DNA from: Actinomycetospora endophytica | Lineage (GTDB): Bacteria > Actinomycetota > Actinomycetes > Mycobacteriales > Pseudonocardiaceae | NCBI RefSeq assembly: GCF_021026375.1 | Contig: NZ_JAJNDB010000001.1 | Coordinates: 1,612,001-1,676,000, forward strand | DNA length: 64,000 nt | Reading direction: 5' to 3' | Shown: positions 1 to 64,000 of the stretch, in pieces | Layout: the number at the start of each line of letters is the position of its first letter | How positions within the stretch are numbered: position 1 is the first letter of the stretch | Made by a program: the position numbers and the translations under genes | The notes under the pieces: model-generated | Told to the model about the DNA's origin: nothing | Databases searched by the model: none | The model's input: only the letters and a program-made list of their open reading frames with translations

Positions 1-1
1 C

Positions 2-208
2 CGTCTCCCCACCCCGCCGAGCATGTGGGCGATCATCTCGGTCGTGCCGTTCGTCGTCGCCATCCTGCGCTACGCGGTGGACGTCGACGGCGGCAACGGC
101 GGCGAGCCCGAGGAGATCGTGCTGCACGACCGCGTGCTGCAGGTCCTCGGTGTCGCCTGGGTGGTGCTGGTCTTCCTCGCGGTCGAGCTCAGCCCCCTCC
201 CGCGCTGA
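2..208 (+). CDS. ubiA: Decaprenyl-phosphate phosphoribosyltransferase (UbiA family), C-terminal end only
   Basis: Only the last 68 codons are present; the gene runs off the left edge. The visible part has two hydrophobic segments on either side of a polar loop containing DVDGG and GEPEE, followed by HDRVLQVLG. This matches what I recall of the C-terminus of the Rv3806c type of membrane prenyltransferase. That enzyme joins PRPP to decaprenyl phosphate, the first step towards decaprenyl-phosphoryl arabinose, the arabinose donor of the wall. The context agrees, because DprE1 and DprE2, which act next in the pathway, and several arabinosyltransferases lie in the same window. The catalytic aspartate motifs are outside the window, so the call rests on this C-terminal pattern and on the neighbourhood. 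Confidence 0.75.
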   Translation, partial: RLPTPPSMWAIISVVPFVVAILRYAVDVDGGNGGEPEEIVLHDRVLQVLGVAWVVLVFLAVELSPLPR

Positions 209-268
209 CGTCCCACCGAACCGGAACGGCACCGCCGTACGGACACCGGACATGAGGAGGCGGACACG

Positions 269-883
269 GTGAGCGCGCCGGCCCCGGGGTGGACCCGACG
301 GGCCCCGCTGCTGTGGGCCCTGGTGCGCTACGCGCTCGTGGGGGTCGTGAACGCCGCGACCTACTACGTGGTCTACCTGCTCGTGCTCCGCGAGGTCGGC
401 TACCTCACCGCGCACGTCATCGGGCTGGGCGCCGCGATGATCGTGTCGTTCTTCCTGAACTGCCGCGTGACGTTCCGCGTGCGGCCGTCGTGGCGCCGCT
501 TCCTGCTCTACCCCGCCTCGCAGGCGGTCAACGTGGCCGCGACGACGGTCGGGGTGGTCGCGCTCGTCGGCGTCGGCGTGGACGAGCGCCTGGCCCCGCT
601 CGTGGCCGCGGTGCTCGCGGTGCCGGTGAGCTTCCTCGCCACCCGGCTCGTGCTCGCCCACCACCGCGCCACCACGACCACCGGGCCGATCCCGGTCGTG
701 ACGGCCACCGGCCCGGTCCCCACCGCGAGCCCGACCGCCGACACCGGCCCGATCCCGGTCGTGCCCGACGACCCGGGGACCCGCAGCCCCGGCACCGGGC
801 CCCTCGCGACGGTGGACCCGGCCGCCGCCGCGGTCCTCGAGGAGGACCCGGCGACCCTTCAGCTCATCGCCGTTCGACGGTGA
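269..883 (+). CDS. GtrA-family membrane protein with a TGPIPVV-repeat tail
   Basis: A 204-residue protein with four predicted membrane segments in residues 10-125 (LVRYALVGVVNAATYYVVY, then a segment ending FFLNCRVTFRV). This is the GtrA pattern. GtrA proteins are thought to help move polyprenyl-linked sugars across the membrane or to assist GT-C glycosyltransferases. The GTG start follows GAGGAGG by about nine bases. The last 70 residues are soluble, low in complexity and contain repeated TGPIPVV / TGPVPT units, which is unusual for GtrA. The gene directly follows the UbiA gene, so a role with decaprenyl-phosphoryl arabinose is a reasonable inference. Its 3' end overlaps the convergent FHA gene by 20 bases. 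Confidence 0.8.
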   Translation: MSAPAPGWTRRAPLLWALVRYALVGVVNAATYYVVYLLVLREVGYLTAHVIGLGAAMIVSFFLNCRVTFRVRPSWRRFLLYPASQAVNVAATTVGVVALVGVGVDERLAPLVAAVLAVPVSFLATRLVLAHHRATTTTGPIPVVTATGPVPTASPTADTGPIPVVPDDPGTRSPGTGPLATVDPAAAAVLEEDPATLQLIAVRR

Positions 884-1310
884 TCGTCGTCCACGCCCCG
901 ACGTGGATGCTGTCGCCGGAGCCCAGCGGGACGGCGGTGCCCGGTTCGAGGCGCTCGGCCGCGTAGTTCACCGAGGTCCCGTTGGTGGACCCGGCGTCGA
1001 GCACGACCCAGCGGTCCGGACCGACCGCGAGCAGCACGGCGTGCAGGTGCGAGACGCCGGGGTCGCGCGGCGGGCCGGTCAGGTCGATCCCCGGCACCTC
1101 GTCGTCGTCGGCGACGGAGGCCGACGGGTCCTCGTCCGGGACCCCGCGCCGCCCGATGCGGATCTCCTCGCCGCGCAGCGCGATCTCGAACTCCACCGGC
1201 TCGCCGGGGAAGGCGGGCACCGCGACCGGGTCCGTGGCGGGCTCGGCCCGCGCGCGCACCAGCTCGTAGTGGTCCCGGTCGGCCCAGACGCGCGCCGTCC
1301 AGCCCGTCAT
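864..1310 (-). CDS. FHA-domain protein
   Basis: A 148-residue protein whose second half is a forkhead-associated domain: RIGRRG near residue 52, DPGVSHLHAVL near 85 and STNGTSVN near 108. The GR, SxxH and NGT positions are the phosphothreonine-reading residues of the family. The N-terminal 45 residues are not recognisable and lack the ETT phosphorylation motif found in GarA/OdhI. It is the last gene of an overlapping minus-strand trio: its start shares ATGA with the stop of the PP2C gene. The trio suggests that it reads phosphorylation set by the PknG-like kinase and removed by the phosphatase; that link is inferred from position only. Confidence 0.85.
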   Translation of the reverse strand: MTGWTARVWADRDHYELVRARAEPATDPVAVPAFPGEPVEFEIALRGEEIRIGRRGVPDEDPSASVADDDEVPGIDLTGPPRDPGVSHLHAVLLAVGPDRWVVLDAGSTNGTSVNYAAERLEPGTAVPLGSGDSIHVGAWTTITVERR

Positions 1311-2575
1311 GGTCGGCCCGGCCGGGACGGGTCGTCGGTGTCCGCGGCCCGGTCGTCCTCACCGGGAGCGTCCACGTCGTCGCCGTCGAGCGGGATCAGG
1401 ATGGGCCCGGTGTCGTCGCTGCCGTCGGGGCGCGGGCCCCACTCGCCGTCGCCGTCGGCGGGGTCGAGCGGGAGCAGCGCCACGGTGGTGTTGTCGTGCC
1501 CGCCGTCCGCCAGCGCCGCGTCCACGAGGGCGCGGGCGTCGGCGAGGACGTCGTCGCCGCTCAGGAGCCCCGCGAGCCGGTCGGCGTCGGGGAGGTGGTT
1601 CCACAGCCCGTCGCTGCAGAGCAGCAGGAACCCGGGTCCGGCGGGCCGGAAGCGCCGCGCGCGGGCGGGTCCCTCGGGGGAGTCGTGGCCCAGCCACCGG
1701 GTGAGCACGTGGGCGCGGCGGTCGGCGTGGGCCTGCTCCCGCGTCATGACGCCCGCCGCGGCGATCTCCTCGGCCCACGAGTCGTCGGTGGAGAGCAGCT
1801 GCGAGGTGCCGTCGGAGGCCAGCCAGTACACCCGGCTGTCGCCGACCCAGGACACCACCGCGGAGCCGGCCCGGGTGACCGCGCCGGTGTAGGTGGTCGC
1901 GGGCGGGTCGTTCGGGTCCCCGAAGCGCACCAGGTCGGCCGCGGCCTCGGCCGCCGCGCTGGCGCCCGCCGCGGCCAGGTTGTCGAGCCCGCCGCGGCGG
2001 TCGTGGCCGTGGGCGACCACCCGGGTGAGGACCGCCGCGACCGCGGCCTCGGCCCCGGCCAGGGAGGCCTCGTCACCGCGGCGGGCCGAGGCGACGCCGT
2101 CGCAGACCGACGCGACGAGCACCTCGCCCGTCGGGGTCGCGATCCGGCCCAGCGCGCAGGCGTCCTCGTTGCGCCGCCGGCGCAGGCCGCGGTCGGTGAC
2201 CGCGGCGGCCGGGCCGAGCCGGAACTCCACGTGGTCGCGTACCGCGGGCCGCCGCGTCCCACAGTTCCCGCAGCTCCCGTCGGCCGCCCGGTCCGGGCCC
2301 GCGCCGCACTCCGGGCAGTCGGCCTCCTCGATCTCCGCGCGCGTCGCGTCGAGGACCGCGCGCAGGTCGGTGTGCTCGCCGGCGCTGCCCGCGGGACCGA
2401 CGGACTGCACGGGGACCCCGCCCGTGGGGTCCGGGTCCTGGGCGGACGCGGTCCCACGGGTCGCGGCGCCACCGTCCGGCACGGCGGCCGGGATCGCCGT
2501 CCCGGGGCTCGAGGGGTCGGAGCCCGGGTCGTCGGAGCCGTTCGTCGCGGACGGCGGCGCGGAGGACTCGGTCAC
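1307..2575 (-). CDS. PP2C-type Ser/Thr protein phosphatase with N-terminal zinc ribbon
   Basis: A 422-residue soluble protein. An acidic, serine-rich head of about 85 residues is followed by a zinc ribbon (CPECG ... CGNCG, near residues 88-105) and then a metal-dependent phosphatase domain. Conserved PP2C motifs are visible: TDRGLRRRRNEDAC, VCDGVAS, SWVGDSR, LLCSDGLWNH and GHDNTTVAL, which carry the metal-binding aspartates. A C-terminal tail of about 55 acidic residues follows. The zinc ribbon is not usual in PP2C enzymes and parallels the one in the neighbouring kinase. The gene overlaps the kinase upstream (start within ATGA) and the FHA gene downstream by four bases each, so the three are probably translated in a coupled way. 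Expected role: removing phosphate from Ser/Thr targets of the partner kinase. Confidence 0.9.
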   Translation of the reverse strand: MTESSAPPSATNGSDDPGSDPSSPGTAIPAAVPDGGAATRGTASAQDPDPTGGVPVQSVGPAGSAGEHTDLRAVLDATRAEIEEADCPECGAGPDRAADGSCGNCGTRRPAVRDHVEFRLGPAAAVTDRGLRRRRNEDACALGRIATPTGEVLVASVCDGVASARRGDEASLAGAEAAVAAVLTRVVAHGHDRRGGLDNLAAAGASAAAEAAADLVRFGDPNDPPATTYTGAVTRAGSAVVSWVGDSRVYWLASDGTSQLLSTDDSWAEEIAAAGVMTREQAHADRRAHVLTRWLGHDSPEGPARARRFRPAGPGFLLLCSDGLWNHLPDADRLAGLLSGDDVLADARALVDAALADGGHDNTTVALLPLDPADGDGEWGPRPDGSDDTGPILIPLDGDDVDAPGEDDRAADTDDPSRPGRP

Positions 2576-3606
2576 GTCGGGAAGGCTCCTCGGGGGGCGT
2601 GCGCAGGGGCGGGCGCGGCGGGGCGGCTGGGATCATCTTGGTGCACGGCGTCCGCGGTGTCCGTCCCACCCACGCCGAGGGCGGCGAGGAGGTCCGTGCC
2701 CAGGGCCGCGACATCGGCGTGACGGAGCCCGGGATCGGCCGCGGTCGCCCGCGTGATCACCGGATCCAGGGGCGTCGGGTCCTCGACGGGGCGGCGCGGG
2801 GCCAGGTGCGGGCGCACCGGCCGACCGAGCAGGACGGCGAGCGTGCGGCCCAGCGCGTAGACCTCCGAGGCGACCGAGGGGCCGGCTCCGCCCGGCGCGA
2901 TCTCCGGCGCGAGGAAGCCCTCGGTGCCCCAGACCGGGGCGATGCGGTCGTCGAGGCGCCGCACCGACCCGAGGTCGACCAGGACCGGCCCGTCCGGCGC
3001 CCGCAGCACGTTGCTCGGCTTGAGGTCGGCGTGCAGCAGGCCGAGCCCGTGGAGGTGGCCGACCGCCGGGATGACGCCGAGCACGAGCGCGGCCGCGTCG
3101 TCGGGGGACAGCGGCCCGCGCGCCGGCCCGCCGTGGACCGGTTCCAGGACGAGGTGGACCGCGTCCGCCGTCGTGACGACGTCGCGCAGCCCGACGAGCG
3201 CGGGGTGGCCGTGACCGAGCAGCCGGGCGGGGGTCGCGGCGTCGTCGTCGCGCCGGCGTGCGACGACGACGCTGCCGCCCCGCTCGCCGTCGTCGGCGGT
3301 GTAGAGCCAGTCGCCGCCGCGCGCGAGCGGCCCGGTGATCGTCCACCGCCCGCCCAGCACGGTGCCGGGGGCGAGCTCCGGCGCGAGGTCGAAGACGTGG
3401 CGACAGTGGGCGCAGGTGCCGCGCAGGCGCCCGGGCCTGCCGTCGCGGGCCCGCCCGACGGGGGCCTCGCAGGACGGGCACCACCGTCGCGACTCCGGGA
3501 ACAGGGCGGCGGCCCGGGCGAGGAGGTCGTCGGTGGCGTGCCGTCCCCCCGCGGCGGGCCGCAGGCCCTGCCGGGCCCGGCCCGGCCGCGTGCTGTGACG
3601 GTCCAC
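2572..3606 (-). CDS. Short PknG-like protein kinase or pseudokinase
   Basis: A 344-residue protein with the order of the PknG N-terminal half: a rubredoxin-like zinc ribbon (Cys 43, 46, 65, 68) joined to a kinase domain. The catalytic loop HADLKPSN (Asp194, Lys196, Asn199), the metal-binding DLG (Asp211) and the APE motif (GTEGFLAPE) are present. These match the PknG forms NDLKPEN, DLG and GFQAPE as I recall them. The lysine of the VAIK-type motif is missing: the strand reads SVVVARR, with Ala/Arg at 116-117. No helix-C glutamate is evident in ARLLGHGHPALV. The TPR domain of PknG is absent. It could be a weak kinase, an odd one or a pseudokinase. The GTG start at 3606 lies six bases after GGGGAG; the open frame continues upstream, but those codons do not look coding. 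Confidence 0.75.
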   Translation of the reverse strand: MDRHSTRPGRARQGLRPAAGGRHATDDLLARAAALFPESRRWCPSCEAPVGRARDGRPGRLRGTCAHCRHVFDLAPELAPGTVLGGRWTITGPLARGGDWLYTADDGERGGSVVVARRRDDDAATPARLLGHGHPALVGLRDVVTTADAVHLVLEPVHGGPARGPLSPDDAAALVLGVIPAVGHLHGLGLLHADLKPSNVLRAPDGPVLVDLGSVRRLDDRIAPVWGTEGFLAPEIAPGGAGPSVASEVYALGRTLAVLLGRPVRPHLAPRRPVEDPTPLDPVITRATAADPGLRHADVAALGTDLLAALGVGGTDTADAVHQDDPSRPAAPAPAHAPRGAFPT

Positions 3607-4006
3607 CACGTGCTCCCCGTGCGCGGATGAGTCGGCATCCGCTCGCGCCCCGACGGCCCGTCCACCGGGATCGCTGGTGTGACCCGGAGGACGGTCCGAG
3701 CACGATACCTCCGCCCTTCGCCGGGGCCCGACCCGTCCACGACCACGGCCCGCGACCGGCCGTCGCGCCAGCTGCGACCCCCGGCGCACCGGGTTCCACC
3801 GTCGAGGGGACACCGTCGGTGGACGTCCGGCGGAACGTGACGAGGCACCCGGTGGTGCCCGGGCGCCGAGCGGTTCCGACGCCGGGCCCCCGGGCGCCGG
3901 ATGGCCGGAAAGGTGCGATGCTGGCTCGACGTACCCCCGTCCGGGGCGGTCGCAGCGCAACCGATTGCGCTGCGCGGCGCCGGACACCGAGCCACGGAGA
4001 CGCGCA
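3607..4006. other. Intergenic region between divergent genes
   Basis: About 400 bases separate the PknG-like gene (minus) from a small plus-strand gene. Open frames cross it but have no start with a ribosome site and no recognisable protein. It must hold promoters for both directions; I could not pick a convincing -10/-35 pair by eye. Confidence 0.5.
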
Positions 4007-4354
4007 GTGACTTCATCGACTCCGACCCCGTCGACGGGGTCGCAGACGAGCGAGGACCAGCCGTCCGCGGAGAGTGCCCGGCACCGTGTCGACGGCGCCG
4101 TTCCCGCGGGTCCGGACAGCAGCTCCCCGGGGGCAGGGAGCACCACCTCCTCCGACGGCGCGGCCACCGACCTCGCGGCGAGCGCCGCCGAGGCCGAGCG
4201 GGCCCTCGCCGAGGCCGCGAAGGCCGCCGAGCAGGCGGTCGCCGAGGCCCACGACGACGGGCAGGACGCCGTCAAGAAGGGGTACGACGACGCCCGGCGC
4301 GCGGCCGACGAGGCGTTCGAGCAGTCCGCGTCCCGGGCCGACCGCGGGGAGTGA
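4007..4354 (+). CDS. Small Ala/Glu-rich helical protein, unknown
   Basis: A 115-residue protein started by a GTG six bases after GGAGA. The first half is Ser/Thr/Pro-rich and probably disordered. The second half (about residues 50-105) is rich in Ala, Glu, Lys and Asp in heptad-like order (AEAERALAEAAKAAEQ), so a single amphipathic helix or coiled coil is expected. There is no signal peptide or membrane segment. I do not recognise the family. An earlier in-frame ATG at 3965 would add 14 Arg-rich residues and has no ribosome site, so it was not used. Confidence 0.55.
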   Translation: MTSSTPTPSTGSQTSEDQPSAESARHRVDGAVPAGPDSSSPGAGSTTSSDGAATDLAASAAEAERALAEAAKAAEQAVAEAHDDGQDAVKKGYDDARRAADEAFEQSASRADRGE

Positions 4355-4414
4355 GGCCCGGCCCGCACGGGCGGAGGGGCGGGTCCGTGTCGGGCACAGC
4401 GGGGAGGGGCCGCG

Positions 4415-4804
4415 ATGACCGTGCAGACGAGGGTGACCGAGCACGGCGTCCTGCTGCGCTTCACCGGGCGCGACCGGGTCTACGCCTGCCGCGGCGGGGT
4501 GTTCCTGCCCATCGACCGCGTGCTCGGCGCCCGGACCCTCGGCCGGCGTGACGCCGTGGCGGCCAGCCCCCGCGTCCACCTGCCCGGCATCTCGGTCCCG
4601 GGGATGCTGCGCGCCGGGGCGTACGGCGTGGGGGAGCGCCGGCAGCTGTGGATGGTGCACGCCGCGACGACGCTGCTGGCCATCTACCTGCGCGGCGTCC
4701 CGTTCCACCGCGTGGTCGTCGAGGTCGACGACCCCGAGGGCCTCAGCCGGATCATCAACGCCGCGCTGCCGCCGCGCGGGCTGCCGTCGGGCAGCCGCCG
4801 CTGA
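4415..4804 (+). CDS. Conserved hypothetical protein, PH-like fold suspected
   Basis: A 129-residue protein starting at ATG after GGGGAGG. It has alternating short hydrophobic strands (GVLLRFTGRDRVYACRGGVFLPI, in part), a HLPGISVPGMLRAG segment and a final IYLRGVPFHRVVVEVDDPEGL helix-strand unit. This resembles, from memory, a widespread actinobacterial family of about 110 residues with a pleckstrin-homology-like fold and no known function. No catalytic motif is visible. It is co-directional with the small helical protein 60 bases upstream and convergent with the lyase-like lipoprotein gene. Confidence 0.65.
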   Translation: MTVQTRVTEHGVLLRFTGRDRVYACRGGVFLPIDRVLGARTLGRRDAVAASPRVHLPGISVPGMLRAGAYGVGERRQLWMVHAATTLLAIYLRGVPFHRVVVEVDDPEGLSRIINAALPPRGLPSGSRR

Positions 4805-4829
4805 GCCGGCGGCCCGGCTCAGCGGCCGA

Positions 4830-5689
4830 TCAGCCCTTCGGCCCGACCAGCGCCGCCGCCGAGTCGTAGCTGCGGGCCACCCGCGCGTCGATGAGGTAGA
4901 GCGTGGCCGACTGGTTGATGGCGGTGTCCCGGTAGATGCCGGTCTTGAGGTAGGAGTCCTCGTCCTGGTAGCGGGTGCCGCCCGGGGGCCGGTACGCGTT
5001 GATGCGCTGCTGCCCGTTCATCCAGACGTCGACCTGGGCCTTCTTCGGGTCGGTGGAGAACTTCACGTGCAGGACGATGTCCGTCTGCTGCCCCACGACG
5101 GCGGGCCCGATCGGCACCGAGAAGTAGTTGGCTCCCGGGTCGTCCCCGCCGGCGCCGCCGTCGAGCACGAACTGGCCGTGGTCGACCTTGACCTCGATGG
5201 GCGGGCTGCCGTCGCCGTCGTTCTTCCACTGCGCGACGACCTGCCAGCCGTCGGCGTTCACGGGGAAGTCGTCCGGGAGGTTCCACGCGAAACCGAAGTA
5301 GGCGTCGTCGCCCTCCTTGTAGGAGTCGATCTGCGGCTCGAGCTCGGTGCGCTTGCCACCGCCGGGGACGGTGTAGCGCACGGCCTTCGCGCCGGTGACC
5401 CCGGGCGCGTCGACGATCTCGGGAGCCGGGGCGCCGTCGTTGTTGTAGGGCGTGTTCCGGAAGTTCGCCAACGGGTTCGGCCCGGAGAGGTTCGCCTGCC
5501 AGAGCGGGGCGGGCACGGACGCCGGGTCGGGTGCCCCGGTGAGCGGCGGCGCGCTGCCGGTGGCGGTCGAGGCGGGCGATCCCGACCCGGAGCCGCCGGA
5601 GCCGGAGCACCCGACGACCACCCCGGCCACCAGCAGGACCGACACGGCGAGCCCGAGCAGGCCGTGGATCCGGGTTCCGGTGGAGGTCC

Positions 5690-5693
<4 letters not shown>
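4830..5693 (-). CDS. Lipoprotein with polysaccharide-lyase-like (heparin-lyase-like) domain
   Basis: A 287-residue predicted lipoprotein: a short basic start, a hydrophobic segment and a lipobox ending VVGC near residue 26, then a Gly/Ser linker. From about residue 70 there is one beta-rich domain with KRTELEPQ, WQVVAQWKNDGDGSPP, DIVLHVKFSTDP and YLKTGIYRD. It belongs to the same family as the two lectin-bearing proteins at 37.3 and 38.9 kb. The QWKNDGDGSPP and GIYRD motifs fit the polysaccharide lyase family related to heparin lyase I; the substrate is unknown and a wall or capsule glycan is a guess. The GTG start overlaps the prfC stop (GTGA) and GGAG lies seven bases upstream, so translation is probably coupled to prfC. 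Confidence 0.75.
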
Positions 5694-7342
<1,649 letters not shown>

Positions 7343-7685
7343 CGCGCGGTCCTCCCGATGCTTCTCGCCGTCCCCATCGCGGGCCAGATTACGGGCCACG
7401 CCGGTGTGACCGGTGTCTGGGGGACGCGCACGTGCGGGCGGTCACCGCCGTCGTCGTGGCGTCCGTACGGCGGCGTCCGGCGACCGTCCGGCGGACGCTC
7501 GTCGCGTGTAGCGGACCGCCCAACGGATCCCACCATTCACGTCTGTTTCACCGCGCCCGGTCACCACGGCACACTCTCCACGGGCAGACCGCCCGGTTTG
7601 CCAGCGGGACGTCGCGGCCCGACCGGTCCCCCCGGGGGGAGGGGACCGTCCGGGCCGTGACGCCTCCTCACCGGGCGCCCCGGCG
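7343..7685. other. Intergenic region upstream of prfC
   Basis: About 340 bases with no convincing gene on either strand. It contains the prfC promoter region and, near 7624-7648, a hairpin that probably ends transcription of the PASTA gene. Confidence 0.5.
7624..7648 (-). terminator. Hairpin after the PASTA gene
   Basis: CGGTCCCC at 7624-7631 pairs perfectly with GGGGACCG at 7641-7648 around a nine-base loop. It lies about 40 bases past the PASTA stop on the minus strand. There is no T-run, as is common in actinobacterial terminators. Confidence 0.45.
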
Positions 7686-7988
7686 TCATCGCCGGGCGCC
7701 GGCACCGTCCAGGGGCTGGTCGGGGGCCACGCGCGGCATGTTCCCGCCGCCCCCGCCGTCGTCGGGCTCGACCCAGATCGTCACCGGGTCGCCGGCCGGG
7801 ACCCGGATACCCGCCAGGGGCTGCTGGGCGGTGACCGTGCCGCTGACCGTCGGCGGGGTGTCGGGGTCGGGATCGACCGCCACGACCCGCGCGGAGATGG
7901 CCACCTCGTGGGCCTGGGCGGCCGGGAGCCCCACCAGTGCGGGCACCAGCACCAGGTCGGGCTCGTCCATCCTCACGACGGTAGCCAC
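7686..7988 (-). CDS. Single-PASTA-domain protein
   Basis: A 100-residue protein whose residues 12-75 follow the PASTA pattern: VPALVGLPAAQAHEVA, then GTVTAQQPLAGIRVPAGDPVTIWV. PASTA units usually hang outside the membrane on PknB-type kinases or penicillin-binding proteins and sense muropeptides. Here there is one free-standing unit with no signal peptide or membrane anchor in the assigned frame, so it may be cytoplasmic. The tail is Gly/Pro-rich and disordered. The GTG start at 7988 is uncertain; an ATG at 7970 is possible, but AGG sits right against it. Confidence 0.65.
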   Translation of the reverse strand: MATVVRMDEPDLVLVPALVGLPAAQAHEVAISARVVAVDPDPDTPPTVSGTVTAQQPLAGIRVPAGDPVTIWVEPDDGGGGGNMPRVAPDQPLDGAGARR

Positions 7989-8101
7989 GACGAGGCCGCC
8001 GTTGAAGGGCCGCCAACCCCGGTCGGTCCGTCGTTCGGCAAGATGCGCGTTCCGGCGTCACCGCGCCGGCCCGAGGGCACGAACGACGGCGGGGCGGCGC
8101 A

Positions 8102-9610
8102 ATGGGCGATCCGAAGACGGCCGGACGGCGTAACTGGAGCCGCCTACGGGCCCAGCGCGGCGTGGTGCTGCTCGCAGCCGGGGCGCTGCTGCTCGCGGGC
8201 TGCGGGGGCACCTCGAGCCTGCCGGCGCTGCAGACCGACACCTCGGCGCCGTCGTCGAGCTCGAGTCCGCCACCACCGCCGACCGCGCTCGGCGCCCCGG
8301 CGAACTTCGTGCCGTGCGACGGCGCGTTCCAGTGCGCCACGATCATGGTGCCGGTCGACTACGCCCAGCCGAACGGCCCGACCGTCGGCATCGGGATCGT
8401 GCGCCAGCCCGCGAAGGACCAGTCCCGCAAGGCCGGGGTGCTGCTCGTCAACCCCGGCGGGCCCGGCGGCTCGGGGATCGACACCGTGGAGAGCGGCCAG
8501 GTCCCGGCCGCCGTCGCGGACCGCTTCGACGTCATCGGGTTCGACCCGCGCGGCGTGGGGCGCAGCAACGCGCTGAAGTGCCCGGTCGGCCCCGACAGCC
8601 CGTACTACGGCGACCCGGACCCCGGGAACCCCGCCGGCGAGGCGTCGGCCGAGCAGGCCGTCGAGCGCTACGACCAGTCCTGTGGCGACACCTACCACCA
8701 GCTGCTGCCCCATCTCGGGACCCGGGACGTCGCGCGGGACATGGACTCGATCCGCAATGCCCTCGGCGAGCAGCAGATCAGCTACCTCGGGTACTCCTAC
8801 GGCACGTCGATCGGCCAGATCTACGGCGAGATGTTCCCGCAGCGGATCCGGGCGATGGTGCTCGACGGCGTCGTCGACGTGACGCTGCCCGGGCTCGACC
8901 CCAGCCAGGCCGAGAGCTTCGAGAACTCGCTGCACCAGTTCGCCGACGACTGCGCCTCCCGGCCCGACTGCGCGGCCGGCCCCGACCCGATCGCGATGCT
9001 CGACCGGGTCCGCGCCCGCGTGAAGGCGTCGCCGCTGCCGGTCGCCGGGACCACGCCGCTCTCGGCGGGGCTGCTCGAGCTCGGCGTGGTGCTGCCGCTG
9101 TACTCCAAGGGGAACTGGCCGACCCTGGCGCAGGCCCTCAAGGCCGCGGACTCCGGCGACGGCGGCCCGATGCGCCGGCTGGCCGCGAAGTACTTCGAGG
9201 GGTCGAACTCGGACACCTACAACGCCGTGACCTGCCTGGACAACTCGTGGCCGCGCAACCAGGAGGACGTGCTCGCCCAGGCGCGCGCCGCCGAGGCGCG
9301 GGCGCCGCACTTCAGCGGCAACGTGCTCGTCAGCGGGCTGACCTGCGCGGACTGGCCCGTCCCGCAGGATCCGCTGACGCCGCCGACCGGCCAGGGGCTC
9401 GCCCCGACCCTCGTCATCGGCACCACCAACGACCCGGCCACGCCGTACCAGAACAGCGTGAACCTGGCGCGGCGGCTGACCGGCTCGGCGCTGCTGACCT
9501 ACCGCGGAGACGGGCACACCGTGTACGGGCAGGGCGTCTCGTGCGTGGACGACCAGGTGAACCGGTACCTCACCGACCTGACGCTGCCGGGGCCGAACGC
9601 GACGTGCTGA
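8102..9610 (+). CDS. Secreted alpha/beta hydrolase, TAP-type peptidase
   Basis: A 502-residue predicted lipoprotein: Arg-rich start, hydrophobic stretch and lipobox LLAGC near residue 37, then a Ser/Pro linker. The alpha/beta-hydrolase domain has NPGGPGGSG (oxyanion loop), the nucleophile elbow GYSYG with Ser232, TNDPATP supplying the acid, and GDGHTVYG with the catalytic His near the C-terminus. The order and the C-terminal cap fit the tripeptidyl-aminopeptidase (TAP) group of Streptomyces-type secreted exopeptidases and related lipases. The cysteines SCGDTYH, CASRPDC, TCLDN, TCADW and SCVDD suggest disulphides. The substrate is not predictable. Confidence 0.85.
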   Translation: MGDPKTAGRRNWSRLRAQRGVVLLAAGALLLAGCGGTSSLPALQTDTSAPSSSSSPPPPPTALGAPANFVPCDGAFQCATIMVPVDYAQPNGPTVGIGIVRQPAKDQSRKAGVLLVNPGGPGGSGIDTVESGQVPAAVADRFDVIGFDPRGVGRSNALKCPVGPDSPYYGDPDPGNPAGEASAEQAVERYDQSCGDTYHQLLPHLGTRDVARDMDSIRNALGEQQISYLGYSYGTSIGQIYGEMFPQRIRAMVLDGVVDVTLPGLDPSQAESFENSLHQFADDCASRPDCAAGPDPIAMLDRVRARVKASPLPVAGTTPLSAGLLELGVVLPLYSKGNWPTLAQALKAADSGDGGPMRRLAAKYFEGSNSDTYNAVTCLDNSWPRNQEDVLAQARAAEARAPHFSGNVLVSGLTCADWPVPQDPLTPPTGQGLAPTLVIGTTNDPATPYQNSVNLARRLTGSALLTYRGDGHTVYGQGVSCVDDQVNRYLTDLTLPGPNATC

Positions 9611-9664
9611 GCCGCCGCGGCGCGGCGCCGCCGACCCCGCTGACCCCGGTGATCATCAGCACGT
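9602..9664 (+). terminator. Possible long-arm terminator after the hydrolase gene
   Basis: ACGTGCTGA at 9602-9610, which includes the stop codon, is the inverse of TCAGCACGT at 9656-9664. The space between is very GC-rich and can fold further. Moderate support only. Confidence 0.35.
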
Positions 9665-9762
9665 GACGCAGGCTCGGCGGCGCACGGCGTTGCCTGACGT
9701 CCCCTCGACGCCCACCGCAGCACGCCGCCACCACCTACGATGGCGAGCGGTGTGCCGGGAAG

Positions 9763-9795
9763 CCTGGTCGGCGGTCGATGCCGCCTGATCAGGAG
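9763..9795 (+). promoter_or_regulatory. Hairpin covering the nhaA ribosome binding site
   Basis: CCTGGTC (9763-9769) pairs with GATCAGG (9787-9793) with one G-U. Inside it GGCGG (9770-9774) pairs with CCGCC (9781-9785) around a six-base loop, leaving a single unpaired T. The 3' arm includes the first three bases of AGGAG (9791-9795), the ribosome binding site of nhaA. The fold would block initiation until opened. A GTGCCGGG stretch just 5' could form an alternative pairing with CGGC. The structure is seen in the sequence; the regulatory role is inferred. Confidence 0.6.
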
Positions 9796-9801
9796 CCGCC
9801 C

Positions 9802-10965
9802 GTGAGCCCGACCGCCCCCGCCCGCCTCGCCGCCCTCCTCCGCCGCGAGACCGTCGGCGGCGCGCTCCTGCTCGGGGCCGCCGGGCTCGCGCTCGTCTGG
9901 GCCAACACCCCCTGGCGGGACGCCTACACCGCCCTCGGCGCGGTCACCGTCGGCCCGGCCGCGCTGCACCTGGCCCTCCCGCTCAGCGGGTGGGCGGCCG
10001 ACGGACTGCTCGCGATCTTCTTCTTCGTCGCCGGGCTGGAGCTCAAGCGGGAGTTCGTCGCCGGTGACCTGCGCAGCCCGGCCCGGGCCCTGCTGCCGGT
10101 GGCGGCGGCGGTCGGCGGGATGGTGGTGCCGGCGCTGCTCTACGTCGCGATCAACCGTGCCGACCCGGCCGCGCTCGCGGGCTGGGCGGTGCCGGTGGCC
10201 ACCGACATCGCGTTCGCGCTGGCGGTGCTCGCGGTCGTCGGGCGCGGGCTCCCGGCGGCGCTGCGGACCTTCCTGCTCACCCTCGCCGTCGTCGACGACC
10301 TCATCGCCATCACGATCATCGCGGTCGTCTACACGCAGCACCTCGCGGTCGGGGTCCTCCTGCTCGCGCTGGTCCCGATCGCGTTGTTCGGCGTGCTGGT
10401 CCAGCGCGGGGTGACCAGCCCGTGGTTGCTGGCGCCGCTGGCCGTCGTGGCCTGGGCGCTGGTCCACGCGTCCGGGGTGCACGCGACGGTCGCCGGCGTG
10501 CTCCTGGGGTTCACGGTGCCGGTGAAGCCGGGCCTCGCCGAGCGGTTCGAGCACCGCTGGCGCCCGGTCTCCGCCGGGGTCGCGGTGCCGGTGTTCGCGT
10601 TCTTCGCCGCGGGCGTGACGGTCATCGGCCCCGGCGGCGGGGTCGGGACGTTCGCCGACCCGGTCACCGTCGGGGTCGTGGTCGGCCTGGTCGCGGGCAA
10701 GGCGATCGGCGTCACCGGCGCCACGGCGATCGTCCGACGGGTCACCCGGGCGCGGCTCGACGAGTCGCTGACCGGCCTGGACGTGCTCGGGCTGTCGCTG
10801 CTCGCCGGGATCGGGTTCACGGTGTCGCTGCTCGTCGGGGAGCTGGCCTTCGGCGGGGGGACGCCCGCGGACGACCACGTCAAGGTCGGGGTGGTCGTGG
10901 CGTCGGTGCTCGCCGCCGCGCTGGCGACGCTCGTCCTGCGCCACTCGGCCCGCCGCCGCACCTGA
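9802..10965 (+). CDS. nhaA: Na+/H+ antiporter NhaA
   Basis: A 387-residue polytopic protein of the NhaA family, which exchanges cytoplasmic Na+ for external protons. Family hallmarks: ANTPWRDAY in the N-terminal part, the [13 protein letters not shown] segment, [15 protein letters not shown], and the ion-binding pair AVVDDLIAI (Asp165-Asp166). The GTG start at 9802 was chosen because AGGAG lies six bases upstream. The ATG at 9778 would add eight residues but lies in the loop of the leader hairpin and has no ribosome site. The length is normal for the family. The leader hairpin suggests control at the level of translation. Confidence 0.95.
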
Positions 10966-11008
10966 ACGTCGGAGGGCGGTCCCCGCCGCGAGTGGGTACA
11001 CCTGGGAC

Positions 11009-11464
11009 ATGACCAGCGCGAAGCAGCCGATCCCGCCGACACCGCCGACAGCGGGGGTCCCGGAGGTCTCCGGCACCACCGAGGTCCTGCCCGCCGTCGT
11101 CCAGAAGGTCGCCGCCTACTCGGCCCGGGAGATCCCCGGCGTCGTGGCCCTCGGCGGGGCGGGCTCCCGGGCGGTCGGCGCGGTGCGCCAGACGCTCACC
11201 GGGAGCACCGAGAACGTCGGCGGTGTGCGCGTCGAGCTCGACGGCGACACCGCCACGGTCGGGCTCGACGTCGCGATCGAGTACGGGGTCGGCGCCCGCG
11301 AGCTGACCCGCGGGCTGCGGCGGCACGTGCCGGAGGCGGTCGAGCAGATCGCCGGGGTGCGGATCACCGAGCTCAACATCGTCGTCACCGACGTGGTGCT
11401 GCCCGGCCGGGAGGACGAGCCGGCGCCGCCGCCCGCGCCCGGGGCCCCGGCCGCGACGCTGTAG
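11009..11464 (+). CDS. Asp23/Gls24-family envelope-stress protein
   Basis: A 151-residue protein with a Pro-rich head and a 100-residue Asp23 domain: VVQKVAAYSAREIPGVVALGG, in part, then a VGLDVAIEYG strand and VRITELNIVVTDV. The family is small, cytoplasmic and often membrane-tethered through partners; it is tied to envelope stress in Gram-positive bacteria. Actinobacterial genomes usually carry it next to small membrane proteins, and here a 52-residue membrane protein is encoded convergently 55 bases downstream. The C-terminal 20 residues are Ala/Pro tail. Confidence 0.85.
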   Translation: MTSAKQPIPPTPPTAGVPEVSGTTEVLPAVVQKVAAYSAREIPGVVALGGAGSRAVGAVRQTLTGSTENVGGVRVELDGDTATVGLDVAIEYGVGARELTRGLRRHVPEAVEQIAGVRITELNIVVTDVVLPGREDEPAPPPAPGAPAATL

Positions 11465-11479
11465 ACCGGAGCGGACCGT

Positions 11480-11506
11480 CGTCGGGACCGTGCCCCGGTC
11501 CCGGCG
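11480..11506. terminator. Bidirectional hairpin terminator
   Basis: CGTCGGGACCG (11480-11490) and CGGTCCCGGCG (11496-11506) form an 11-base-pair stem with one G-U around a five-base loop, between the convergent Asp23 and small membrane protein genes. Confidence 0.55.
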
Positions 11507-11519
11507 GCGAACGCGCTGG

Positions 11520-11678
11520 TCAGACGACGTTTCGCAGGAAGAGGATGACCGACTGACCCGCCGAGGCGAGGTCCGCGAGGATCGTGTTCACGGTGCCCGC
11601 GGCAGTGGTCGGGGAGTCGATGATCCAGAAGATGACGAGAATCGCCACCAGCGCGCCCACGAGCTTCTGCACCGACAC
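11520..11678 (-). CDS. 52-residue membrane protein
   Basis: A short gene read from GTG on the minus strand. The protein begins MSVQKLVGALVAILVIFWI and continues with IDSPTTAAGTVNTILADLAS, then a second hydrophobic stretch QSVILFLRNVV at the end. One membrane helix (residues 6-20) is clear and the C-terminal segment is amphipathic. I recall near-identical small proteins in other actinobacteria, but no function. The start is not certain, because GAAGG lies 12 bases upstream. The coherent hydrophobic pattern and the proper stop next to a terminator hairpin support a real gene. Confidence 0.7.
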   Translation of the reverse strand: MSVQKLVGALVAILVIFWIIDSPTTAAGTVNTILADLASAGQSVILFLRNVV

Positions 11679-11785
11679 AGCGTCACCGTACCTTCACGCG
11701 GGGTAGGTCACACCAGCGAGTGACGCGGGTTTCACCAGGATGGTGCACGAAATCCGGTGCGCGGGCGAGCGCTGGGGGGCGGACG

Positions 11786-13138
11786 GTGGATCGCTATCGT
11801 CATCGCATCAGTGCCACGACCGATGGAACCCCGGACTCACCGGCGGCCCAGCCCCGCGGCGGCCCCGGTGCTCGACGCCTCGTCGGGTCGGCGGGGGTCG
11901 GGGTCATCATCTCCGGCCTGCTCATCAACGTCTACCTCGCCGTCGTGGCCCGGGCGCTCGCCCCCGCCGAGTACGCGACGTTCGGTGCGTTCTGGGCGCT
12001 CGCCCTCGTGCTGGGCTTCGGCCCGTTCCTCCCGCTCGAGCAGGAACTGGCGCGGCGGCTCTCCCAGCGGGAGTCCCGACGGCAGGTGCTGGTCGCCGGG
12101 GCGGGCACGGCGGCGATGCTGGCCGGGCTCGCGCTGGTGGTCCTCGCCGCGGTGTCGCCGCTGGTGTGGTCCTCCCTCGACGCGCACGCGGGCGCGTTCG
12201 GGGCTCTGGTGGCCCTCTGCCTCGTCTCGGCCGGCCAGTTCCTGCTGCGCGCCATCCTCATCGGGACCGACCGGCTGGTGCGTCACGGCGCGGTGATGGT
12301 GCTCGACGCCGTGGCCCGCCTCGGCCTCGCCGTCGTGCTGCTCGTCGCCGGGGGCAAGGACGCCTCGCTCTACTGCTGGGCCCTTGTCGCCGCGATCGCG
12401 GTGGCCCATCTCCCGCTGATCCCGGCCGCGTGGCGCCGTGCCCAGCACGAGCCGTCCACCGACGCCGCCGACCCGACCCACCACAGCACGCGGGCCCTGG
12501 CCGGGTCGGCCATGCCGCTGCTCGTCGGGTCGGTGTGCGCGCAGCTGCTGCTCAACGGCCTGCCGGTCGTGGTGGTGGCGCTCGCGAACGGGCCGGCGCA
12601 GGCGGCGGCCGGGGTGTTCACGGCGGCGTTCACCCTCGCCAAGGCGCCGCTGTCGATGGTGGTGCCGCTGCAGTCGGCCGTCGTGCCCACCCTGACGCGG
12701 CTGCTCGCGGCCGGGCGGCGCCGGCAGGTGCTGCGGCTACTCGTCAAGGGCGCGGCGGGGCTGGCGGCGCTCGCCGTCGTCGGGGTGCCGCTCGCGTGGT
12801 GGCTCGGCCCACCGATCGTCTCGCTGGTGTTCGGCGACGACTACACGATCCCCGGGGTCGAGCTCGCGGTGATCATCGCGGGGGTGCTCGCGCACGTCGG
12901 GCTCGTCGTCGTGACCCAGGTCCATGTCGCCCGCGGCCGGCACGTCGACGTCGCGGCCAGCTGGCTCGCCGGCCTCGTCGTCGCGGGCCTGACGTTCTGG
13001 TTCGTCCCCGGCATCGTGGTCGCGGGCGAGGTGGCGTTCGGCGCGGGCTCGGCGTTCGGCGCCGTGGTGAGCGCCCTGCTGCTGATCCGGACCCACGAAC
13101 CGGCCACCACGACCACGGAGAGGACGGGACAGACGTGA
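11786..13138 (+). CDS. Polysaccharide flippase (Wzx/MATE-like)
   Basis: A 450-residue protein with 12-14 predicted membrane helices (GSAGVGVIISGLLINVYLAV, EYATFGAFWALALVLGFG and so on). The opening FGAFWAL ... EQELARRLS is typical of the polysaccharide-biosynthesis flippases that move lipid-linked glycans outward. The GTG start follows a G-rich GGGGGGC by five bases; an upstream in-frame ATG lacks a ribosome site. The last codon overlaps the start of a methyltransferase gene (GTGA) and a multipass GT-C-like gene follows. The three look like a compact unit that builds, modifies and exports a surface glycan of unknown structure. Confidence 0.85.
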   Translation: MDRYRHRISATTDGTPDSPAAQPRGGPGARRLVGSAGVGVIISGLLINVYLAVVARALAPAEYATFGAFWALALVLGFGPFLPLEQELARRLSQRESRRQVLVAGAGTAAMLAGLALVVLAAVSPLVWSSLDAHAGAFGALVALCLVSAGQFLLRAILIGTDRLVRHGAVMVLDAVARLGLAVVLLVAGGKDASLYCWALVAAIAVAHLPLIPAAWRRAQHEPSTDAADPTHHSTRALAGSAMPLLVGSVCAQLLLNGLPVVVVALANGPAQAAAGVFTAAFTLAKAPLSMVVPLQSAVVPTLTRLLAAGRRRQVLRLLVKGAAGLAALAVVGVPLAWWLGPPIVSLVFGDDYTIPGVELAVIIAGVLAHVGLVVVTQVHVARGRHVDVAASWLAGLVVAGLTFWFVPGIVVAGEVAFGAGSAFGAVVSALLLIRTHEPATTTTERTGQT

Positions 13139-13857
13139 GCGCGGAGCAGGCGCCCGGCAGCCACGAGGGCACCGGGGACCACTACGACGCCGAGTACTAC
13201 CAGGGCAACGGGCAGGCGGGGGACCGGCCGGCGCTACGGCTCTACACCCGACTCGTCGCCCGCTACACCGACGGCGGGCCTTACCTCGACTTCGGCTGCG
13301 GGACCGGCCACCTGGTGCGCCGGCTCTCCGCGCTGGGCCCCGCGTGGGGCGTCGAGCTCTCCGAGTGGAGCGCCCGGACCGCCCGCGGCAACGCCCCCGG
13401 CGCCACGATCACGACCAGCACCGACGAGCTCCCGACGGACGGCTTCGGGGCGCTCACGGCCATCCACGTCCTCGAGCACCTCGACGACGCGACGGCCGCG
13501 GACGTGCTCGCCACGTGGCGGCGGGTGCTGCGCCCGGGCGGGCAGGCGCTCGTCGTCATGCCCGACCCGGCCGGCCGGGGCAGGCGCCTCGCCGGGGACG
13601 CGTGGATGGGATTCGCCGACCCCACGCACATCAACCTCAAGCCGCACGCCGAGTGGGCCGCGTTCCTGCGCGAGCACGGCTTCACCGTCGAGCGCGAGGG
13701 CACCGACGGTCTTTGGGACGTGCCGTACTCCCGGCGGCCGAAGCTGCTCGACGCGGCGCGTTACGCCGTGCCCGGGTTCGTGCAGTTCCTCGCCGGCCGG
13801 ATGCTGCTGCGCCCGGGGACGGGTGAGTCGTCGATGTTCGTGCTGCGGTGTCCTTGA
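13135..13857 (+). CDS. SAM-dependent methyltransferase (class I)
   Basis: A 240-residue Rossmann-fold methyltransferase. The SAM-binding loop is YLDFGCGTGHLV near residue 48, and HVLEHLDD marks the motif 4 region. VLRPGGQALVVMPDP follows, then a Methyltransf_11/23-like end (DPTHINLKPHAEW). The HINLKP stretch is typical of methyltransferases found in glycan clusters that act on sugars or their lipid carriers. The GTG start lies inside the flippase stop (GTGA), showing translational coupling. The 3' end overlaps the next membrane gene by ten bases. The substrate is inferred from context only. Confidence 0.85.
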   Translation: MSAEQAPGSHEGTGDHYDAEYYQGNGQAGDRPALRLYTRLVARYTDGGPYLDFGCGTGHLVRRLSALGPAWGVELSEWSARTARGNAPGATITTSTDELPTDGFGALTAIHVLEHLDDATAADVLATWRRVLRPGGQALVVMPDPAGRGRRLAGDAWMGFADPTHINLKPHAEWAAFLREHGFTVEREGTDGLWDVPYSRRPKLLDAARYAVPGFVQFLAGRMLLRPGTGESSMFVLRCP

Positions 13858-15350
13858 TCCCCGGGCACGTGTTGGGCGCTCCGTTCGACGAAACGCCGGC
13901 GCGTGACCTCGCCGCGCCGTCGTCGAAGCTCCGGCGGCGGCTTCCGGTCGTGGCCGACGGCGTCCTGCCCGTCGTCCTGTTCGTCGCGGCAGCGGCCTGG
14001 AACCTCTGGTTCGCGGCGGGCGCCTCGGCCCAAGGGGTGCTCACCGGCGAGGAGGCCTCGGTCGACCATCGGGATCCGCTGGCGCTCTCGCTGCACTGGC
14101 AGCCCTCGATCTGGTCGACCAACGCCGGGTCCCAGCTGTTCTACCTGGTCGCGGGCCACCTGACACCGGACTACGGGCTCCTCTACGCCCGCCCGGTGAA
14201 GGCGGCCGCGATGGCCCTGCTCCCGGTGTTGCTCTACCTCGCCGCTCGGCGGCGCCTGGGGTGCCGCCCGGTCACGGCCGCCATGGGTGCAGCGCTCGCG
14301 GTCGTGCTCCCCGGCGTCACCAGCGTGGCGTGGGTGGGGACAGAGAACGGCCTCGAGGCGGTGTGGGGGGTCGCCGCCCTCCTCGTCGCCACGTCCCGAC
14401 GGCGGGTGTGGCCCGTCGCGCCGGTCCTCGCGGCGATCTCGGTGGCCAACTACACGGCTGGGCTGGCGTGGGCCGCGGTGACGGTCCTGGTCTGTCTCTG
14501 GCGGATCAGGTCGCTCCGAGACGCGGCGCTGGTGGTGGCCGGGAGCGCGCTCGGCGGCGCGCTGGTCCTCGCTCCTCTCCGCTGGTGGCACAACGGCGCG
14601 GTGATCGTCACGGGTGGCGGACACGCCGGCGCCGACCTCCACGACTGGCGTGCCCGCCTCCTCGACATCGGGCATCTGCTCGTCGACGACGGCGGGAGCT
14701 ACTACTGGTTCTCGTCTGCTCCGATGCTCGCGTCCCGCGTGACTGCAGCGGCCCTCGCCGTGGCAGCGGCCGTGGCCCTGGTCCGTCGGTTCTCGAGGGT
14801 CTGGCCATGGTTCGCGGTATCGCTCGCCGCGGCGGGGCTCTACGTCGTCTCGAGCGGTGTACCCGGGTCACGGCGGATCGTGGCGATCGCGGTCGTCGCC
14901 GGGCTGTTGACGGCGCCCGCCGTGGACGAGCTGATCGACCTGGTGCGCCCGGCGCACCGCTTCCCCGGGCCTGCCGTGATCATGGTCCGGGCCCTCGTGG
15001 TCGTGGCCGCGATCGTCGCGGTGGCGGGTCCGGGCCTCTCCGACGGCGTCCAGAACCGATCCGAGCTGGCGAGCGGGACCCGTCCGTTGCCGATCGACTG
15101 GCCCTTCCCGGTCGACCGCGGCGGGACGCAGGCGAGCACGTTCGGGCGGTTGGACGCCGCGCTGCGCTCCGGCGCGATGTCGCCGACCCAGGTGGGTGAT
15201 GGCTGGGGCGGGACACGGACCCTCGCCGTTCTGGTCGCGCTTTCCGAACGCAACGGACGAACGCCGCCGCTCCCACCCTCGGCGCTCCTTGCGTACTACC
15301 GGACCACCGATGACTGCCGGGAGCTCGACGGCCCTGCCGTGTGCCGGTGA
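13848..15350 (+). CDS. Multipass membrane protein, possible GT-C glycosyltransferase
   Basis: A 500-residue protein with about ten membrane helices and a soluble C-terminal part of about 100 residues. An early extracytoplasmic loop carries TGEEASVDHRDPLALSLHW, an acidic loop where GT-C enzymes place their catalytic aspartate, and a later loop has LLVDDGGSYYWFSS. No family name can be assigned. Two cysteines near the end (TTDDCRELDGPAVC) suggest a disulphide on the outside. It starts with GTG, overlaps the methyltransferase by ten bases and is the third gene of the flippase unit. It could alternatively be a polymerase or ligase of the same glycan. Confidence 0.65.
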   Translation: MSLIPGHVLGAPFDETPARDLAAPSSKLRRRLPVVADGVLPVVLFVAAAAWNLWFAAGASAQGVLTGEEASVDHRDPLALSLHWQPSIWSTNAGSQLFYLVAGHLTPDYGLLYARPVKAAAMALLPVLLYLAARRRLGCRPVTAAMGAALAVVLPGVTSVAWVGTENGLEAVWGVAALLVATSRRRVWPVAPVLAAISVANYTAGLAWAAVTVLVCLWRIRSLRDAALVVAGSALGGALVLAPLRWWHNGAVIVTGGGHAGADLHDWRARLLDIGHLLVDDGGSYYWFSSAPMLASRVTAAALAVAAAVALVRRFSRVWPWFAVSLAAAGLYVVSSGVPGSRRIVAIAVVAGLLTAPAVDELIDLVRPAHRFPGPAVIMVRALVVVAAIVAVAGPGLSDGVQNRSELASGTRPLPIDWPFPVDRGGTQASTFGRLDAALRSGAMSPTQVGDGWGGTRTLAVLVALSERNGRTPPLPPSALLAYYRTTDDCRELDGPAVCR

Positions 15351-15351
15351 G

Positions 15352-18300
15352 TCAGGGCGTGAGCCCCGAGACCGTCCGCGAACCGGGCACCAGGTCGTAG
15401 TTCCCGCTCGGGTAGGGCTGCTGGAAGAGCAGCAGGGTCACGTTGTCGTCGGTGTCCGGGAAGTCGCGCAGGCGGGTCTTCAGCGTGGTCATCGATGCCT
15501 CCCGGGCGGCGTTCCCGACGATGCCGCCGTTGTCCGGCTGCGCGGAGAAGTCCGCGAGGGCGGACCCCTGGCTCTCGCCGTACCCCAGGAAGCCGTCCAT
15601 CGTCTGGGTGACGCCGTTCTGCTGGATCGGCTGGTGGATGCAGGGGAAGAGGAACGCGTTCTCCCACGCGACGGTGTAGGTGTTCTCCCGGGGAAGCACC
15701 GTCGACATCGGCGCCCAGCGCTGCGCGAGCGGGGCGGTGAAAGCCAGCCAGCCGCCGATGTCGCTGGTGGTGTCGTCGGCGACGATCCGCACGAGCGTCG
15801 CGTCCCCGGGCGGCGGCTGGGACTTCGTCATGTCCACGGTGCGCCAGTCGGTCCCGTCGCTGGTCTCCCGGACGGTGCTCGAGCCCAGCGGCTCGACACC
15901 GGGGCCGTTCCCGACCTGCCGGCCGTACTCCAGGCGCAGCGAGTTGCCCTCCCCGAGCCGGCCGGACACCTCGGTCGTCAGCGCCGAGTCGCGGGTCGAC
16001 CCCGGGGGCAGGCGGAACCAGTCGGTGGTGAAGGACCCGGTCCGCGAGTCCGGAGAGCGGCCCTCCTCCGGGGGCAGGAAGCTGCCCCACACCGGGAGCC
16101 CGCGGGGCAGGTCGGCCGGCGGACGGCTGGTCGGGAAGAACGCGTCCCGCACGAACGCCTGGCCCAGTGGCTCGTCGCCGATCGGCGGGATCCGGTCCCG
16201 GGACACCAGGGCGGTGCGCTGCGGGGTGAGGACGTCGATCGCCTGCTCGGCGCCGCAGCGGGTGGCCTGCGGGTCCTGCCACGCATCCGCCGCGGGCGAG
16301 TACGTCGACGTGGTGTGGTCCGCGGAGAGCCAGAAGTCGGAGACCATGCGCGCGGTGCTCGCGGCCATCGCCACCGTGCAGAGCATCGGGATGGCGATCA
16401 TCAGCGACCACGGCCGCCAGCCGCGCCCCCTCCACGAGGTCACCAGCGCCACGCCGAGCGCGAGCACGATGAGGATGGCCGCCCACCACTGCGGCTGGTC
16501 GAGGAAGAACCCCCTGACGGACGGGTAGTCCAGCCAGGACGGCATCCCGAGGCCCCACATGAAGCCCCAGCGGTTGCGGCCGTGCCCGGCCAGGGCGATC
16601 ACGGCGATCGCGGCCACCGCCGACGCGAGGACCGCGGGGACCGGCACCTTGCCCTCGCGGGCGCGCACCGTGCGCACCGAGGCGCGGACCAGCCCGGGCC
16701 CGGCGACGAGGATGAGGGCGAGGAACGGCGCGCCGACCCCGGCGATCGCCCCGAAGTGGTGCGACGGCTTGCTGGGGGTGGGCAGCAGCAGGACGAAGGC
16801 CAGCACCGTCGTCCAGCCCGAGAGCATCAGCCGGCGCGGTACCGGGAGGTCGCGAACCCGGGCGATCACGGCGGTGACCAGGAACCAGACCAGGGCGAGA
16901 AGGCAGAGCAGCACGGCGGTGCGCTTCGCGTAGGCGCCGAACCGCGAGGTCTCGTCGAGCAGGAACGCGTACCGCTGGAACTCCAGGTACCAGGTCTGCG
17001 CCCGCTGGATCGGCGCGAAAATCTGCTGCGAGCGCACGAAGTCGCCATAGGTGCCGTCCGCGAACCCGGCGAGCGCTCCCAGCGCTCCCGGCGCGATCAC
17101 CACGAGCCAGCGCGGCGGGATCTCCCACCAGTGCGCCGAGCGCGACCGGATCACCCGCCACGCCGTCGGGGCCGCGGCCAGCAGCGGAGCGAGGCAGATG
17201 AATCCGGTCGGCGCGGTCATCAGGCCGACCCCGCCGAGCCCGACGGCGAGGGCGAGCAGGTCCATCCGCTCTCGCTCGACGCCCTCGGCGACGACGGCCA
17301 GGGCCAAGGCGGCGAACACCGCGGTGTAGGGCTCCGGTCGGGTGCCGACGTCGTAGGGCAGCCACCAGGCGAGGAACGCGACTCCCAGCACGGCACGGCT
17401 CGCGAACGCGATCCAGCGGTGCTCGCGCCACGGGTGGGTCACGCCCGGGCAGCGCGCCACGAACACCCGGATCGCGAACCAGGTGATGACGCCGAGCACG
17501 ACCGAGGGCACCCGCAGCGCGACCGGGGAGACGCCGGCCTGCTGCTGCCACCAGGACAGCAGGTAGTAGGGCCAGGAGAACGGCGTGAAGCCCTGATTGT
17601 AGAGCTGGTAGTAGTTCGGGACGTAGCCCGAGAACGGCACGTTGGCCGCCATGGCCGAGTAGTAGCCGTCGTCGTCGGTGAGCGGTGCGAGGTAGAGCCA
17701 GGACCAGAGCGCCACGACGACGACCGCGTCGACCAGTCGCGGTCGCCCCCGCATCCGCAAGCGCGTGAGCCCGGAGAGGATCTTCGCGTCGATCCGGGCC
17801 CACCAGCGCGGGGCCCAGGGCGGCGGCGTCCAGCCGTCGGAGTCGAGGTCCGCGCGCGTCGCGACGGTGTCGGCGTCGAGGGCGGCCTCGCGCCACCGGG
17901 TCCGGCGGCGTCCGAGGTAGATCGCGGCGGTCGTCGCGAGCCCGCCCAGCACCACCGCCAGCACGGTCGCCGTGATCAGACCCGACTTGAAGGGGCTGGG
18001 CGTGCTCGCGTAGCGGTCGTCCGGGGACACGTTGACGGACAGGTCCGCGGGCGTGGCGCCGGGCAGGGCGGTCAGCGACGTCGACAGCGCGTCGATGTTC
18101 GGCAGCGGGCTGATCGGCTTCGCGGCGGGCGTCGAGTTCGGCGGGACGTTCTTGACCTCGTCCGGGTCGACCTCGCCCAACCGTGGTGCCAGTGATCCCA
18201 GCGGGCGTCCGTCGCGGCTCACGGTCACCCGCGACGCGTCGCCGGCGACCTGGTAGGAGCAATCCCCGGGGGGCAGGCGCTCGGCGAGGATGTCCTTGCC

Positions 18301-18873
18301 GCCGGTGTGGACGGTCAGGGTGCCCGCGCGGACCCGGATCGAGAGCGCCTTCTCGTCGAACTCGCCGGAGGTCGGCGACATCGTCGTGAGGACATAGCCG
18401 TCCGGCGTGCCATCGGCCTCGCGGGCCGCCCGGCAGCTGAACTGCGCGCTGAACGACTCCGGCTGGTAGGCGGTCAGCATCAGCATCGTCGGCGCGGGGC
18501 GGGCGACGTCGACCGGCCAGCGGATCTCCGGGTGGTTCTGGATCACCGGCGCGAACGGCAGCAGCACCCCGCAGGCCACGGCCACCAGGGCGGACGCCAC
18601 CGCGATCACCCGCGCGACGAGCAGCCCGTCGAGGCCCCAGTCGTCCGGTCCCCACCTGTCTGGGCCGTCACCCGGGGTGAAGGCGTCGTCGGCGCGGCCG
18701 TTCGAGCCGGTGTGGGTGACGGGCTCGGTCGTGGAGTCGTCGGCCGGGGACGGCGCGGTGCGGGCGGCGGAGCTCCGGGTGGGCACGAGACGCCGGAGCA
18801 TGAGTCCGACCGTGGTCGTGGACCCGGAGTCGTCGTCGGACGGCTCGACACCGCGTCCGGTGCCTTCGCCCAC
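15352..18873 (-). CDS. EmbA/B/C-type arabinosyltransferase, paralogue 1
   Basis: A 1173-residue protein with the full Emb layout (GT53): an N-terminal luminal jelly-roll after the first helix (LLPFAPVIQNHPEIRWPVD, in part), a block of membrane helices, and a large C-terminal carbohydrate-binding region. The catalytic loop is APLTDDDGYYSAMAAN near residue 400. The SHHFGAIAGVGA motif between late helices also matches the family. Emb enzymes add arabinofuranose from decaprenyl-phosphoryl arabinose outside the membrane. The head is unusual: about 100 residues of Ser/Thr/Asp-rich sequence precede helix 1. The GTG at 18873 is six bases after GGAG; an ATG 63 bases upstream has no such site. The gene is convergent with the GT-C-like gene, with one base between them. 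Confidence 0.9.
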   Translation of the reverse strand: MGEGTGRGVEPSDDDSGSTTTVGLMLRRLVPTRSSAARTAPSPADDSTTEPVTHTGSNGRADDAFTPGDGPDRWGPDDWGLDGLLVARVIAVASALVAVACGVLLPFAPVIQNHPEIRWPVDVARPAPTMLMLTAYQPESFSAQFSCRAAREADGTPDGYVLTTMSPTSGEFDEKALSIRVRAGTLTVHTGGKDILAERLPPGDCSYQVAGDASRVTVSRDGRPLGSLAPRLGEVDPDEVKNVPPNSTPAAKPISPLPNIDALSTSLTALPGATPADLSVNVSPDDRYASTPSPFKSGLITATVLAVVLGGLATTAAIYLGRRRTRWREAALDADTVATRADLDSDGWTPPPWAPRWWARIDAKILSGLTRLRMRGRPRLVDAVVVVALWSWLYLAPLTDDDGYYSAMAANVPFSGYVPNYYQLYNQGFTPFSWPYYLLSWWQQQAGVSPVALRVPSVVLGVITWFAIRVFVARCPGVTHPWREHRWIAFASRAVLGVAFLAWWLPYDVGTRPEPYTAVFAALALAVVAEGVERERMDLLALAVGLGGVGLMTAPTGFICLAPLLAAAPTAWRVIRSRSAHWWEIPPRWLVVIAPGALGALAGFADGTYGDFVRSQQIFAPIQRAQTWYLEFQRYAFLLDETSRFGAYAKRTAVLLCLLALVWFLVTAVIARVRDLPVPRRLMLSGWTTVLAFVLLLPTPSKPSHHFGAIAGVGAPFLALILVAGPGLVRASVRTVRAREGKVPVPAVLASAVAAIAVIALAGHGRNRWGFMWGLGMPSWLDYPSVRGFFLDQPQWWAAILIVLALGVALVTSWRGRGWRPWSLMIAIPMLCTVAMAASTARMVSDFWLSADHTTSTYSPAADAWQDPQATRCGAEQAIDVLTPQRTALVSRDRIPPIGDEPLGQAFVRDAFFPTSRPPADLPRGLPVWGSFLPPEEGRSPDSRTGSFTTDWFRLPPGSTRDSALTTEVSGRLGEGNSLRLEYGRQVGNGPGVEPLGSSTVRETSDGTDWRTVDMTKSQPPPGDATLVRIVADDTTSDIGGWLAFTAPLAQRWAPMSTVLPRENTYTVAWENAFLFPCIHQPIQQNGVTQTMDGFLGYGESQGSALADFSAQPDNGGIVGNAAREASMTTLKTRLRDFPDTDDNVTLLLFQQPYPSGNYDLVPGSRTVSGLTP

Positions 18874-19494
18874 GCCGCGCTCCGTTCCTCGCCCGAATGT
18901 GCCCGCCCGATCCACGCCGGTGGGTGACGCTAACAACCGCCCTCGTCCCGGGCCGTGAAGCCGTGCCGGTGAGCGCTGACCACACCTGGCGCGGGGTTTC
19001 GTTCCGGCCGGTGGCGTCCGACCGCCGCCCGACTTCCTGGCGATGGAGGCCCCCGTCTGACGTCCACGACGACCCTGCCCGAGCCCGCCGTGGACACCCC
19101 GGCCCCGCCGCGCGTCGGCCGGGTGCCGGGCGTGGCGGCCGAGATCGGCGTCGCCTACGTCCTGGTGCTGGGCGCCTCTCCGGCGTGCGTCCTCCTGCCC
19201 GTGCGGATCTCACCGCCCGGCCCATGAGCGTGATTCCCGTGGCGCCGACGGCGGTCAACTCTCCCGATGCGGTCCTGCGCGGTGCGCACGCCATCGGCGG
19301 TGACCTCGGGGAACTACGTGGACACACATGGATGATTTCCGTCTGTCCGGCGGGTCGATGCGGGCCGTGAAAGGACTCTTACGGGGCGAGCGCTACCGTG
19401 GCAGCGCATCGATACACCGGCCGATGTGCACCCGTGTTAAAGGCGGAAGTGCGCTTCCGACGGTCGTCGCACGACGAGCAGGGAGGGCCCGGCC
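18874..19494. other. Long intergenic region with a possible gene remnant
   Basis: About 620 bases lie between Emb-like gene 1 (minus) and the GT4 gene (plus). A 56-codon plus-strand frame from a CTG at 19057 to TGA at 19227 follows GGAGG by seven bases. It reads like the head of a membrane protein (TTTLPEPAVDTPAPP, then VAAEIGVAYVLVLGAS) but stops at once. It may be the stump of a lost glycosyltransferase. Promoters for the flanking genes should also lie here; none could be fixed by eye. Confidence 0.35.
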
Positions 19495-20625
19495 ATCCGA
19501 CGCACCGCATCACCTGCTGAGAACGACCTCGTCATCGTCCTGACTTACTACACACCGTACGTGTCCGGACTGACCAACGTGGCTCGGGACGTTGCCGAAG
19601 GCCTCGCCGCTCGGGGCTGGCGCGTGTGCGTGGTCGCGAGCAAGCACGACCCGTCGCTGCCGACCAACGAGACGATCAACGGCGTGCGGGTGGTTCGTGC
19701 GCCGGTGCTCGCGAAGGTCGGCAAGGGGACGATCGGGGTCAACCTGACGCGGATGGCCCTGCGCGAGATGCGGCGCTCCCGCGTCGCGAACCTGCACCTG
19801 CCGCTGATCGAGGCGGGGCTGCTGACGAAGCTCGCGCCGATTCCCGTCGTGTCCACCTACCACTGCGACGTCAGCCTCCCGCCCGGCATGGTCAACGTCG
19901 CGCAGCGGGAGGCGGTCGACCGGTCGAGCCGCTCCGGCCTGCGCCGCTCGGCGGCCACCGTCGTCACGAGCGAGGACTACGCCCGCCGCAGCCGGCTCTG
20001 GCCGGTGATCGCGCCGCACATGGTGGCGATCCCGCCGCCGTGCGTCCCGGTCGCCGACGGCGAGCCCTCGTACCGGCGCGGGGACGGGTTCCACGTCGGG
20101 TTCCTCGGCCGGATCGTGGAGGAGAAGGGCGTCGAGCACCTCGTCGACGCGTTCCTCGCCCTCGACGACCCCGCCGCGCGGCTGCTGATCGGCGGCGAGC
20201 ACACCGGGGTGGCCGGCGGCAGCGTCGTCGAGCGGGTTCGCGCCCACGCCGGCGACGACGACCGCATCGACCTGCTGGGCTTCGTCCCCGACCAGCGCCT
20301 CGGCGACTTCTACTCCTCCATCGACGCGTTCGCGCTGCCGTCGGTGAACGCGTTCGAGGCGTTCGGGATCGTGCAGGTCGTCGGCATGCTCGCCGGCGTC
20401 CCCGCGCTGGTCAGCGATCTGCCGGGGGTCCGCCTGCCGGTCGAGCGGACCGGGTTCGGCACGATCGTCCCCGCGGCCGACGTCCCGGCGCTGCGCGACG
20501 GGCTCGCCCGCCTGCGCGACGCCCCGCCCGACGTCGCTGCCGGTCGCGCCGCCGCGTCCGAGGCGTTCAGCGTCGAGTCCGTGCTCGACGACTACGAGGC
20601 GGTCTTCACCAAGGCCGCCGGTTGA
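19495..20625 (+). CDS. GT4-family glycosyltransferase, probable AUC start
   Basis: A 376-residue GT-B enzyme. The N-terminal domain begins DLVIVLTYYTPYVSGLTNVA, the usual first strand and glycine-rich loop of GT4 enzymes. The C-terminal domain has VGFLGRIVEEKGVEHLVDAF and the donor-binding SVNAFEAFGIVQVVG, with the E(x7)E spacing of the family. The first strand is needed for the fold, but the first ordinary start codon, GTG at 19561, falls after it. Upstream, in frame and before the TAA at 19438, there is no ATG, GTG or TTG. An ATC at 19495 lies eight bases after GGAGG, so AUC initiation is proposed. A methyltransferase gene follows after 28 bases. It probably adds a sugar to a lipid-linked glycan. 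Confidence 0.8.
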   Translation: MRRTASPAENDLVIVLTYYTPYVSGLTNVARDVAEGLAARGWRVCVVASKHDPSLPTNETINGVRVVRAPVLAKVGKGTIGVNLTRMALREMRRSRVANLHLPLIEAGLLTKLAPIPVVSTYHCDVSLPPGMVNVAQREAVDRSSRSGLRRSAATVVTSEDYARRSRLWPVIAPHMVAIPPPCVPVADGEPSYRRGDGFHVGFLGRIVEEKGVEHLVDAFLALDDPAARLLIGGEHTGVAGGSVVERVRAHAGDDDRIDLLGFVPDQRLGDFYSSIDAFALPSVNAFEAFGIVQVVGMLAGVPALVSDLPGVRLPVERTGFGTIVPAADVPALRDGLARLRDAPPDVAAGRAAASEAFSVESVLDDYEAVFTKAAG

Positions 20626-20653
20626 TCCGTCCCGACCCCTGGAGCCCCGCCCC

Positions 20654-21376
20654 GTGACCACCGAGGACATCGACGACGTCTCCCGCACCTGGACCAAGCT
20701 CGGGCGCGAGGACCCGATGTGGGCGGTGCTCACGGACAAGGGCAAGGATCGCAACCGGTGGAGCGCCGAGGACTTCCTGGCCACCGGGGTCGACGAGATC
20801 TCGACCGTGATGGCCCGCCTGGGTGCGCTGGGGCTCGACGTCGGGCGGGAGCGGGCCCTGGACTTCGGCTGCGGCGCCGGGCGGCTCTCCCACGGGCTGG
20901 CCGGGGCCGGCTTCGGTGAGGTCCTGGGCTGCGACATCTCCCCGACGATGCTCGACAAGGCGCGCGAGATCGTGCCCGACGAGGCGTGCCGGTTCGTCCA
21001 GGTGACCGGGTCGGACCTGGCGGCGGTCGAGTCGGACTCGGTGGACCTCGTCTACTGCTGCCGCGTCCTGCAGCACATGCCGCCCGCCCTGGCGCACGGC
21101 TACGTCCGGGAGTTCTGGCGGGTGGCGCGCCCGGGTGGGGTGGTCGTGTTCCAGATCCCGACGGAGCCCTCGTCCTCGGCGGCCGGGCGGGTGCTCTCCG
21201 CACTGCCCGTGCCGGTCGCGCGGCTGCTGAGGCGGGGGATGGAGATGCACGCGACGTCCGAGGCCGACGTCCGCCGGCTGGCGGAGTCGGCGGGCGCACA
21301 GGTGGTCGTAGCAGACCCCGACACGAGCGCCGGCCCCCGCTGGGAGAGCTGCCTCTACGTGACCACGCCGGGCTGA
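20654..21376 (+). CDS. SAM-dependent methyltransferase (class I)
   Basis: A 240-residue methyltransferase with ALDFGCGAGRLSHGLA as the SAM loop (near residue 70), VLGCDISPTMLDKAR as motif 2 and CRVLQHMPP as the motif 4 region, then WRVARPGGVVVFQIP. The N-terminal TWTKLGREDPMWAVLTDKG is a head I have seen in methyltransferases next to glycosyltransferases. It is co-directional with the GT4 gene and likely in one transcript. The target may be the sugar added by that enzyme; this is an inference from position. The gene ends 12 bases from the convergent Emb-like gene 2. Confidence 0.85.
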   Translation: MTTEDIDDVSRTWTKLGREDPMWAVLTDKGKDRNRWSAEDFLATGVDEISTVMARLGALGLDVGRERALDFGCGAGRLSHGLAGAGFGEVLGCDISPTMLDKAREIVPDEACRFVQVTGSDLAAVESDSVDLVYCCRVLQHMPPALAHGYVREFWRVARPGGVVVFQIPTEPSSSAAGRVLSALPVPVARLLRRGMEMHATSEADVRRLAESAGAQVVVADPDTSAGPRWESCLYVTTPG

Positions 21377-21388
21377 GCTAGGTCCCCA

Positions 21389-24300
21389 CTAGGGCCGGAC
21401 CACAGCGTTCGGGCTGACAGGGGTCGAGAATGTCGTGTTAGGCGCGGGTGACCACCCCGGGACCGTCTCGCTACCGGGATCAACCGTGTAGCCATCCGAG
21501 GGCAGCGTCGCGCGAAATGTGTACACCTGGAGGCCGGCCGCGTCCGGCGCGTCGGCCAGCCGAGCGGAGAGTTGCGTGACCGCGTCTCCGCTGAAGCTTG
21601 GCGCGAAGAGCCCGCCGCGATCGCTCAGAAAGGCACTGTCCCCGACGCCGGCAAGCGCTCCGTCTCCCCACGTCACAGCGGTCGCGACCGGTTCGTTTAT
21701 GCCGTCCGCTTGGATCGGCTTTCGCAGACAGGGAAAGAGGAACGCGATTGGCCACCCCACGGCCGTCGCCGACCCGGACGGGATGATGTCCGTCAAGGGC
21801 GCCCATCGCTGAACCAGAGGTGCGGAAAAGGCGGTCCACCCTCCAGGCCCGTCGGAAGTGTCCGATGCGATGAGGCGTACCGCAGTAGCCCCTCGGGGAG
21901 GCGCTACTGGTCCGTCGAGCGTCACCGAGCGCCACTGCCGAGCATCCACTGTCGCGCCGGCCTTGCCCTCGCCCAGCCCGGAGAACGAATCCAGGAGGAC
22001 GGGTGCCCCGCCTGTACGGGGGAGGGATGCGTACCCGACCCGGAGGTCGTTGCCATTGCCAGCGCGGCCCGAGACATACAACGAGAGCGTCTGGCCCCGC
22101 AGATCGGTCGGGATCGAATACCAGGGCGTGCTGAAGGTGCCTGCGCCAGCACCGTCGGCCGGGTCGGCGCTGTCGGGTCCCGGACGGTGACTCCCCCAGA
22201 CCGACCCCGACGCGATGGGCGGAGGACTCGAGGGCGACCACCCACCCGAGGCGAAGACTCCACCGGTGGCCGTGGCCCCGATGTACGACGCGACCGGCAG
22301 ACCCGAGGCGCTGTGGGGGTCAAGGACCTGGACCGCCTGCTCGGCTCCGCAGCGGTGGGCGAGTGGATCTTCCAGGGCGTCGGCCCACGGCGAGTACGTG
22401 CTAGTGGTGCGCACCGCCCCGACCGCGAAACCGCCGACCATGTACCCGGTCGTCGCGAGGAACGCTACGCAGACCACCACGGGAAGTGCGAGCCATGGCG
22501 CGACGGCGACCATGGACGGAGCGCGGCGCCGAGCCACTACCACCATGGCAGCCGTGACGAGGGCGGTCCCGAGCAACCACCACACCGGCTGTCCGTACGC
22601 CACGATCCATACCTGGGGCGGGGTCAGCGGATGCGGGATGCCGAGGAGCCACGAGTACGGCCAGGAGTTGATGCCGCGTCCGGCCAGCGCGATCAGGACG
22701 CAGACACCCACAAGCGCGGTAACGGCGACGGGATGGCTCAGTGGGCGCCGAGCGGAGACCATCTGAGCGATGCGCGGACTGAAGACAACGACCGTCGCGA
22801 GCAAGACGGCGCCGACCCCAGCGAGAGAGCCGAAGTGGTGGGTCCACTTACTCGGTGTCATCCACAACAGCAGGAAACCGAGCACCGTGGTGTGGGCGGC
22901 GAGTCGCAATCGAGGCGGCCAGATGCGGTCTCGATCGCCGAGAGTCGCTGTCATGACATAGCCGAGTACCGCGAAGAGAGTCAGGAGGACCGGCAGGCGC
23001 TTTGCGTAGTTACCTTGGGGACCCTGCTTGTTCAGCAGGTAGTCCCAGCGGACGATCTCGGTAGACCACGTCTCGGGGTATTGCATGCCGAGGAAGATCT
23101 GTTGGGCGCGGGAGAAGTCTCGGAGGGAGCCGTCGGCGAAGGCGAGCAGCCCGACCACGGAGCCCGCCGCGATTATCGTCACGATCGAAAGGATTTGGGC
23201 CTGCCGTCCGCGATCGCCCAGCGCCCTCCATACAGCAGGAGCGGCCGCGATGGGGGGCGCGAGGGCGACGAAGCCCGCCGTCCCTGCGGTGAAGCCGATG
23301 CCCGCCGCGATCACCGCCAGGGCGGCGGGGAACGCCCGTCTCTGCTCGATCGAGGTGGCGAGAGCGACAAGAGCTGCCATGACGCTCGTGGCGACGACGG
23401 CTTCGGGTCGGACGCCGGTGTCGAACGGGAGCCACCACCCCAGGAAGATGATCGCCACCGCGACCCTCAGCGCCCTTTCGGAGTTGGCCGCAAGGGACGC
23501 TGAGCGCGCGAGCTTTCGGACGAACGCGCGCACCAGGAACCACGTCGCGAGGCCGAGCGCGACCGAGGGGATCCGCAGGGCGACCGGCGCCGTCCCGACC
23601 GCGTCCTGCCACCACCCCAGTGCGTAGTAGATCCACGTGAACGGAGTGAACGACTGGTTGAAGAGCTGGTAGTAGTTTGCGACGTAGCCCGAGTGTGAGA
23701 CGTTCGCCGCCATTGCGGAGTAGTAGCCGTCGTCATCGGTCATCGGTGCGAGGAACAGCCAAGCAACCAGGACGACTGGTACGACGGCATCCACCACAGC
23801 GGGGCGCCGCAGGCGGAGACGACCTCGCGATGAACGGCGTTGCCGCTCTGCGAACCACAGTGCGATGAGGGACACGGCACCCGCCACCACAAGCAGCACG
23901 ATCGTGACCGCTTTGAGTGGGGTCGGAGACGTCGCCCCTTGATCGTCCAGAGTCAGGTGGACATGGACCTGGGAGTGCTGGCCGGCGAGGCCGGTCGCCA
24001 GGGCGTCGACGTCAGGTAAGTCTGCGCCGGGCAACGTCCCCGCGGGCACGCCGTCTATCGAGATGGCGAGTCGGGAAAGGTCGCCCTCGATGGAGACGCT
24101 GCACGGGCCAGCAGGCAGTACACCCTGGTAGAGAGTGCTTCCCCTGCTGACAACCGTCAGACGGTCCGCGACCATCGTCGCGGTCAGAGCCGCCCGCTGC
24201 GCATCGGGGAAAGCGGGGGGAGCCGTGGTGAGAACGAGACCGTCGGGCGTCGTCGCCGCAGCGCGCGCATCGGCGCACGCGAATCCTGCGTCGAGGGCAA

Positions 24301-24559
24301 GAGGACGTCCGGTTGTGAGGCCCAGTTGGGTCGACTCGGTCGTGCCGGAAAGCCGCGGCCAGGTCACCTCCGGCCGGTCCGCCGACACCGGCAAGAGGGG
24401 AAGGAGTACAGCGCAGACCATCGCGACTATCCCGGCGGTCGTCGCCAGGAGGAGTGCCCGTGGCCACCGCCCGCTGTTACCGGAGGGTGGTTCGTCATTC
24501 TCGGCGTCCGAGGCCAGAACCTCCTCCTCCGCCGAATCGTCCTGCGACGTCGAGGTCAC
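21389..24559 (-). CDS. EmbA/B/C-type arabinosyltransferase, paralogue 2 (lower GC)
   Basis: A 1056-residue protein with the complete Emb layout: luminal domain after helix 1 (LLPVSADRPEVTWP), catalytic loop APMTDDDGYYSAMAAN near residue 275, [15 protein letters not shown], and a C-terminal binding domain ending VDPGSETVPGW. It is closest to paralogue 1 in this window, sharing DDDGYYSAMAAN and NYYQL.NQ.FTPF. The GTG start is six bases after GGAG. Its base composition is visibly lower than its neighbours (60-base lines counted by hand gave roughly 63-68% GC), and both flanks carry paired CTAG tetramers, which are rare here. Transfer from a relative or a recombination block is possible. Confidence 0.9.
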   Translation of the reverse strand: MTSTSQDDSAEEEVLASDAENDEPPSGNSGRWPRALLLATTAGIVAMVCAVLLPLLPVSADRPEVTWPRLSGTTESTQLGLTTGRPLALDAGFACADARAAATTPDGLVLTTAPPAFPDAQRAALTATMVADRLTVVSRGSTLYQGVLPAGPCSVSIEGDLSRLAISIDGVPAGTLPGADLPDVDALATGLAGQHSQVHVHLTLDDQGATSPTPLKAVTIVLLVVAGAVSLIALWFAERQRRSSRGRLRLRRPAVVDAVVPVVLVAWLFLAPMTDDDGYYSAMAANVSHSGYVANYYQLFNQSFTPFTWIYYALGWWQDAVGTAPVALRIPSVALGLATWFLVRAFVRKLARSASLAANSERALRVAVAIIFLGWWLPFDTGVRPEAVVATSVMAALVALATSIEQRRAFPAALAVIAAGIGFTAGTAGFVALAPPIAAAPAVWRALGDRGRQAQILSIVTIIAAGSVVGLLAFADGSLRDFSRAQQIFLGMQYPETWSTEIVRWDYLLNKQGPQGNYAKRLPVLLTLFAVLGYVMTATLGDRDRIWPPRLRLAAHTTVLGFLLLWMTPSKWTHHFGSLAGVGAVLLATVVVFSPRIAQMVSARRPLSHPVAVTALVGVCVLIALAGRGINSWPYSWLLGIPHPLTPPQVWIVAYGQPVWWLLGTALVTAAMVVVARRRAPSMVAVAPWLALPVVVCVAFLATTGYMVGGFAVGAVRTTSTYSPWADALEDPLAHRCGAEQAVQVLDPHSASGLPVASYIGATATGGVFASGGWSPSSPPPIASGSVWGSHRPGPDSADPADGAGAGTFSTPWYSIPTDLRGQTLSLYVSGRAGNGNDLRVGYASLPRTGGAPVLLDSFSGLGEGKAGATVDARQWRSVTLDGPVAPPRGATAVRLIASDTSDGPGGWTAFSAPLVQRWAPLTDIIPSGSATAVGWPIAFLFPCLRKPIQADGINEPVATAVTWGDGALAGVGDSAFLSDRGGLFAPSFSGDAVTQLSARLADAPDAAGLQVYTFRATLPSDGYTVDPGSETVPGWSPAPNTTFSTPVSPNAVVRP

Positions 24560-24705
24560 ACGATTCTCCAGGTCCTTGCGCCATGTGAAGTTGCGGAATC
24601 GGAACGTAGCAACTGGGAACCTGATCTGTCGGGAGAGGTCTCCGTCACGACCGGGGGTCCTAGCTAGGGCTTCCCTCGTTCTCCGTAGCCTCCAGCCCTC
24701 GGGGG

Positions 24706-26655
24706 ATGTCGTCGGTCCGGGCGGGGCCGACCCGAGAGGAGCACGAGATCGACGCGACGACGCAACCCGAAGCGCAGATCGCTACGGATTCGCGGGAGAC
24801 CACAACCCGATACAGCGCCTGGATCGCTCCGATCGCGGGCGTCGGGTCCGTACTCGTGTGCCTGGTTCTCCAGGCCGCGATCAGCCGCCTGCGGGTCCCG
24901 TTCCCGACCTACGCGGGGACCGCCGTCGCCGCCACTGTCGGCGCCGTGGTCGTCGGGGTGCTCGTCTGGATCGCCGCGCGAGAGAGCCGTGCCCGGTCGG
25001 CGGTAGCGACCCTCGCCGTCCCCGGGCTGCTCGCCGCCCTGGTGACCCTCTGGCTCGGGATGCTGCTGCAGGGCACGCGCTACTACCTCGGCGGCATCTC
25101 GATCGACCAGAGCTTCCGGACGCAGGCGCTCGCCCGGTACGCCGCCACGTGGTCGCTGGCCGACATGAACTACCTCGGCCTGCCGTCCTACTACCCGGCC
25201 GGCTGGTTCTGGCTCGGCGGCCGCGCTGCAGACCTCGCCGGGGTCCCCGCGTGGGAGTTCTACAAGATCTGGGCGATCCTGACGCTGGCCGTCGCGGCCT
25301 GGGCGGCGTTCGCGGCGTGGCGTCTCGTCGTGACGCCGGGTCGGGCCGTGCTCGTCGCGACCGCCACCGCCGTCGTCGGGCTGGGCGTCTCGTCGGCCGA
25401 GCCCTACGCGTGGCTGCTCGTGGCGCCGATGCCGCCGATCGCCGTGATCGTCTGGCACGCGATCCGGGCCGACGAGACCCGGCTCCGCGGGCTCGCCCTG
25501 GCCGCGACCGGGGTGTACCTCGGCGTGGCCGCCATGACCTACTCGCTGCACGCGGGGTTCTTCGGGGTCTACGTCGTGCTCGCGGCGCTGATCCCGACAC
25601 GGGGCCGGCCGGGGCGTCACCTGGTCCCGCGCATCACACGGGCCGCGGTCGTCGTCGTGATCGGCCTGGTGCTCGCCCTGGTGGTCTGGGCGCCCTTCGT
25701 GGTGGCCGCCCTCGCCGGTGGCGTGCCGCGCAGCGACGCTCAGCGGTACCTGCCCTACGACGGGGCGGTCTGGACCTTCCCGATGCTGCAGCCGTCGTCG
25801 ATCGGGGCGATGTGCCTCGTCGGGCTGATCGGGATCGTGCTGGGGTGGACGGTGCACGAGCGGCTCGCCCGGCCCCTCGCGGTGCTGGTGCTGCTGGTCT
25901 ACGCGTGGTTCGCGCTGACGCTGCCGGCGTTGCTGGTCGGGCAGACCACCCTCGCGTTCCGGCTCTCACCCGTCGTCGAGCTCGTCCTGGTGTGCGCGGG
26001 GGTGCTGACCGCGGTCGAGGCCGTGCTGTTCGCCCGCACCCGGTGGCCCGCGCTCGGAGGTCGGCTGCTGGCCCTGGGTGGGCTGCTGGCCGTCGTCGTG
26101 CTCGCGGCCTGCGCCCAGGGCGCGCTGTCGGCGGACGACGACACCGTCAAGGAGGCCTACTCCGACCCGTACCCGAGCACCGGTGCGCCGGCGGTCGGGG
26201 CGTTCGATCCGTCCCGGTCCGACTCGTGGGCGCCGCAGCTCGTCGGAGCGGTGCAGCAGGGGTCGGGTCGTCCGGCGTCGGACCTCGTCGTGCTCGGCGG
26301 CCCGACCCAGTTCTACGTCGACGCGCCCTTCCACGGCTTCCAGCAGTCCACGCCGCACTACGCGAACCCGCTCGCGCACTACGAGCAGCGCAACGACGCC
26401 GTGCGGCAGTGGTCCCGCGCGAGCGATCCGTCGGACCTGCTGCGGCGGTTGGACGCGTCCCCCTGGCCCGCGCCCCGGGCGTTCCTGTTCAGCCGGGGAC
26501 CGGGCGGGTCGCTGACGACGAACATCGTCCACGACGTGTTCCCGCAGTACCCGAACGTCTCGTCCGAGACCGTGAGCTTCCCCGGCCGGCTGTTCGACTC
26601 GCCCGCGTTCGAGCGCCGGGACATCGGTCCGTGGACGGTGGTCGTCCGCCGCTGA
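24706..26655 (+). CDS. aftA: Galactan arabinofuranosyltransferase AftA
   Basis: A 649-residue membrane enzyme with about 11 helices followed by a luminal C-terminal domain of about 180 residues. The AftA signature GTRYYLGGISIDQSFRTQAL, with its acidic residue in the first large loop, lies near residue 125-145, followed by LPSYYPAGWFWLGGR. AftA (GT85) primes arabinan by putting the first arabinofuranose residues on galactan, using decaprenyl-phosphoryl arabinose. The start is uncertain. The ATG at 24706 has GGGGG directly against it; an ATC at 24748 sits six bases after AGGAG and would drop 14 residues. The gene is divergent from Emb-like gene 2, with 146 bases between them. Confidence 0.9.
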   Translation: MSSVRAGPTREEHEIDATTQPEAQIATDSRETTTRYSAWIAPIAGVGSVLVCLVLQAAISRLRVPFPTYAGTAVAATVGAVVVGVLVWIAARESRARSAVATLAVPGLLAALVTLWLGMLLQGTRYYLGGISIDQSFRTQALARYAATWSLADMNYLGLPSYYPAGWFWLGGRAADLAGVPAWEFYKIWAILTLAVAAWAAFAAWRLVVTPGRAVLVATATAVVGLGVSSAEPYAWLLVAPMPPIAVIVWHAIRADETRLRGLALAATGVYLGVAAMTYSLHAGFFGVYVVLAALIPTRGRPGRHLVPRITRAAVVVVIGLVLALVVWAPFVVAALAGGVPRSDAQRYLPYDGAVWTFPMLQPSSIGAMCLVGLIGIVLGWTVHERLARPLAVLVLLVYAWFALTLPALLVGQTTLAFRLSPVVELVLVCAGVLTAVEAVLFARTRWPALGGRLLALGGLLAVVVLAACAQGALSADDDTVKEAYSDPYPSTGAPAVGAFDPSRSDSWAPQLVGAVQQGSGRPASDLVVLGGPTQFYVDAPFHGFQQSTPHYANPLAHYEQRNDAVRQWSRASDPSDLLRRLDASPWPAPRAFLFSRGPGGSLTTNIVHDVFPQYPNVSSETVSFPGRLFDSPAFERRDIGPWTVVVRR

Positions 26656-26667
26656 GGTGGTCCGGCG

Positions 26668-26931
26668 TCACCGGACCGGTTCGACGAACACCCGCCGCGA
26701 GTCGGTCGGGTTCGCCGAGTTCGACGGATCGGGCCAGGACCCGTCGAGGCGGAAGCCCGGTCCGACCGGGCCCGGGGTGTCGAAGCCGCTGGTGACCAGC
26801 CAGGTGGCCGGTACCGGTGCGCGACGGTCGAGGTGGCGGTAGTTCCGGTCCAGCGCGTAGGAGAGCGTGATGAAAGCGTCGCCGACCAGGGCGTGATGCA
26901 TCGCCCACCAAGCCGGCACCGACCAGCGCAC
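26668..26931 (-). pseudogene. Possible remnant of a membrane glycosyltransferase gene
   Basis: An 87-codon minus-strand frame with a protein-like composition: AWWAMHHALVGDAFITLSYAL, in part, then PATWLVTSGFDTPGPVGPGF and DPSNSANPTDSRRVF. DAFITLSYA resembles the acidic D-x-[FY]-I-[ST] loop near the start of some GT-C arabinofuranosyltransferases such as AftB. There is no ribosome site, and an adjacent frame (from 27010) carries equally protein-like sequence, which suggests frameshift decay. A spurious frame in GC-rich DNA cannot be excluded. Confidence 0.3.
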
Positions 26932-27134
26932 CGAACGCGGTCGGCGGCAGCCCGCCCCGACACCGGATTCCCGCAGACCTCGCCGTGCGTACGACGACGG
27001 GCATCGCCGGCCTGGTCAGCATCGCAGCTTCCCCCATGACCAGGGGATCCTCCGAAGATTGCCGGGCTGGTCCGTGCGGCGCTCCGGTGACCACCGCATC
27101 GGATCCGCCCGTTTCACCCCAGAGTGTCAGACCT

Positions 27135-27150
27135 TCGAACTAGTGTGCGA
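27135..27150 (+). promoter_or_regulatory. LexA-type SOS box before the HNH gene
   Basis: TCGAAC at 27135-27140, four bases, then GTGCGA at 27145-27150. This matches the mycobacterial SOS box TCGAAC-N4-GTTCGA at 11 of 12 fixed positions. It ends three bases before the assigned start of the HNH/DUF222 gene. Binding by LexA is an inference. Confidence 0.6.
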
Positions 27151-27153
27151 AGC

Positions 27154-29355
27154 GTGGCGGTGATGGTGGGCGATGTCGTCGAGTCCGGTGCTGAGGAGCC
27201 CGGGCTCGATTGGGGCTGCCCGCCCGAGGAACGTGACGCCGGTGTGCCGCCGGAGTGCGCGGTGTTCCCGGAGGCGCTGCCGGACTGGATGCTGCGAGCG
27301 ATGGATCCGGCCGAGGCGCCGGGGCAGTGGACCGAGGCCGGGCTGGCGGCGGCGTTCCGGGCGGAGAACCACGTCACCTGGCGGCGCTGGCGGTGGATCT
27401 GGGAGGCCTGGCGGGCCGCGGCGGACACCACCGAGCGGGTCGCGCAGCGGTCGCGGCCGGGGAAGGTCCCGGCCGCTGTTCTGGGCTGGTCGGAGCAGTT
27501 GGGGGCGGCGCGGATCGAGTTCGCCCGCCAGATCCTCGTCCGGTTGCCCGCGCTGGGGGAGGCGATGCGGGAGGGCTGGCTCGAGCAGGACAAGGCGTCG
27601 ATCTTCGTGTCGACGGTGGCTGATCTGGATGACGCGCAGGCCCGGCTGGTGGTCGAGCGGCTGCTGGGTCGGGCTCCGACGTTGACCCATGCCCAGTTGC
27701 GGGCCCGTGTGGAGGCGACCGCGGCGGCGGTCGATCCGGGGTGGGCCGAGGCGCGTAAGGCGGCGGCGATCGCGCGGCGGCGGGTGTCGTTGCGGGTCTT
27801 GCCGTCGGGGTCGGCGGAGCTCTCGGGGGTGGATTTGCCGCCGGAGCCGGCGCAGGACGCCTACGACCGGATCGTGGCGCTCGGTGATGTGGTGCACGAC
27901 CGGCTGCGGGCGGCGGGGCGGGACGCCGGGCACGGCGTGATCCGCTCCGAGGTGCTGCTGGTGCTGACCGGCCCGGATGGGGCCGGGCTGTGGGACGACG
28001 ACGTCATCGAACTCGTGCTGGCCCGCTTCACCGACCCCGGCACCGGCCCCGACGGCGGCCCCGAGCCCGGCCCTGACGGCGGCCCTGCTCCTGGCACTCC
28101 GGACGGCGGCCCGGGGCCCGAGGGCGGCGACGCCGCACCTGACGAGGGTCCCGGCGGCGACCGGTCCGGCGGCGACCCTCTCGACGACGGAACCGACGCC
28201 CGGCTCGGAGATGACTCCGACGCCGCGGCCGAGGACGGTGACCGTCCCGACGCCGCGCCCGACCCCGGCGAGCCCGCACCCGACGGACGACCACCCGACG
28301 ACGACGCCGGAAGCGGCGGCTCCGACGATCCCTGCCCCGCTCACGAGAACGATCTTGACGACGCGGCCCCCGTTGACGGCGCCGGCGGATCAGCGCCGCG
28401 GGCGGTGCCGTTCCGGGCGCGCACCGCGATCCGGCTCGGGCTGCGCACCGTGCTCGGCCTGGACCGTCGCCCCGGCGAGATCCCCGGCCAGGGCACGGTG
28501 TGCTGCTCCACCGCCCGCCAGTTGGCCTGGGACCGCACCGACACCACCTGGCGAGTCCACCTCTACGACGACCACGGCCACCTCGAGTACTTACTGACCG
28601 TGCGACCACCGAGCTGCGGGCCGCCCGGGGCCGGCGGCCGGCGACGACGCCACGTCGTCGAACTCACCGCCCACAGCGGCGAGGTCGACGACCTCGCCGC
28701 CGGGATCGGCCTCGACGGCGTCGGGGTCGGCGAGCTCATCGGCGCGGACGCGATCACCCTGCTCGACCGAACGGTCCGCGCGCTAACCGCAGCCCGCGCC
28801 CGCCCACCCGAGGAGCACCCGGCGGTCACCACCGCCGACGCCCACCGCCGCCGCCCCGGCGCCGAACTGGCCCGCTGGGTCGTGGCCCGCGACCGCACCT
28901 GCCGCGGCATCGGCTGCAACCACCAAGCCGTCGGCGCCGACCTGGACCACACCCTGGCCTGGGACGACGGCGGCCTGAGCACCGCTGATGACCTCGGCCC
29001 GCTCTGCCAGGGCGATCACCTGTTCAAACACGATCCCGACTCCGGCTGGACGGTCACCCAACCCGAAGCAGGCGTGTTCGTCTGGACCAGCCCGACCGGC
29101 ACCCGCCACACCAGGATCCCGGAGCCCTACGACCCACTCCCCGACCCACTGGTCCCGACCGACGGCAGCCCCCACACCCTGCCCGCCGAGACCTGGGCAC
29201 CCGCCCCGGGGACCCGGGACCCATTCACCCCGAAGCGGAACCGCCACGGGTACATCACCACCGCGGCCTTCAAGACGGCCGGCGCCATGGCCGCACGACA
29301 CCGCCACCACCAAGGGAAGCCACCCAGCCGCTACGACCACGACCCCGACTTCTGA
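27154..29355 (+). CDS. HNH endonuclease with DUF222 (13E12-type) domain
   Basis: A 733-residue protein. DUF222 fills about residues 50-290 (MLRAMDPAEAP, WRRWRWIWEAWRAAA, LRARVEATAAAVDPGWAEAR, in part). An Asp/Gly/Pro-rich linker covers about 294-409, and an HNH nuclease module lies near 582-640 (CRGIGCNH, DLDHTLAWDDGG, LGPLCQGDHLFKH). These are the REP13E12-type proteins, which are common, multicopy and of unsettled role in actinobacteria. The acidic linker is longer than usual. A GTG at 27124 is open but would put the SOS box inside the gene, so GTG 27154 is used; ATG 27163 is also possible. Confidence 0.85.
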   Translation: MAVMVGDVVESGAEEPGLDWGCPPEERDAGVPPECAVFPEALPDWMLRAMDPAEAPGQWTEAGLAAAFRAENHVTWRRWRWIWEAWRAAADTTERVAQRSRPGKVPAAVLGWSEQLGAARIEFARQILVRLPALGEAMREGWLEQDKASIFVSTVADLDDAQARLVVERLLGRAPTLTHAQLRARVEATAAAVDPGWAEARKAAAIARRRVSLRVLPSGSAELSGVDLPPEPAQDAYDRIVALGDVVHDRLRAAGRDAGHGVIRSEVLLVLTGPDGAGLWDDDVIELVLARFTDPGTGPDGGPEPGPDGGPAPGTPDGGPGPEGGDAAPDEGPGGDRSGGDPLDDGTDARLGDDSDAAAEDGDRPDAAPDPGEPAPDGRPPDDDAGSGGSDDPCPAHENDLDDAAPVDGAGGSAPRAVPFRARTAIRLGLRTVLGLDRRPGEIPGQGTVCCSTARQLAWDRTDTTWRVHLYDDHGHLEYLLTVRPPSCGPPGAGGRRRRHVVELTAHSGEVDDLAAGIGLDGVGVGELIGADAITLLDRTVRALTAARARPPEEHPAVTTADAHRRRPGAELARWVVARDRTCRGIGCNHQAVGADLDHTLAWDDGGLSTADDLGPLCQGDHLFKHDPDSGWTVTQPEAGVFVWTSPTGTRHTRIPEPYDPLPDPLVPTDGSPHTLPAETWAPAPGTRDPFTPKRNRHGYITTAAFKTAGAMAARHRHHQGKPPSRYDHDPDF

Positions 29356-29358
29356 TCC

Positions 29359-29383
29359 GAGCCCGCGCCTCGGGCGCGGGTTC
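29359..29383. terminator. Bidirectional hairpin terminator
   Basis: CCCGCGCC (29362-29369) and GGCGCGGG (29373-29380) pair perfectly around TCG, and the stem extends to 29359 and 29383. It lies between the convergent HNH and GlfT2-like genes. Confidence 0.65.
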
Positions 29384-29400
29384 AGGCTCGGGCGAGAGCC

Positions 29401-31278
29401 TCAGTCGAGCCCGAAGAGCCGGTGCCAGTTCCCGGCGTCGGTCAGTCGGGGCGCGGCCTCGCGCCAGCGAGCGGCGGCCTCGTCGCCCTCACGGACGAAC
29501 CGCCACAGCACCCGCGCACCGTCGCGGCCGAGACGCTTGAACGCCTCCGGGTCGCGCTGGCGCACCCGCACGCCGCCCTGGCCGGCGTCGGTCACCGCGA
29601 CCCGGTCGAACAGCGACACGTGCCACCAGTGGGCCTCGCCGGCGCCCACCGCCCCGACCGGGTGCGGCACCCGCCCGAGCGCCTGCTGCACGAAACGCTT
29701 GGCCATGACGAGCCCGGTCCGTGACGGCGTGCCGCCCGCCCGCACGATCGGCATCTCGCTCGGGCCGAGCCCGGGGGCGTCGTCGACCGGGTGCATGACG
29801 GTCTCGGGGTACGACGACCGCTCGCCCCGGATCCGCGCGGTCGCCGAGACCCCGCCGTCGTCGAGCACCGACGGCCCGACGAGGAAGTCCTCGACCGCCC
29901 GGATCAGCGTCGCGGCCAACCCGTAGTTCATCGACACGAGGTAGCGCCCGAGCAGGTCGCCGAGGGTCGCGGCGACGTGGCGCACCGGGAACCCGCTGTG
30001 CAGCGCCGACGTGATCATGGCGTTGCGCAGGTTGAAGTACCGGTGCCAGTCGTCCCAGTCCTTCCACGGGAAGTCGGCGTGCCAGAGGCCCGCCCCCGGG
30101 AGGGTCACCGTCGCGAACCCGTGAGCCCGCCCGCGGTAGCTGTATTCGACGTCGTCCCACTGGAAGAACAGCGGCAGCGGGTAGCCCATCGTCCGCGTGA
30201 CCTCGACCGGGATCAGGCAGGACCACCAGCCGGTGTAGCCCGCGTCGACTCGCCGATCCTGGACGTTCTTCGTGCCGTCCGGGAAGTAGGAGGTCACGTC
30301 GGACTCGCCGACGGCACCCTCCGAGACATGGCCGTTGGTGAGGTTCTCGAGCACGGCGTACTCGGCGCCGGCGAGGACCTGGGTCGGGTGCAGCAGGTTG
30401 AGCATCTGCGCGCCGACGATCGTCGGGTGCGCCGTGTACTGCGCGAACGCCGCCAGCCGGATGACGACCTCGGGCTCGCAGCGGACGTCGTCGTCCATGA
30501 ACAGCGCATCGGTGGGGACGTCGCCCGCGGCGCTGACGACCTCGTGCAGACCGCGGGTGAAGCCGCCGGAGCCGCCGAGGTTGGGCTGGCGCAGGTAGCG
30601 CAGGGTCGGGCCCATCGCCTCGCGCACCTCGGCGAAGGCCGGGCGGGACTCGACGGGGTCGGTGCCCTGGTCGACGACGATCACCTCGTCGACGACGCCG
30701 AGGACCTCCCGCTCGTCGGCGAGGGCCGCGAGGGTGGCGGCGCAGTCGTCGGCGCGGTTGTGGGTGCAGACGACGATGCTGGTGTGGCGCTGCTGCGCCG
30801 GGGCCTCGACCGTCCACCGCGCGTCGTGCAGGAGCAGTTCCGCGTCGTCGGTGACGATCTCGACCCACAGCCCGCCGCCGTCGAGAAAGCGGTCGAGCGT
30901 CGCCTCGAGCCGCAGGTCCTCGGTGCGCGCGTCGTGCACGGCGACCGTGCGGGGGACGCCGTTGGTGTCCGAGGCGCGCAGCATCACGCGGCCGGCCCCG
31001 CTGATCCGGCCCTCGAACCGCACCGAGCGCGCCGTCGTCCAGCGCTGCCAGTAGGAGGCGGGGAAGCGGCCGAAGTAGGTGTTCGTGCTGACCCGGCCGA
31101 ACGCGCCGACCCGCACGTGGCGGCGACGCCGCTCGGCGTGGCCGGACAGCACCTCGACGTACATCTCGTCCGGGATCTCGGTCGACGGCCCGGTGAAGAG
31201 CCCTCGCTGCACCACGAGACGCCCGGGCGCCGCCGGCGTGCTGGAGGCGTCCGTCGTCATCGTCTGCACGTCGGTCAC
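29401..31278 (-). CDS. GlfT2-like GT2 glycosyltransferase (paralogue)
   Basis: A 625-residue protein with the GlfT2 domain order: a beta-barrel head (TYFGRFPASYWQRWT), a GT-A domain starting TSIVVCTHNRADDC near residue 170, and a helical C-terminal part. Metal-binding DDD is in ALFMDDDVRCEPE and the WDD motif in FFQWDDVEYSYRG, followed by LWHADFPWKD. GlfT2 polymerises galactofuranose from UDP-Galf. The canonical glfT2 lies at 43.4 kb, and this copy differs in the acceptor region, so another sugar, linkage or acceptor is likely. GTG 31278 follows GAGAGG by eight bases; ATG 31260 is the alternative. A methyltransferase gene lies upstream in the same direction. Confidence 0.8.
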   Translation of the reverse strand: MTDVQTMTTDASSTPAAPGRLVVQRGLFTGPSTEIPDEMYVEVLSGHAERRRRHVRVGAFGRVSTNTYFGRFPASYWQRWTTARSVRFEGRISGAGRVMLRASDTNGVPRTVAVHDARTEDLRLEATLDRFLDGGGLWVEIVTDDAELLLHDARWTVEAPAQQRHTSIVVCTHNRADDCAATLAALADEREVLGVVDEVIVVDQGTDPVESRPAFAEVREAMGPTLRYLRQPNLGGSGGFTRGLHEVVSAAGDVPTDALFMDDDVRCEPEVVIRLAAFAQYTAHPTIVGAQMLNLLHPTQVLAGAEYAVLENLTNGHVSEGAVGESDVTSYFPDGTKNVQDRRVDAGYTGWWSCLIPVEVTRTMGYPLPLFFQWDDVEYSYRGRAHGFATVTLPGAGLWHADFPWKDWDDWHRYFNLRNAMITSALHSGFPVRHVAATLGDLLGRYLVSMNYGLAATLIRAVEDFLVGPSVLDDGGVSATARIRGERSSYPETVMHPVDDAPGLGPSEMPIVRAGGTPSRTGLVMAKRFVQQALGRVPHPVGAVGAGEAHWWHVSLFDRVAVTDAGQGGVRVRQRDPEAFKRLGRDGARVLWRFVREGDEAAARWREAAPRLTDAGNWHRLFGLD

Positions 31279-31378
31279 GGTCCGGCCCTCTCCCCCGATC
31301 GGCCGCGCCCACTGGTCGTCGGGCGCGTCGTCCTGCTCCCGCAGGGTAGGAGAACCGGTCGGGAGTGCGAGCACCGCG

Positions 31379-32287
31379 TCAGTTCGGGCGCGCCTCGTCA
31401 GCCGGGGTACGGGACGTCGGGGCGTCCACCTCGCGGGCACCGGTGAGCACGACGACGACCTGCTCGTGGTCGTGGGTGAACGCCTCGTAGACGTACTCGA
31501 CGTCGTGGGTGGCGACATGCTCCCGCCAGGCCCGGTGCTCGCCGTCCTGCCAGCCCGGGTGGTTGAGGTACTCGTCGAATACCAGCACCGACCCCGGGTG
31601 CAGGCGCGGGCCGACGAGGTCCAGCACCGTCGCCGTGGAGGAGTACAGGTCGGCATCAAGGTGCAGCAGGTCCACCGGGCCCGGGTGGGCCTCGAGGAAA
31701 CCGGGCAGCGTGTCCGAGAACCACCCGACGACGAGCTCGGCGCCCTCGACCTCCGGGACCGAGTCGACCGCGAAGGTGCCCGCGCGGAAGCCCGCCCGCC
31801 AGTCCTCGGGCAGGCCCTCGAAGGAGTCGAACCCGTACACCGCGCAGCCGCCCCGGTCCGCGGCGATGCGGGCCAGCGTCGCCCCGCTGTAGACCCCGAA
31901 CTCCAGCGCCATCCCGCCCCGTGGCGCGAGCGAGAGCGCATGGTCGAGCGTCTCGGCCGGGGTACCGAACGTGCGCGCCCCGGCCATCGACTCGCGGACG
32001 AAGCGCGCGCTCGAGTCGACCGCGTCCCGCTCACCTGCGGCGAGGATGTCGCGGCGGTCCCGGACCTCCCGGGCGTGCATCCAGGACTGCAGCGACTCGC
32101 GAAGCTCGGCGAGGCCCGAGTCGACGCGGGCGCCGAGCTCGGCGAGGCGCTCGTCCTGCTCGCGGCGCAGTGCGTCGACGTGGCGCTCCAGCAGGGGATC
32201 CACGGCGTTGCCCACGGCTCCCCGGAACCGTGCCCGGAGGGCCTGCCGCAGTCCGGGCCCGCGTCGCAGTCGTGGCATGGCGGCCAT
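31379..32287 (-). CDS. TylF-like SAM-dependent O-methyltransferase
   Basis: A 302-residue protein with a helical head of about 95 residues (LRREQDERLAELGARVDSGL, coiled-coil-like) and a methyltransferase domain of the TylF/macrocin type: MALEFGVYSGATLARIA as the SAM loop, YGFDSFEGLPEDW, LLHLDADLYSSTATVLD and VLVFDEYLNHPGWQDGEH. The DADLY and FDEY aspartates are the metal-binding residues of this sugar O-methyltransferase group. It is co-directional with the GlfT2-like gene 100 bases downstream, so it may methylate the sugar that enzyme adds. The start is uncertain: ATG 32287 has only a weak GGAACGG upstream, and ATG 32341 has none. Confidence 0.8.
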   Translation of the reverse strand: MAAMPRLRRGPGLRQALRARFRGAVGNAVDPLLERHVDALRREQDERLAELGARVDSGLAELRESLQSWMHAREVRDRRDILAAGERDAVDSSARFVRESMAGARTFGTPAETLDHALSLAPRGGMALEFGVYSGATLARIAADRGGCAVYGFDSFEGLPEDWRAGFRAGTFAVDSVPEVEGAELVVGWFSDTLPGFLEAHPGPVDLLHLDADLYSSTATVLDLVGPRLHPGSVLVFDEYLNHPGWQDGEHRAWREHVATHDVEYVYEAFTHDHEQVVVVLTGAREVDAPTSRTPADEARPN

Positions 32288-32419
32288 CGAACCGTTCCGT
32301 TCGGCCTGCGTCGACCACGTCGTCCGGGCTGTGTCGACCATGCCCCATGAGGAGCGTGGCGGGTCGGTGGCCGGGGGTAAACGCAGGGCAAATTCCGGGC
32401 TGCCCGTACGGTGCCCACC

Positions 32420-33931
32420 ATGAGGGCGAACGACGCTGGCGGACCGGCCGTCGCGGCGCGCCCCGTCGAGGCCGACCGCGAGGTGATCCGCTTCGCCGAC
32501 CCGGCCGATCGCACCGAGGGCGCCGTCGACGTGCTGCTCGACGGGCGGCGGGTCTGGTCGTTCCGGCTGGAGTCCGCCGAGCTCGGCGCGGACGGCCGGC
32601 GGGTCGTCGCCTGGCCCGGCCCGATCGTCGCCTCGCTGCGGGGCTCGGCAGAGGTCGCCCTGCGCAGCGTCGCCGACGGCGGGCGGTGGGGGGCCTGTGA
32701 GGTCGAGTTCACCCCCGACGCCGGGCGTGTCTCGTTCGCCGACGAGTACGGCCGGGACCTGGTGGTCAACAAGTGGGACCGGGCCGGTCGCGTCCTCGCC
32801 GATCACGACGAGTCCATCGTCGGCCGCCTCCTCGACCACGCCGACGAGGTGCGCGCGCTGCTGGTCGATGAGCTGGGGCTCGACGTCTTCGTCACCGGCG
32901 GCACGCTGCTCGGCCCGATCCGCGACGGGCACCTGATCGAGCACGACGACGACGTCGACTTCGCCTGGATCAGCCGCCACACCCAGCCCGTGGAGGTCGC
33001 GCGGGAGGGGTTCGAGATCGGCCGGGCCCTGCGCCGGGCCGGCTTCGACGTGGTCCGCCACTCGCCGGGCCACCTGCAGATGCACTTCGAGTACCAGGGC
33101 CTGGCCGACCACTACGTCGACGTGTTCGCCGGGTGGTTCGCCGACGGCTGGTGGCACCAGGTCTTCTGCATTCGCCACCCGGCCGAGCGGGCGGACCTGC
33201 TGCCGCCGATCCCGCTGCAGGTGGAGGACCGCGAGGAGCCGGCGCCGCGTACACCCGAGATTCATCTCGAGGCCAACTACGGCCCGGGGTGGCGCGTGCC
33301 CGACCCGGCCTTCCGGTTCGACACCCCGCCGGAGACCCGCCGCCGCCTGGAGAACTGGTTCCCGGGCCTCAACGGCGGCCGCGACGACTGGGACGATCTC
33401 CTGCGCGCCGAGCGCCAGGACGGGATCGCGCCCGCGTCGGGCTTCACCCGCTGGGTCACCGACCGGATCGACCCCACGGCGCCGGTCGTCGACCTCGGCT
33501 GCGGCAACGGGACCGACGCCCGGGCGTTCGCAACGGCGGGTCACGAGACGCTCGCGGTCGACTTCGCCCGGGAGGCCCTCGCGGCGATCCCGGCGACGCC
33601 CGCGCTGCGGACCCGGGTGCTGAACCTCCACGACCCGCGCACCACGGTCGCGTTCGGCGCGGAGCTGGCCGGCCGGCGGGTGCCCTGGGCGGTTCTGGTC
33701 CGCCGGACCGTCGAGACCCTCGGCCCGAGCGGGCGGGACCACCTGTTCCGGCTGCTCTCGATGGTGCTGCGGTGCGGTGGGCGCGCCCTCCTCGAGGTCG
33801 GCGACGGCGCGGTGCCCGTCGAGGACCTGTGCGCCGAGGCGGGACGGCACGGCCTGCGGGCGTCGGACACGGCGCGCGACGAGCAGGAAGCGGTGACGAG
33901 GATGGTGATGACGTGGACGCCGCGCGGGTGA
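32420..33931 (+). CDS. LicD-family phosphotransferase fused to a methyltransferase
   Basis: A 503-residue two-domain protein. Residues 1-120 form a beta-rich head of unknown type. Residues 140-330 are LicD-like: VTGGTLLGPIRDG at 159-170 and EHDDDVDFAW near 174-183, the nucleotidyltransferase-fold GG and D-x-D positions. LicD enzymes move phosphocholine or other alcohol phosphates from a CDP donor to a glycan. A class I methyltransferase domain follows, with VVDLGCGNGTDARAF near 356. I do not know this fusion as a standard arrangement. It starts an overlapping operon with a LicC-like enzyme and a glycerol-1-phosphate dehydrogenase. ATG 32420 is used; GTG 32411 is also possible. Confidence 0.8.
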   Translation: MRANDAGGPAVAARPVEADREVIRFADPADRTEGAVDVLLDGRRVWSFRLESAELGADGRRVVAWPGPIVASLRGSAEVALRSVADGGRWGACEVEFTPDAGRVSFADEYGRDLVVNKWDRAGRVLADHDESIVGRLLDHADEVRALLVDELGLDVFVTGGTLLGPIRDGHLIEHDDDVDFAWISRHTQPVEVAREGFEIGRALRRAGFDVVRHSPGHLQMHFEYQGLADHYVDVFAGWFADGWWHQVFCIRHPAERADLLPPIPLQVEDREEPAPRTPEIHLEANYGPGWRVPDPAFRFDTPPETRRRLENWFPGLNGGRDDWDDLLRAERQDGIAPASGFTRWVTDRIDPTAPVVDLGCGNGTDARAFATAGHETLAVDFAREALAAIPATPALRTRVLNLHDPRTTVAFGAELAGRRVPWAVLVRRTVETLGPSGRDHLFRLLSMVLRCGGRALLEVGDGAVPVEDLCAEAGRHGLRASDTARDEQEAVTRMVMTWTPRG

Positions 33932-34302
33932 GGGCCGGTCTCGTGGGCCGCGTCCGGTCGGTGGTGACCCGCGGCCCGATCATGCGGGTCCGGCTGCTGA
34001 CCGGCCGGGTGGTGACGCCCGAGGTCGCGGTGCTGCGGGACGAGCTCACCGAACTGCGGACCGCCCTCGACCGGCAGCGCGACGAGATCGCCGGACTGGG
34101 CCACGCCCTGGCGCGGGCCGAGGCCGAACGGGAGCAGTTGGCGGCTCGGGTCGACACCCTGGACGGCGACCTCGACGAGGCCCGCCGCCTGAACGTCCGG
34201 CTCGCGGAGCTCACCGACCTGGTCACCGAGGTCGTCCTCCCGCTGCACGACCGCGAGATCGACATCGAACGGCTGCGGCCGCACGACGCCGAGCCCCAGT
34301 GA
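33913..34302 (+). CDS. Coiled-coil protein, unknown
   Basis: A 129-residue protein. After a short basic head (VRSVVTRGPIMRVRLLTGR) it is one long heptad-patterned helix: LRDELTELRTALDRQRDEI, ARAEAEREQLAARVDTLD, then EARRLNVRLAELTDLVTEVV. It has no membrane segment or catalytic motif. Similar short coiled-coil proteins occur in actinobacterial glycan clusters, but I know no function. It overlaps the LicD fusion upstream and shares GTGA with the nucleotidyltransferase start downstream, so it belongs to the operon and may scaffold its enzymes. GTG 33913 is used; GTG 33928 is an equal alternative. Confidence 0.65.
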   Translation: MDAARVRAGLVGRVRSVVTRGPIMRVRLLTGRVVTPEVAVLRDELTELRTALDRQRDEIAGLGHALARAEAEREQLAARVDTLDGDLDEARRLNVRLAELTDLVTEVVLPLHDREIDIERLRPHDAEPQ

Positions 34303-35039
34303 TCGGGCTCGTCCTGGCCGCCGGGGCGGGCCGCAGGCTCCGGCCGTACACCGACTCGGTCCCGAAGGCGCTCGTCCCGGTGGACGGGACGACGACGATC
34401 CTGGACATCTGCCTGCGCAACCTCGCGGCGGTGGGCCTACGCCACGTCGTCGTCGTGGTCGGCTACGCCCGGCAGGCCATCGAGATCCTCCGCCCGGAGC
34501 TGGAACTCAGGCACGGCGTCGACATCGAGCTCGTCGTCAACCCGCACGCCGAGGACCGCAACAACGCGTACTCGCTCTGGACCGCGCGGGAGCACCTCCA
34601 CGACGGCGCCCTGCTCGTCAACGGCGACACCGTCCACCCGCCCACGGTCGAGGAGACGCTGCTCTCCCACCGCCACCCCGACGGGCCGGAGGTGCTCCTC
34701 GCGATGGACACCACCAAGTCCCTCGCCGAGGAGGAGATGAAGGTCGGGGTCGACGGCGAGGGCTACCTGGCCAGGATCACCAAGCTCATGCCCCCGGCCG
34801 AGGCGGCGGGCGAGTACATCGGCGTGTCCCTGATCGAGCCCGCCGCGGCCGCGCCGCTCGCGGACGCGCTGCAGGCGACGTGGGAGCGCGACCACGGCCT
34901 CTACTACGAGGACGGCTACCAGGAGTACGCCGACCGGGGTCGGCTCGTCCGGCCGGTCCCGCTCGGCCCGACGACGTGGGTCGAGGTCGACGACCACACC
35001 GACCTCGCGCGGGCACGGGACGTCGCGTGCCGCTGCTGA
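34299..35039 (+). CDS. LicC-like sugar/alcohol-phosphate nucleotidyltransferase
   Basis: A 246-residue NTP-transferase. The signature LAAGAGRRLRPYTDSVPKAL at the N-terminus binds the nucleotide, VNGDTVHP carries the metal-binding Asp, and WVEVDDHTDLARA closes the active site. The NPHAEDRNNAYSLWTAREHL segment is very like the LicC type of phosphocholine cytidylyltransferase (NN-Y-SL). Expected reaction: CTP plus an alcohol or sugar phosphate giving a CDP-linked donor. The adjoining glycerol-1-phosphate dehydrogenase and LicD protein suggest glycerol phosphate rather than choline; that is an inference. The start overlaps the coiled-coil gene by four bases. Confidence 0.85.
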   Translation: MIGLVLAAGAGRRLRPYTDSVPKALVPVDGTTTILDICLRNLAAVGLRHVVVVVGYARQAIEILRPELELRHGVDIELVVNPHAEDRNNAYSLWTAREHLHDGALLVNGDTVHPPTVEETLLSHRHPDGPEVLLAMDTTKSLAEEEMKVGVDGEGYLARITKLMPPAEAAGEYIGVSLIEPAAAAPLADALQATWERDHGLYYEDGYQEYADRGRLVRPVPLGPTTWVEVDDHTDLARARDVACRC

Positions 35040-36115
35040 GCCGAATCCTCCTGGGTCCGCTCGAGGTCGACATCCGGCCCGGAGCCGTCGACGGTCTGGC
35101 CCGCCTGCTGGCCGACCAGCGCATCAGCGGTGGGGGACAGGTCGCCGTCGCCGTCGGTCCCGGGCTCGGCGAGGAGATCGCCTCGCGGCTCGCCGACACC
35201 CTCGCCACCGCGTCGGTCTTCGGGGTCGACGGGGGCTCGGTGGACGAGGCGGTGCGGCTGCAGGACACGATCCGCGCCTCCGGGCGCGGGTTCGACGCCC
35301 TCGTCGGCATCGGCGGCGGCCGCACTCTCGACGTCACGAAGTACGCCGCCACCCGGCTCGGACTGCCGATGGTCTCGGTGGCCACGAACCTCGCCCACGA
35401 CGGCGTGTGCTCCCCGGTGTCGTCGCTGGAGACCGAGATCGGCAAGGAGTCGTTCGGGGTCACGATGCCGATCGCGGCCGTCGTCGACCTCGACTACGTG
35501 CGGCGCGCACCCGTCGAGATGGTGCGCTCGGGGGTGGGCGACGTCGTCAGCAACCTCTCGGCGATCGCCGACTGGGAGCTGGCGGGGCGCGAGCGCGGCG
35601 AGCGGGTGGACGGGCTCGCGGTGTCGTTCGCGCGGATGGCAGCCGAGTCGGTGCTGCACCATCACGGTCACGTCGACGACCCGGAGTTCCTCGTCGTGCT
35701 GGCGGAGGCCCTCGTCCTGTCCGGGATCGCGATGACGGCGGCCGGGTCGAGCCGGCCCTGCAGCGGCGGCGACCACGAGATCCTGCACGCGGTGGACCGG
35801 CTCTACCCCGGGACCGGCCAGCACGGCGAGCTGGCGGGGCTCGGCGCCCTGTTCGCCACGTCGCTGCGGGTCGACGGCGACCGGGCCTTCGCCGACCTGG
35901 ACGCGTGCCTGCGCCACCACGACCTGCCCCGCCGGCCCGGCGACCTCGGCCTGACCTCCGCGCAGTTCGCCGAGGCGGTCCGCGTCGCGCCGGCGACCCG
36001 GCCGGACCGCTACACCGTGCTCGAGCACCTCGCGCTCGACCGCCCCGCGATCGACCGGGCCATCGAGGCGTGCGCGGACCGAGCTGCCTCGGCCAGGTGC
36101 CACAGCGGCTCTTGA
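35027..36115 (+). CDS. Glycerol-1-phosphate dehydrogenase (AraM/EgsA-like)
   Basis: A 362-residue member of the iron-type alcohol dehydrogenase superfamily. The dinucleotide-binding loop is IGGGRTLDVTKYAA, followed by VATNLAHDGVCSPVSSL. The metal site is suggested by DVVSNLSAIADWEL, GGDHEILHAVDRL and GTGQHGELAGLG, whose Asp and two His positions match the glycerol-1-phosphate dehydrogenase group. These enzymes reduce dihydroxyacetone phosphate to sn-glycerol-1-phosphate, the archaeal stereoisomer, which is uncommon in bacteria. The GTG start at 35027 follows GGGA by six bases and lies inside the nucleotidyltransferase gene (13-base overlap). It is the last gene of the LicD operon and likely supplies its substrate. 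Confidence 0.85.
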   Translation: MPLLSRILLGPLEVDIRPGAVDGLARLLADQRISGGGQVAVAVGPGLGEEIASRLADTLATASVFGVDGGSVDEAVRLQDTIRASGRGFDALVGIGGGRTLDVTKYAATRLGLPMVSVATNLAHDGVCSPVSSLETEIGKESFGVTMPIAAVVDLDYVRRAPVEMVRSGVGDVVSNLSAIADWELAGRERGERVDGLAVSFARMAAESVLHHHGHVDDPEFLVVLAEALVLSGIAMTAAGSSRPCSGGDHEILHAVDRLYPGTGQHGELAGLGALFATSLRVDGDRAFADLDACLRHHDLPRRPGDLGLTSAQFAEAVRVAPATRPDRYTVLEHLALDRPAIDRAIEACADRAASARCHSGS

Positions 36116-36146
36116 GCCGATCGGCCGATCCTGGTGGGATTCGGAC

Positions 36147-36623
36147 ATGCTGGAGGCGCACCGGGCCACGTCCTTCCGTTCCCGGTGGGAGGTCCGCGAG
36201 GACGACGCCCCGTTGATCGTGCTGGAGAAGAAGGGGTGGCGTTCCGGGGTCGAGTACACCCTCGACGGCACCGCCTACGAGGTCCGCTCCACCTGGACCG
36301 GCGGGCAGTACACGCTGACCAGCGGCGACTCCGAGCTCGCCCAGGCGCAGCGGATCGGCCGCAAGCACTGGACGGTGACGACCCCGGAGGGCGAGTACCA
36401 CTTCCGGCGCCGCTCGATCTGGAAGGCCGACCAGGAGTGGGTCGCCTCCCCGGACGCCCCGTCGGCGCTGGGCGGCATCCGCCGGACCGGGACCTGGCGC
36501 GGCGACGCCGAGGCCCGGCTGCCGGGGATGCCCACCCCGCACGCGGTGTTCGTCCTCGCCGTCGTGCTGCTCATGTGGGAGCAGGCTGCCGCCGCGGCGA
36601 CGGGTGCCTCGGTGTCGAGCTGA
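36147..36623 (+). CDS. Conserved hypothetical protein
   Basis: A 158-residue protein. Residues 8-115 are rich in short strands with many Trp, Arg and Thr residues (RSRWEVREDDAPLIVLEKKG, GGQYTLTSGD, GEYHFRRRSIWKADQEW). They may form a small barrel like the tubby/LURP-one group; I cannot confirm this. A hydrophobic segment (AVFVLAVVLLMWEQAAA) near residue 132 could be a tail anchor. ATG 36147 is preceded by GGTGGGATT. The 3' end overlaps the convergent membrane protein gene by 53 bases. It could be the last gene of the LicD operon, 31 bases after it, but nothing ties its function to that pathway. Confidence 0.6.
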   Translation: MLEAHRATSFRSRWEVREDDAPLIVLEKKGWRSGVEYTLDGTAYEVRSTWTGGQYTLTSGDSELAQAQRIGRKHWTVTTPEGEYHFRRRSIWKADQEWVASPDAPSALGGIRRTGTWRGDAEARLPGMPTPHAVFVLAVVLLMWEQAAAAATGASVSS

Positions 36624-37197
36624 GCACCGGCGGCACCACCGCCGCGAGCGTCGTCCACCCGACGGCGAGCACGACCATCGTGGCGACGCCGACCGGCGGG
36701 TAGATGTGGCTGGTCAGGAACGACCAGCCGCCGCCGACCACGAGCACCGTCCCGACGACGGCGGCGGTGCGCGCCACCAGACCCCGGGTCACGACGACCG
36801 CGGTCACGCCGCCGATCACCGCCGTCGCGAGGTACGCGTAGGTGCCCGGCATCCCGATCCGGTCGGCCATCCCGAACAGCGCGGACACCCAGGGCCCCGG
36901 CCCGACGACGACGGTCTCCTGACCGGCACCGATACCCGCCAGGACGTCGAGCGCGGTGTAGCTGCACGCGTAGACGAACCCCAGGACGACGACCACCGTC
37001 TCCAGCACCCGACCGCGCCCGCGCACGACCGCCCACGGCCCGAGCGCCAGCAGCGGGAACAGGAACAGCCCGATCAGGTGCAGGTCACGCCACCAGGGCG
37101 CCGACTCCGGCGTGAGCATCGTCGGGTGGGTCGTCCCCAGGCCCGCGAGCAGCAGCGGGGGGAGCGCGGCGGCGAGGAGGGCGGCCGGGCGGGGCAT
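36571..37197 (-). CDS. Polytopic membrane protein, unknown
   Basis: A 208-residue protein with about six hydrophobic segments (LLAAALPPLLLAGLG, LHLIGLFLFPLLALGPWAVV, VLETVVVVLGFVYACSYTAL and others). The motif THPTMLTPESAPWWRDLH after helix 1 recurs in small actinobacterial membrane proteins, as I recall, with no assigned role. ATG follows GGAGAGG by eight bases, a strong site. There is no soluble domain and no transport or catalytic motif. The basic Pro-rich tail overlaps the convergent hypothetical gene. Confidence 0.75.
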   Translation of the reverse strand: MPRPAALLAAALPPLLLAGLGTTHPTMLTPESAPWWRDLHLIGLFLFPLLALGPWAVVRGRGRVLETVVVVLGFVYACSYTALDVLAGIGAGQETVVVGPGPWVSALFGMADRIGMPGTYAYLATAVIGGVTAVVVTRGLVARTAAVVGTVLVVGGGWSFLTSHIYPPVGVATMVVLAVGWTTLAAVVPPVLSSTPRHPSPRRQPAPT

Positions 37198-37337
37198 GTC
37201 GAGGTCCTCTCCTGAGCTGTCACATCACCGTGACGCGCCGGTGATCACCTGTTCGTGTCCGGCTCGCGGGTTAACTGATTGCTCTTTATGGGCGAACTCT
37301 CAGTGACAGGTCGAACGACCGGACCGGGGGGGCGGAC

Positions 37338-38735
37338 ATGACGGGCAGAACGGACGACGTCGGGCGCGGCGACCATGGTCGCAGAGCGGCCGTCGCGGTG
37401 GCGCTGGGTGTGATCGCGCTCGTGGTCGCGGCGCTCGTCACCGGGGTCGGACCCGGGCGCGCCGACGCCGCCGTCGTCACCGGACGGATCGCGAACACCG
37501 CGGGCGGCTGCCTGGAGAACGCGAACAACGCGGCGACCGCGAACAACCCGCAGCAGCTCAACAACTGCGGGACGGGCGCCGGGCAGCAGTGGTCCCGCTA
37601 CGCGGACGGCACCCTGCGCGTCCAGGGTCTGTGCGCGGACCTGGCCGGCGGTTCCACCGCGGCGAACACCCGCGTCCTGCTGGCCGCCTGCTCGACGACG
37701 TCGACCTCACAGCGCTGGACGCTCTACGCCGCCGGGTACGTGCAGAACCAGAAGTCCGGGACGTGCATGGCCCCGGTGAACAACCAGATCTACGCCAAGG
37801 TCGCCGTCGTCGTCGCGACCTGTGCGAACGTGAACGCGCAGAAGTGGACGCTGCCGGCGGCCTCGACCACGACCACGCCGGCCCCGACCACGACCCCGAA
37901 GCCCACCACCGTCCCGCCCACCACGACGCCGAAGCCGACGACGGTGGCTCCGACGACCACGCCGAAGCCCACCACCACGGCGCCGCCCACGACGACGCCG
38001 AAGCCGACGACGACCGTGCCCCCGACGACGACCACGAGTCCCATGCCGACACAGACCGCACAGACCTGGACCTCGGACTTCACCGGTTCCGGGTTCGGCA
38101 AGTTCGACGACACCCCGTGGAACAACGTCGGGGCGAGCGCCCCGGTGATCGTCAGCTCGCCGGTGACCGCGGGCGCGAAGTCCGCCCAGTTCACGATGCC
38201 CGCCGGTGGCACGCGCACCGAGGTCGTGCCGACCACCGCCGAGTTCACCGAGGGCCAGGAGCGCTGGTTCCGCTTCTCGTTCTACCTGCCGCCGAGCTTC
38301 CCCACGCAGGTCACGTCGTGGCAGGTGATCACCCAGTGGAAGAACGACGGTGACGGCTCGCCGCCGCTCGAGGTCACCGTCGGGAACGGGAACCTCAAGC
38401 TCGAGGGCGGGTACGGCTACCCCGGCACCCCGAAGACGTTCAGCCAGGTGATCGGCCCGGCGGCCACGGGCAAGCGGACCGACCTGATCGTCCACGTCGT
38501 CTTCTCGCGTGACCCGTCCCGCGGCACCGTCGACGTCTGGCGCGACGGCACCCAGGCGATCTCGGGCTACAAGCCGGCGGGCGGGACGCTCTACCCGACG
38601 AGTGCCGCCTCGACCGACACCCTGATCTCCTACTGGAAGATGGGGATCTACCGCGACTCGGCCATCACGCAGCCGGCCCAGTACACGATCGAGAGCGCGA
38701 AGGTGGGGAACACCCAGGCGCAGGTCGCGAACTGA
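37338..38735 (+). CDS. Secreted R-type lectin plus polysaccharide-lyase-like protein, copy 1
   Basis: A 465-residue exported protein: signal segment to about residue 45 (VALGVIALVVAALVTGV ... ADAA), a ricin-type beta-trefoil to about 175 with the QxW repeats GQQWSR, SQRWTL and AQKWTL, a Thr/Pro linker to about 238, then a lyase-like domain. That domain has GTRTEVVPTTAEF, WQVITQWKNDGDGSPPLEV, DLIVHVVFSRDPSRGTVDVW and YWKMGIYRDS. It matches the lipoprotein at 4.8 kb and the tandem copy downstream. The lectin should hold a glycan for the catalytic domain; the substrate is unknown. An AT-rich stretch with TTAACTGATTGCTC lies about 60 bases upstream. Confidence 0.85.
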   Translation: MTGRTDDVGRGDHGRRAAVAVALGVIALVVAALVTGVGPGRADAAVVTGRIANTAGGCLENANNAATANNPQQLNNCGTGAGQQWSRYADGTLRVQGLCADLAGGSTAANTRVLLAACSTTSTSQRWTLYAAGYVQNQKSGTCMAPVNNQIYAKVAVVVATCANVNAQKWTLPAASTTTTPAPTTTPKPTTVPPTTTPKPTTVAPTTTPKPTTTAPPTTTPKPTTTVPPTTTTSPMPTQTAQTWTSDFTGSGFGKFDDTPWNNVGASAPVIVSSPVTAGAKSAQFTMPAGGTRTEVVPTTAEFTEGQERWFRFSFYLPPSFPTQVTSWQVITQWKNDGDGSPPLEVTVGNGNLKLEGGYGYPGTPKTFSQVIGPAATGKRTDLIVHVVFSRDPSRGTVDVWRDGTQAISGYKPAGGTLYPTSAASTDTLISYWKMGIYRDSAITQPAQYTIESAKVGNTQAQVAN

Positions 38736-38850
38736 CGGATTGGGCACAATCGATCACAATGCGTCGCTATTGGTCTAGGAATCTCGCTGAACGTCACGAT
38801 TTTCGCCCGATCGGCCTATCAGATCGGCTAATGCCGACGCTGATCGTCAC

Positions 38851-38887
38851 GACTCCCCTCACGGAGCGCAGCGCGTGAGGGGGAGTC
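38851..38887 (+). promoter_or_regulatory. Hairpin that hides the ribosome binding site of lyase copy 2
   Basis: GACTCCCCTCACG (38851-38863) pairs with CGTGAGGGGGAGTC (38874-38887), 13 pairs with one extra G. The 3' arm contains GGGGGAG and ends at the base before the ATG at 38888. A closed fold would stop ribosome entry; the structure also resembles a terminator for copy 1 upstream. Confidence 0.6.
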
Positions 38888-40420
38888 ATGGCGGACGGGG
38901 TGCAGTCGTGTCGGTCGGGGGGCCGTCGTCGGGCGGGGGCGTCGTTCGTCGCCATCCTGGGGGCGCTGGCGCTGCTGGCCGGGGTCCTCGCGGGCGCCAT
39001 AGGCGGCGCCGGTGAGGCCGAGGCGGCGACGGTGACCGGCACGATCGCCGACAAGGGCGGCGGCTGCCTGGAGAACGCCAACAACTCGACGGCGAACAAC
39101 AACCCGCAGCAGCTCAACTACTGCGGCACGAACCTCGGTCAACAGTGGTCGCGCTATGCCGACGGCACGATCCGCGTCCAGGGCCGCTGCATCGACACCC
39201 TCAACGGGGCGACCGCGAACGGCACCCGCGTCGTGCTCGTCGTGTGCTCGACGACCTCGACCTCCCAGCGCTGGACGATCGCCGCGACCGGCGTGATCAC
39301 GAATCAGAAGTCGAAGACCTGTCTCGCGCCGCTGAACAACCAGATCTACGCCAAGGTCGTCGTCACGATCTCCACCTGCGCGAACACGAACGCGCAGAAG
39401 TGGACGGTGCCTGCGGTGTCCACGACGACCACCACGACGACACCACCGCCCACCACCACGACGACGGTGCCGCCGACGACGACCACGACGGTGCCCCCGA
39501 CGACCGTGCCGCCGACCACCACGACGACCGTGGTGCCGCCGACCACGACGACGACGGTGCCGCCGACCACCACGGACCCGACCACCACTACGGACCCGAC
39601 GACGACCACGGTGCCGCCGACCACGACGACGGACCCGACGACCACGACCGTCGTGCCCCCGACGACCACGACGACGGTGCTGCCCACCACGACCACGACG
39701 GTGCCGCCGACGACCACCACCACGACCCCGCCGCCGAACCAGACCGCGCAGTCCTGGGACTCGGCCTTCACCGCGTCCGGGTTCGGGAAGTTCGACGACA
39801 CCCCCTGGAACAACGTGGGCGCGAGCGCCCCCGTGATCGTCAACTCGCCGGTGACCGCCGGCGCGAAGTCCGCGCAGTTCACGATGCCCGCGAAGGGCAC
39901 GCGCACCGAGATCGTCCCGACGACGGCCGAGTTCAGCGAGGGCCAGGACCGCTGGTTCCGGTTCTCGTTCTCCCTGCCGGCGAACTTCCCGACCACGGTG
40001 ACGACCTGGCAGGTGATCACCCAGTGGAAGAACGACGGTGACGGCTCACCGCCGCTGGAGATCACGGTCGGCAAGGGCAACCTCAACCTCGAGGGCGGCT
40101 ACGGCTACCCCGGGACCCCGAAGACGTTCGCCCAGACCCTCGCCCCGGCGACGACCGGTCAGCGCATCGACCTGATCCTGCACGTCTTCTTCTCGAAGGA
40201 CCCGACGAAGGGCACCGTGGACATCTGGAAGAACGGCACGCAGGTGCTCTCGGGGTACAAGCCGGCCGGCGGGACGCTCTACCCGACGACGGCGGCCGCC
40301 ACGGCGACCTCGGACTCCTACTGGAAGATGGGGATCTACCGCGACAACACGATCACCCAGCAGGCGCAGTACACGATCGAGAGTGCGAAGGTCGGGAACA
40401 CCCAGGCGCAGGTCTCCTAG
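38888..40420 (+). CDS. Secreted R-type lectin plus polysaccharide-lyase-like protein, copy 2
   Basis: A 510-residue tandem duplicate of the previous gene. Signal segment to about residue 40, beta-trefoil with GQQWSR, SQRWTI and AQKWTV to about 178, a much longer Thr/Pro linker to about 290 coded by ACG/ACC/CCG repeats, and a lyase-like domain with WQVITQWKNDGDGSPPLEI and YWKMGIYRDN. The lyase part is nearly the same as copy 1, so duplication is recent or conversion is active. The linker is a likely site of length change and of heavy O-glycosylation. The stop TAG lies in the left arm of a palindrome. Initiation is probably limited by the hairpin ending at 38887. Confidence 0.85.
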   Translation: MADGVQSCRSGGRRRAGASFVAILGALALLAGVLAGAIGGAGEAEAATVTGTIADKGGGCLENANNSTANNNPQQLNYCGTNLGQQWSRYADGTIRVQGRCIDTLNGATANGTRVVLVVCSTTSTSQRWTIAATGVITNQKSKTCLAPLNNQIYAKVVVTISTCANTNAQKWTVPAVSTTTTTTTPPPTTTTTVPPTTTTTVPPTTVPPTTTTTVVPPTTTTTVPPTTTDPTTTTDPTTTTVPPTTTTDPTTTTVVPPTTTTTVLPTTTTTVPPTTTTTTPPPNQTAQSWDSAFTASGFGKFDDTPWNNVGASAPVIVNSPVTAGAKSAQFTMPAKGTRTEIVPTTAEFSEGQDRWFRFSFSLPANFPTTVTTWQVITQWKNDGDGSPPLEITVGKGNLNLEGGYGYPGTPKTFAQTLAPATTGQRIDLILHVFFSKDPTKGTVDIWKNGTQVLSGYKPAGGTLYPTTAAATATSDSYWKMGIYRDNTITQQAQYTIESAKVGNTQAQVS

Positions 40421-40491
40421 GTGCGCTCCGCGCCCGTGAGCACAAATTGACGCCAGAGCATCAATTTCTGCTCACGAGCGCGTCAGCGCAC

Positions 40492-40494
<3 letters not shown>
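40418..40494. repeat. Nested palindrome, element A (bidirectional terminator)
   Basis: Outer arms TAGGTGCGCT (40418-40427) and AGCGCACCTA (40485-40494) are perfect inverses. CGCGC and GCGCG pair inside them, and the inner arms GTGAGCACAAATTGA (40436-40450) and 40461-40475 pair with one mismatch. Both outer arms supply the TAG stop of the gene that enters from that side. Two related copies lie at 45.4 and 54.2 kb. Confidence 0.8.
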
Positions 40495-42176
<1,682 letters not shown>

Positions 42177-42191
42177 CCCCACCCGCGCGGC

Positions 42192-43310
42192 GTGGGTCTG
42201 CCGAGGCCGCTGGCCGACCTCCCGATCACCGACTGGCCGTTCCTGGTCGGCCTCGGGGTCGCCGGCCTGGCGGCGGTCGCCGTGCTGGTCGTCGCGATCC
42301 GCCGTCGGGGGTGGCCGACCCGGGTGGTGGCGGGCCTCGCCGTCGTCGTACTGGTCCTGATCAACGCGGCCGCCGGCCTCAACACGTACGTCGACTTCGA
42401 CCGCACCCTCGGCGAGGCGGTGGGGCAGGTCCCGCCCGACGAGGTGCCGCTGGCCAACCTGCTGCGGCGGATCGCGGTCCCCGCGTCCGGCATCGTCGCC
42501 CCCGTCGCGATCCCGACGAAGGTGTCGGGCTTCGTCGCCCGGCCGGCGCTGATCTACGTGCCGCCGGCCTGGTTCCGCCGGCCTCGCCCGCGGCTGCCGG
42601 TGATCGTGCTGCTGCACGGCACCCCCGGCGGGCCGGACGTGTGGTTCGGGGCCGGACAGGCGACCGCGACCGCCGACGCCTGGGCGACCGCCCACCGCGG
42701 AGTTGCGCCGATCATCGTCGCGCCCGACGTGAACGGCTCGATCGACGCGGACTCCGAGTGCGTCGACTCCCCGGCCGGGCGGGTCGAGACGGCCCTGACG
42801 GTGGACCTGCCGCGCTTCGTCCAGAGCACGTTCCGGACGCTGCCGCCGGGTCCGGCCTGGGCGGTCGCGGGCTTCTCGGAGGGCGGCTCGTGCGCGTTGA
42901 TGCTGGCCCTGCGGCACCCGACGCTCTTCGGCACCGTCGGCGACTACGGCGGCCTCGCCGGCCCGCGCCTCGGCGACACCAACGCCGACACCGCATCCAC
43001 CCTCGCCGACCTCTTCGGGGGCTCGACGGCACAGTTCGCGGCCCACGAACCCGCCGACCTGCTCGCGCGGGCGCGGTTCGCCCGGCTCGGGGGCTGGTTC
43101 GAGGTCGGCGACGCGGACCCGGAGCCGGCGGCCGCCCAGGCCGCGCTCGCCCCGGCGGCGCGGCGGGCCGGGATCGCGACCTGCTCGGTGGTGATCCCCG
43201 GCGGCGCGCACACCTTCGACGTGTTCTCGGCGGGATTCGCCGACTCGCTGCCGTGGCTCGCCGGGCGCCTGGGGATCGGCCCGGCCCGGGTGCCGTGCCC
43301 GCAGCAGTGA
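42192..43310 (+). CDS. Membrane-anchored esterase (esterase D / antigen 85-like fold)
   Basis: A 372-residue protein with two membrane segments at the N-terminus (WPFLVGLGVAGLAAVAVLVV and VVAGLAVVVLVLINAAAGL) and an outside alpha/beta-hydrolase domain. IVLLHGTPGGPDVWFG gives the oxyanion loop, the nucleophile elbow is AVAGFSEGGSCALML, and a late VIPGGAHTFDVFSAG holds the His. The layout is that of the esterase family which includes mycolyltransferases and S-formylglutathione hydrolase. The organism shows no mycolate genes here, so an acyl or sugar ester of the wall is more likely; this is a guess. It lies between glf and glfT2 on the same strand. Confidence 0.8.
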   Translation: MGLPRPLADLPITDWPFLVGLGVAGLAAVAVLVVAIRRRGWPTRVVAGLAVVVLVLINAAAGLNTYVDFDRTLGEAVGQVPPDEVPLANLLRRIAVPASGIVAPVAIPTKVSGFVARPALIYVPPAWFRRPRPRLPVIVLLHGTPGGPDVWFGAGQATATADAWATAHRGVAPIIVAPDVNGSIDADSECVDSPAGRVETALTVDLPRFVQSTFRTLPPGPAWAVAGFSEGGSCALMLALRHPTLFGTVGDYGGLAGPRLGDTNADTASTLADLFGGSTAQFAAHEPADLLARARFARLGGWFEVGDADPEPAAAQAALAPAARRAGIATCSVVIPGGAHTFDVFSAGFADSLPWLAGRLGIGPARVPCPQQ

Positions 43311-43364
43311 GCGGGCGCGGCGGGCCGCGACCGGCCCGCCGGGGGTGCCCGCTACCGTCGGAGG

Positions 43365-45371
43365 ATGACGAGCACGCAGGAGGGCCGGTCGACCGTGGAT
43401 CCGACGGTGCGTGACGCCGAATCCGCCCTGCTCCAGCGGATCATCCTGCCGCGCCCGGCCGATCCGGCGACGGTGCGTTCGCTCTACCTCGACGAGGGCA
43501 CCGCGACCAGCCTGCGCTCGACCGCGCCCACGGCCCAGCGGCCGGGGACGGTCAACACCGAGGCCGACGACTACGTGCTGCACCTGGCGTCGTCCGGGGG
43601 CAGGCACGCCGAGGTGCTGTCCCGGACGAGTGCCCGGATCCCGGAGCGCACCGAGACGTCGTTCGCGGCCTACTTCAACGCCTTCCCGGCCTCCTACTGG
43701 CGGCGCTGGTCGATCCTCGACGCGGTCCACCTGCGGCTCCACCTGACCGGGTCGGGCCGGGTCGACGTCTACCGCTCCACCGCGCGCGGCGTGCCGGTGC
43801 ACGTGCACGGCGAGCTCGTCGCCGGCGACGCCTCCCTGGACATCCCGGTGCCGCTGAAGCCGTTCGAGGACGGCGGGTGGATCTGGTTCGACCTGTCCAG
43901 CGGGAACGAGCCGCTCGAGCTCGTCGACGGCGGCTGGTTCGCCGACCGCGCGGCACCCGGGCGCGCCGCGGTCACCGTCGGGATGCCGACCTTCAACCGG
44001 CCGTCGGACTGCGTCGACACGCTGCGCGCGCTCGGCGAGGACCCCCTCGTCCGGGACGTGCTGACCGCGGTCGTCATCCCCGACCAGGGCACGTCCAAGG
44101 TCCGCAACCAGGACGGCTTCGACCAGGCCGAGGCGCTGCTCGGCGACCGGCTGCGGATCGTCGACCAGCCCAACCTCGGCGGCTCCGGCGGCTACAGCCG
44201 GATCATGTACGAGGCGCTCGAGCACACCGACTGCGAGCACATCCTGTTCATGGACGACGACGTCGTCCTCGAGCCGGACTCGGTGCTGCGCGCGCTCGCG
44301 TTCGCCCGGTTCGCGCGGGCGCCGATGCTCGTCGGCGGCCAGATGCTCTCGCTGCAGGCACGGTCGCACCTGCACGCCATGGGCGAGGTCGTCGACCGGA
44401 CCACGTTCTTCTGGCAGCTCGCGCCGAACACCGAGGACGACCACGACTTCGCCGTCGACTCGCTGCGCGAGACGCTCTGGATGCACCGGCGCACCGACGT
44501 CGACTACAACGCCTGGTGGATGTGCATGATCCCCCGGGTCGTCGCCGAGCAGATCGGTCAGCCGCTCCCGCTGTTCATCAAGTGGGACGACTGCGAGTAC
44601 GGCCTGCGCGCCGGCGCCCACGGCTTCCCGACGGCGACCGTGCCCGGCGTCGCGATCTGGCACCTCAGCTTCGTCGAGAAGGACGACAGCTCCGACTGGC
44701 AGGCCTACTTCCACGCCCGGAACCGGCTCGTCGTCGCCGCCCTGCACGGCCCCGACGACCCGAAGGCGATGCTGCTCGACTCGCTCAAGCGCACCCTGCG
44801 GCACCTGTTCCTGCTGGAGTACTCCGCGATCGCACTGCACCAGATGGCGATGCGCGACTTCCTGTCCGGCCCGCGGGCGCTGTTCGGGTCACTCCCGACG
44901 GCGCTCGGTGCGGTCCGGGCGACCCGCGCCCGCTTCTCCGACGGGACCGTCGTCCCCAGCGCCCGGGACCTCCCCGAGCCGCCGATCGACGCGCTGGCCG
45001 CACAGCTCTGGCCGAACCCGCCGCAGGGCAAGGTCGCGCAGGTCAAGGCCCTGGTCGGGGCGCTGCGCCACCAGCTGCGCCCCGCCGACCCCGGGGCCTG
45101 GGAGCGGCCGCAGCGCAACGTCCCCGCCGAGCACGGCACCTGGTTCCTGCTCTCCCGGCTCGACGGGGCCACCGTCTCGACCTCGGACGGCACCGGCGTC
45201 ACCTACCGCAAGCGCGACCGCAGGCAGTTCTGGGAACTGCTGCGCGTCTCGGTCGCCCTGCACCAGCAGGTGCTGCGCTCCTGGCCCGCGCTGCGCCGCC
45301 GCTACCGGGACGGCATGCCCGAGCTGGTCAGTCGCGAGGCCTGGAACGAGCAGGTGTTCTCCCGGTTCTAG
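43365..45371 (+). CDS. glfT2: Galactofuranosyltransferase GlfT2
   Basis: A 668-residue polymerase that builds galactan from UDP-galactofuranose with alternating linkages. The order is a beta-barrel head (AAYFNAFPASYWRRWS), a GT-A domain from about residue 203 (VTVGMPTFNRPSDCVDTLRA) and a helical tail. The metal site is HILFMDDDVVLEPD; the acceptor/catalytic loop is LFIKWDDCEYGLRAGAHGFP, followed by AIWHLSFVEKDDSSDWQAYF. All match the mycobacterial enzyme as I recall it. A second GlfT2-like gene lies at 29.4-31.3 kb. The stop TAG opens the left arm of palindrome B. Confidence 0.95.
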   Translation: MTSTQEGRSTVDPTVRDAESALLQRIILPRPADPATVRSLYLDEGTATSLRSTAPTAQRPGTVNTEADDYVLHLASSGGRHAEVLSRTSARIPERTETSFAAYFNAFPASYWRRWSILDAVHLRLHLTGSGRVDVYRSTARGVPVHVHGELVAGDASLDIPVPLKPFEDGGWIWFDLSSGNEPLELVDGGWFADRAAPGRAAVTVGMPTFNRPSDCVDTLRALGEDPLVRDVLTAVVIPDQGTSKVRNQDGFDQAEALLGDRLRIVDQPNLGGSGGYSRIMYEALEHTDCEHILFMDDDVVLEPDSVLRALAFARFARAPMLVGGQMLSLQARSHLHAMGEVVDRTTFFWQLAPNTEDDHDFAVDSLRETLWMHRRTDVDYNAWWMCMIPRVVAEQIGQPLPLFIKWDDCEYGLRAGAHGFPTATVPGVAIWHLSFVEKDDSSDWQAYFHARNRLVVAALHGPDDPKAMLLDSLKRTLRHLFLLEYSAIALHQMAMRDFLSGPRALFGSLPTALGAVRATRARFSDGTVVPSARDLPEPPIDALAAQLWPNPPQGKVAQVKALVGALRHQLRPADPGAWERPQRNVPAEHGTWFLLSRLDGATVSTSDGTGVTYRKRDRRQFWELLRVSVALHQQVLRSWPALRRRYRDGMPELVSREAWNEQVFSRF

Positions 45372-45426
45372 GTGCGATGCGCGCTCGTGAGCACTAATCC
45401 GTGTTCTGGCACGGATTGGTGCTCAC
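45369..45426. repeat. Palindrome, element B (bidirectional terminator)
   Basis: GTGAGCACTAATCCGTG (45387-45403) pairs with CACGGATTGGTGCTCAC (45410-45426), 17 pairs with one G-U, six-base loop. It is preceded by TAGGTGCG at 45369, which is the glfT2 stop. The right outer arm of element A is missing here. The stop of the convergent gene (45394-45396) lies in the left inner arm. Confidence 0.8.
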
Positions 45427-45834
45427 AGGCCCGGGGGCCGCGAGGTCGTCGAGCAGCAGGTCGCGCAGCAGCACGTCCGCGGCGTCGAAGCCCTCGGTGC
45501 GCACCCGGGCGGTGTCGAGCCCGAGCGAGGTCTCCAGCACGCGGGCGCCCGCGTCGTCCAGGACCTCGCGGGCGTCCTCGATCGCGTGGCGCCCGCGCGT
45601 CCGCCCGCCGTAGCCCACGATCGCGACGACGGTGCCGCTCCAGTCGGTCCGGCGCAGGTCGGCCAGCACGTCGCTCGCGGCGGCCCGGAGGTACTCCGGG
45701 ACGATCACGACGGCCGTCCCCGCGCCACCCCGACGGCAGGCCGGCGCCTGCTCCAGCCACACCGCGAGGCGGTCGCCGAACTCGGCTCGACGCAGGTGCG
45801 GCCGCCGCACGGTGGTGATCTCCCGGGCGTCCAT
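45394..45834 (-). CDS. Flavodoxin-fold protein, NADPH:FMN reductase-like
   Basis: A 146-residue protein. The middle resembles the second half of NADPH-dependent FMN reductases: VVIVPEYLRAAASDVLADLR (the PEYN-type loop that contacts FMN), then TVVAIVGYGGRTRGRHAIEDA and the long helix VLDDAGARVLETSLGL. The usual first strand and flavin phosphate loop (GSxRxxS) are absent, so the fold is shortened and FMN binding is doubtful. The last ten residues (VSTNPCQNTD) are coded by palindrome B, so the tail has probably been replaced by that element. There is no clear partner gene. Confidence 0.6.
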   Translation of the reverse strand: MDAREITTVRRPHLRRAEFGDRLAVWLEQAPACRRGGAGTAVVIVPEYLRAAASDVLADLRRTDWSGTVVAIVGYGGRTRGRHAIEDAREVLDDAGARVLETSLGLDTARVRTEGFDAADVLLRDLLLDDLAAPGPVSTNPCQNTD

Positions 45835-45979
45835 GGTGGCCTCCCCTCACGGCGCTTTCACATCTCCTTGACGGCTGCCATACCGTCGCCCAGGGACCCG
45901 GTGGGGCTCAACGCATTTCGCGGCGGGCGAGCAACGGCCGCCGCCAGAGCCGTGGGGCGGCGGTGCCATCATTCGGCGC

Positions 45980-46648
45980 ATGGCGCAGCAGGGGACCGAG
46001 GAGAAGACCGGGGCGGCCGGCGGCGACGGCAGCGGTGCGGAGGCCACCGGCGGGGAGGGCGCGGGCCGCCACGCCGCCTCCGAGGAGTCGACCTCGACGG
46101 AGCAGCAGGCCCCCGCCGAGCAGGCCACGGAGACGACGGCCGCCGAGCCGAAGACCGAGGAGAAGGCGCCGGCCGAGCCGGCGACCGAGAAGGTCGCGGC
46201 GCCCGCGGAGCCGAAGACCGAGAAGATCGCGCCGGCCGAGCAGCCGACGAAGCGTGAGGAGGCGCCGGCGCGCGGTCAGAAGGACACGTCGTGGGCCGAG
46301 CCCGAGCGTGCCGAGACTCCTCGCCACCGCTCCGTCGACATCGGCGAGCTCGCGTGGCGGACCGGGAACGTCCTCGCGACCGTCGTCCGGACGCTGGCGC
46401 TGCTGTTCGCCCTCGTGCTGGTGGTGAACGTGGTGCTGGCGCTCCTCACCGTGAACCCGGCCAACGGCGTGGCACAGTTCGTCAGCGGCGTCGCGAACAT
46501 CGTGATCCTCGGGTTCCGGGACCTGTTCATCCCGGCCAACCCGCTGATCGGGCTGATCGTGAACTCGCTGATCGCCGCCGTCTTCTGGGTGTTCGTGGGC
46601 GAGCTGGTGTCGCGGGTGATCCGCTTCCTCGCCGCGCGCGTCAAGTAG
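45980..46648 (+). CDS. Membrane protein with long Glu/Ala/Pro-rich head
   Basis: A 222-residue protein. Residues 1-110 are low-complexity Glu, Ala, Pro, Thr and Lys with repeated EPKTE and PAEPATEK units, certainly disordered. Two membrane segments follow: VVRTLALLFALVLVVNVVLALL and LIGLIVNSLIAAVFWVFVGEL. The loop between them (NPANGVAQFVSGVANIVILG) resembles parts of small membrane proteins that occur beside Asp23 genes, including the 52-residue protein at 11.5 kb (NTILADLAS, SVILFL). No function is known. It starts at ATG in an open intergenic stretch and is convergent with the MFS gene. Confidence 0.7.
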   Translation: MAQQGTEEKTGAAGGDGSGAEATGGEGAGRHAASEESTSTEQQAPAEQATETTAAEPKTEEKAPAEPATEKVAAPAEPKTEKIAPAEQPTKREEAPARGQKDTSWAEPERAETPRHRSVDIGELAWRTGNVLATVVRTLALLFALVLVVNVVLALLTVNPANGVAQFVSGVANIVILGFRDLFIPANPLIGLIVNSLIAAVFWVFVGELVSRVIRFLAARVK

Positions 46649-46664
46649 GGCGCCCCGGCCGCCG

Positions 46665-48011
46665 TCACACCCCGGCGGCGGTCGGTGTCCCCCCGGCCCC
46701 GGCACCGGCTCCCAGCCGGCCGGGGACCCCGCGCACCGGGATGAGGGCCGCGAGGCCGAGCAGCAGCACGATCCCGATCCCGGCGATGCCCCAGCGCTGC
46801 TCACCGAAGAGCGTGATGAACAGGCTGAACAGCGCGGGCGCGAGGAAGCTGACCGCGCGGCCCGTCGTCGCGTACAGCCCGAACAGCTCGCCCTCGCGCC
46901 CCGGCGGGACCAGGCGGGCGAGGTAGCTGCGCGAGCACGCCTGCGCCGGGCCCACGAACAGCGACAGCACCAGCCCGCCGGCCCAGAACGCCCCCTTGCC
47001 CGAGGCGGGGAGCAGCGCCGCCGCCACGATCACGAGCGCGATCAGCGAGACGATGATGACGCGCTTCGGGCCGATGCGGTCGTCGAACCAGCCGCCCGTG
47101 ACGGCGCCGAGCGCCGACACCACGTTCGCCGCGATCGCGAAGAAGATGACCTCGGTCTGGCTCAGCCCGAACGTCCCGGCCGCCAGCACCCCGCCGAACG
47201 TGAAGACCGCGGTGAGTCCGTCGCGGTAGACGGCGCTCGCGACGAGGAAGCCCAGCAGGTTCCGGTCGCTGCGCCCGAGCGCGACGAGCCGGCGCACCAG
47301 CAGCGCGTAGGAGCCGAACCACCCGACCTGCGCCGCCTCGGCGTCGCCGGGGGGAGCGGGGTAGGGGAAGCGCATGAACAGCACGGGGATGGCGAACAGC
47401 GCGAACCAGGCCGCGCAGACCAGCGCGATCACCCGCGGGCCCATGTCCGCGGACGCGAAGGTGATGGCCCCGATCGGCGCGATGAACAGCAGCAGGCAGC
47501 CGATCAGGAGCACGATCCCGCCGAGGTAGCCCGCCGACCAGCCCACCCCGGAGACCCAGCCGGTCCGCCCGGCCGGCGCGAGGCGGTAGATCATCGCGTT
47601 GTACTCGACCTGCGCGAGCTCGTAGGCGAAGGTGCCGATCCCGAGCAGGATCAGTCCGAGCAGCAGGTACGACGGCGAGCCCTGGACGAAGAACATCAGG
47701 GCGGTCGCCACGACGATCACCGCGGTGAGCAGCCCGAGGCGACGCTGGCGGCCCTGCTCGGCCCCGGACGCGTCACTGCGCTGTCCGTAGACCGGGGCGG
47801 TGAGGGCGACCAGCACCCCGGAGATCGCGATGGTGTTCGCCAGCGCGGACGAGCCGGAGGCCTCGTCGGCGGCCACGCCCGAGGTCAGGTAGACGGTGAA
47901 GACGAACGTCGTGATGACGGCGTTGAAGGCGGCGGATCCCCAGTCCCAGGCCGCCCAGGCGACCAGTGGACCCAGCGTGCGCGGCGGCGCGGCAGCCTGC
48001 TCGGTGGACAC
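46665..48011 (-). CDS. MFS transporter, UMF1/Atg22-like
   Basis: A 448-residue transporter with about 12 helices. AWAAWDWGSAAFNAVITTFV at the first helix, LAQVEYNAMIYRLAPAGRTG and SGVGWSAGYLGGIVLLI are the hallmarks of the unknown-MFS-1 family related to Atg22. The PAQACSRSYLARLVPPGREGE segment in the second half also fits. The substrate is unknown; some relatives export amino acids. The start is uncertain: GTG 48011 gives a short head before helix 1, GTG 48035 is eight codons longer, and neither has a good ribosome site, so a leaderless message is possible. Confidence 0.85.
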   Translation of the reverse strand: MSTEQAAAPPRTLGPLVAWAAWDWGSAAFNAVITTFVFTVYLTSGVAADEASGSSALANTIAISGVLVALTAPVYGQRSDASGAEQGRQRRLGLLTAVIVVATALMFFVQGSPSYLLLGLILLGIGTFAYELAQVEYNAMIYRLAPAGRTGWVSGVGWSAGYLGGIVLLIGCLLLFIAPIGAITFASADMGPRVIALVCAAWFALFAIPVLFMRFPYPAPPGDAEAAQVGWFGSYALLVRRLVALGRSDRNLLGFLVASAVYRDGLTAVFTFGGVLAAGTFGLSQTEVIFFAIAANVVSALGAVTGGWFDDRIGPKRVIIVSLIALVIVAAALLPASGKGAFWAGGLVLSLFVGPAQACSRSYLARLVPPGREGELFGLYATTGRAVSFLAPALFSLFITLFGEQRWGIAGIGIVLLLGLAALIPVRGVPGRLGAGAGAGGTPTAAGV

Positions 48012-48369
48012 GGGAGCGGACGCTATCGGGTCCACGGGCCGCACGACGTGGAGCGCGACACGGCGCGCTACCGCTGGGCGCGTGACGTCATCCTCCCGGC
48101 GCAGCCGACGCAGCGGTCCGGGATTCGACGAGCAGCGCAGCGTGATTCGACCGTGATATCGGGCGAGTGACGGCACCGGGGTGGGTGAGCATTCTCGTGA
48201 CAGCCGGGTCATGTCTTCGCAAAACATGGCGGTGAGCGGTCGTCACCATCGAGTGAGGAACTGTCGCCGCGGAGTCGGAACCCCTTGTCGGACACCTGCC
48301 GTCGGAATCTGATTTCGTTCGGTCACGCGATCGACAGGTCGCCCGAGAAGATCATCGAGAGGACACACC
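48012..48369. other. Intergenic region between divergent genes
   Basis: About 360 bases between the MFS gene (minus) and the secreted small protein (plus). It is less GC-rich near 48230-48350 and should hold the promoter of the secreted protein. No gene or repeat was recognised. Confidence 0.5.
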
Positions 48370-48681
48370 GTGGGAGCTTTCCGCAAGGCCGTGCTGGCGA
48401 CGTCGCTGATCGGCGCCGGGCTCGCGAGCACGACCGGTGCCGCGTTCGCGCACGAGACCGACGGCGGCACGACCGTGCAGAAGGGGCTCATCAACTCCAG
48501 CGACTTCGCCCCGAACACCTCGCTGGACGCGTGCAACAACGACGTCCCGGTGAACGCGCTCGGCGTCCAGGTCCCGGTCCAGGACCTCGCGGGCTCGGTG
48601 CCGCTGCTCTCCAAGGCGGAGAAGGGCAACTCGGCGACCAACGCGAAGTCCTGCCACAACCCGATCGGCGCCTCGAACTGA
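48370..48681 (+). CDS. Small secreted protein, rodlin/chaplin-like in character
   Basis: A 103-residue protein with a clear signal peptide: FRKAVLATSLIGAGLASTTG, then AAFA and a cut before HETDGG near residue 27. The mature part of about 76 residues has two cysteines (LDACNND, KSCHNP) that may pair, and the segment VNALGVQVPVQDLAGSVPLL. That segment is reminiscent of rodlin-type proteins, which coat aerial structures in streptomycetes (they carry a PIAVQD-like strand). The likeness is from memory and weak, so the product may be an unrelated surface protein. GTG starts seven bases after GAGAGG, a good site. Confidence 0.65.
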   Translation: MGAFRKAVLATSLIGAGLASTTGAAFAHETDGGTTVQKGLINSSDFAPNTSLDACNNDVPVNALGVQVPVQDLAGSVPLLSKAEKGNSATNAKSCHNPIGASN

Positions 48682-48837
48682 GGTACCCGGGTCCTCCTGG
48701 GACCCACATCGGTGACGCGCCCGTCACGCCGGCTCCCCCCAACGGCGTGCCGGGCGCGTCGTCGTTTCGGGGGCGGACTACCGTACGCACGCTCCCGCCG
48801 TGTCGCCGTCCACCGAGAGAACCAGGGGGTCCCACGG

Positions 48838-49287
48838 GTGCTGAAGGGCTTCAAGGACTTCCTCCTTCGGGGCAACGTGGTCGACCTCGCGGTCGCGGTT
48901 GTCGTCGGCGCCGCTTTCACCTCGGTGGTCACTGCTTTCACGAGCGCGTTCCTCAAGCCGCTCATCCAGCTGGTCTCCGGCGGCGGGCAGTTCGCGGGCT
49001 CGTTCATCGTGAACGGGGTGGTGTTCGACTACGCGTCGTTCATCAACGCCGTCATCACCTTCCTCCTGACGGCGACGGCGATCTACTTCCTCGTCGTCTT
49101 CCCGCTGAAGGTGGTCTCCGAGCGGCGCAAGCGGGGCGAGGAGGCGGGCCCCGCCGAGTCGACCGACATCGAACTGCTCACCGAGATCCGGGACCTGCTC
49201 CGGGAGCAGCAATCGCGCCCGCCGCGCGGGACCGGTCGCGACGAGGACGGCGGGACGGCCGGGCGGATCCCTCACCAGGAGCGATGA
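48838..49287 (+). CDS. mscL: Large-conductance mechanosensitive channel
   Basis: A 149-residue channel that opens under membrane tension and protects the cell in osmotic downshock. The start MLKGFKDFLLRGNVVDLAVA is the family signature: amphipathic helix, then TM1 with VVVGAAFTSVV. The periplasmic loop is short and TM2 is FINAVITFLLTATAIYFLVV. The cytoplasmic tail has TDIELLTEIRDLLREQQ, the helical bundle end, followed by a basic extension of about 22 residues. GTG 48838 follows AGGGGG; an upstream in-frame ATG adds no recognisable sequence. The last 110 bases overlap the end of a convergent MFS gene. Confidence 0.95.
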   Translation: MLKGFKDFLLRGNVVDLAVAVVVGAAFTSVVTAFTSAFLKPLIQLVSGGGQFAGSFIVNGVVFDYASFINAVITFLLTATAIYFLVVFPLKVVSERRKRGEEAGPAESTDIELLTEIRDLLREQQSRPPRGTGRDEDGGTAGRIPHQER

Positions 49288-50623
49288 GCGCGCGGCTGAC
49301 GACCAGCGCGAGCGCCCACACCACCGCACCGAGCACCCCGATGATCCCGAGCCCCGCGGTGAACCGCGCGGGGTCGGTGGGCGAGCCGGCCAGCAGCCCG
49401 AACAGCGCCACCGCGATCGCACCGGCCGACTGCCGCGCGGTGTTGTTGACCCCGCTGGCGAGGCCGGAGCGCTCCGGGTCCACCGCGCGGACCGCCGCGG
49501 CGACGACGGCCGCGGTGAGCAGACCCATGCCGACGCCGAGGCCGAGCAGGACCGGCAGCAGCCGCAGGTAGCCGCTGTCGGGTCGCAGCCCGACGAGGGC
49601 CAGGCAGCCGACGATCCCCAGCGCCAGCCCCGCCGTCATCGGCGGCCGCGGGCCCACCCGCCCGACGAGACGGCCGGTGAGCGGCGCCAGCGCGGCCAGC
49701 GGCACGAACAGCGGCAGCAGCATCGCCCCGGCGACGACGGCCGGGTGCCCCTGCACGGTCTGCAGGTACAGCGTCGCGACGAACACCACGCCGATGCCGA
49801 CCAGGTTCATGGCGGCCGCGACCAGGTTGGCGCCGACGAAGGCCGGGGTGCGCCACAGCGCGGGCGGGACCATCGGCGCCGCGGCCCGGCGCTCGCGCAG
49901 CATGAAGCCGGCCAGGCCGAGGAGGGCGACGGCCGCGGCCGCCCAGACCCGCGGATCCCCGGGGCCGCGCTCGAGGGCGATGACCGCGAGGACGGCGGCG
50001 GCCAGCGTCACCGCGGCGAGGGCGGCGCCGGGGAGGTCGAGACGGTGGACGCGGGTCGGGACGTCGCGGCCGACGACGGCGAGGGTGGCGGGCACCGCGG
50101 CCAGCACGATCGGCAGGTTCACCAGGAAGACCCAGCGCCAGCCCGGGCCGGAGACCAGCGCACCACCGAGCAACGGTCCGGCCGGGAGCGCGAGCGCCGA
50201 GACCCCGGCCCAGATCCCCACCGCACGGGCCTGCTCGGCCCGGCCCGGGAACGCGCGGGTGACGACGGCGAGCGTGCCCGGGAGCAGCAGCGCCGCGCCG
50301 AGCCCCTGCACGGACCGCGCGCCGACGAGCACCGCGGCCGACGGGGCCGCGCCGCCGGCGAGCGAGGCGGCGCCGAAGAGGAGCAGGCCGGCGATCACCA
50401 CGCGCCGGTGCCCGACCCGGTCACCGAGCGCGCCGCCGGCCAGCAGCAGCCCGGCCAGGACCACCGCATAGGCGTCGACGACCCACTGCTGGCCGCTCAG
50501 CGAGGTGTCGAGGCCCGCGCGGATGTCGGGGAGCGCGACGTTGACGACGGTGACGTCGAGCTGGACCAGGAACATGCCCACGCACATCGTCGTGAGCAGG
50601 GCGGCGCGGCGGGGAGTGGTCAT
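49178..50623 (-). CDS. MFS multidrug efflux transporter (DHA2/EmrB type)
   Basis: A 481-residue drug:proton antiporter with about 14 helices. The first helix carries LVQLDVTVVNVALPDI, a family mark, and SLSGQQWVVDAYAVVLAGLL follows. Motif A-like GGALGDRVGHRR and the LLPGTLAVVTRAFPGRAEQA stretch are as expected for the group. The tail of about 40 Arg/Ala/Pro residues lies in the overlap with mscL and may be an extension created by loss of an earlier stop. The next gene upstream encodes an ArsR regulator, and both genes have the same TTCG-N8-CGAA box at the same distance from the start, so control by that regulator is likely. Confidence 0.9.
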   Translation of the reverse strand: MTTPRRAALLTTMCVGMFLVQLDVTVVNVALPDIRAGLDTSLSGQQWVVDAYAVVLAGLLLAGGALGDRVGHRRVVIAGLLLFGAASLAGGAAPSAAVLVGARSVQGLGAALLLPGTLAVVTRAFPGRAEQARAVGIWAGVSALALPAGPLLGGALVSGPGWRWVFLVNLPIVLAAVPATLAVVGRDVPTRVHRLDLPGAALAAVTLAAAVLAVIALERGPGDPRVWAAAAVALLGLAGFMLRERRAAAPMVPPALWRTPAFVGANLVAAAMNLVGIGVVFVATLYLQTVQGHPAVVAGAMLLPLFVPLAALAPLTGRLVGRVGPRPPMTAGLALGIVGCLALVGLRPDSGYLRLLPVLLGLGVGMGLLTAAVVAAAVRAVDPERSGLASGVNNTARQSAGAIAVALFGLLAGSPTDPARFTAGLGIIGVLGAVVWALALVVSRALIAPGEGSARPSRRPRRDRSRAAGAIAAPGAGPGSR

Positions 50624-50631
50624 CGGCCGGG

Positions 50632-50670
50632 ACGGTAGGAGCGATCGGCTTCGCGTCCGGACGAAACGTG
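50632..50670 (-). promoter_or_regulatory. Operator and promoter of the MFS efflux gene
   Basis: On the minus strand a -10-like TACCGT (50632-50637) lies eight bases before the ATG, which fits a leaderless message. The inverted repeat TTCG-N8-CGAA (50650-50665), flanked by ACGTG, lies 12 bases further up. The ArsR gene has the same arrangement with identical spacing. Confidence 0.6.
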
Positions 50671-50674
50671 GCGC

Positions 50675-51445
50675 TCAGCGGTCGACGGCGAGGGCGTCGG
50701 TGTCGATCCCGAACACCCGGGCGAAGCCCGACCGTCCGTCGTCGGTGATCGTGACGGCGCGGGGGTGGCGGTCCGCGCGGAGCACCCAGCCGAGGTCGTC
50801 GAACCGGGTCAGTAGCGCGGCCCCGACCGCGCCGCCCAGGTGGTGGCGCTGCTCGGTCCAGTCCACGCAGTAGCCGATCGTGCGTCGGCGGGTGGCGGGG
50901 AGGGTCACGGCGAGCTCGTCGAGCAGGGCGCGGCCGTCGTCGGTGAGCTCGTAGGGCCGGTCGGCCCCGGGGGCGGAGAGCCGGTCGTGGGTCGTCGTCG
51001 CCAGGTCGTGGTGGCCGTCGCCGCCGACGAGGGCGCCGCGGTCGAGCAGGGCCGCCATCAGCGCGACGCCGAGATGGCCGGCGAGGTGGTCGTAACAGGT
51101 CCGCGCGCGTCGGAGCGCCTGGGCACGGGTGCCCGCGCGCAGCGAGCGGACCGGCCGGGGAGGGGCGAGGGCCGCGAGGGCTTCCAGGGCGTGGGCGACC
51201 CGGGGCGACGCCAGCGCGTAGTAGCGGTGGCGGCCCTGCGCGCGGCTCGTCAGGAGGCCGCCGTCGACCAGCCGGGTCAGGTGCGCGCTCGCGGTCGACG
51301 CGGCCACGCCCGCCTCGGCGGCCAGCATCGTCATCGGCAGCGCCCGGCCGTCGACGAGCGCCCGCAGCATCGCCGACCGGGCCGGGTGCCCGATGAGCTC
51401 CGCGGGGGTCGTGAAGTCGCCGTCCCCGCCCGCCGTGTCCGTCAT
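50675..51445 (-). CDS. ArsR-family transcriptional regulator
   Basis: A 256-residue regulator. The winged-helix domain is at residues 15-90: PARSAMLRALVDGRALPMTMLA, in part, then the recognition helix VAASTASAHLTRLVDGGLLT and the wing QGRHRYYAL. The C-terminal 160 residues form an effector domain with WTEQRHHLGGAVGAALLTRF, as in the larger ArsR proteins that control efflux in actinobacteria. No CxC metal site is seen, so a small organic ligand is more likely than a metal. It lies between its probable target, the MFS gene (51 bases downstream), and an esterase gene upstream. Its promoter carries the same box as the MFS promoter, so it probably represses itself. Confidence 0.85.
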   Translation of the reverse strand: MTDTAGGDGDFTTPAELIGHPARSAMLRALVDGRALPMTMLAAEAGVAASTASAHLTRLVDGGLLTSRAQGRHRYYALASPRVAHALEALAALAPPRPVRSLRAGTRAQALRRARTCYDHLAGHLGVALMAALLDRGALVGGDGHHDLATTTHDRLSAPGADRPYELTDDGRALLDELAVTLPATRRRTIGYCVDWTEQRHHLGGAVGAALLTRFDDLGWVLRADRHPRAVTITDDGRSGFARVFGIDTDALAVDR

Positions 51446-51453
51446 CGTCGTCG

Positions 51454-51492
51454 AGCGTAGGTCCAGCACGCTTCGAGTGGGACCGAAACGTG
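51454..51492 (-). promoter_or_regulatory. Operator and promoter of the ArsR gene
   Basis: A -10-like TACGCT (minus strand, 51454-51459) is eight bases before the ATG at 51445. TTCG-N8-CGAA (51472-51487) plus ACGTG (51488-51492) lies 12 bases further up. Spacing and flanks equal those at the MFS gene. Confidence 0.6.
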
Positions 51493-52215
51493 CTACGTCG
51501 CGGCGGCCCACAGCGCGTCGGCGACGAGATCGGGCTCGGAGATCATCGCGTCGTGCCCGGTGGCGATCTCCGCCCAGGACCAGTCGGAGCGTGAGCGCGC
51601 GTAGGCCCGGCTGCTCTCGAGGGGCGCGTACCAGGGGTCGGTCATCGCGACGTAGTGGCACGGCCGCCCGTTCCCGATCGGGTTCGACCACCGCACCGGC
51701 TCGTCGTAGAGCCCGATGGGGTGCGGGGTGAGGCGGCGCTCGAGCCAGGCGGCGTCGGCGGGGTCGGTCACGCCGAACGCCGCGGCGGGTGCCATGGCGA
51801 GGCATGGCACGCCGTCGTGCGTCACCGTCGTGGCGCGCCGCTGCGCGACGGTCGGCGCGGGCATGACGTCGAAGGCCGTCCGGCCGTCCTCGACGAGCAG
51901 GCCGTCGAGGAAGACCACCCCGCGCACGCGCTCGGGGACGCGGTCGACCGCGCCGGTCACCGACAGCCCGCCGAAGCTGTGCCCGACCAGTGTCACGTCG
52001 GTGAGCTCCTCGGCCTCCAGCACGCCGACGACGTCCTGCACGAAGACCGCCACCGTCGCCGCGGCGAGCTGGTGGGCGCGCTCGCCCGCCCCGGTCTGGG
52101 TCGGCGTGAGGACCTGGGCACCCCGACGGCGGAGCCGCTCCGCCACCCGGCGCCAGCACCAGCCGCCGTGATATCCGCCGTGGACCAGCACGAACGTCGG
52201 TGATGGGGAGGTCAC
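51493..52215 (-). CDS. Alpha/beta hydrolase, plant-esterase-like (MES/PNAE type)
   Basis: A 240-residue soluble hydrolase. TFVLVHGGYHGGWCWRRVAERL is the oxyanion part, the nucleophile elbow is VTLVGHSFGGLSV, and EIATGHDAMISEPD holds the catalytic His with the acid upstream. The HGG-x-HG-x-WCW pattern is that of the salicylate-esterase or polyneuridine-aldehyde-esterase group of small carboxylesterases. GTG 52215 is used. A TTG at 52233 adds six residues; a -10-like TACGGT ends six bases before the GTG, so this message may also be leaderless. Its place upstream of the ArsR and efflux genes suggests a part in handling a toxic ester, but this is only positional. Confidence 0.85.
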   Translation of the reverse strand: MTSPSPTFVLVHGGYHGGWCWRRVAERLRRRGAQVLTPTQTGAGERAHQLAAATVAVFVQDVVGVLEAEELTDVTLVGHSFGGLSVTGAVDRVPERVRGVVFLDGLLVEDGRTAFDVMPAPTVAQRRATTVTHDGVPCLAMAPAAAFGVTDPADAAWLERRLTPHPIGLYDEPVRWSNPIGNGRPCHYVAMTDPWYAPLESSRAYARSRSDWSWAEIATGHDAMISEPDLVADALWAAAT

Positions 52216-52751
52216 CGGACGACCGTAGAGCAAATGTCTGATGTTTTACAGAGGGACGGCCGGTCACGGTCCTCGTACGGTGCCTTGGCTCCAGTGGGGC
52301 TCGAGGACGATCTCGTGTGGGTGATCCACGCCGGGTCCGCAGCGCGTCGGTCCGGTCGCGGCCGGCGGCTGGGCCAGGGTCTCGGCGTGATCGACACCCG
52401 GCTCCGTCCTCGTCACGGCTTCACGGGGTGCCGCGCCGCGGGGTCGGCGGGGCGTGGATCCGACGGCCTGACGCCGTGGCGACGCTCCGTGATCGGTGCG
52501 CGTCATGCCGGTCGCCACTCCACCGGGGAGGACCGAACCCCGCCTGGTCGGGCGGTGGAGGTGCCCAGGTCAGGGCGTGGAGTGACGCTGCGTGTCCAGC
52601 ATGACCGGAGGGGCTGACGGCGATGTGGGCTCGTCTCCTTCGATCCACTGAACGGAGTATCAGGTATGGGCCGCCTGCTGCCGTTCCACAGGTCGAGGGT
52701 CACGGTCACCGGACCGTGGAACTCGGTCCACGACGGTCGGGGAGGCACACG
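52216..52751. other. Intergenic region between divergent genes
   Basis: About 520 bases. Near the esterase start there is an AT-rich TCTG-N8-CAGA stretch (about 52237-52254) that may be part of its promoter. Open frames in the rest lack starts or protein-like sequence. The right end carries GGGGAGG, the ribosome site of the acyltransferase. Confidence 0.45.
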
Positions 52752-54182
52752 GTGGGGACGCTGACAGCGCTCACGACACGGACGTCCGGCCGCGACGACG
52801 CGGCCGGTCCGACGGGCATGACGCCCGCGCCGACGACTCCCCTGGCGGCCGTCCCCGCCTGGGCGTCGTCGGGGTCCGCACTCGGGGCCACGGCCCTGGC
52901 GTCGGCGCCCGCGGCTCCGTCGCCGACCGTGCTGCCGCTGCCGCGTCGGCGCGGGACCTCCCCGACCCCGGCGGTCAGCGTGCCCGCGCCGCCGCGGCCG
53001 CCGTCGACCCCCGACGCGCCCGTCCTCCCGCTCACCCGGGGGGACATCCCGCAGCTGACCGGGCTGCGGTTCGTCGCCGCGGTGTGGGTGCTCCTGCTGC
53101 ACGCCTCGTACGTGCCCGGCGACGTCTTCGCCCGCTGGACCGCGCCGATCGCGCCGCTGGTGGCCGCCGGCCCGCTGGGGGTGGACCTGTTCTTCGTGCT
53201 CTCCGGGCTCGTGCTCACCCGCGCCTACCTGGAGCGGATGGGCCGGCGGCCGTCGGTGCGGGGCACGCTCCGGTTCGTCCGGGCCCGCGTCGCCCGCGTG
53301 TGGCCGCTCTACGCGGCGGTGACGGTCGCCTTCGGCCTCTGGTGCACCGCGCGGCTGGCGTTCGGCCACGACGGCGTCGTGACCTGGCAGAACCCGCAGC
53401 CCGACCTGGGGCCGCTGGGCTGGCTGCGGCAGCTGACCATGACCCAGCTCTGGGACTCGCGCGGCATCGAGGGCATCTCGTTCGTGCTCCCGGCCTGGTC
53501 GGTGAGCGCCGAGTGGCTGGCCTACCTGTGCTTCCCGCTGCTGGTCCTGGGCGCGTGGCGGATCCGGAACTGGCCGCTGCCGGTGCTCGGCGCGCTGGCC
53601 GTCGTGGCCGCGTCACCGATCGCCGTCGGCTCGCTGATGTCCTCGGGCTCGGGGGAGACCGGCGCGTGGGCCTGGGCGCTGCGCATCGGCGGCGGGTTCA
53701 CGTCTGGGATGCTGACCTGGCTGGTCGTGGCCCGGATCGAGCGGACGCCGCGGGTCGAGCTCTGGGCGCAGCGGCTGCTGCTCGGGGTGATCGCGGAGAC
53801 GGTGCTCGTGGCCTACTGGGCGGCCTCCGCGCCCGCCTCGGCGGCGATCCCGGCCGCGGACCGGCTGTGGTTCGCGGTCCCGATGTTCCCGATCCTGCTC
53901 GGGTCGCTGTGCCTGGCCCGGGGCGGCGTCGTGCGGTTCCTCTCGCACTCCCGGCTCCAGCACGGCGGCCGGATCTCCTACGCGATCTACCTGGTGCACT
54001 TCCCGCTCATCGAGATCACCGTCGTGGCGATGACCCGCTTCCCGGCGCTCGCCCCGAACAGCTCGCTCGCGGCGCTGGCGGTGCCGCACGTGCTGGTCGG
54101 GTCGGTGCTGGTGGCGCACCTCGCCTACCGGTGGATCGAGGCCCCGGCGCGTCGGTGGGTAGGTGCGCTGACGCGCTCGTGA
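52752..54182 (+). CDS. Membrane O-acyltransferase (AT3/OafA-like)
   Basis: A 476-residue protein: a disordered Pro/Ala/Thr head of about 95 residues, then the acyltransferase-3 fold with about ten helices. LTGLRFVAAVWVLLLHASYV carries the catalytic His near the start of helix 1, LGVDLFFVLSGLVLTRAYLE is the second family motif, and RRPSVRGTLRFVRARVARVWP precedes helix 3. AWSVSAEWLAYLCFP and GGRISYAIYLVHFPLIE are also typical. Such enzymes O-acylate surface sugars, for example with acetyl or succinyl groups. GTG 52752 lies six bases after GGGGAGG. The last residues (GALTRS) and the stop are coded inside palindrome C, opposite dprE2. Confidence 0.85.
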   Translation: MGTLTALTTRTSGRDDAAGPTGMTPAPTTPLAAVPAWASSGSALGATALASAPAAPSPTVLPLPRRRGTSPTPAVSVPAPPRPPSTPDAPVLPLTRGDIPQLTGLRFVAAVWVLLLHASYVPGDVFARWTAPIAPLVAAGPLGVDLFFVLSGLVLTRAYLERMGRRPSVRGTLRFVRARVARVWPLYAAVTVAFGLWCTARLAFGHDGVVTWQNPQPDLGPLGWLRQLTMTQLWDSRGIEGISFVLPAWSVSAEWLAYLCFPLLVLGAWRIRNWPLPVLGALAVVAASPIAVGSLMSSGSGETGAWAWALRIGGGFTSGMLTWLVVARIERTPRVELWAQRLLLGVIAETVLVAYWAASAPASAAIPAADRLWFAVPMFPILLGSLCLARGGVVRFLSHSRLQHGGRISYAIYLVHFPLIEITVVAMTRFPALAPNSSLAALAVPHVLVGSVLVAHLAYRWIEAPARRWVGALTRS

Positions 54183-54236
54183 GCAGTAATTGACGCCCGG
54201 GCGTCAATTACTGCTCACAGGCGCGAAGCGCACCTA
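54160..54236. repeat. Nested palindrome, element C (bidirectional terminator)
   Basis: Outer arms TAGGTGCGCT (54160-54169) and AGCGCACCTA (54227-54236) equal those of element A. The core 54179-54218 is a perfect 40-base palindrome whose left half begins GTGAGCAGTAATTGA. The right outer arm supplies the TAG stop of dprE2; the acyltransferase stop TGA falls in the core. Confidence 0.85.
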
Positions 54237-54989
54237 CACCGGCAGGCGGCGGAAGATCGGGCGCGGGATGTGGCGCAGCACCGTCATCACGGCACGCAGC
54301 GGGGCCGGGGCCCACACCAGTTCACGGCCCTTGGCGACGGCGTCCACCGCGACCTCGGCGACCTTCTCCGGCGTCGTCGAGAGCGGGGCGGCGTCCATGC
54401 CCGTGGTCATCTTGGTGTGCACGAAGCCCGGGCGGACGATCGTCACGCCGATCCCGTCGCCGCGCAGCGCCTCGGTGAGGCCGGTGTAGAAGGCGTCCAT
54501 CCCGGCCTTCGTCGAGCCGTAGACGAAGTTCGAGCGCCGCGCGCGCTCCCCCGCGACCGAGGACAGGGCGACGATGCGCCCGTGGCCCTGGCGGCGGAAC
54601 TCCGCGGCGAGGGTGACGCCCACCGACACCGCGGCGACGTAGTTCACCTCGGCCAGCGCGGTGGCGGCCTCGACGTCCTGCCAGGCGGCCTCCTGGTCGC
54701 CGAGCAGACCGAACGCCACGACCGCGACGTCGACGTCGCCCCCGGCGAACGCCTTGCGGACGGTCTCGGTGCGCCCGGCGTCGTCGAGCGCGTCGAACTC
54801 GAGGGTCTCGACGTGCCCGCCCGCCCGCTCGAGACGGGCGGCGGACTCGGCCAGACCCGGCGACTGCCGCCCCGCCAGCACGATGCGGAGCGGTCCGCCG
54901 GCGAGGTAGCGCTCGGCGATCGCGAGGCCGATCTCGGAGGTGCCCCCGAGCAGGAGCAGGGAGGACGGGTGCCCGACGGCGTCGATCAT
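54234..54989 (-). CDS. dprE2: Decaprenylphosphoryl-2-keto-ribose reductase
   Basis: A 251-residue short-chain dehydrogenase that reduces the keto intermediate made by DprE1 to decaprenyl-phosphoryl arabinose, with NADH. The start MIDAVGHPSSLLLLGGTSEI closely follows the mycobacterial protein as I recall it. The cofactor loop is LGGTSEIG, the catalytic set is Ser in ALSSVAGE and Tyr/Lys in FVYGSTKAGMDAF, and the end RHIPRPIFRRLP is the family tail. ATG 54989 is used because AGG lies at the right distance; an upstream ATG (55013) adds eight residues. It follows dprE1 by 73 bases, a gap with four TGTCA repeats. Confidence 0.95.
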   Translation of the reverse strand: MIDAVGHPSSLLLLGGTSEIGLAIAERYLAGGPLRIVLAGRQSPGLAESAARLERAGGHVETLEFDALDDAGRTETVRKAFAGGDVDVAVVAFGLLGDQEAAWQDVEAATALAEVNYVAAVSVGVTLAAEFRRQGHGRIVALSSVAGERARRSNFVYGSTKAGMDAFYTGLTEALRGDGIGVTIVRPGFVHTKMTTGMDAAPLSTTPEKVAEVAVDAVAKGRELVWAPAPLRAVMTVLRHIPRPIFRRLPV

Positions 54990-55062
54990 GGAAATCCTGT
55001 CAGTGGATGTCATATTGTGGCTGATGTCAGCTGTCGTTCGGTGTCAGGTACAAATCCGCAGG
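54990..55062 (-). promoter_or_regulatory. Gap between dprE1 and dprE2 with four TGTCA repeats
   Basis: TGTCA begins at 54998, 55008, 55025 and 55042 (plus strand), with steps of 10, 17 and 17 bases. The gap is AT-rich for this genome (CACAATATGAC on the minus strand). It may be an internal promoter or a binding site for a regulator of dprE2. Confidence 0.4.
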
Positions 55063-56433
55063 TCAGGACGTCAGCGCGAGGCGGCGCGACATGTCGGAGG
55101 CGAACACGCCCTCCGGGTCGACCGCGTCGCGGACCTTGCGCCACTCGTCGATGCGCGGGTACATCGCCGCGAACGTCGCGGCGTCGGTGCGGGAGTCCTT
55201 GGCGGTGTAGAGCCGGCCGCCCATGGTGAGCACGCGCTCGTCGAGACCCCGGCAGAACTCGCCGAGCCCGTCGACGATCGGGAAGTCGACGCAGATGTTC
55301 CAGCCCGGCATCGGGAACGAGAGCGGCGCCCGGTTCCCCTCGCCGAACTTCTTGAAGACGTTGAGGAAGGAGACGTGCCCCGACGCGGCGATGTCGGCGA
55401 TGATCGACCGGAACTCGGCCTCGGCGGCCAGCGGCACGATGAACTGGTACTGCAGGAAGCCCTTCGAGCCGTAGGCGCGGTTCCACTCCCCGAACAGGTC
55501 CAGCGGGTGGTAGAAGGCCGTCAGGTTCTGGATCTGGCCCTGCTCGTTCTTGGTCTTGCGGTAGTACAGCTCGCCGATCGCCGAGAACGAGAGCTTGTTG
55601 GCCAGCCCGTTCGGGAAGACGTCGGGCAGCGTCGCGAGCTGCGGGGCGTCGAACTTCAGCGGGTCGCGGCGCAGCTTCTCGGGCAGCTCGTCGAGGCGGG
55701 CCAGCGACCCGCGCCCGAGCGCCGCGCGCCCGAGCTTCGGGCCGGTGGAGATCGAGTCGAACCAGGCCGACGAGTAGTCGTAGGCCTCGTCCGAGCCGTC
55801 GGAGAAGCGCTCGATCGTCTCGTCGAGGTTCGCGGTGCGCTCGCTGTCGACGACGAAGTAGGCGGTCTCGGTCTTCGTCATGCGGATCGTCGCCCGCAGG
55901 ATGATCCCGGTCAGGCCGATGCCGCCGACCGTCGCCCAGAACAGCTCCGACTCCGGACCGTCCGGCTCCAGACGTCGGATCTCCCCGGTGCCGGTGAGCA
56001 GGTCCATGGATGCCACGTGGTCGCCGAAGCTGCCCGCGCTGTGGTGGTTCTTGCCGTGGATGTCGTTCGCGATGGCGCCACCGATGGTGACCTGGCGGGT
56101 CCCGGGCAGCACCGGCACCCACAGCCCGAACGGCAGCGCGATCCGCATCAGCTGGTCCAGCGAGACCCCGGCGTCGAGCTCGATCAGCCCGGACCCGGCG
56201 TCCACGGAATGGACCCGCTGCCGGGACGTCATGTCGGCGACCAGGCCGCCGGCGTTCTGCGCGGTGTCCCCGTAGGAGCGGCCGAGGCCCCGGGCGATCA
56301 TCCCGCGTTCGCCCGCGCCGGCGACCGCCTCGGCGAGTCTCTCGTCCGAGGTCACCTCGTCGCCGGACAGCACGGTCGCGCGGCTCGGGGCGGTCCGCGC
56401 CCAGCCGACCAGGGTCTTCACGGAACGAGGCAT
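55063..56433 (-). CDS. dprE1: Decaprenylphosphoryl-ribose 2-oxidase
   Basis: A 456-residue FAD enzyme that oxidises decaprenyl-phosphoryl ribose at C2, the first half of its conversion to the arabinose donor. The FAD-binding [17 protein letters not shown] and [20 protein letters not shown] are clear. The substrate domain has [20 protein letters not shown], then CVDFPI, and the end [20 protein letters not shown] leads to SDMSRRLAL. Cys381 in NICVDFPI is in the place of Cys387 of the mycobacterial enzyme, the residue attacked by benzothiazinones. Four bases of GGAG-type signal precede the ATG only weakly. Emb-like genes lie upstream on the same strand, so one transcript for arabinan synthesis is possible. 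Confidence 0.97.
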
Positions 56434-56491
56434 CGGATCGAGGCTAGCGCGCGACCCCGCGTCGACCGCCCGCAGGTACGCCGCCGGCCGC

Positions 56492-59400
56492 CTAGTTGTC
56501 GCCGACCGCGAGCGGACCCGGCGTCGAGAACCCCGAGTGCCCGACGTCGTGCCGGGTCACCGTCGGCGCCACCACCGGCGACGTGGGGACCCAGCGCTCC
56601 AGGCTCGCGATGTCGGTCAGCGGCAGGCCCGGCAGGTAGACGGGGTAGCGGACCTGGCGGACCAGCGAGCGCGCCGTCGTCCACGGCCCGCCCTGCGAGG
56701 CGGTGTAGCTGATGTAGCCCGACTGGGCCTCGCTGCGGGCGTCCGTCGAGACCCGCCAGCCCGGCAGCGTCGCGAGCCCGTCGCGCAGCGGGGTGAACGG
56801 CGTGCACGGGAAGAGGAACGCCCCCGGCCAGTCGACCGCGGCGGGCGTCCCCGGGGGCAGGACCTGGTTCCAGGGGACCAGCCGCGCGATCCGCGGGGCG
56901 GAGAAGCCCTGGAAGACCGGGGTCTGGGCCGAGCTGACCAGCCGGACGGCGTTCCAGCGGGCGCTCAGGGCCGGGTCCAGGCGCAGGTCGCGCGAGCGCG
57001 GCGCGTCGACCGAGGCCGAGCTCGAGTACTGGGTGGCGCTCTCGTCGATCTTCACCTGCGCGCCGGGCACGAAGGCGCCCGAGGGGTCGCGGGTGCCGAA
57101 CTCGGCGGTCACGTCCCCGTGCGCCACCGGCCCCGTCAGCGTCACGACGACGGGTCCCGGCGCGTCCTTGCCGGTGGGCGCGCTCGGCCCGGGCAGCCCG
57201 AACCAGCCGGTCGTGACGCCGGGCCCGCGCCAGGCGGGGAGCGTGGCGCCGGCCATCGAGGGCCCGTCCGGGGCGGCCGTCGGCGCCGGGCCGGGTCCGT
57301 CGGCCGGGAGCAGGCCGGCGAGCGGGTCGGGCTCGACCCGCAGCCGGTCCGCGATGCCGCACGAGCGCCCCTGCAGCGAGGCCACCGAGTCCGAGGCGAG
57401 CGTGTAGGAGTCGCGGCGCTGGATGGCGGTGTGCGCGAAGGTCAGCACCTCGATGGCGACGACGACCGCGACGACCGTGATGGCCAGCGCCGGGGCGAGC
57501 GCGAGCAGCCGGGTGTCCGTGACAGCGATGCGGCGTCGCTGACGCTGAACGTCAGGATCGCCGCTTTCTCGGCGGAGCGTGCGCCGGATCGCGAGGACCG
57601 CGAGCGCCACCGCGAGCACGACGCCGAGGACCAGCACGAGGTCGGAGAGCCGGATGCCGCGCAGCGTGGGGGCGTTCGTCGACCAGGTGATCGCGTAGCT
57701 GGAGATCCAGTGCCACTGGTTGTAGCCGGCTAGCGTGAGCCCTGAGGCCCCGGCCGCGAGCGCCACCGCCCAGGCCGCCCGCCGCGGCGCGCGCTCGGCG
57801 TCGACGGGGGCACGCAGCCACGCATCGAGCGCCAGCAGCGTCGTCGCCGTGCCGAGCACCGCGAACGCGCCGAAGTGGTGGGTCCACTTCGTCGGGGTGA
57901 AGGCCAGCGTCACGAACGAGAGCAGGGTGGTGACGACGAGTCGGTGGGCCGCCGCCGGCCGCGGCATCCGGGCGAACACCAGCGCGCCGAAGGCCAGGGC
58001 GAGCAGCAGCACCGGGGCGCGGCGGCCCAGGTTGCCGTCGGCGTCCCCGACGGTCAGCAGCGAGGTGTAGCGCACGTACTCGTCGGTCCACGGCCGGTCG
58101 CCGCCGATGAGCGTGCGGATGCCGACCGAGTCGAGCACCGAGGCCCACGTCTGGTCGGCGTAGACGAGCACCAGGGTCAGGCCCAGCGCCGCGATCCCGA
58201 CGACGGCGAAGGTCACGACGCCGAGCGGGTCGGCCCGCACGAGGCGGACCAGCGGGACGACCGCCGCCAGCAGCGGGGCGAACGCCATGAGGCCGGTGGG
58301 TGTGACGGCGAGCGTGATCCCGGCGACCAGCAGCGCGACGACCAGCGGTGTCACCGAGCGCCGCTCGACCGCCCGCTCGGTGAGCACGTAGACGGCGGTC
58401 GAGCCGACGAGGACCCACGACTCGGGACGGACCCCGAGGTCGTAGGGCAGCCACCAGGCCAGGTAGACGGTGCCCGCCAGCCACGGCACGAGCCGGGGGA
58501 GACACTGCAGTCCCATCCGGGGCAGCACGGCGCGGGAGAGCAGGACCCAGCCGGTGATCCCGAGCGCCGTGGCCGGCAGCCGTAGCCAGAACGGCGCGGG
58601 GTCGACGCCGGCGATGACCGCGAGGACCTCGTAGAACCAGCCGAACGGCGTCTCGGGCGAGTTCAGCCAGCGGAAGACCGTGCCGATCTGCCCGTTCTGG
58701 CCGAGCGAGCGGACGATGCCCGCGATGTACCCGTCGTCGACGGTCAGCGGGCCGATCACCTGCCACAGCAGCAGGCCGAGCACGACCCCGACGTCGACGA
58801 GCCGGGCGGGCCTGGCGCTCCGGCGGCTCGAGGATGTGGAGTCGCTGACGTCCAGTGTCTGCGGCGCCGCATCGCTGACACGCCGCCGGCGCCGCGCCCC
58901 CACGACCACCGCACCCAGCGCCACCGCGAACGCCGCCACCGCCAGCGCCCCGAGCGCGATCTTCAGCCCGCCCGCGGAGTTCTGGAAGCGGGTGTCGCCC
59001 ACCACCGACAGCGACACCCCCGCCGACGTGGGCGCCCCGGTGAACGCCCCGGCCACGGCCGGCCGCTGGTCCCCCTCGAGCCGTGCGACCTGCCGCGACC
59101 CCGCACCGGGCGAGTCCACGGTCACCGTCGTCGCGTCGATCCCACTGTCCAGCCGCAGTGAGCAGGCCCCGCCCGGCAGCGTCACCGGCCCGACCTCGTG
59201 GCCCCCGACCGACACCGCCACCGCGCCCGCCGCCGGACCCGCCGTCATCGTCAGGCCCTGCAGCTGCTCGGCGAGCGGGTCGGGCCTCGGCGCGGTCGTC
59301 GAGAGCAGCACCGTGCCGGGAGCGACCGCGCGCGCCGCCTCGCAGCTGACCGACGCCGTCGTCGTGACCGGCTGGTACGGCAGCATCGGGATCGCCGCCG

Positions 59401-59548
59401 GCGCGGGCGACGTCGTGCCCGCGGCCGGCCACGAGTAGGTCACGTCGGGCCGCGACACCGGCGCGAACGGGAACGCCAGCGCCGCGAGCACCGACACCAC
59501 GCCGGCGACGAGCGCGGTCAGTCGTAAGGCCCTATCCGAGATATTCAC
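56492..59548 (-). CDS. EmbA/B/C-type arabinosyltransferase, paralogue 3
   Basis: A 1018-residue Emb-layout protein: short head, helix 1 and luminal domain ([20 protein letters not shown]), catalytic loop [18 protein letters not shown] near residue 270, [19 protein letters not shown], and a C-terminal binding domain with [20 protein letters not shown], in part. The VDDGY-IAGI form and [12 protein letters not shown] following it are closer to the mycobacterial Emb pattern as I remember it than paralogues 1 and 2 are. The ATG lies inside the end of paralogue 4 (17-base overlap), so the two are co-translated and may form a heterodimer as EmbA-EmbB do. dprE1 follows after 58 bases. Confidence 0.92.
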
Positions 59549-62500
59549 GTCCCGAGTACGACTCCGACGCGAGCGTCGGGAACCGCGTGAGCCCCCCGCG
59601 TTCGACGCGGTTCACGGTCAGGTCATAGCCGTCGACCGGGTGGTCGTAGACGATCCGGTCGACGTTCCCCCACTGCAGGGTGGGCGGTCCGCCGGGGGAG
59701 ACCCCGGAGAACACGCGCACCGTGGCCCACGTCCGCTCGGACTGGACCAGCGTGCCGCCCCACGACTCGTAGGTCGGGTTGGTCAGGATGAAGTCCGGCG
59801 TGTTCTCCGCCGCGGACAGCCGCACCTGCGGGGTCGGAGCGATCCCGTGCCGCACGGCCACCTGGTCCACGCACGGCCACAGGGCCGCGGAGAGCTGGTC
59901 GGCGAAGACCGGCACGGTCGACGACGAGTCCGGCCCGATCAGCGTCTGCACCGACTGCATCGCCGCGAGGTGCGGCGGGGCGACGGCGAGCGCGGTGTCG
60001 GGGCCACCGACCTTGTCCTCGGCGACGATCCGCACCGAGCTGGGCCGGTCGGCGGGCAGGAGCACCGGCACCTCCTGCCACTGCCGCGAGGTCAGGCCGG
60101 GGGCCGGGTTGACGGTGGTCGCAACGGTCCGCGTCGGCGCGGCCGGCGGGCCGTACCCGTACTCGAGGACCACGCGCTGCTTGTCCGGGTCGTTGCCCGC
60201 CACGGGTACGACGACGTTGGTGGCCGGGGTGGGGTCACCGGCCACCGCGGGAGGCAGCGGGTACCAGCCGGTGGTGATCGTGCCGAGGCCGGTGCCGCCC
60301 GAGGTCCCGGGGTCGGTGTTGCCCGTGGCGGCGGGGTCGGTGACCGCGTCGTGCCACATCGTCGGGCCCACGCCCGACGGGGCGGGCCCGGGCGCCGGGA
60401 CCGGGTCGGGGTCGGCGGTGCCGTTGCCGGGCGCGGTGAGCGTGAAGTCCCCGGTGCGGGTCTCGGGGGTCAACGGGCCACCGAGGTCCCGCGGCACCGC
60501 GGTCATGGCCTCGACGGAGTTCGAGAGCTGGCACGGCTTCCCGGCCAGCGCCTGCAGCTGCGCACCGGCCACCGACCAGCCGGGCGCCTGCACGAGCGGC
60601 GCGTAGGCCATCACGGCGAGCATCAGCCCGGACAGCACGACCACCGACGGCACGAGCACCGCGCGGTCGGGGGTGATCCCGAACGTCGACCGGTGCTGCC
60701 GGTGCCGCCACCACGCGAACAGCCCGGCCAGCACCGCGAGACCGACCCACCACCAGAACTGGCGCAGGTAGAGCATCCCGAGGTGCGGGGCGAGCTTCTC
60801 GAGGTCGAGCATCGACATGTCGGGGTCGAGGTGGTTGCCGAACGGCTGACCTCGGTCCGAGTAGGGCTTCCAGGTGTTCGGCCCGGCGAACCCGAGCACG
60901 GTGGCGCCGGTCAGCAGCGCCACGCTCGCGGCGGTGATGAGCGCCCCGGGCCGGCGCGGGAGCGGCGTCTGCAGCATCGCGAGGGCCAGCAGGACGGTGC
61001 CGGGCGCGGCGATCGCGCCGAAGTGGTTCACCCACTTCGTCGGGCCGAGCGCCAGCAGGCCGAGCGCGACGGCCGTCGTGACCGCCGTGGAGAGCGTGTA
61101 CGCCCGGATCGGGCCGCCGATGGGCCCGCGGCGCCCGGAGCCGATCGACACCACCACGAGCAGCACCACGGTCAGCAGCACCGGGAGCCGCCTGCCCCAG
61201 GTCCCGGTCTCGATGAGCGTCCGGTAGTGCGCCCACTCCTCGTACCAGGGGAACGTCACGTAGTACCAGGAGTGGACGTTCGTGGCCTCCATGACGTCGC
61301 CCAGGGTGGCGTCGCCGAAGCCGATCGGGATCGCGATCGTCCCGGCCGCCACCACGGCGCCGACGACGCCGAGGCGCGTGCGCCAGCTCGCCGCCTTCAG
61401 CCAGCGGTAGAGCCACGGCAGGGTCACGACGACGGGTGCGGCCGCGACGAGGCCCGACGGCGAGACCGTCACGGCGAGCGCCGCGATCGCCGTCGCGGGG
61501 ATGAGCGGGCCGATCACCTCGCGGCGCCGGGCCACCTCGCAGAGCAGCAGCACCGCGGCGAACAGCGGGACGATGAAGACCTCGGGGCGCAGCGCCATCC
61601 CGTAGGGCAGGAACCAGGCCAGGTGGGCGCCCAGCAGCGTCCACGGCACCCATCGTCGTCGTTCGATCCGGCCGAGGGCGGTGGCGAGGAGCGCGCGGAG
61701 CAGGAACCACGTCAACAGGCCGAGCAGGAGCGGCAGGATCCGCATCCAGAGCAGGCCCCAGCCGGTGACGCCGATCAGGTTCCCGAGGTTCCCCCAGATC
61801 GCCATGAGGTACTGGCTGCCGACGAACGGGTTCTCCGTCGCGTCGAACATGTAGATCTGGTTGCCGATGTAGCCGGTGGGCGACGCGTTCCGGGCCATCA
61901 GCAGGTACCACGAGTCGTCGTTCTGCAGTGGCGAGAGGACGACCCACGCGAGGCTGGTCAGCGTCACGGCGATGTCGGCGCCGCCCAGCCGTGGTCGTGT
62001 GAACCCGAGTCGGCCCGGTGCGCCCCACCATCGTCGCCAGGCCAGCACGAGAGTCGCGGCCAGCGCGATCGCGTGCAGGATCAGCAGCGTCAGCTTCAGC
62101 CCGCTCGGGACCGACGAGTACCGGTCGTCGGTGTGGATCGTGGCGGACAGGCCGGGGGTGCCGGGCGCGGCGGTATCGAGCTCGGCGACCTGCGGGGCCT
62201 GGCCCTGACCGGAGAAGAGGGTCTGGCCGTCGCGGGTCAGCGTCGTCGTCGTGCCGTCGGCCACCAGGCGGTACGTGCACGCTGTGAGCGGCAGCACCTC
62301 GTCGACGAGGGTGGCGCCGTCGCTGGTGACCAGGACACGGCCGCCGGAGTTCGTGAACGTCAGCCCGCGCCCGGGCGTGCCGGCCGACTCCGGCTCGGTG
62401 CGCAGCGCCACGCCACCGCCGCGGAGGGCCTGGCACGGGACGTCCACGCTGATCGACAGCGGGCGGTACGGAGAGAGCGGGACGGCCGTCGTGGTGGCCG

Positions 62501-62705
62501 GCTCGCCCGCCTTCGGCCAGCTCACGACGGGGTCGTCGGCGGAGACCGGCGCGAACGGGATCGCGACGCCCAGCAGCACCGTGACCGCCGCGAGAGCGGC
62601 GAGGAACCATCCGGACCGGACCCGCCAGCGGGTCGGTCGGCGCGGCTCGTCCGGTTCCGCGGGACCCTCCGCGGCGCGCGCGGGGGTGTCCTCGACGACG
62701 GCCAT
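59532..62705 (-). CDS. EmbA/B/C-type arabinosyltransferase, paralogue 4
   Basis: A 1057-residue Emb-layout protein: luminal domain VAIPFAPVSADDPVVSWPKA after helix 1, catalytic loop SPLQNDDSWYLLMARNASP near residue 262 with GYIGNQIYMFDATENPF after it, LGPTKWVNHFGAIAAPGTV, and a long C-terminal binding domain. The catalytic loop differs from the other three copies (NDDSW rather than DDGY), which suggests another acceptor or linkage. ATG 62705 starts it. It overlaps paralogue 3 by 17 bases. A GtrA gene is transcribed away from it on the other strand. Confidence 0.92.
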   Translation of the reverse strand: MAVVEDTPARAAEGPAEPDEPRRPTRWRVRSGWFLAALAAVTVLLGVAIPFAPVSADDPVVSWPKAGEPATTTAVPLSPYRPLSISVDVPCQALRGGGVALRTEPESAGTPGRGLTFTNSGGRVLVTSDGATLVDEVLPLTACTYRLVADGTTTTLTRDGQTLFSGQGQAPQVAELDTAAPGTPGLSATIHTDDRYSSVPSGLKLTLLILHAIALAATLVLAWRRWWGAPGRLGFTRPRLGGADIAVTLTSLAWVVLSPLQNDDSWYLLMARNASPTGYIGNQIYMFDATENPFVGSQYLMAIWGNLGNLIGVTGWGLLWMRILPLLLGLLTWFLLRALLATALGRIERRRWVPWTLLGAHLAWFLPYGMALRPEVFIVPLFAAVLLLCEVARRREVIGPLIPATAIAALAVTVSPSGLVAAAPVVVTLPWLYRWLKAASWRTRLGVVGAVVAAGTIAIPIGFGDATLGDVMEATNVHSWYYVTFPWYEEWAHYRTLIETGTWGRRLPVLLTVVLLVVVSIGSGRRGPIGGPIRAYTLSTAVTTAVALGLLALGPTKWVNHFGAIAAPGTVLLALAMLQTPLPRRPGALITAASVALLTGATVLGFAGPNTWKPYSDRGQPFGNHLDPDMSMLDLEKLAPHLGMLYLRQFWWWVGLAVLAGLFAWWRHRQHRSTFGITPDRAVLVPSVVVLSGLMLAVMAYAPLVQAPGWSVAGAQLQALAGKPCQLSNSVEAMTAVPRDLGGPLTPETRTGDFTLTAPGNGTADPDPVPAPGPAPSGVGPTMWHDAVTDPAATGNTDPGTSGGTGLGTITTGWYPLPPAVAGDPTPATNVVVPVAGNDPDKQRVVLEYGYGPPAAPTRTVATTVNPAPGLTSRQWQEVPVLLPADRPSSVRIVAEDKVGGPDTALAVAPPHLAAMQSVQTLIGPDSSSTVPVFADQLSAALWPCVDQVAVRHGIAPTPQVRLSAAENTPDFILTNPTYESWGGTLVQSERTWATVRVFSGVSPGGPPTLQWGNVDRIVYDHPVDGYDLTVNRVERGGLTRFPTLASESYSGREYLG

Positions 62706-62794
62706 GGTCAGGAACGGTAGCGACGCCGAGGTCTCGGTCCGGTGGGGGGCGGCGTGGGCCGGTGAGGACGCCGTACCGGGGGCTCGTACCCTCG

Positions 62795-63319
62795 GTGAGC
62801 GTGAGTGTCGAGGAGAGCACGCCGGAGTCCGGCTCCGACATCGAGACGGCCGACGCGGTCGCCGCGGCGTCGGCGAGCCCGGCCGGGTCTGCGGCCGTCC
62901 CCGCGGCGGCGCCCGAGAGGCTCGGGCTCAAGGCGCAGCTGGTGCGGTTCGTCGCCATCGGTGCCGTGGCCGCCTGTGTGGACCTCGGCATCTACCAGTT
63001 GCTGCTCCACCTCGGTGTCTGGGCGCCACTGGCGAAGGGCATCTCGTTCATCCTCGGCACGACGACGGCCTACGTGCTCAACCGCCGCTACACCTTCGCC
63101 GACTCGTCGGGCGGCAGCGGGAAGTTCCTCGGCTTCGTGATCCTCTACGGCTCGACGTTCGCGGCGAACGTCGCCGTCGCCTCGCTGGTGCTCTGGCTGA
63201 TGGACGCGCCGAGCGTCGGCACCCCGCCGATCCCGGGCGTCGTGTCCTGGTTCGTCGCGCAGGCGGTCGCCACGACGATCAACTTCATCGTCATGCGCAC
63301 GGTCATCTTCAAGGACTGA
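62795..63319 (+). CDS. GtrA-family membrane protein
   Basis: A 174-residue protein: an acidic Ala/Ser-rich head of about 50 residues, then four membrane segments with the GtrA pattern (LVRFVAIGAVAACVDLGIYQ, GISFILGTTTAYVLNRRYTF, FVILYGSTFAANVAVASLVL, WFVAQAVATTINFIVMRTVI). The NRRYTF and RTVIFKD ends are typical of the family, which is linked to the movement of polyprenyl-phosphate sugars or to partner glycosyltransferases. It stands between two Emb-like genes and is the second GtrA gene of the window, so a part in arabinan synthesis is a fair inference. The start may be GTG 62795 or 62801; neither has a strong ribosome site. Confidence 0.85.
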   Translation: MSVSVEESTPESGSDIETADAVAAASASPAGSAAVPAAAPERLGLKAQLVRFVAIGAVAACVDLGIYQLLLHLGVWAPLAKGISFILGTTTAYVLNRRYTFADSSGGSGKFLGFVILYGSTFAANVAVASLVLWLMDAPSVGTPPIPGVVSWFVAQAVATTINFIVMRTVIFKD

Positions 63320-63330
63320 CGCCCCCCCCG

Positions 63331-63397
63331 CGGCGTTCTGAGCGAGGGCCCCTTCGCCCGGACAGATGGGCGAGGGGCGCCCTTGGCCGGAACGCCG
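63331..63397. terminator. Hairpin terminator after the GtrA gene
   Basis: CGGCGTTC (63331-63338) pairs with GAACGCCG (63390-63397). Within it AGGGCCCCTTCGCCC (63345-63359) pairs with 63368-63383 with one bulge and one G-U. It lies 12 bases after the GtrA stop. Confidence 0.65.
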
Positions 63398-63524
63398 GAG
63401 CCCCGGCGCACGAGGGGCACAGCGCGCACGTTCGGCGGCTCCGCGGCGTGCGCAGTGCGCCCGTGATCATCAGAGCGGAGCAGGCGCGCGAGGCCCCCGC
63501 CGCCGAGCGAGCCCATCCCGCGAA

Positions 63525-63577
63525 CGAGCGAAGGGCCCCTTCAGTCGACTAGATCGACCGAAGGGGCCCCTCGCTCG
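63525..63577. terminator. Hairpin terminator after Emb-like gene 5
   Basis: CGAGCGA (63525-63531) pairs with TCGCTCG (63571-63577). Inside, GGGCCCCTTC pairs with GAAGGGGCCC and GTCGA with TCGAC, about 22 pairs with two mismatches. It is 23 bases past the stop of the minus-strand Emb-like gene. It shares GGGCCCCTTC with the hairpin at 63331-63397. Confidence 0.65.
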
Positions 63578-63600
63578 GAAGAACCCGCCGAACGCCGTCG

Positions 63601-63999
63601 TCAGCGCTCCGGCGACGGCACACCGGGCGGCGGATCGCCGATCTCGCCGTCCCCGTGCAGGCCCCACACCGTCTTCTGGCCGTGCGCCACGTCCGGCGCC
63701 ACCGTGTTCGGGGCGTAGGGCTCGAGCCGCTCGATGCGGCCCCAGTCCAGCGTGGGCTCGCCCTGCAGGTACGAGGGCACGTCCTGCTGCTTCTCGAGCA
63801 GCTGGATCCAGCCCATCGGTCCGCCCGCGGACGGCTGCGACCACGTCTCGCCGCCGATCCGGAACTGCGAGGCGTCGGCGATGAGGCGGTAGGTCGGCAC
63901 CTGGGCGATGCCGTCGCGCACGTCGAACGGCTTCAGGCACGGCGACGCGAACTGCACCGGCCACTCCAGGTAGCCCGGCTGCTGCCCGACGGCCTGCGT
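63601..63999 (-). CDS. EmbA/B/C-type arabinosyltransferase, paralogue 5, C-terminal end only
   Basis: The last 132 codons of a gene that enters from the right edge. The residues match the C-terminal binding domain of the Emb-like proteins: PGYLEWPVQFASPCLKPFDV (the FPC-x-x-P position of the other copies), RDGIAQVPTYRLIAD, then TLDWGRIERLEPYAPN near the end. Paralogue 4 has LQWGNVDRIVYDHP at the same place. It is on the same strand as paralogues 3 and 4 and is separated from them by the plus-strand GtrA gene. The transmembrane and catalytic parts lie outside the window. Confidence 0.85.
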   Translation of the reverse strand, partial: TQAVGQQPGYLEWPVQFASPCLKPFDVRDGIAQVPTYRLIADASQFRIGGETWSQPSAGGPMGWIQLLEKQQDVPSYLQGEPTLDWGRIERLEPYAPNTVAPDVAHGQKTVWGLHGDGEIGDPPPGVPSPER

Positions 64000-64000
64000 G

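Follow-up and report, generated by a model that had tools for sequence, protein, structure and literature searches.

A four-gene operon in an Actinomycetospora arabinogalactan locus, proposed to place phosphoglycerol on a wall glycan

Results

Gene organization of the locus

The window analyzed here is a stretch of 64,000 nucleotides from Actinomycetospora endophytica. Within an arabinogalactan locus of this organism, four tightly overlapping plus-strand genes, named A, B, C, and D in order, occupy positions 32420–36115, with two minus-strand genes beside them:

29401–31374, minus strand: GlfT2 paralogue, candidate galactofuranosyltransferase (PF17994, E = 6e-22; PF19320, E = 2e-20)
about 31379–32215 (start uncertain), minus strand: divergent TylF-like O-methyltransferase (PF13578, E = 9e-14; PF05711, E = 3e-11; Pfam scan run on 31379–32389)
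32420–33931, plus strand: gene A, 503 aa; N-terminal beta domain, predicted LicD/FKRP-type transferase domain, and C-terminal class I methyltransferase domain
32816–33319 (about residues 133–300 of A), plus strand: LicD/FKRP-type domain with GGTLLG and HDDDVD
33371–33925 (about residues 318–502 of A), plus strand: class I SAM methyltransferase domain with a DLGCGNG motif
33913–34302, plus strand: gene B, 129 aa; DUF6752, coiled-coil character (PF20537, E = 3.9e-12); alternative start at 33928
34299–35039, plus strand: gene C, 246 aa; LicC/PntC/IPCT-like nucleotidyltransferase (PF12804, E = 4.7e-15)
35027–36115, plus strand: gene D, 362 aa; EgsA/AraM-like dehydrogenase (PF13685, E = 9e-28)
36147–36623, plus strand: downstream gene following D in the window; it stands directly after B in three relatives that carry only A and B

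A and B overlap by 19 bases if B starts at GTG 33913 and by 4 bases if it starts at GTG 33928; B and C share 4 bases, and C and D share 13, with D starting at GTG 35027. The first-pass annotation had described four genes overlapping by 4 to 19 bases next to a divergent GlfT2 paralogue and a sugar O-methyltransferase. Re-deriving the coordinates and starts gave the same overlaps, all the motifs it quoted are present in the sequence, and the Pfam matches listed above bear out both divergent genes. The C-terminal methyltransferase domain of A and the DUF6752 identity of the second gene had been missed in that reading. The four genes look real, judging from their third-position GC (0.95–0.98), from the conserved order of their orthologues in two further Actinomycetospora genomes (proteins 74–88% identical), and from dN/dS values of 0.13–0.34 for A, C, and D.

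The middle domain of A is predicted to have a LicD/FKRP-type fold

The first-pass annotation had called the first gene LicD-like from its GGTLLG and DDDVD motifs, and both profile searches and the predicted structure agree. The Pfam LicD model (PF04991) scores A at 20.9 bits (E = 4e-4), short of its gathering cut-off of 22.6, and matches all 21 aligned A-family members at E ≤ 0.01 (best 6.1e-8). A profile search with A reached human FKRP (E = 5.9e-11) with the GG-LLG and D-D-D motifs aligned, and H175, D176, D178, and D180 are invariant in the 21 aligned rows. The AF2 model of A (pLDDT 89.7) matched FKRP in Foldseek over one domain (E = 1e-7, probability 1.00), so that the middle domain is, in its predicted model, of the LicD/FKRP type. 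It was Foldseek and the profile search that gave the FKRP match; VIA-align returned methyltransferases because that domain filled its list. The methyltransferase domain itself has a weak profile match to WbdD (E = 5e-5).

Human FKRP is a CDP-ribitol phosphotransferase. The earlier remark that known LicC/LicD systems use choline is too narrow for LicD-type enzymes, as FKTN accepts CDP-ribitol, CDP-3-glycerol, and CDP-1-glycerol, using the last in vitro less well than CDP-ribitol, according to the relevant part of PMC8587909. A literature search combining LicD with arabinogalactan found no paper.

Cytidylyltransferase modules are exchanged beside A-family genes

A cytidylyltransferase module lies beside the A gene in 19 of 80 A-family loci. 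The modules are of four kinds: C-D (2 loci, plus the window), TagD-like (3), IspD+SDR (7, and 1 more together with a TagD-like gene), and LicC-like without D (6). In all 19, the distance to an A gene is about 1.5 kb or less, though the flanks extend to 10 kb; for locus L131, the distance was taken from the second A copy, and a weak IspD-type match (26%) 7.5 kb from A in locus L129 was left out of the count. In the other 61 loci, several of them short, no donor module was found. Three Geodermatophilaceae loci carry TagD-like genes beside A homologues, and in two of the three the TagD-like gene immediately follows B. In Arthrobacter-type loci, A stands beside an IspD+SDR module that matches the models for IspD (TIGR00453) and D-ribitol-5-phosphate cytidylyltransferase (NF001183); the TagD-like and IspD+SDR neighbours that were scanned score below their curated cut-offs. 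Since some other A homologues adjoin TagD-like or IspD+SDR cytidylyltransferases, a CDP-alditol donor is the partner to be expected for A, and the exchange of modules beside it supports a link between donor and transferase. A glf, GlfT2, or GlfT2-paralogue match was found in 16 of the 80 loci.

C and D as a putative CDP-1-glycerol module

The third gene had been read as most like LicC cytidylyltransferases (NNAYSLW), and its place in the LicC/PntC/IPCT-like family holds. The best solved relatives of C include LicC, Thermotoga IPCT, and PntC, and the named enzymes nearest to it include the CTP users LicC, inositol-phosphate cytidylyltransferase, and PntC, at only about 20% identity to LicC, PntC, and IPCT. 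Its AF2 model (pLDDT 95.7) resembles LicC (Foldseek E = 5e-18, TMq 0.78), as does its sequence (phmmer E = 1e-11), and C has both the LicC fold and the N-terminal nucleotide motif. This fold is common to UTP and dTTP enzymes too, whose structural scores to C almost equal those of the CTP users, so C is too similar to them for CTP use to be provable from structure. The sequence alignment of C with LicC ends before the region of the choline-binding aromatic residues. From its family, C is proposed to be a CTP:glycerol-1-phosphate cytidylyltransferase.

D meets PF13685 (iron-containing ADH-2) at 97.6 bits against a cut-off of 28, and among the eight Fe-ADH_2 matches of the genome it leads by a wide margin. 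Its best PDB matches are glycerol-1-phosphate dehydrogenases (G1PDHs; E = 9e-42), and D172, H250, and H266, which we take to be metal ligands (Asp, His, His), are invariant in nine rows and align with the D, H, and H of 4rgq. Of the earlier assignment of the fourth gene as a G1PDH, the EgsA/AraM-like family thus stands, but the curated equivalog NF002022 matches D at 231.9 bits (E = 1e-68), well under its cut-off of 413; a related D protein (f15, locus L040) scores 252. For this reason we say that D works like a G1PDH rather than that it is a certified member, and we propose, on sequence likeness, that it reduces DHAP to sn-glycerol-1-phosphate.

Taken with the module exchange, we hold with moderate confidence that the operon is a donor-plus-transferase unit placing phosphoglycerol on a wall glycan. 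D would convert DHAP to sn-glycerol-1-phosphate, C would combine this with CTP to give CDP-1-glycerol, and the FKRP-like domain of A would take glycerol phosphate from its CDP carrier and attach it to a sugar-chain hydroxyl, the most likely acceptor being a galactan that the adjacent GlfT2 paralogue would build. Either the newly attached group or the acceptor may be methylated by the methyltransferase domain of A, and the coiled coil of B may scaffold or space the complex.

The alternative that survives best, though we judge it unlikely, is that C-D makes another CDP-polyol: D would reduce a different phosphorylated ketose or aldehyde, C would activate the product, and A would still transfer it to a glycan. 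Pneumococcus, with its CDP-2-glycerol route, offers an analogue. The score of D under the curated cut-off would fit this, as would the lack of a close relative with a tested substrate among the matches of C and the TIGR00453 and NF001183 matches of the Arthrobacter-type modules. Against it, D has five PDB matches at E values under 1e-20, four of them titled glycerol-1-phosphate dehydrogenase and the fifth (3ce9) titled glycerol dehydrogenase, and D172, H250, and H266 align with the aspartate and two histidines in those structures.

The C-D pair in other Actinobacteria

C and D form a tight pair in many Actinobacteria. They overlap in all 29 loci L010–L038; of 20 other D loci, 12 have C upstream of D at a distance of no more than 51 bases. 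No A match was found in the C or D loci L010–L045 and L203–L222 (L010–L038 reach 1.5 kb on each side). The pair often adjoins CDP-alcohol phosphotransferase genes, as in Micromonospora-like and Streptomyces-like genomes. The Streptomyces araM region, in the part of PMC13118837 that describes it, holds tagG, tagH, a CDP-alcohol phosphatidyltransferase, a GT2, and a sugar-phosphate nucleotidyltransferase. This is probably the same C-D pair, as the loci of genus g102 hold C, D, CDP-OH_P proteins, GT2, and ABC transporter genes; it differs in having CDP-alcohol phosphotransferases and an ABC exporter where the window has a LicD-type gene.

These neighbours suggest a second, rather improbable reading, in which C-D makes CDP-1-glycerol for a CDP-alcohol phosphotransferase (giving a lipid or a soluble phosphodiester) and lies beside A incidentally. 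However, the genome of the window gave no match to the Micromonospora-type phosphotransferase at E ≤ 1e-5, a search that leaves room for more distant members, and the matches to this enzyme in 2 of 18 Actinomycetospora genomes (G259 and G262) are both in genomes without C-D. The overlaps that join C-D to A-B, and the other cytidylyltransferases beside A homologues elsewhere, also speak against it.

Conservation within Actinomycetospora

A is present in 6 of 18 Actinomycetospora genomes, and the full A-B-C-D set in only 3; the remaining 3 carry A-B with C-D missing at the same place. The idea that the four genes are kept together in related genomes therefore fails as a general statement: A-B is one unit and C-D another, and a single small clade combines the two. 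In the A tree, the three C-D-linked genes fall into a single clade whose sister group is the A-B-only Actinomycetospora genes, and the Actinomycetospora genes lie inside a clade with Geodermatophilaceae rows, including the three TagD-linked ones. The three Actinomycetospora copies likewise form one clade in the C tree and in the D tree; because the sister of neither clade is fixed with support, we claim no donor lineage for C-D.

In the three A-B-only relatives, TagD had no match at E ≤ 1e-10 and the IspD+SDR fusion none at E ≤ 1e-20, one of them (G265) having an IspD-like part only, so in these genomes A-B may draw on a different donor or have none. A supply of CDP-glycerol from a TagD elsewhere in these genomes was looked for and not found: the sole TagD-like match in the genus, below cut-off, is in a C-D-bearing genome (G257). 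Across the genus, the IspD+SDR fusion was not found at E ≤ 1e-20 (IspD-like parts only, 36%, in 3 of 18 genomes), and a LicC-like query returned only C itself at E ≤ 1e-12.

That C-D is an insertion functionally unconnected to A-B, as the three relatives with A-B alone at the same place could suggest, seems to us quite improbable, because three species share the gene order, at the protein identities and dN/dS values given above.

Two further routes are disfavoured. PntC activates aminoethylphosphonate, and D and C might by analogy reduce phosphonoacetaldehyde and activate hydroxyethylphosphonate; we give this very little weight, since PEP mutase scored above the TIGR02320 cut-off in none of the 18 genus genomes and none of 12 other D-bearing genomes (nor in any of 14 control genomes, so there is no positive control), and the weaker matches in 18/18 and 3/12 of them (best 127 and 125 of 320 bits) are probably isocitrate lyase-type relatives. 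Least probable of all is a role for D in making an archaea-like ether lipid, with D as the source of its sn-glycerol-1-phosphate, as AraM is in Bacillus and as part of PMC6431249 suggests for Streptomyces from gene content, since PcrB (prenylglyceryl phosphate synthase, PF01884) is found in 0 of 18 genus genomes, while the B. subtilis and four archaeal controls match.

Discussion

The proposed unit, in which A-B would spend CDP-1-glycerol made by C-D, resembles several known systems in part. With mammalian CDP-ribitol glycan phosphorylation by FKTN/FKRP and ISPD, it shares the predicted fold and motifs of A and a proposed CDP-alditol donor, but A is bacterial and fused to a methyltransferase, its partner is a coiled-coil protein, and its donor module is G1PDH-like. 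LicC/LicD phosphocholine systems share the LicD-type motifs and the LicC-like fold, whereas D would here make a glycerol phosphate. TagD also leads to CDP-glycerol, and TagD-like genes adjoin A homologues, but it belongs to another Pfam family (PF01467) and uses sn-glycerol-3-phosphate. The O-antigen terminator WbdD is a kinase-methyltransferase with a coiled-coil ruler; the plan of phospho-group transfer, methyl transfer, and coiled coil is similar, except that A has a LicD/FKRP-type transferase in place of the kinase and the coiled coil is a separate gene, B. EgsA/AraM G1PDHs align with D over most of its length with the putative metal ligands kept, and the role of D would be in the wall glycan instead of an ether lipid.

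Bacterial G1PDH homologues are discussed mainly in light of archaea-like lipids in the portions of PMC6431249, PMC5059525, and PMC13400652 that bear on them. As part of PMC8262930 indicates, sn-glycerol-1-phosphate on bacterial surfaces is already known, arising from phosphatidylglycerol; the novelty would be the CDP-1-glycerol route. More broadly, and with somewhat less than even confidence, we suggest that actinobacterial G1PDH homologues serve wall glycopolymers and not ether lipids, and that, together with a LicC-like partner, they produce CDP-1-glycerol, a nucleotide thought absent from bacteria. At least two unrelated transferase types would spend it: a CDP-alcohol phosphotransferase, and in this operon an FKRP-like transferase with a fused methyltransferase domain. 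The outcome would be a galactan bearing phosphoglycerol of archaeal configuration, either as a decoration or as a cap.

If this is true, the recurrent C-D pair next to glycan or phosphopolymer genes would give bacterial G1PDH homologues a concrete and quickly testable function, and FKTN and FKRP, the human muscular dystrophy proteins, would have a bacterial relative in the A family with its swapped donor modules.

Four overlapping genes in the arabinogalactan locus

Gene A and its three neighbors are overlapping plus-strand genes lying amid the arabinogalactan genes of the window:

32420–33931, plus strand: A, predicted LicD/FKRP-type transferase and methyltransferase
33913–34302, plus strand: B, DUF6752 protein
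34299–35039, plus strand: C, LicC/PntC/IPCT-like nucleotidyltransferase
35027–36115, plus strand: D, EgsA/AraM-like dehydrogenase resembling glycerol-1-phosphate dehydrogenase (G1PDH)

The setting is an arabinogalactan locus comprising:

15352–18873 and 59532–62705: two EmbC-like genes
24706–26655: AftA
29401–31374: GlfT2 paralogue
40983–42176: Glf
43365–45371: GlfT2

The overlapping operon proposed in the first-pass annotation was borne out by these coordinates, by a third-position GC of 0.95–0.98 across A–D, by orthologues in the same order in two other species (74–88% identity overall; A 76–77%, B 74–75%, C 87–88%, D 86–87%), and by dN/dS values of 0.13–0.34 for A, C, and D. The locus also holds an adjacent gene pair (37338–38735 and 38888–40420) whose products both combine a ricin-type lectin domain with a polysaccharide lyase domain, and, between glf and glfT2, an esterase gene (42192–43310) of PF00756, the family that includes mycolyltransferases.

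Predicted functions of the four proteins

The LicD score of A falls slightly below the Pfam cut-off (20.9 of 22.6 bits), and its Pfam methyltransferase matches are weak. In an alignment of 21 A-family members, all 21 matched LicD at E ≤ 0.01, and the profile of this alignment matched, among solved structures, human fukutin-related protein (FKRP; E 5.9e-11) alongside numerous class I methyltransferases. The FKRP-A alignment pairs GG-LLG and three spaced aspartates, which are invariant in 21/21 rows. Foldseek with the AlphaFold2 model of A (mean pLDDT 89.7) likewise retrieved FKRP (E 1e-7, probability 1.00, ~22% identity, single domain) as well as methyltransferases. The LicD, FKRP, and methyltransferase matches, from profile and predicted structure, point to A as a fusion of a LicD/FKRP-type transferase with a methyltransferase, preceded by a predicted N-terminal beta domain.

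B matches DUF6752 (E 4e-12), a domain also found in two of the scanned small proteins following A elsewhere (L099 and L116). Small proteins close to A in relatives form clusters covering 30, 13, and 7 of 80 loci. The methyltransferase domain of A together with B recalls the plan of WbdD, to which the A-family profile has a weak match. Separately, a protein family with a HLGLPKTATTYLQ start, perhaps sulfotransferase-like, occurs in 29/80 A loci; its member at L116 (11656–12813) had no Pfam match at E ≤ 0.001.

D matches Fe-ADH_2 (E 9e-28) and the NAD(P)-dependent glycerol-1-phosphate dehydrogenase model NF002022 (E 1e-68, 232 bits against a curated cut-off of 413), and its top solved-structure matches are glycerol-1-phosphate dehydrogenases (E 9e-42). 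D172, H250, and H266, presumably the metal ligands of the G1PDH family, are invariant in 9/9 rows. Among eight Fe-ADH_2 matches in the window's genome, D is the strongest by far (E 5e-28 versus 6e-12 for the second).

Distribution of the C-D pair

Across 249 genomes drawn order-wide, relatives of C with at least 52% identity, covering more than half of the query in the matches listed, were confined to the window's genome and one other family, f15, apparently Micromonosporaceae. In all 29 best-scoring f15 loci (L010–L038, with flanks of just 1.5 kb each side), C and D overlap and are followed by a CDP-alcohol phosphotransferase match; the counterpart of this phosphotransferase at L040 falls in PF01066. 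Four more divergent f15 loci (L043, L044, L221, and L222) have both C and D, and the f15 phosphotransferase query found no match there.

D-profile matches occurred in 42/396 genomes of a phylum-wide draw at E ≤ 1e-40. Among 20 further D loci compared (18 from this draw and two from f15), C lies at most 51 bases upstream of D in 12, the sole C-like gene is distant in sequence (30–36%) and 87–3279 bases off in four, and no C-like gene was found in four. None of the compared loci with C or D from beyond Actinomycetospora (L010–L045, including the 1.5-kb-flanked L010–L038, and L203–L222) had a match to A.

In L203, from genus g102, apparently Streptomyces, two CDP-OH_P-domain proteins, one fused to DUF5941, flank C-D, and GT2, ABC permease, and ATPase genes come after. 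L204, L205, and L220 resemble it, L205 sharing the DUF5941 fusion. These Streptomyces-like loci, with C-D, CDP-OH_P, GT2, and an ABC transporter pair, constitute an uncharacterised phosphopolymer cluster; a Streptomyces region described in 2026, which carries araM, tagG, and tagH, matches it (available text of PMC13118837). The genome carrying L220 (G826) has an additional D copy without C (L219, 9379–10449). At L046 (6882–9929), two LicD-like genes adjoin a nucleotidyltransferase distantly resembling C; the same genome (G157) has C-D elsewhere (L043).

A and its neighboring candidate donor modules

Among 18 genus genomes, drawn also in the family-wide search for A, six carry A and three carry C, all three being A-bearers. 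The gene set is kept whole in three genomes, and three more have A-B without C-D; there (L079–L081), A-B sits in the same place and B is directly followed by the gene that comes after D in the window. No donor gene was found in these three, save an IspD-like part in one.

Of 188 A relatives in named genomes, the best 80 were kept. Only two of these loci, both Actinomycetospora (L093 and L094), contain C-D. A cytidylyltransferase module adjoins an A gene in 19/80: C-D in those two, TagD-like in three (L099, L103, and L104; TIGR01518 E 2e-33 and 6e-33 for the two scanned, under cut-off), IspD+SDR in seven (L105–L107, L109–L111, and L113; the one scanned matched NF001183 at E 6e-43 and TIGR00453 at E 6e-48, each under cut-off), both of the latter kinds in L118, and LicC-like without D in six (L116, L119, L131, L143, L152, and L168), the L131 gene adjoining a second A copy. 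L129 was left out of this count (an IspD-type match of 26%, 7.5 kb away). The queries used found no such module in the other 61 loci, several of which are short. Adjoining some A genes are therefore unrelated enzymes resembling producers of CDP-glycerol or CDP-ribitol.

The A tree (the window and 79 loci, L164 omitted) groups the three C-D rows together (100/100), with the A-B-only rows of Actinomycetospora as their sister (99/96). A larger clade (100/99) takes in both sets plus eight rows from Geodermatophilaceae, of which three are TagD-linked. The Geodermatophilaceae TagD-like genes (L099, 11949–12389; L103, 11979–12380; and L104), which in L099 and L103 directly follow A's downstream neighbor, make these loci in effect a CDP-glycerol version of the A–D operon. 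The IspD+SDR fusion directly before A in L106 (8619–10004) and six similar Arthrobacter-type loci resembles CDP-ribitol synthase, and its pairing with A is perhaps a bacterial counterpart of ISPD-FKRP. L113, titled Vibrio cholerae strain 35D, clusters with Arthrobacter in the A tree and is probably mislabelled or contaminated. A match to glf, GlfT2, or the GlfT2 paralogue in 16/80 A loci links A with galactan genes across several families.

A candidate CDP-1-glycerol pathway

Among the alternatives checked, PEP mutase scored over cut-off in 0/18 genus and 0/12 other genomes (a search with no positive control), with matches below cut-off in 18/18 and 3/12, respectively. PcrB had no match in any of the 18 genus genomes. 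A Micromonospora-type CDP-alcohol phosphotransferase was matched in two of the 18 and was not found in the window's genome. Against a CDP-1-glycerol route stand the rarity of the A-B-C-D set, the three relatives carrying A-B with no donor gene found beyond one IspD-like part, and the curated cut-offs missed by D, by LicD in A, and by the scanned TagD-like and IspD neighbors.

The first-pass annotation drew the substrate range of LicC/LicD systems too narrowly in naming choline: according to the available sections of PMC8587909, FKTN takes CDP-ribitol, CDP-1-glycerol, and CDP-3-glycerol, accepting CDP-1-glycerol slightly better than CDP-3-glycerol and worse than CDP-ribitol. Bacterial surfaces are already known to carry sn-glycerol-1-phosphate that derives from phosphatidylglycerol (PMC8262930, in part). 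In the accessible text of the literature searched, we found no bacterial route to CDP-1-glycerol that involves a G1PDH homologue, and the same portion of PMC8262930 regards one as likely absent.

Because its closest transferase relative of solved structure works with CDP-ribitol, and apparent makers of CDP-glycerol or CDP-ribitol adjoin some members, the most likely role of the A family is to transfer alditol phosphates from CDP. Since C-D would be the donor module in the Actinomycetospora C-D clade, the donor there is most simply CDP-1-glycerol, that is, CDP-glycerol from the product of D, the sn-1 stereochemistry being predicted solely from D's family. The product of D would thus enter C-D-made CDP-1-glycerol, from which A would transfer the alditol phosphate, probably to the galactan of the GlfT2 paralogue.
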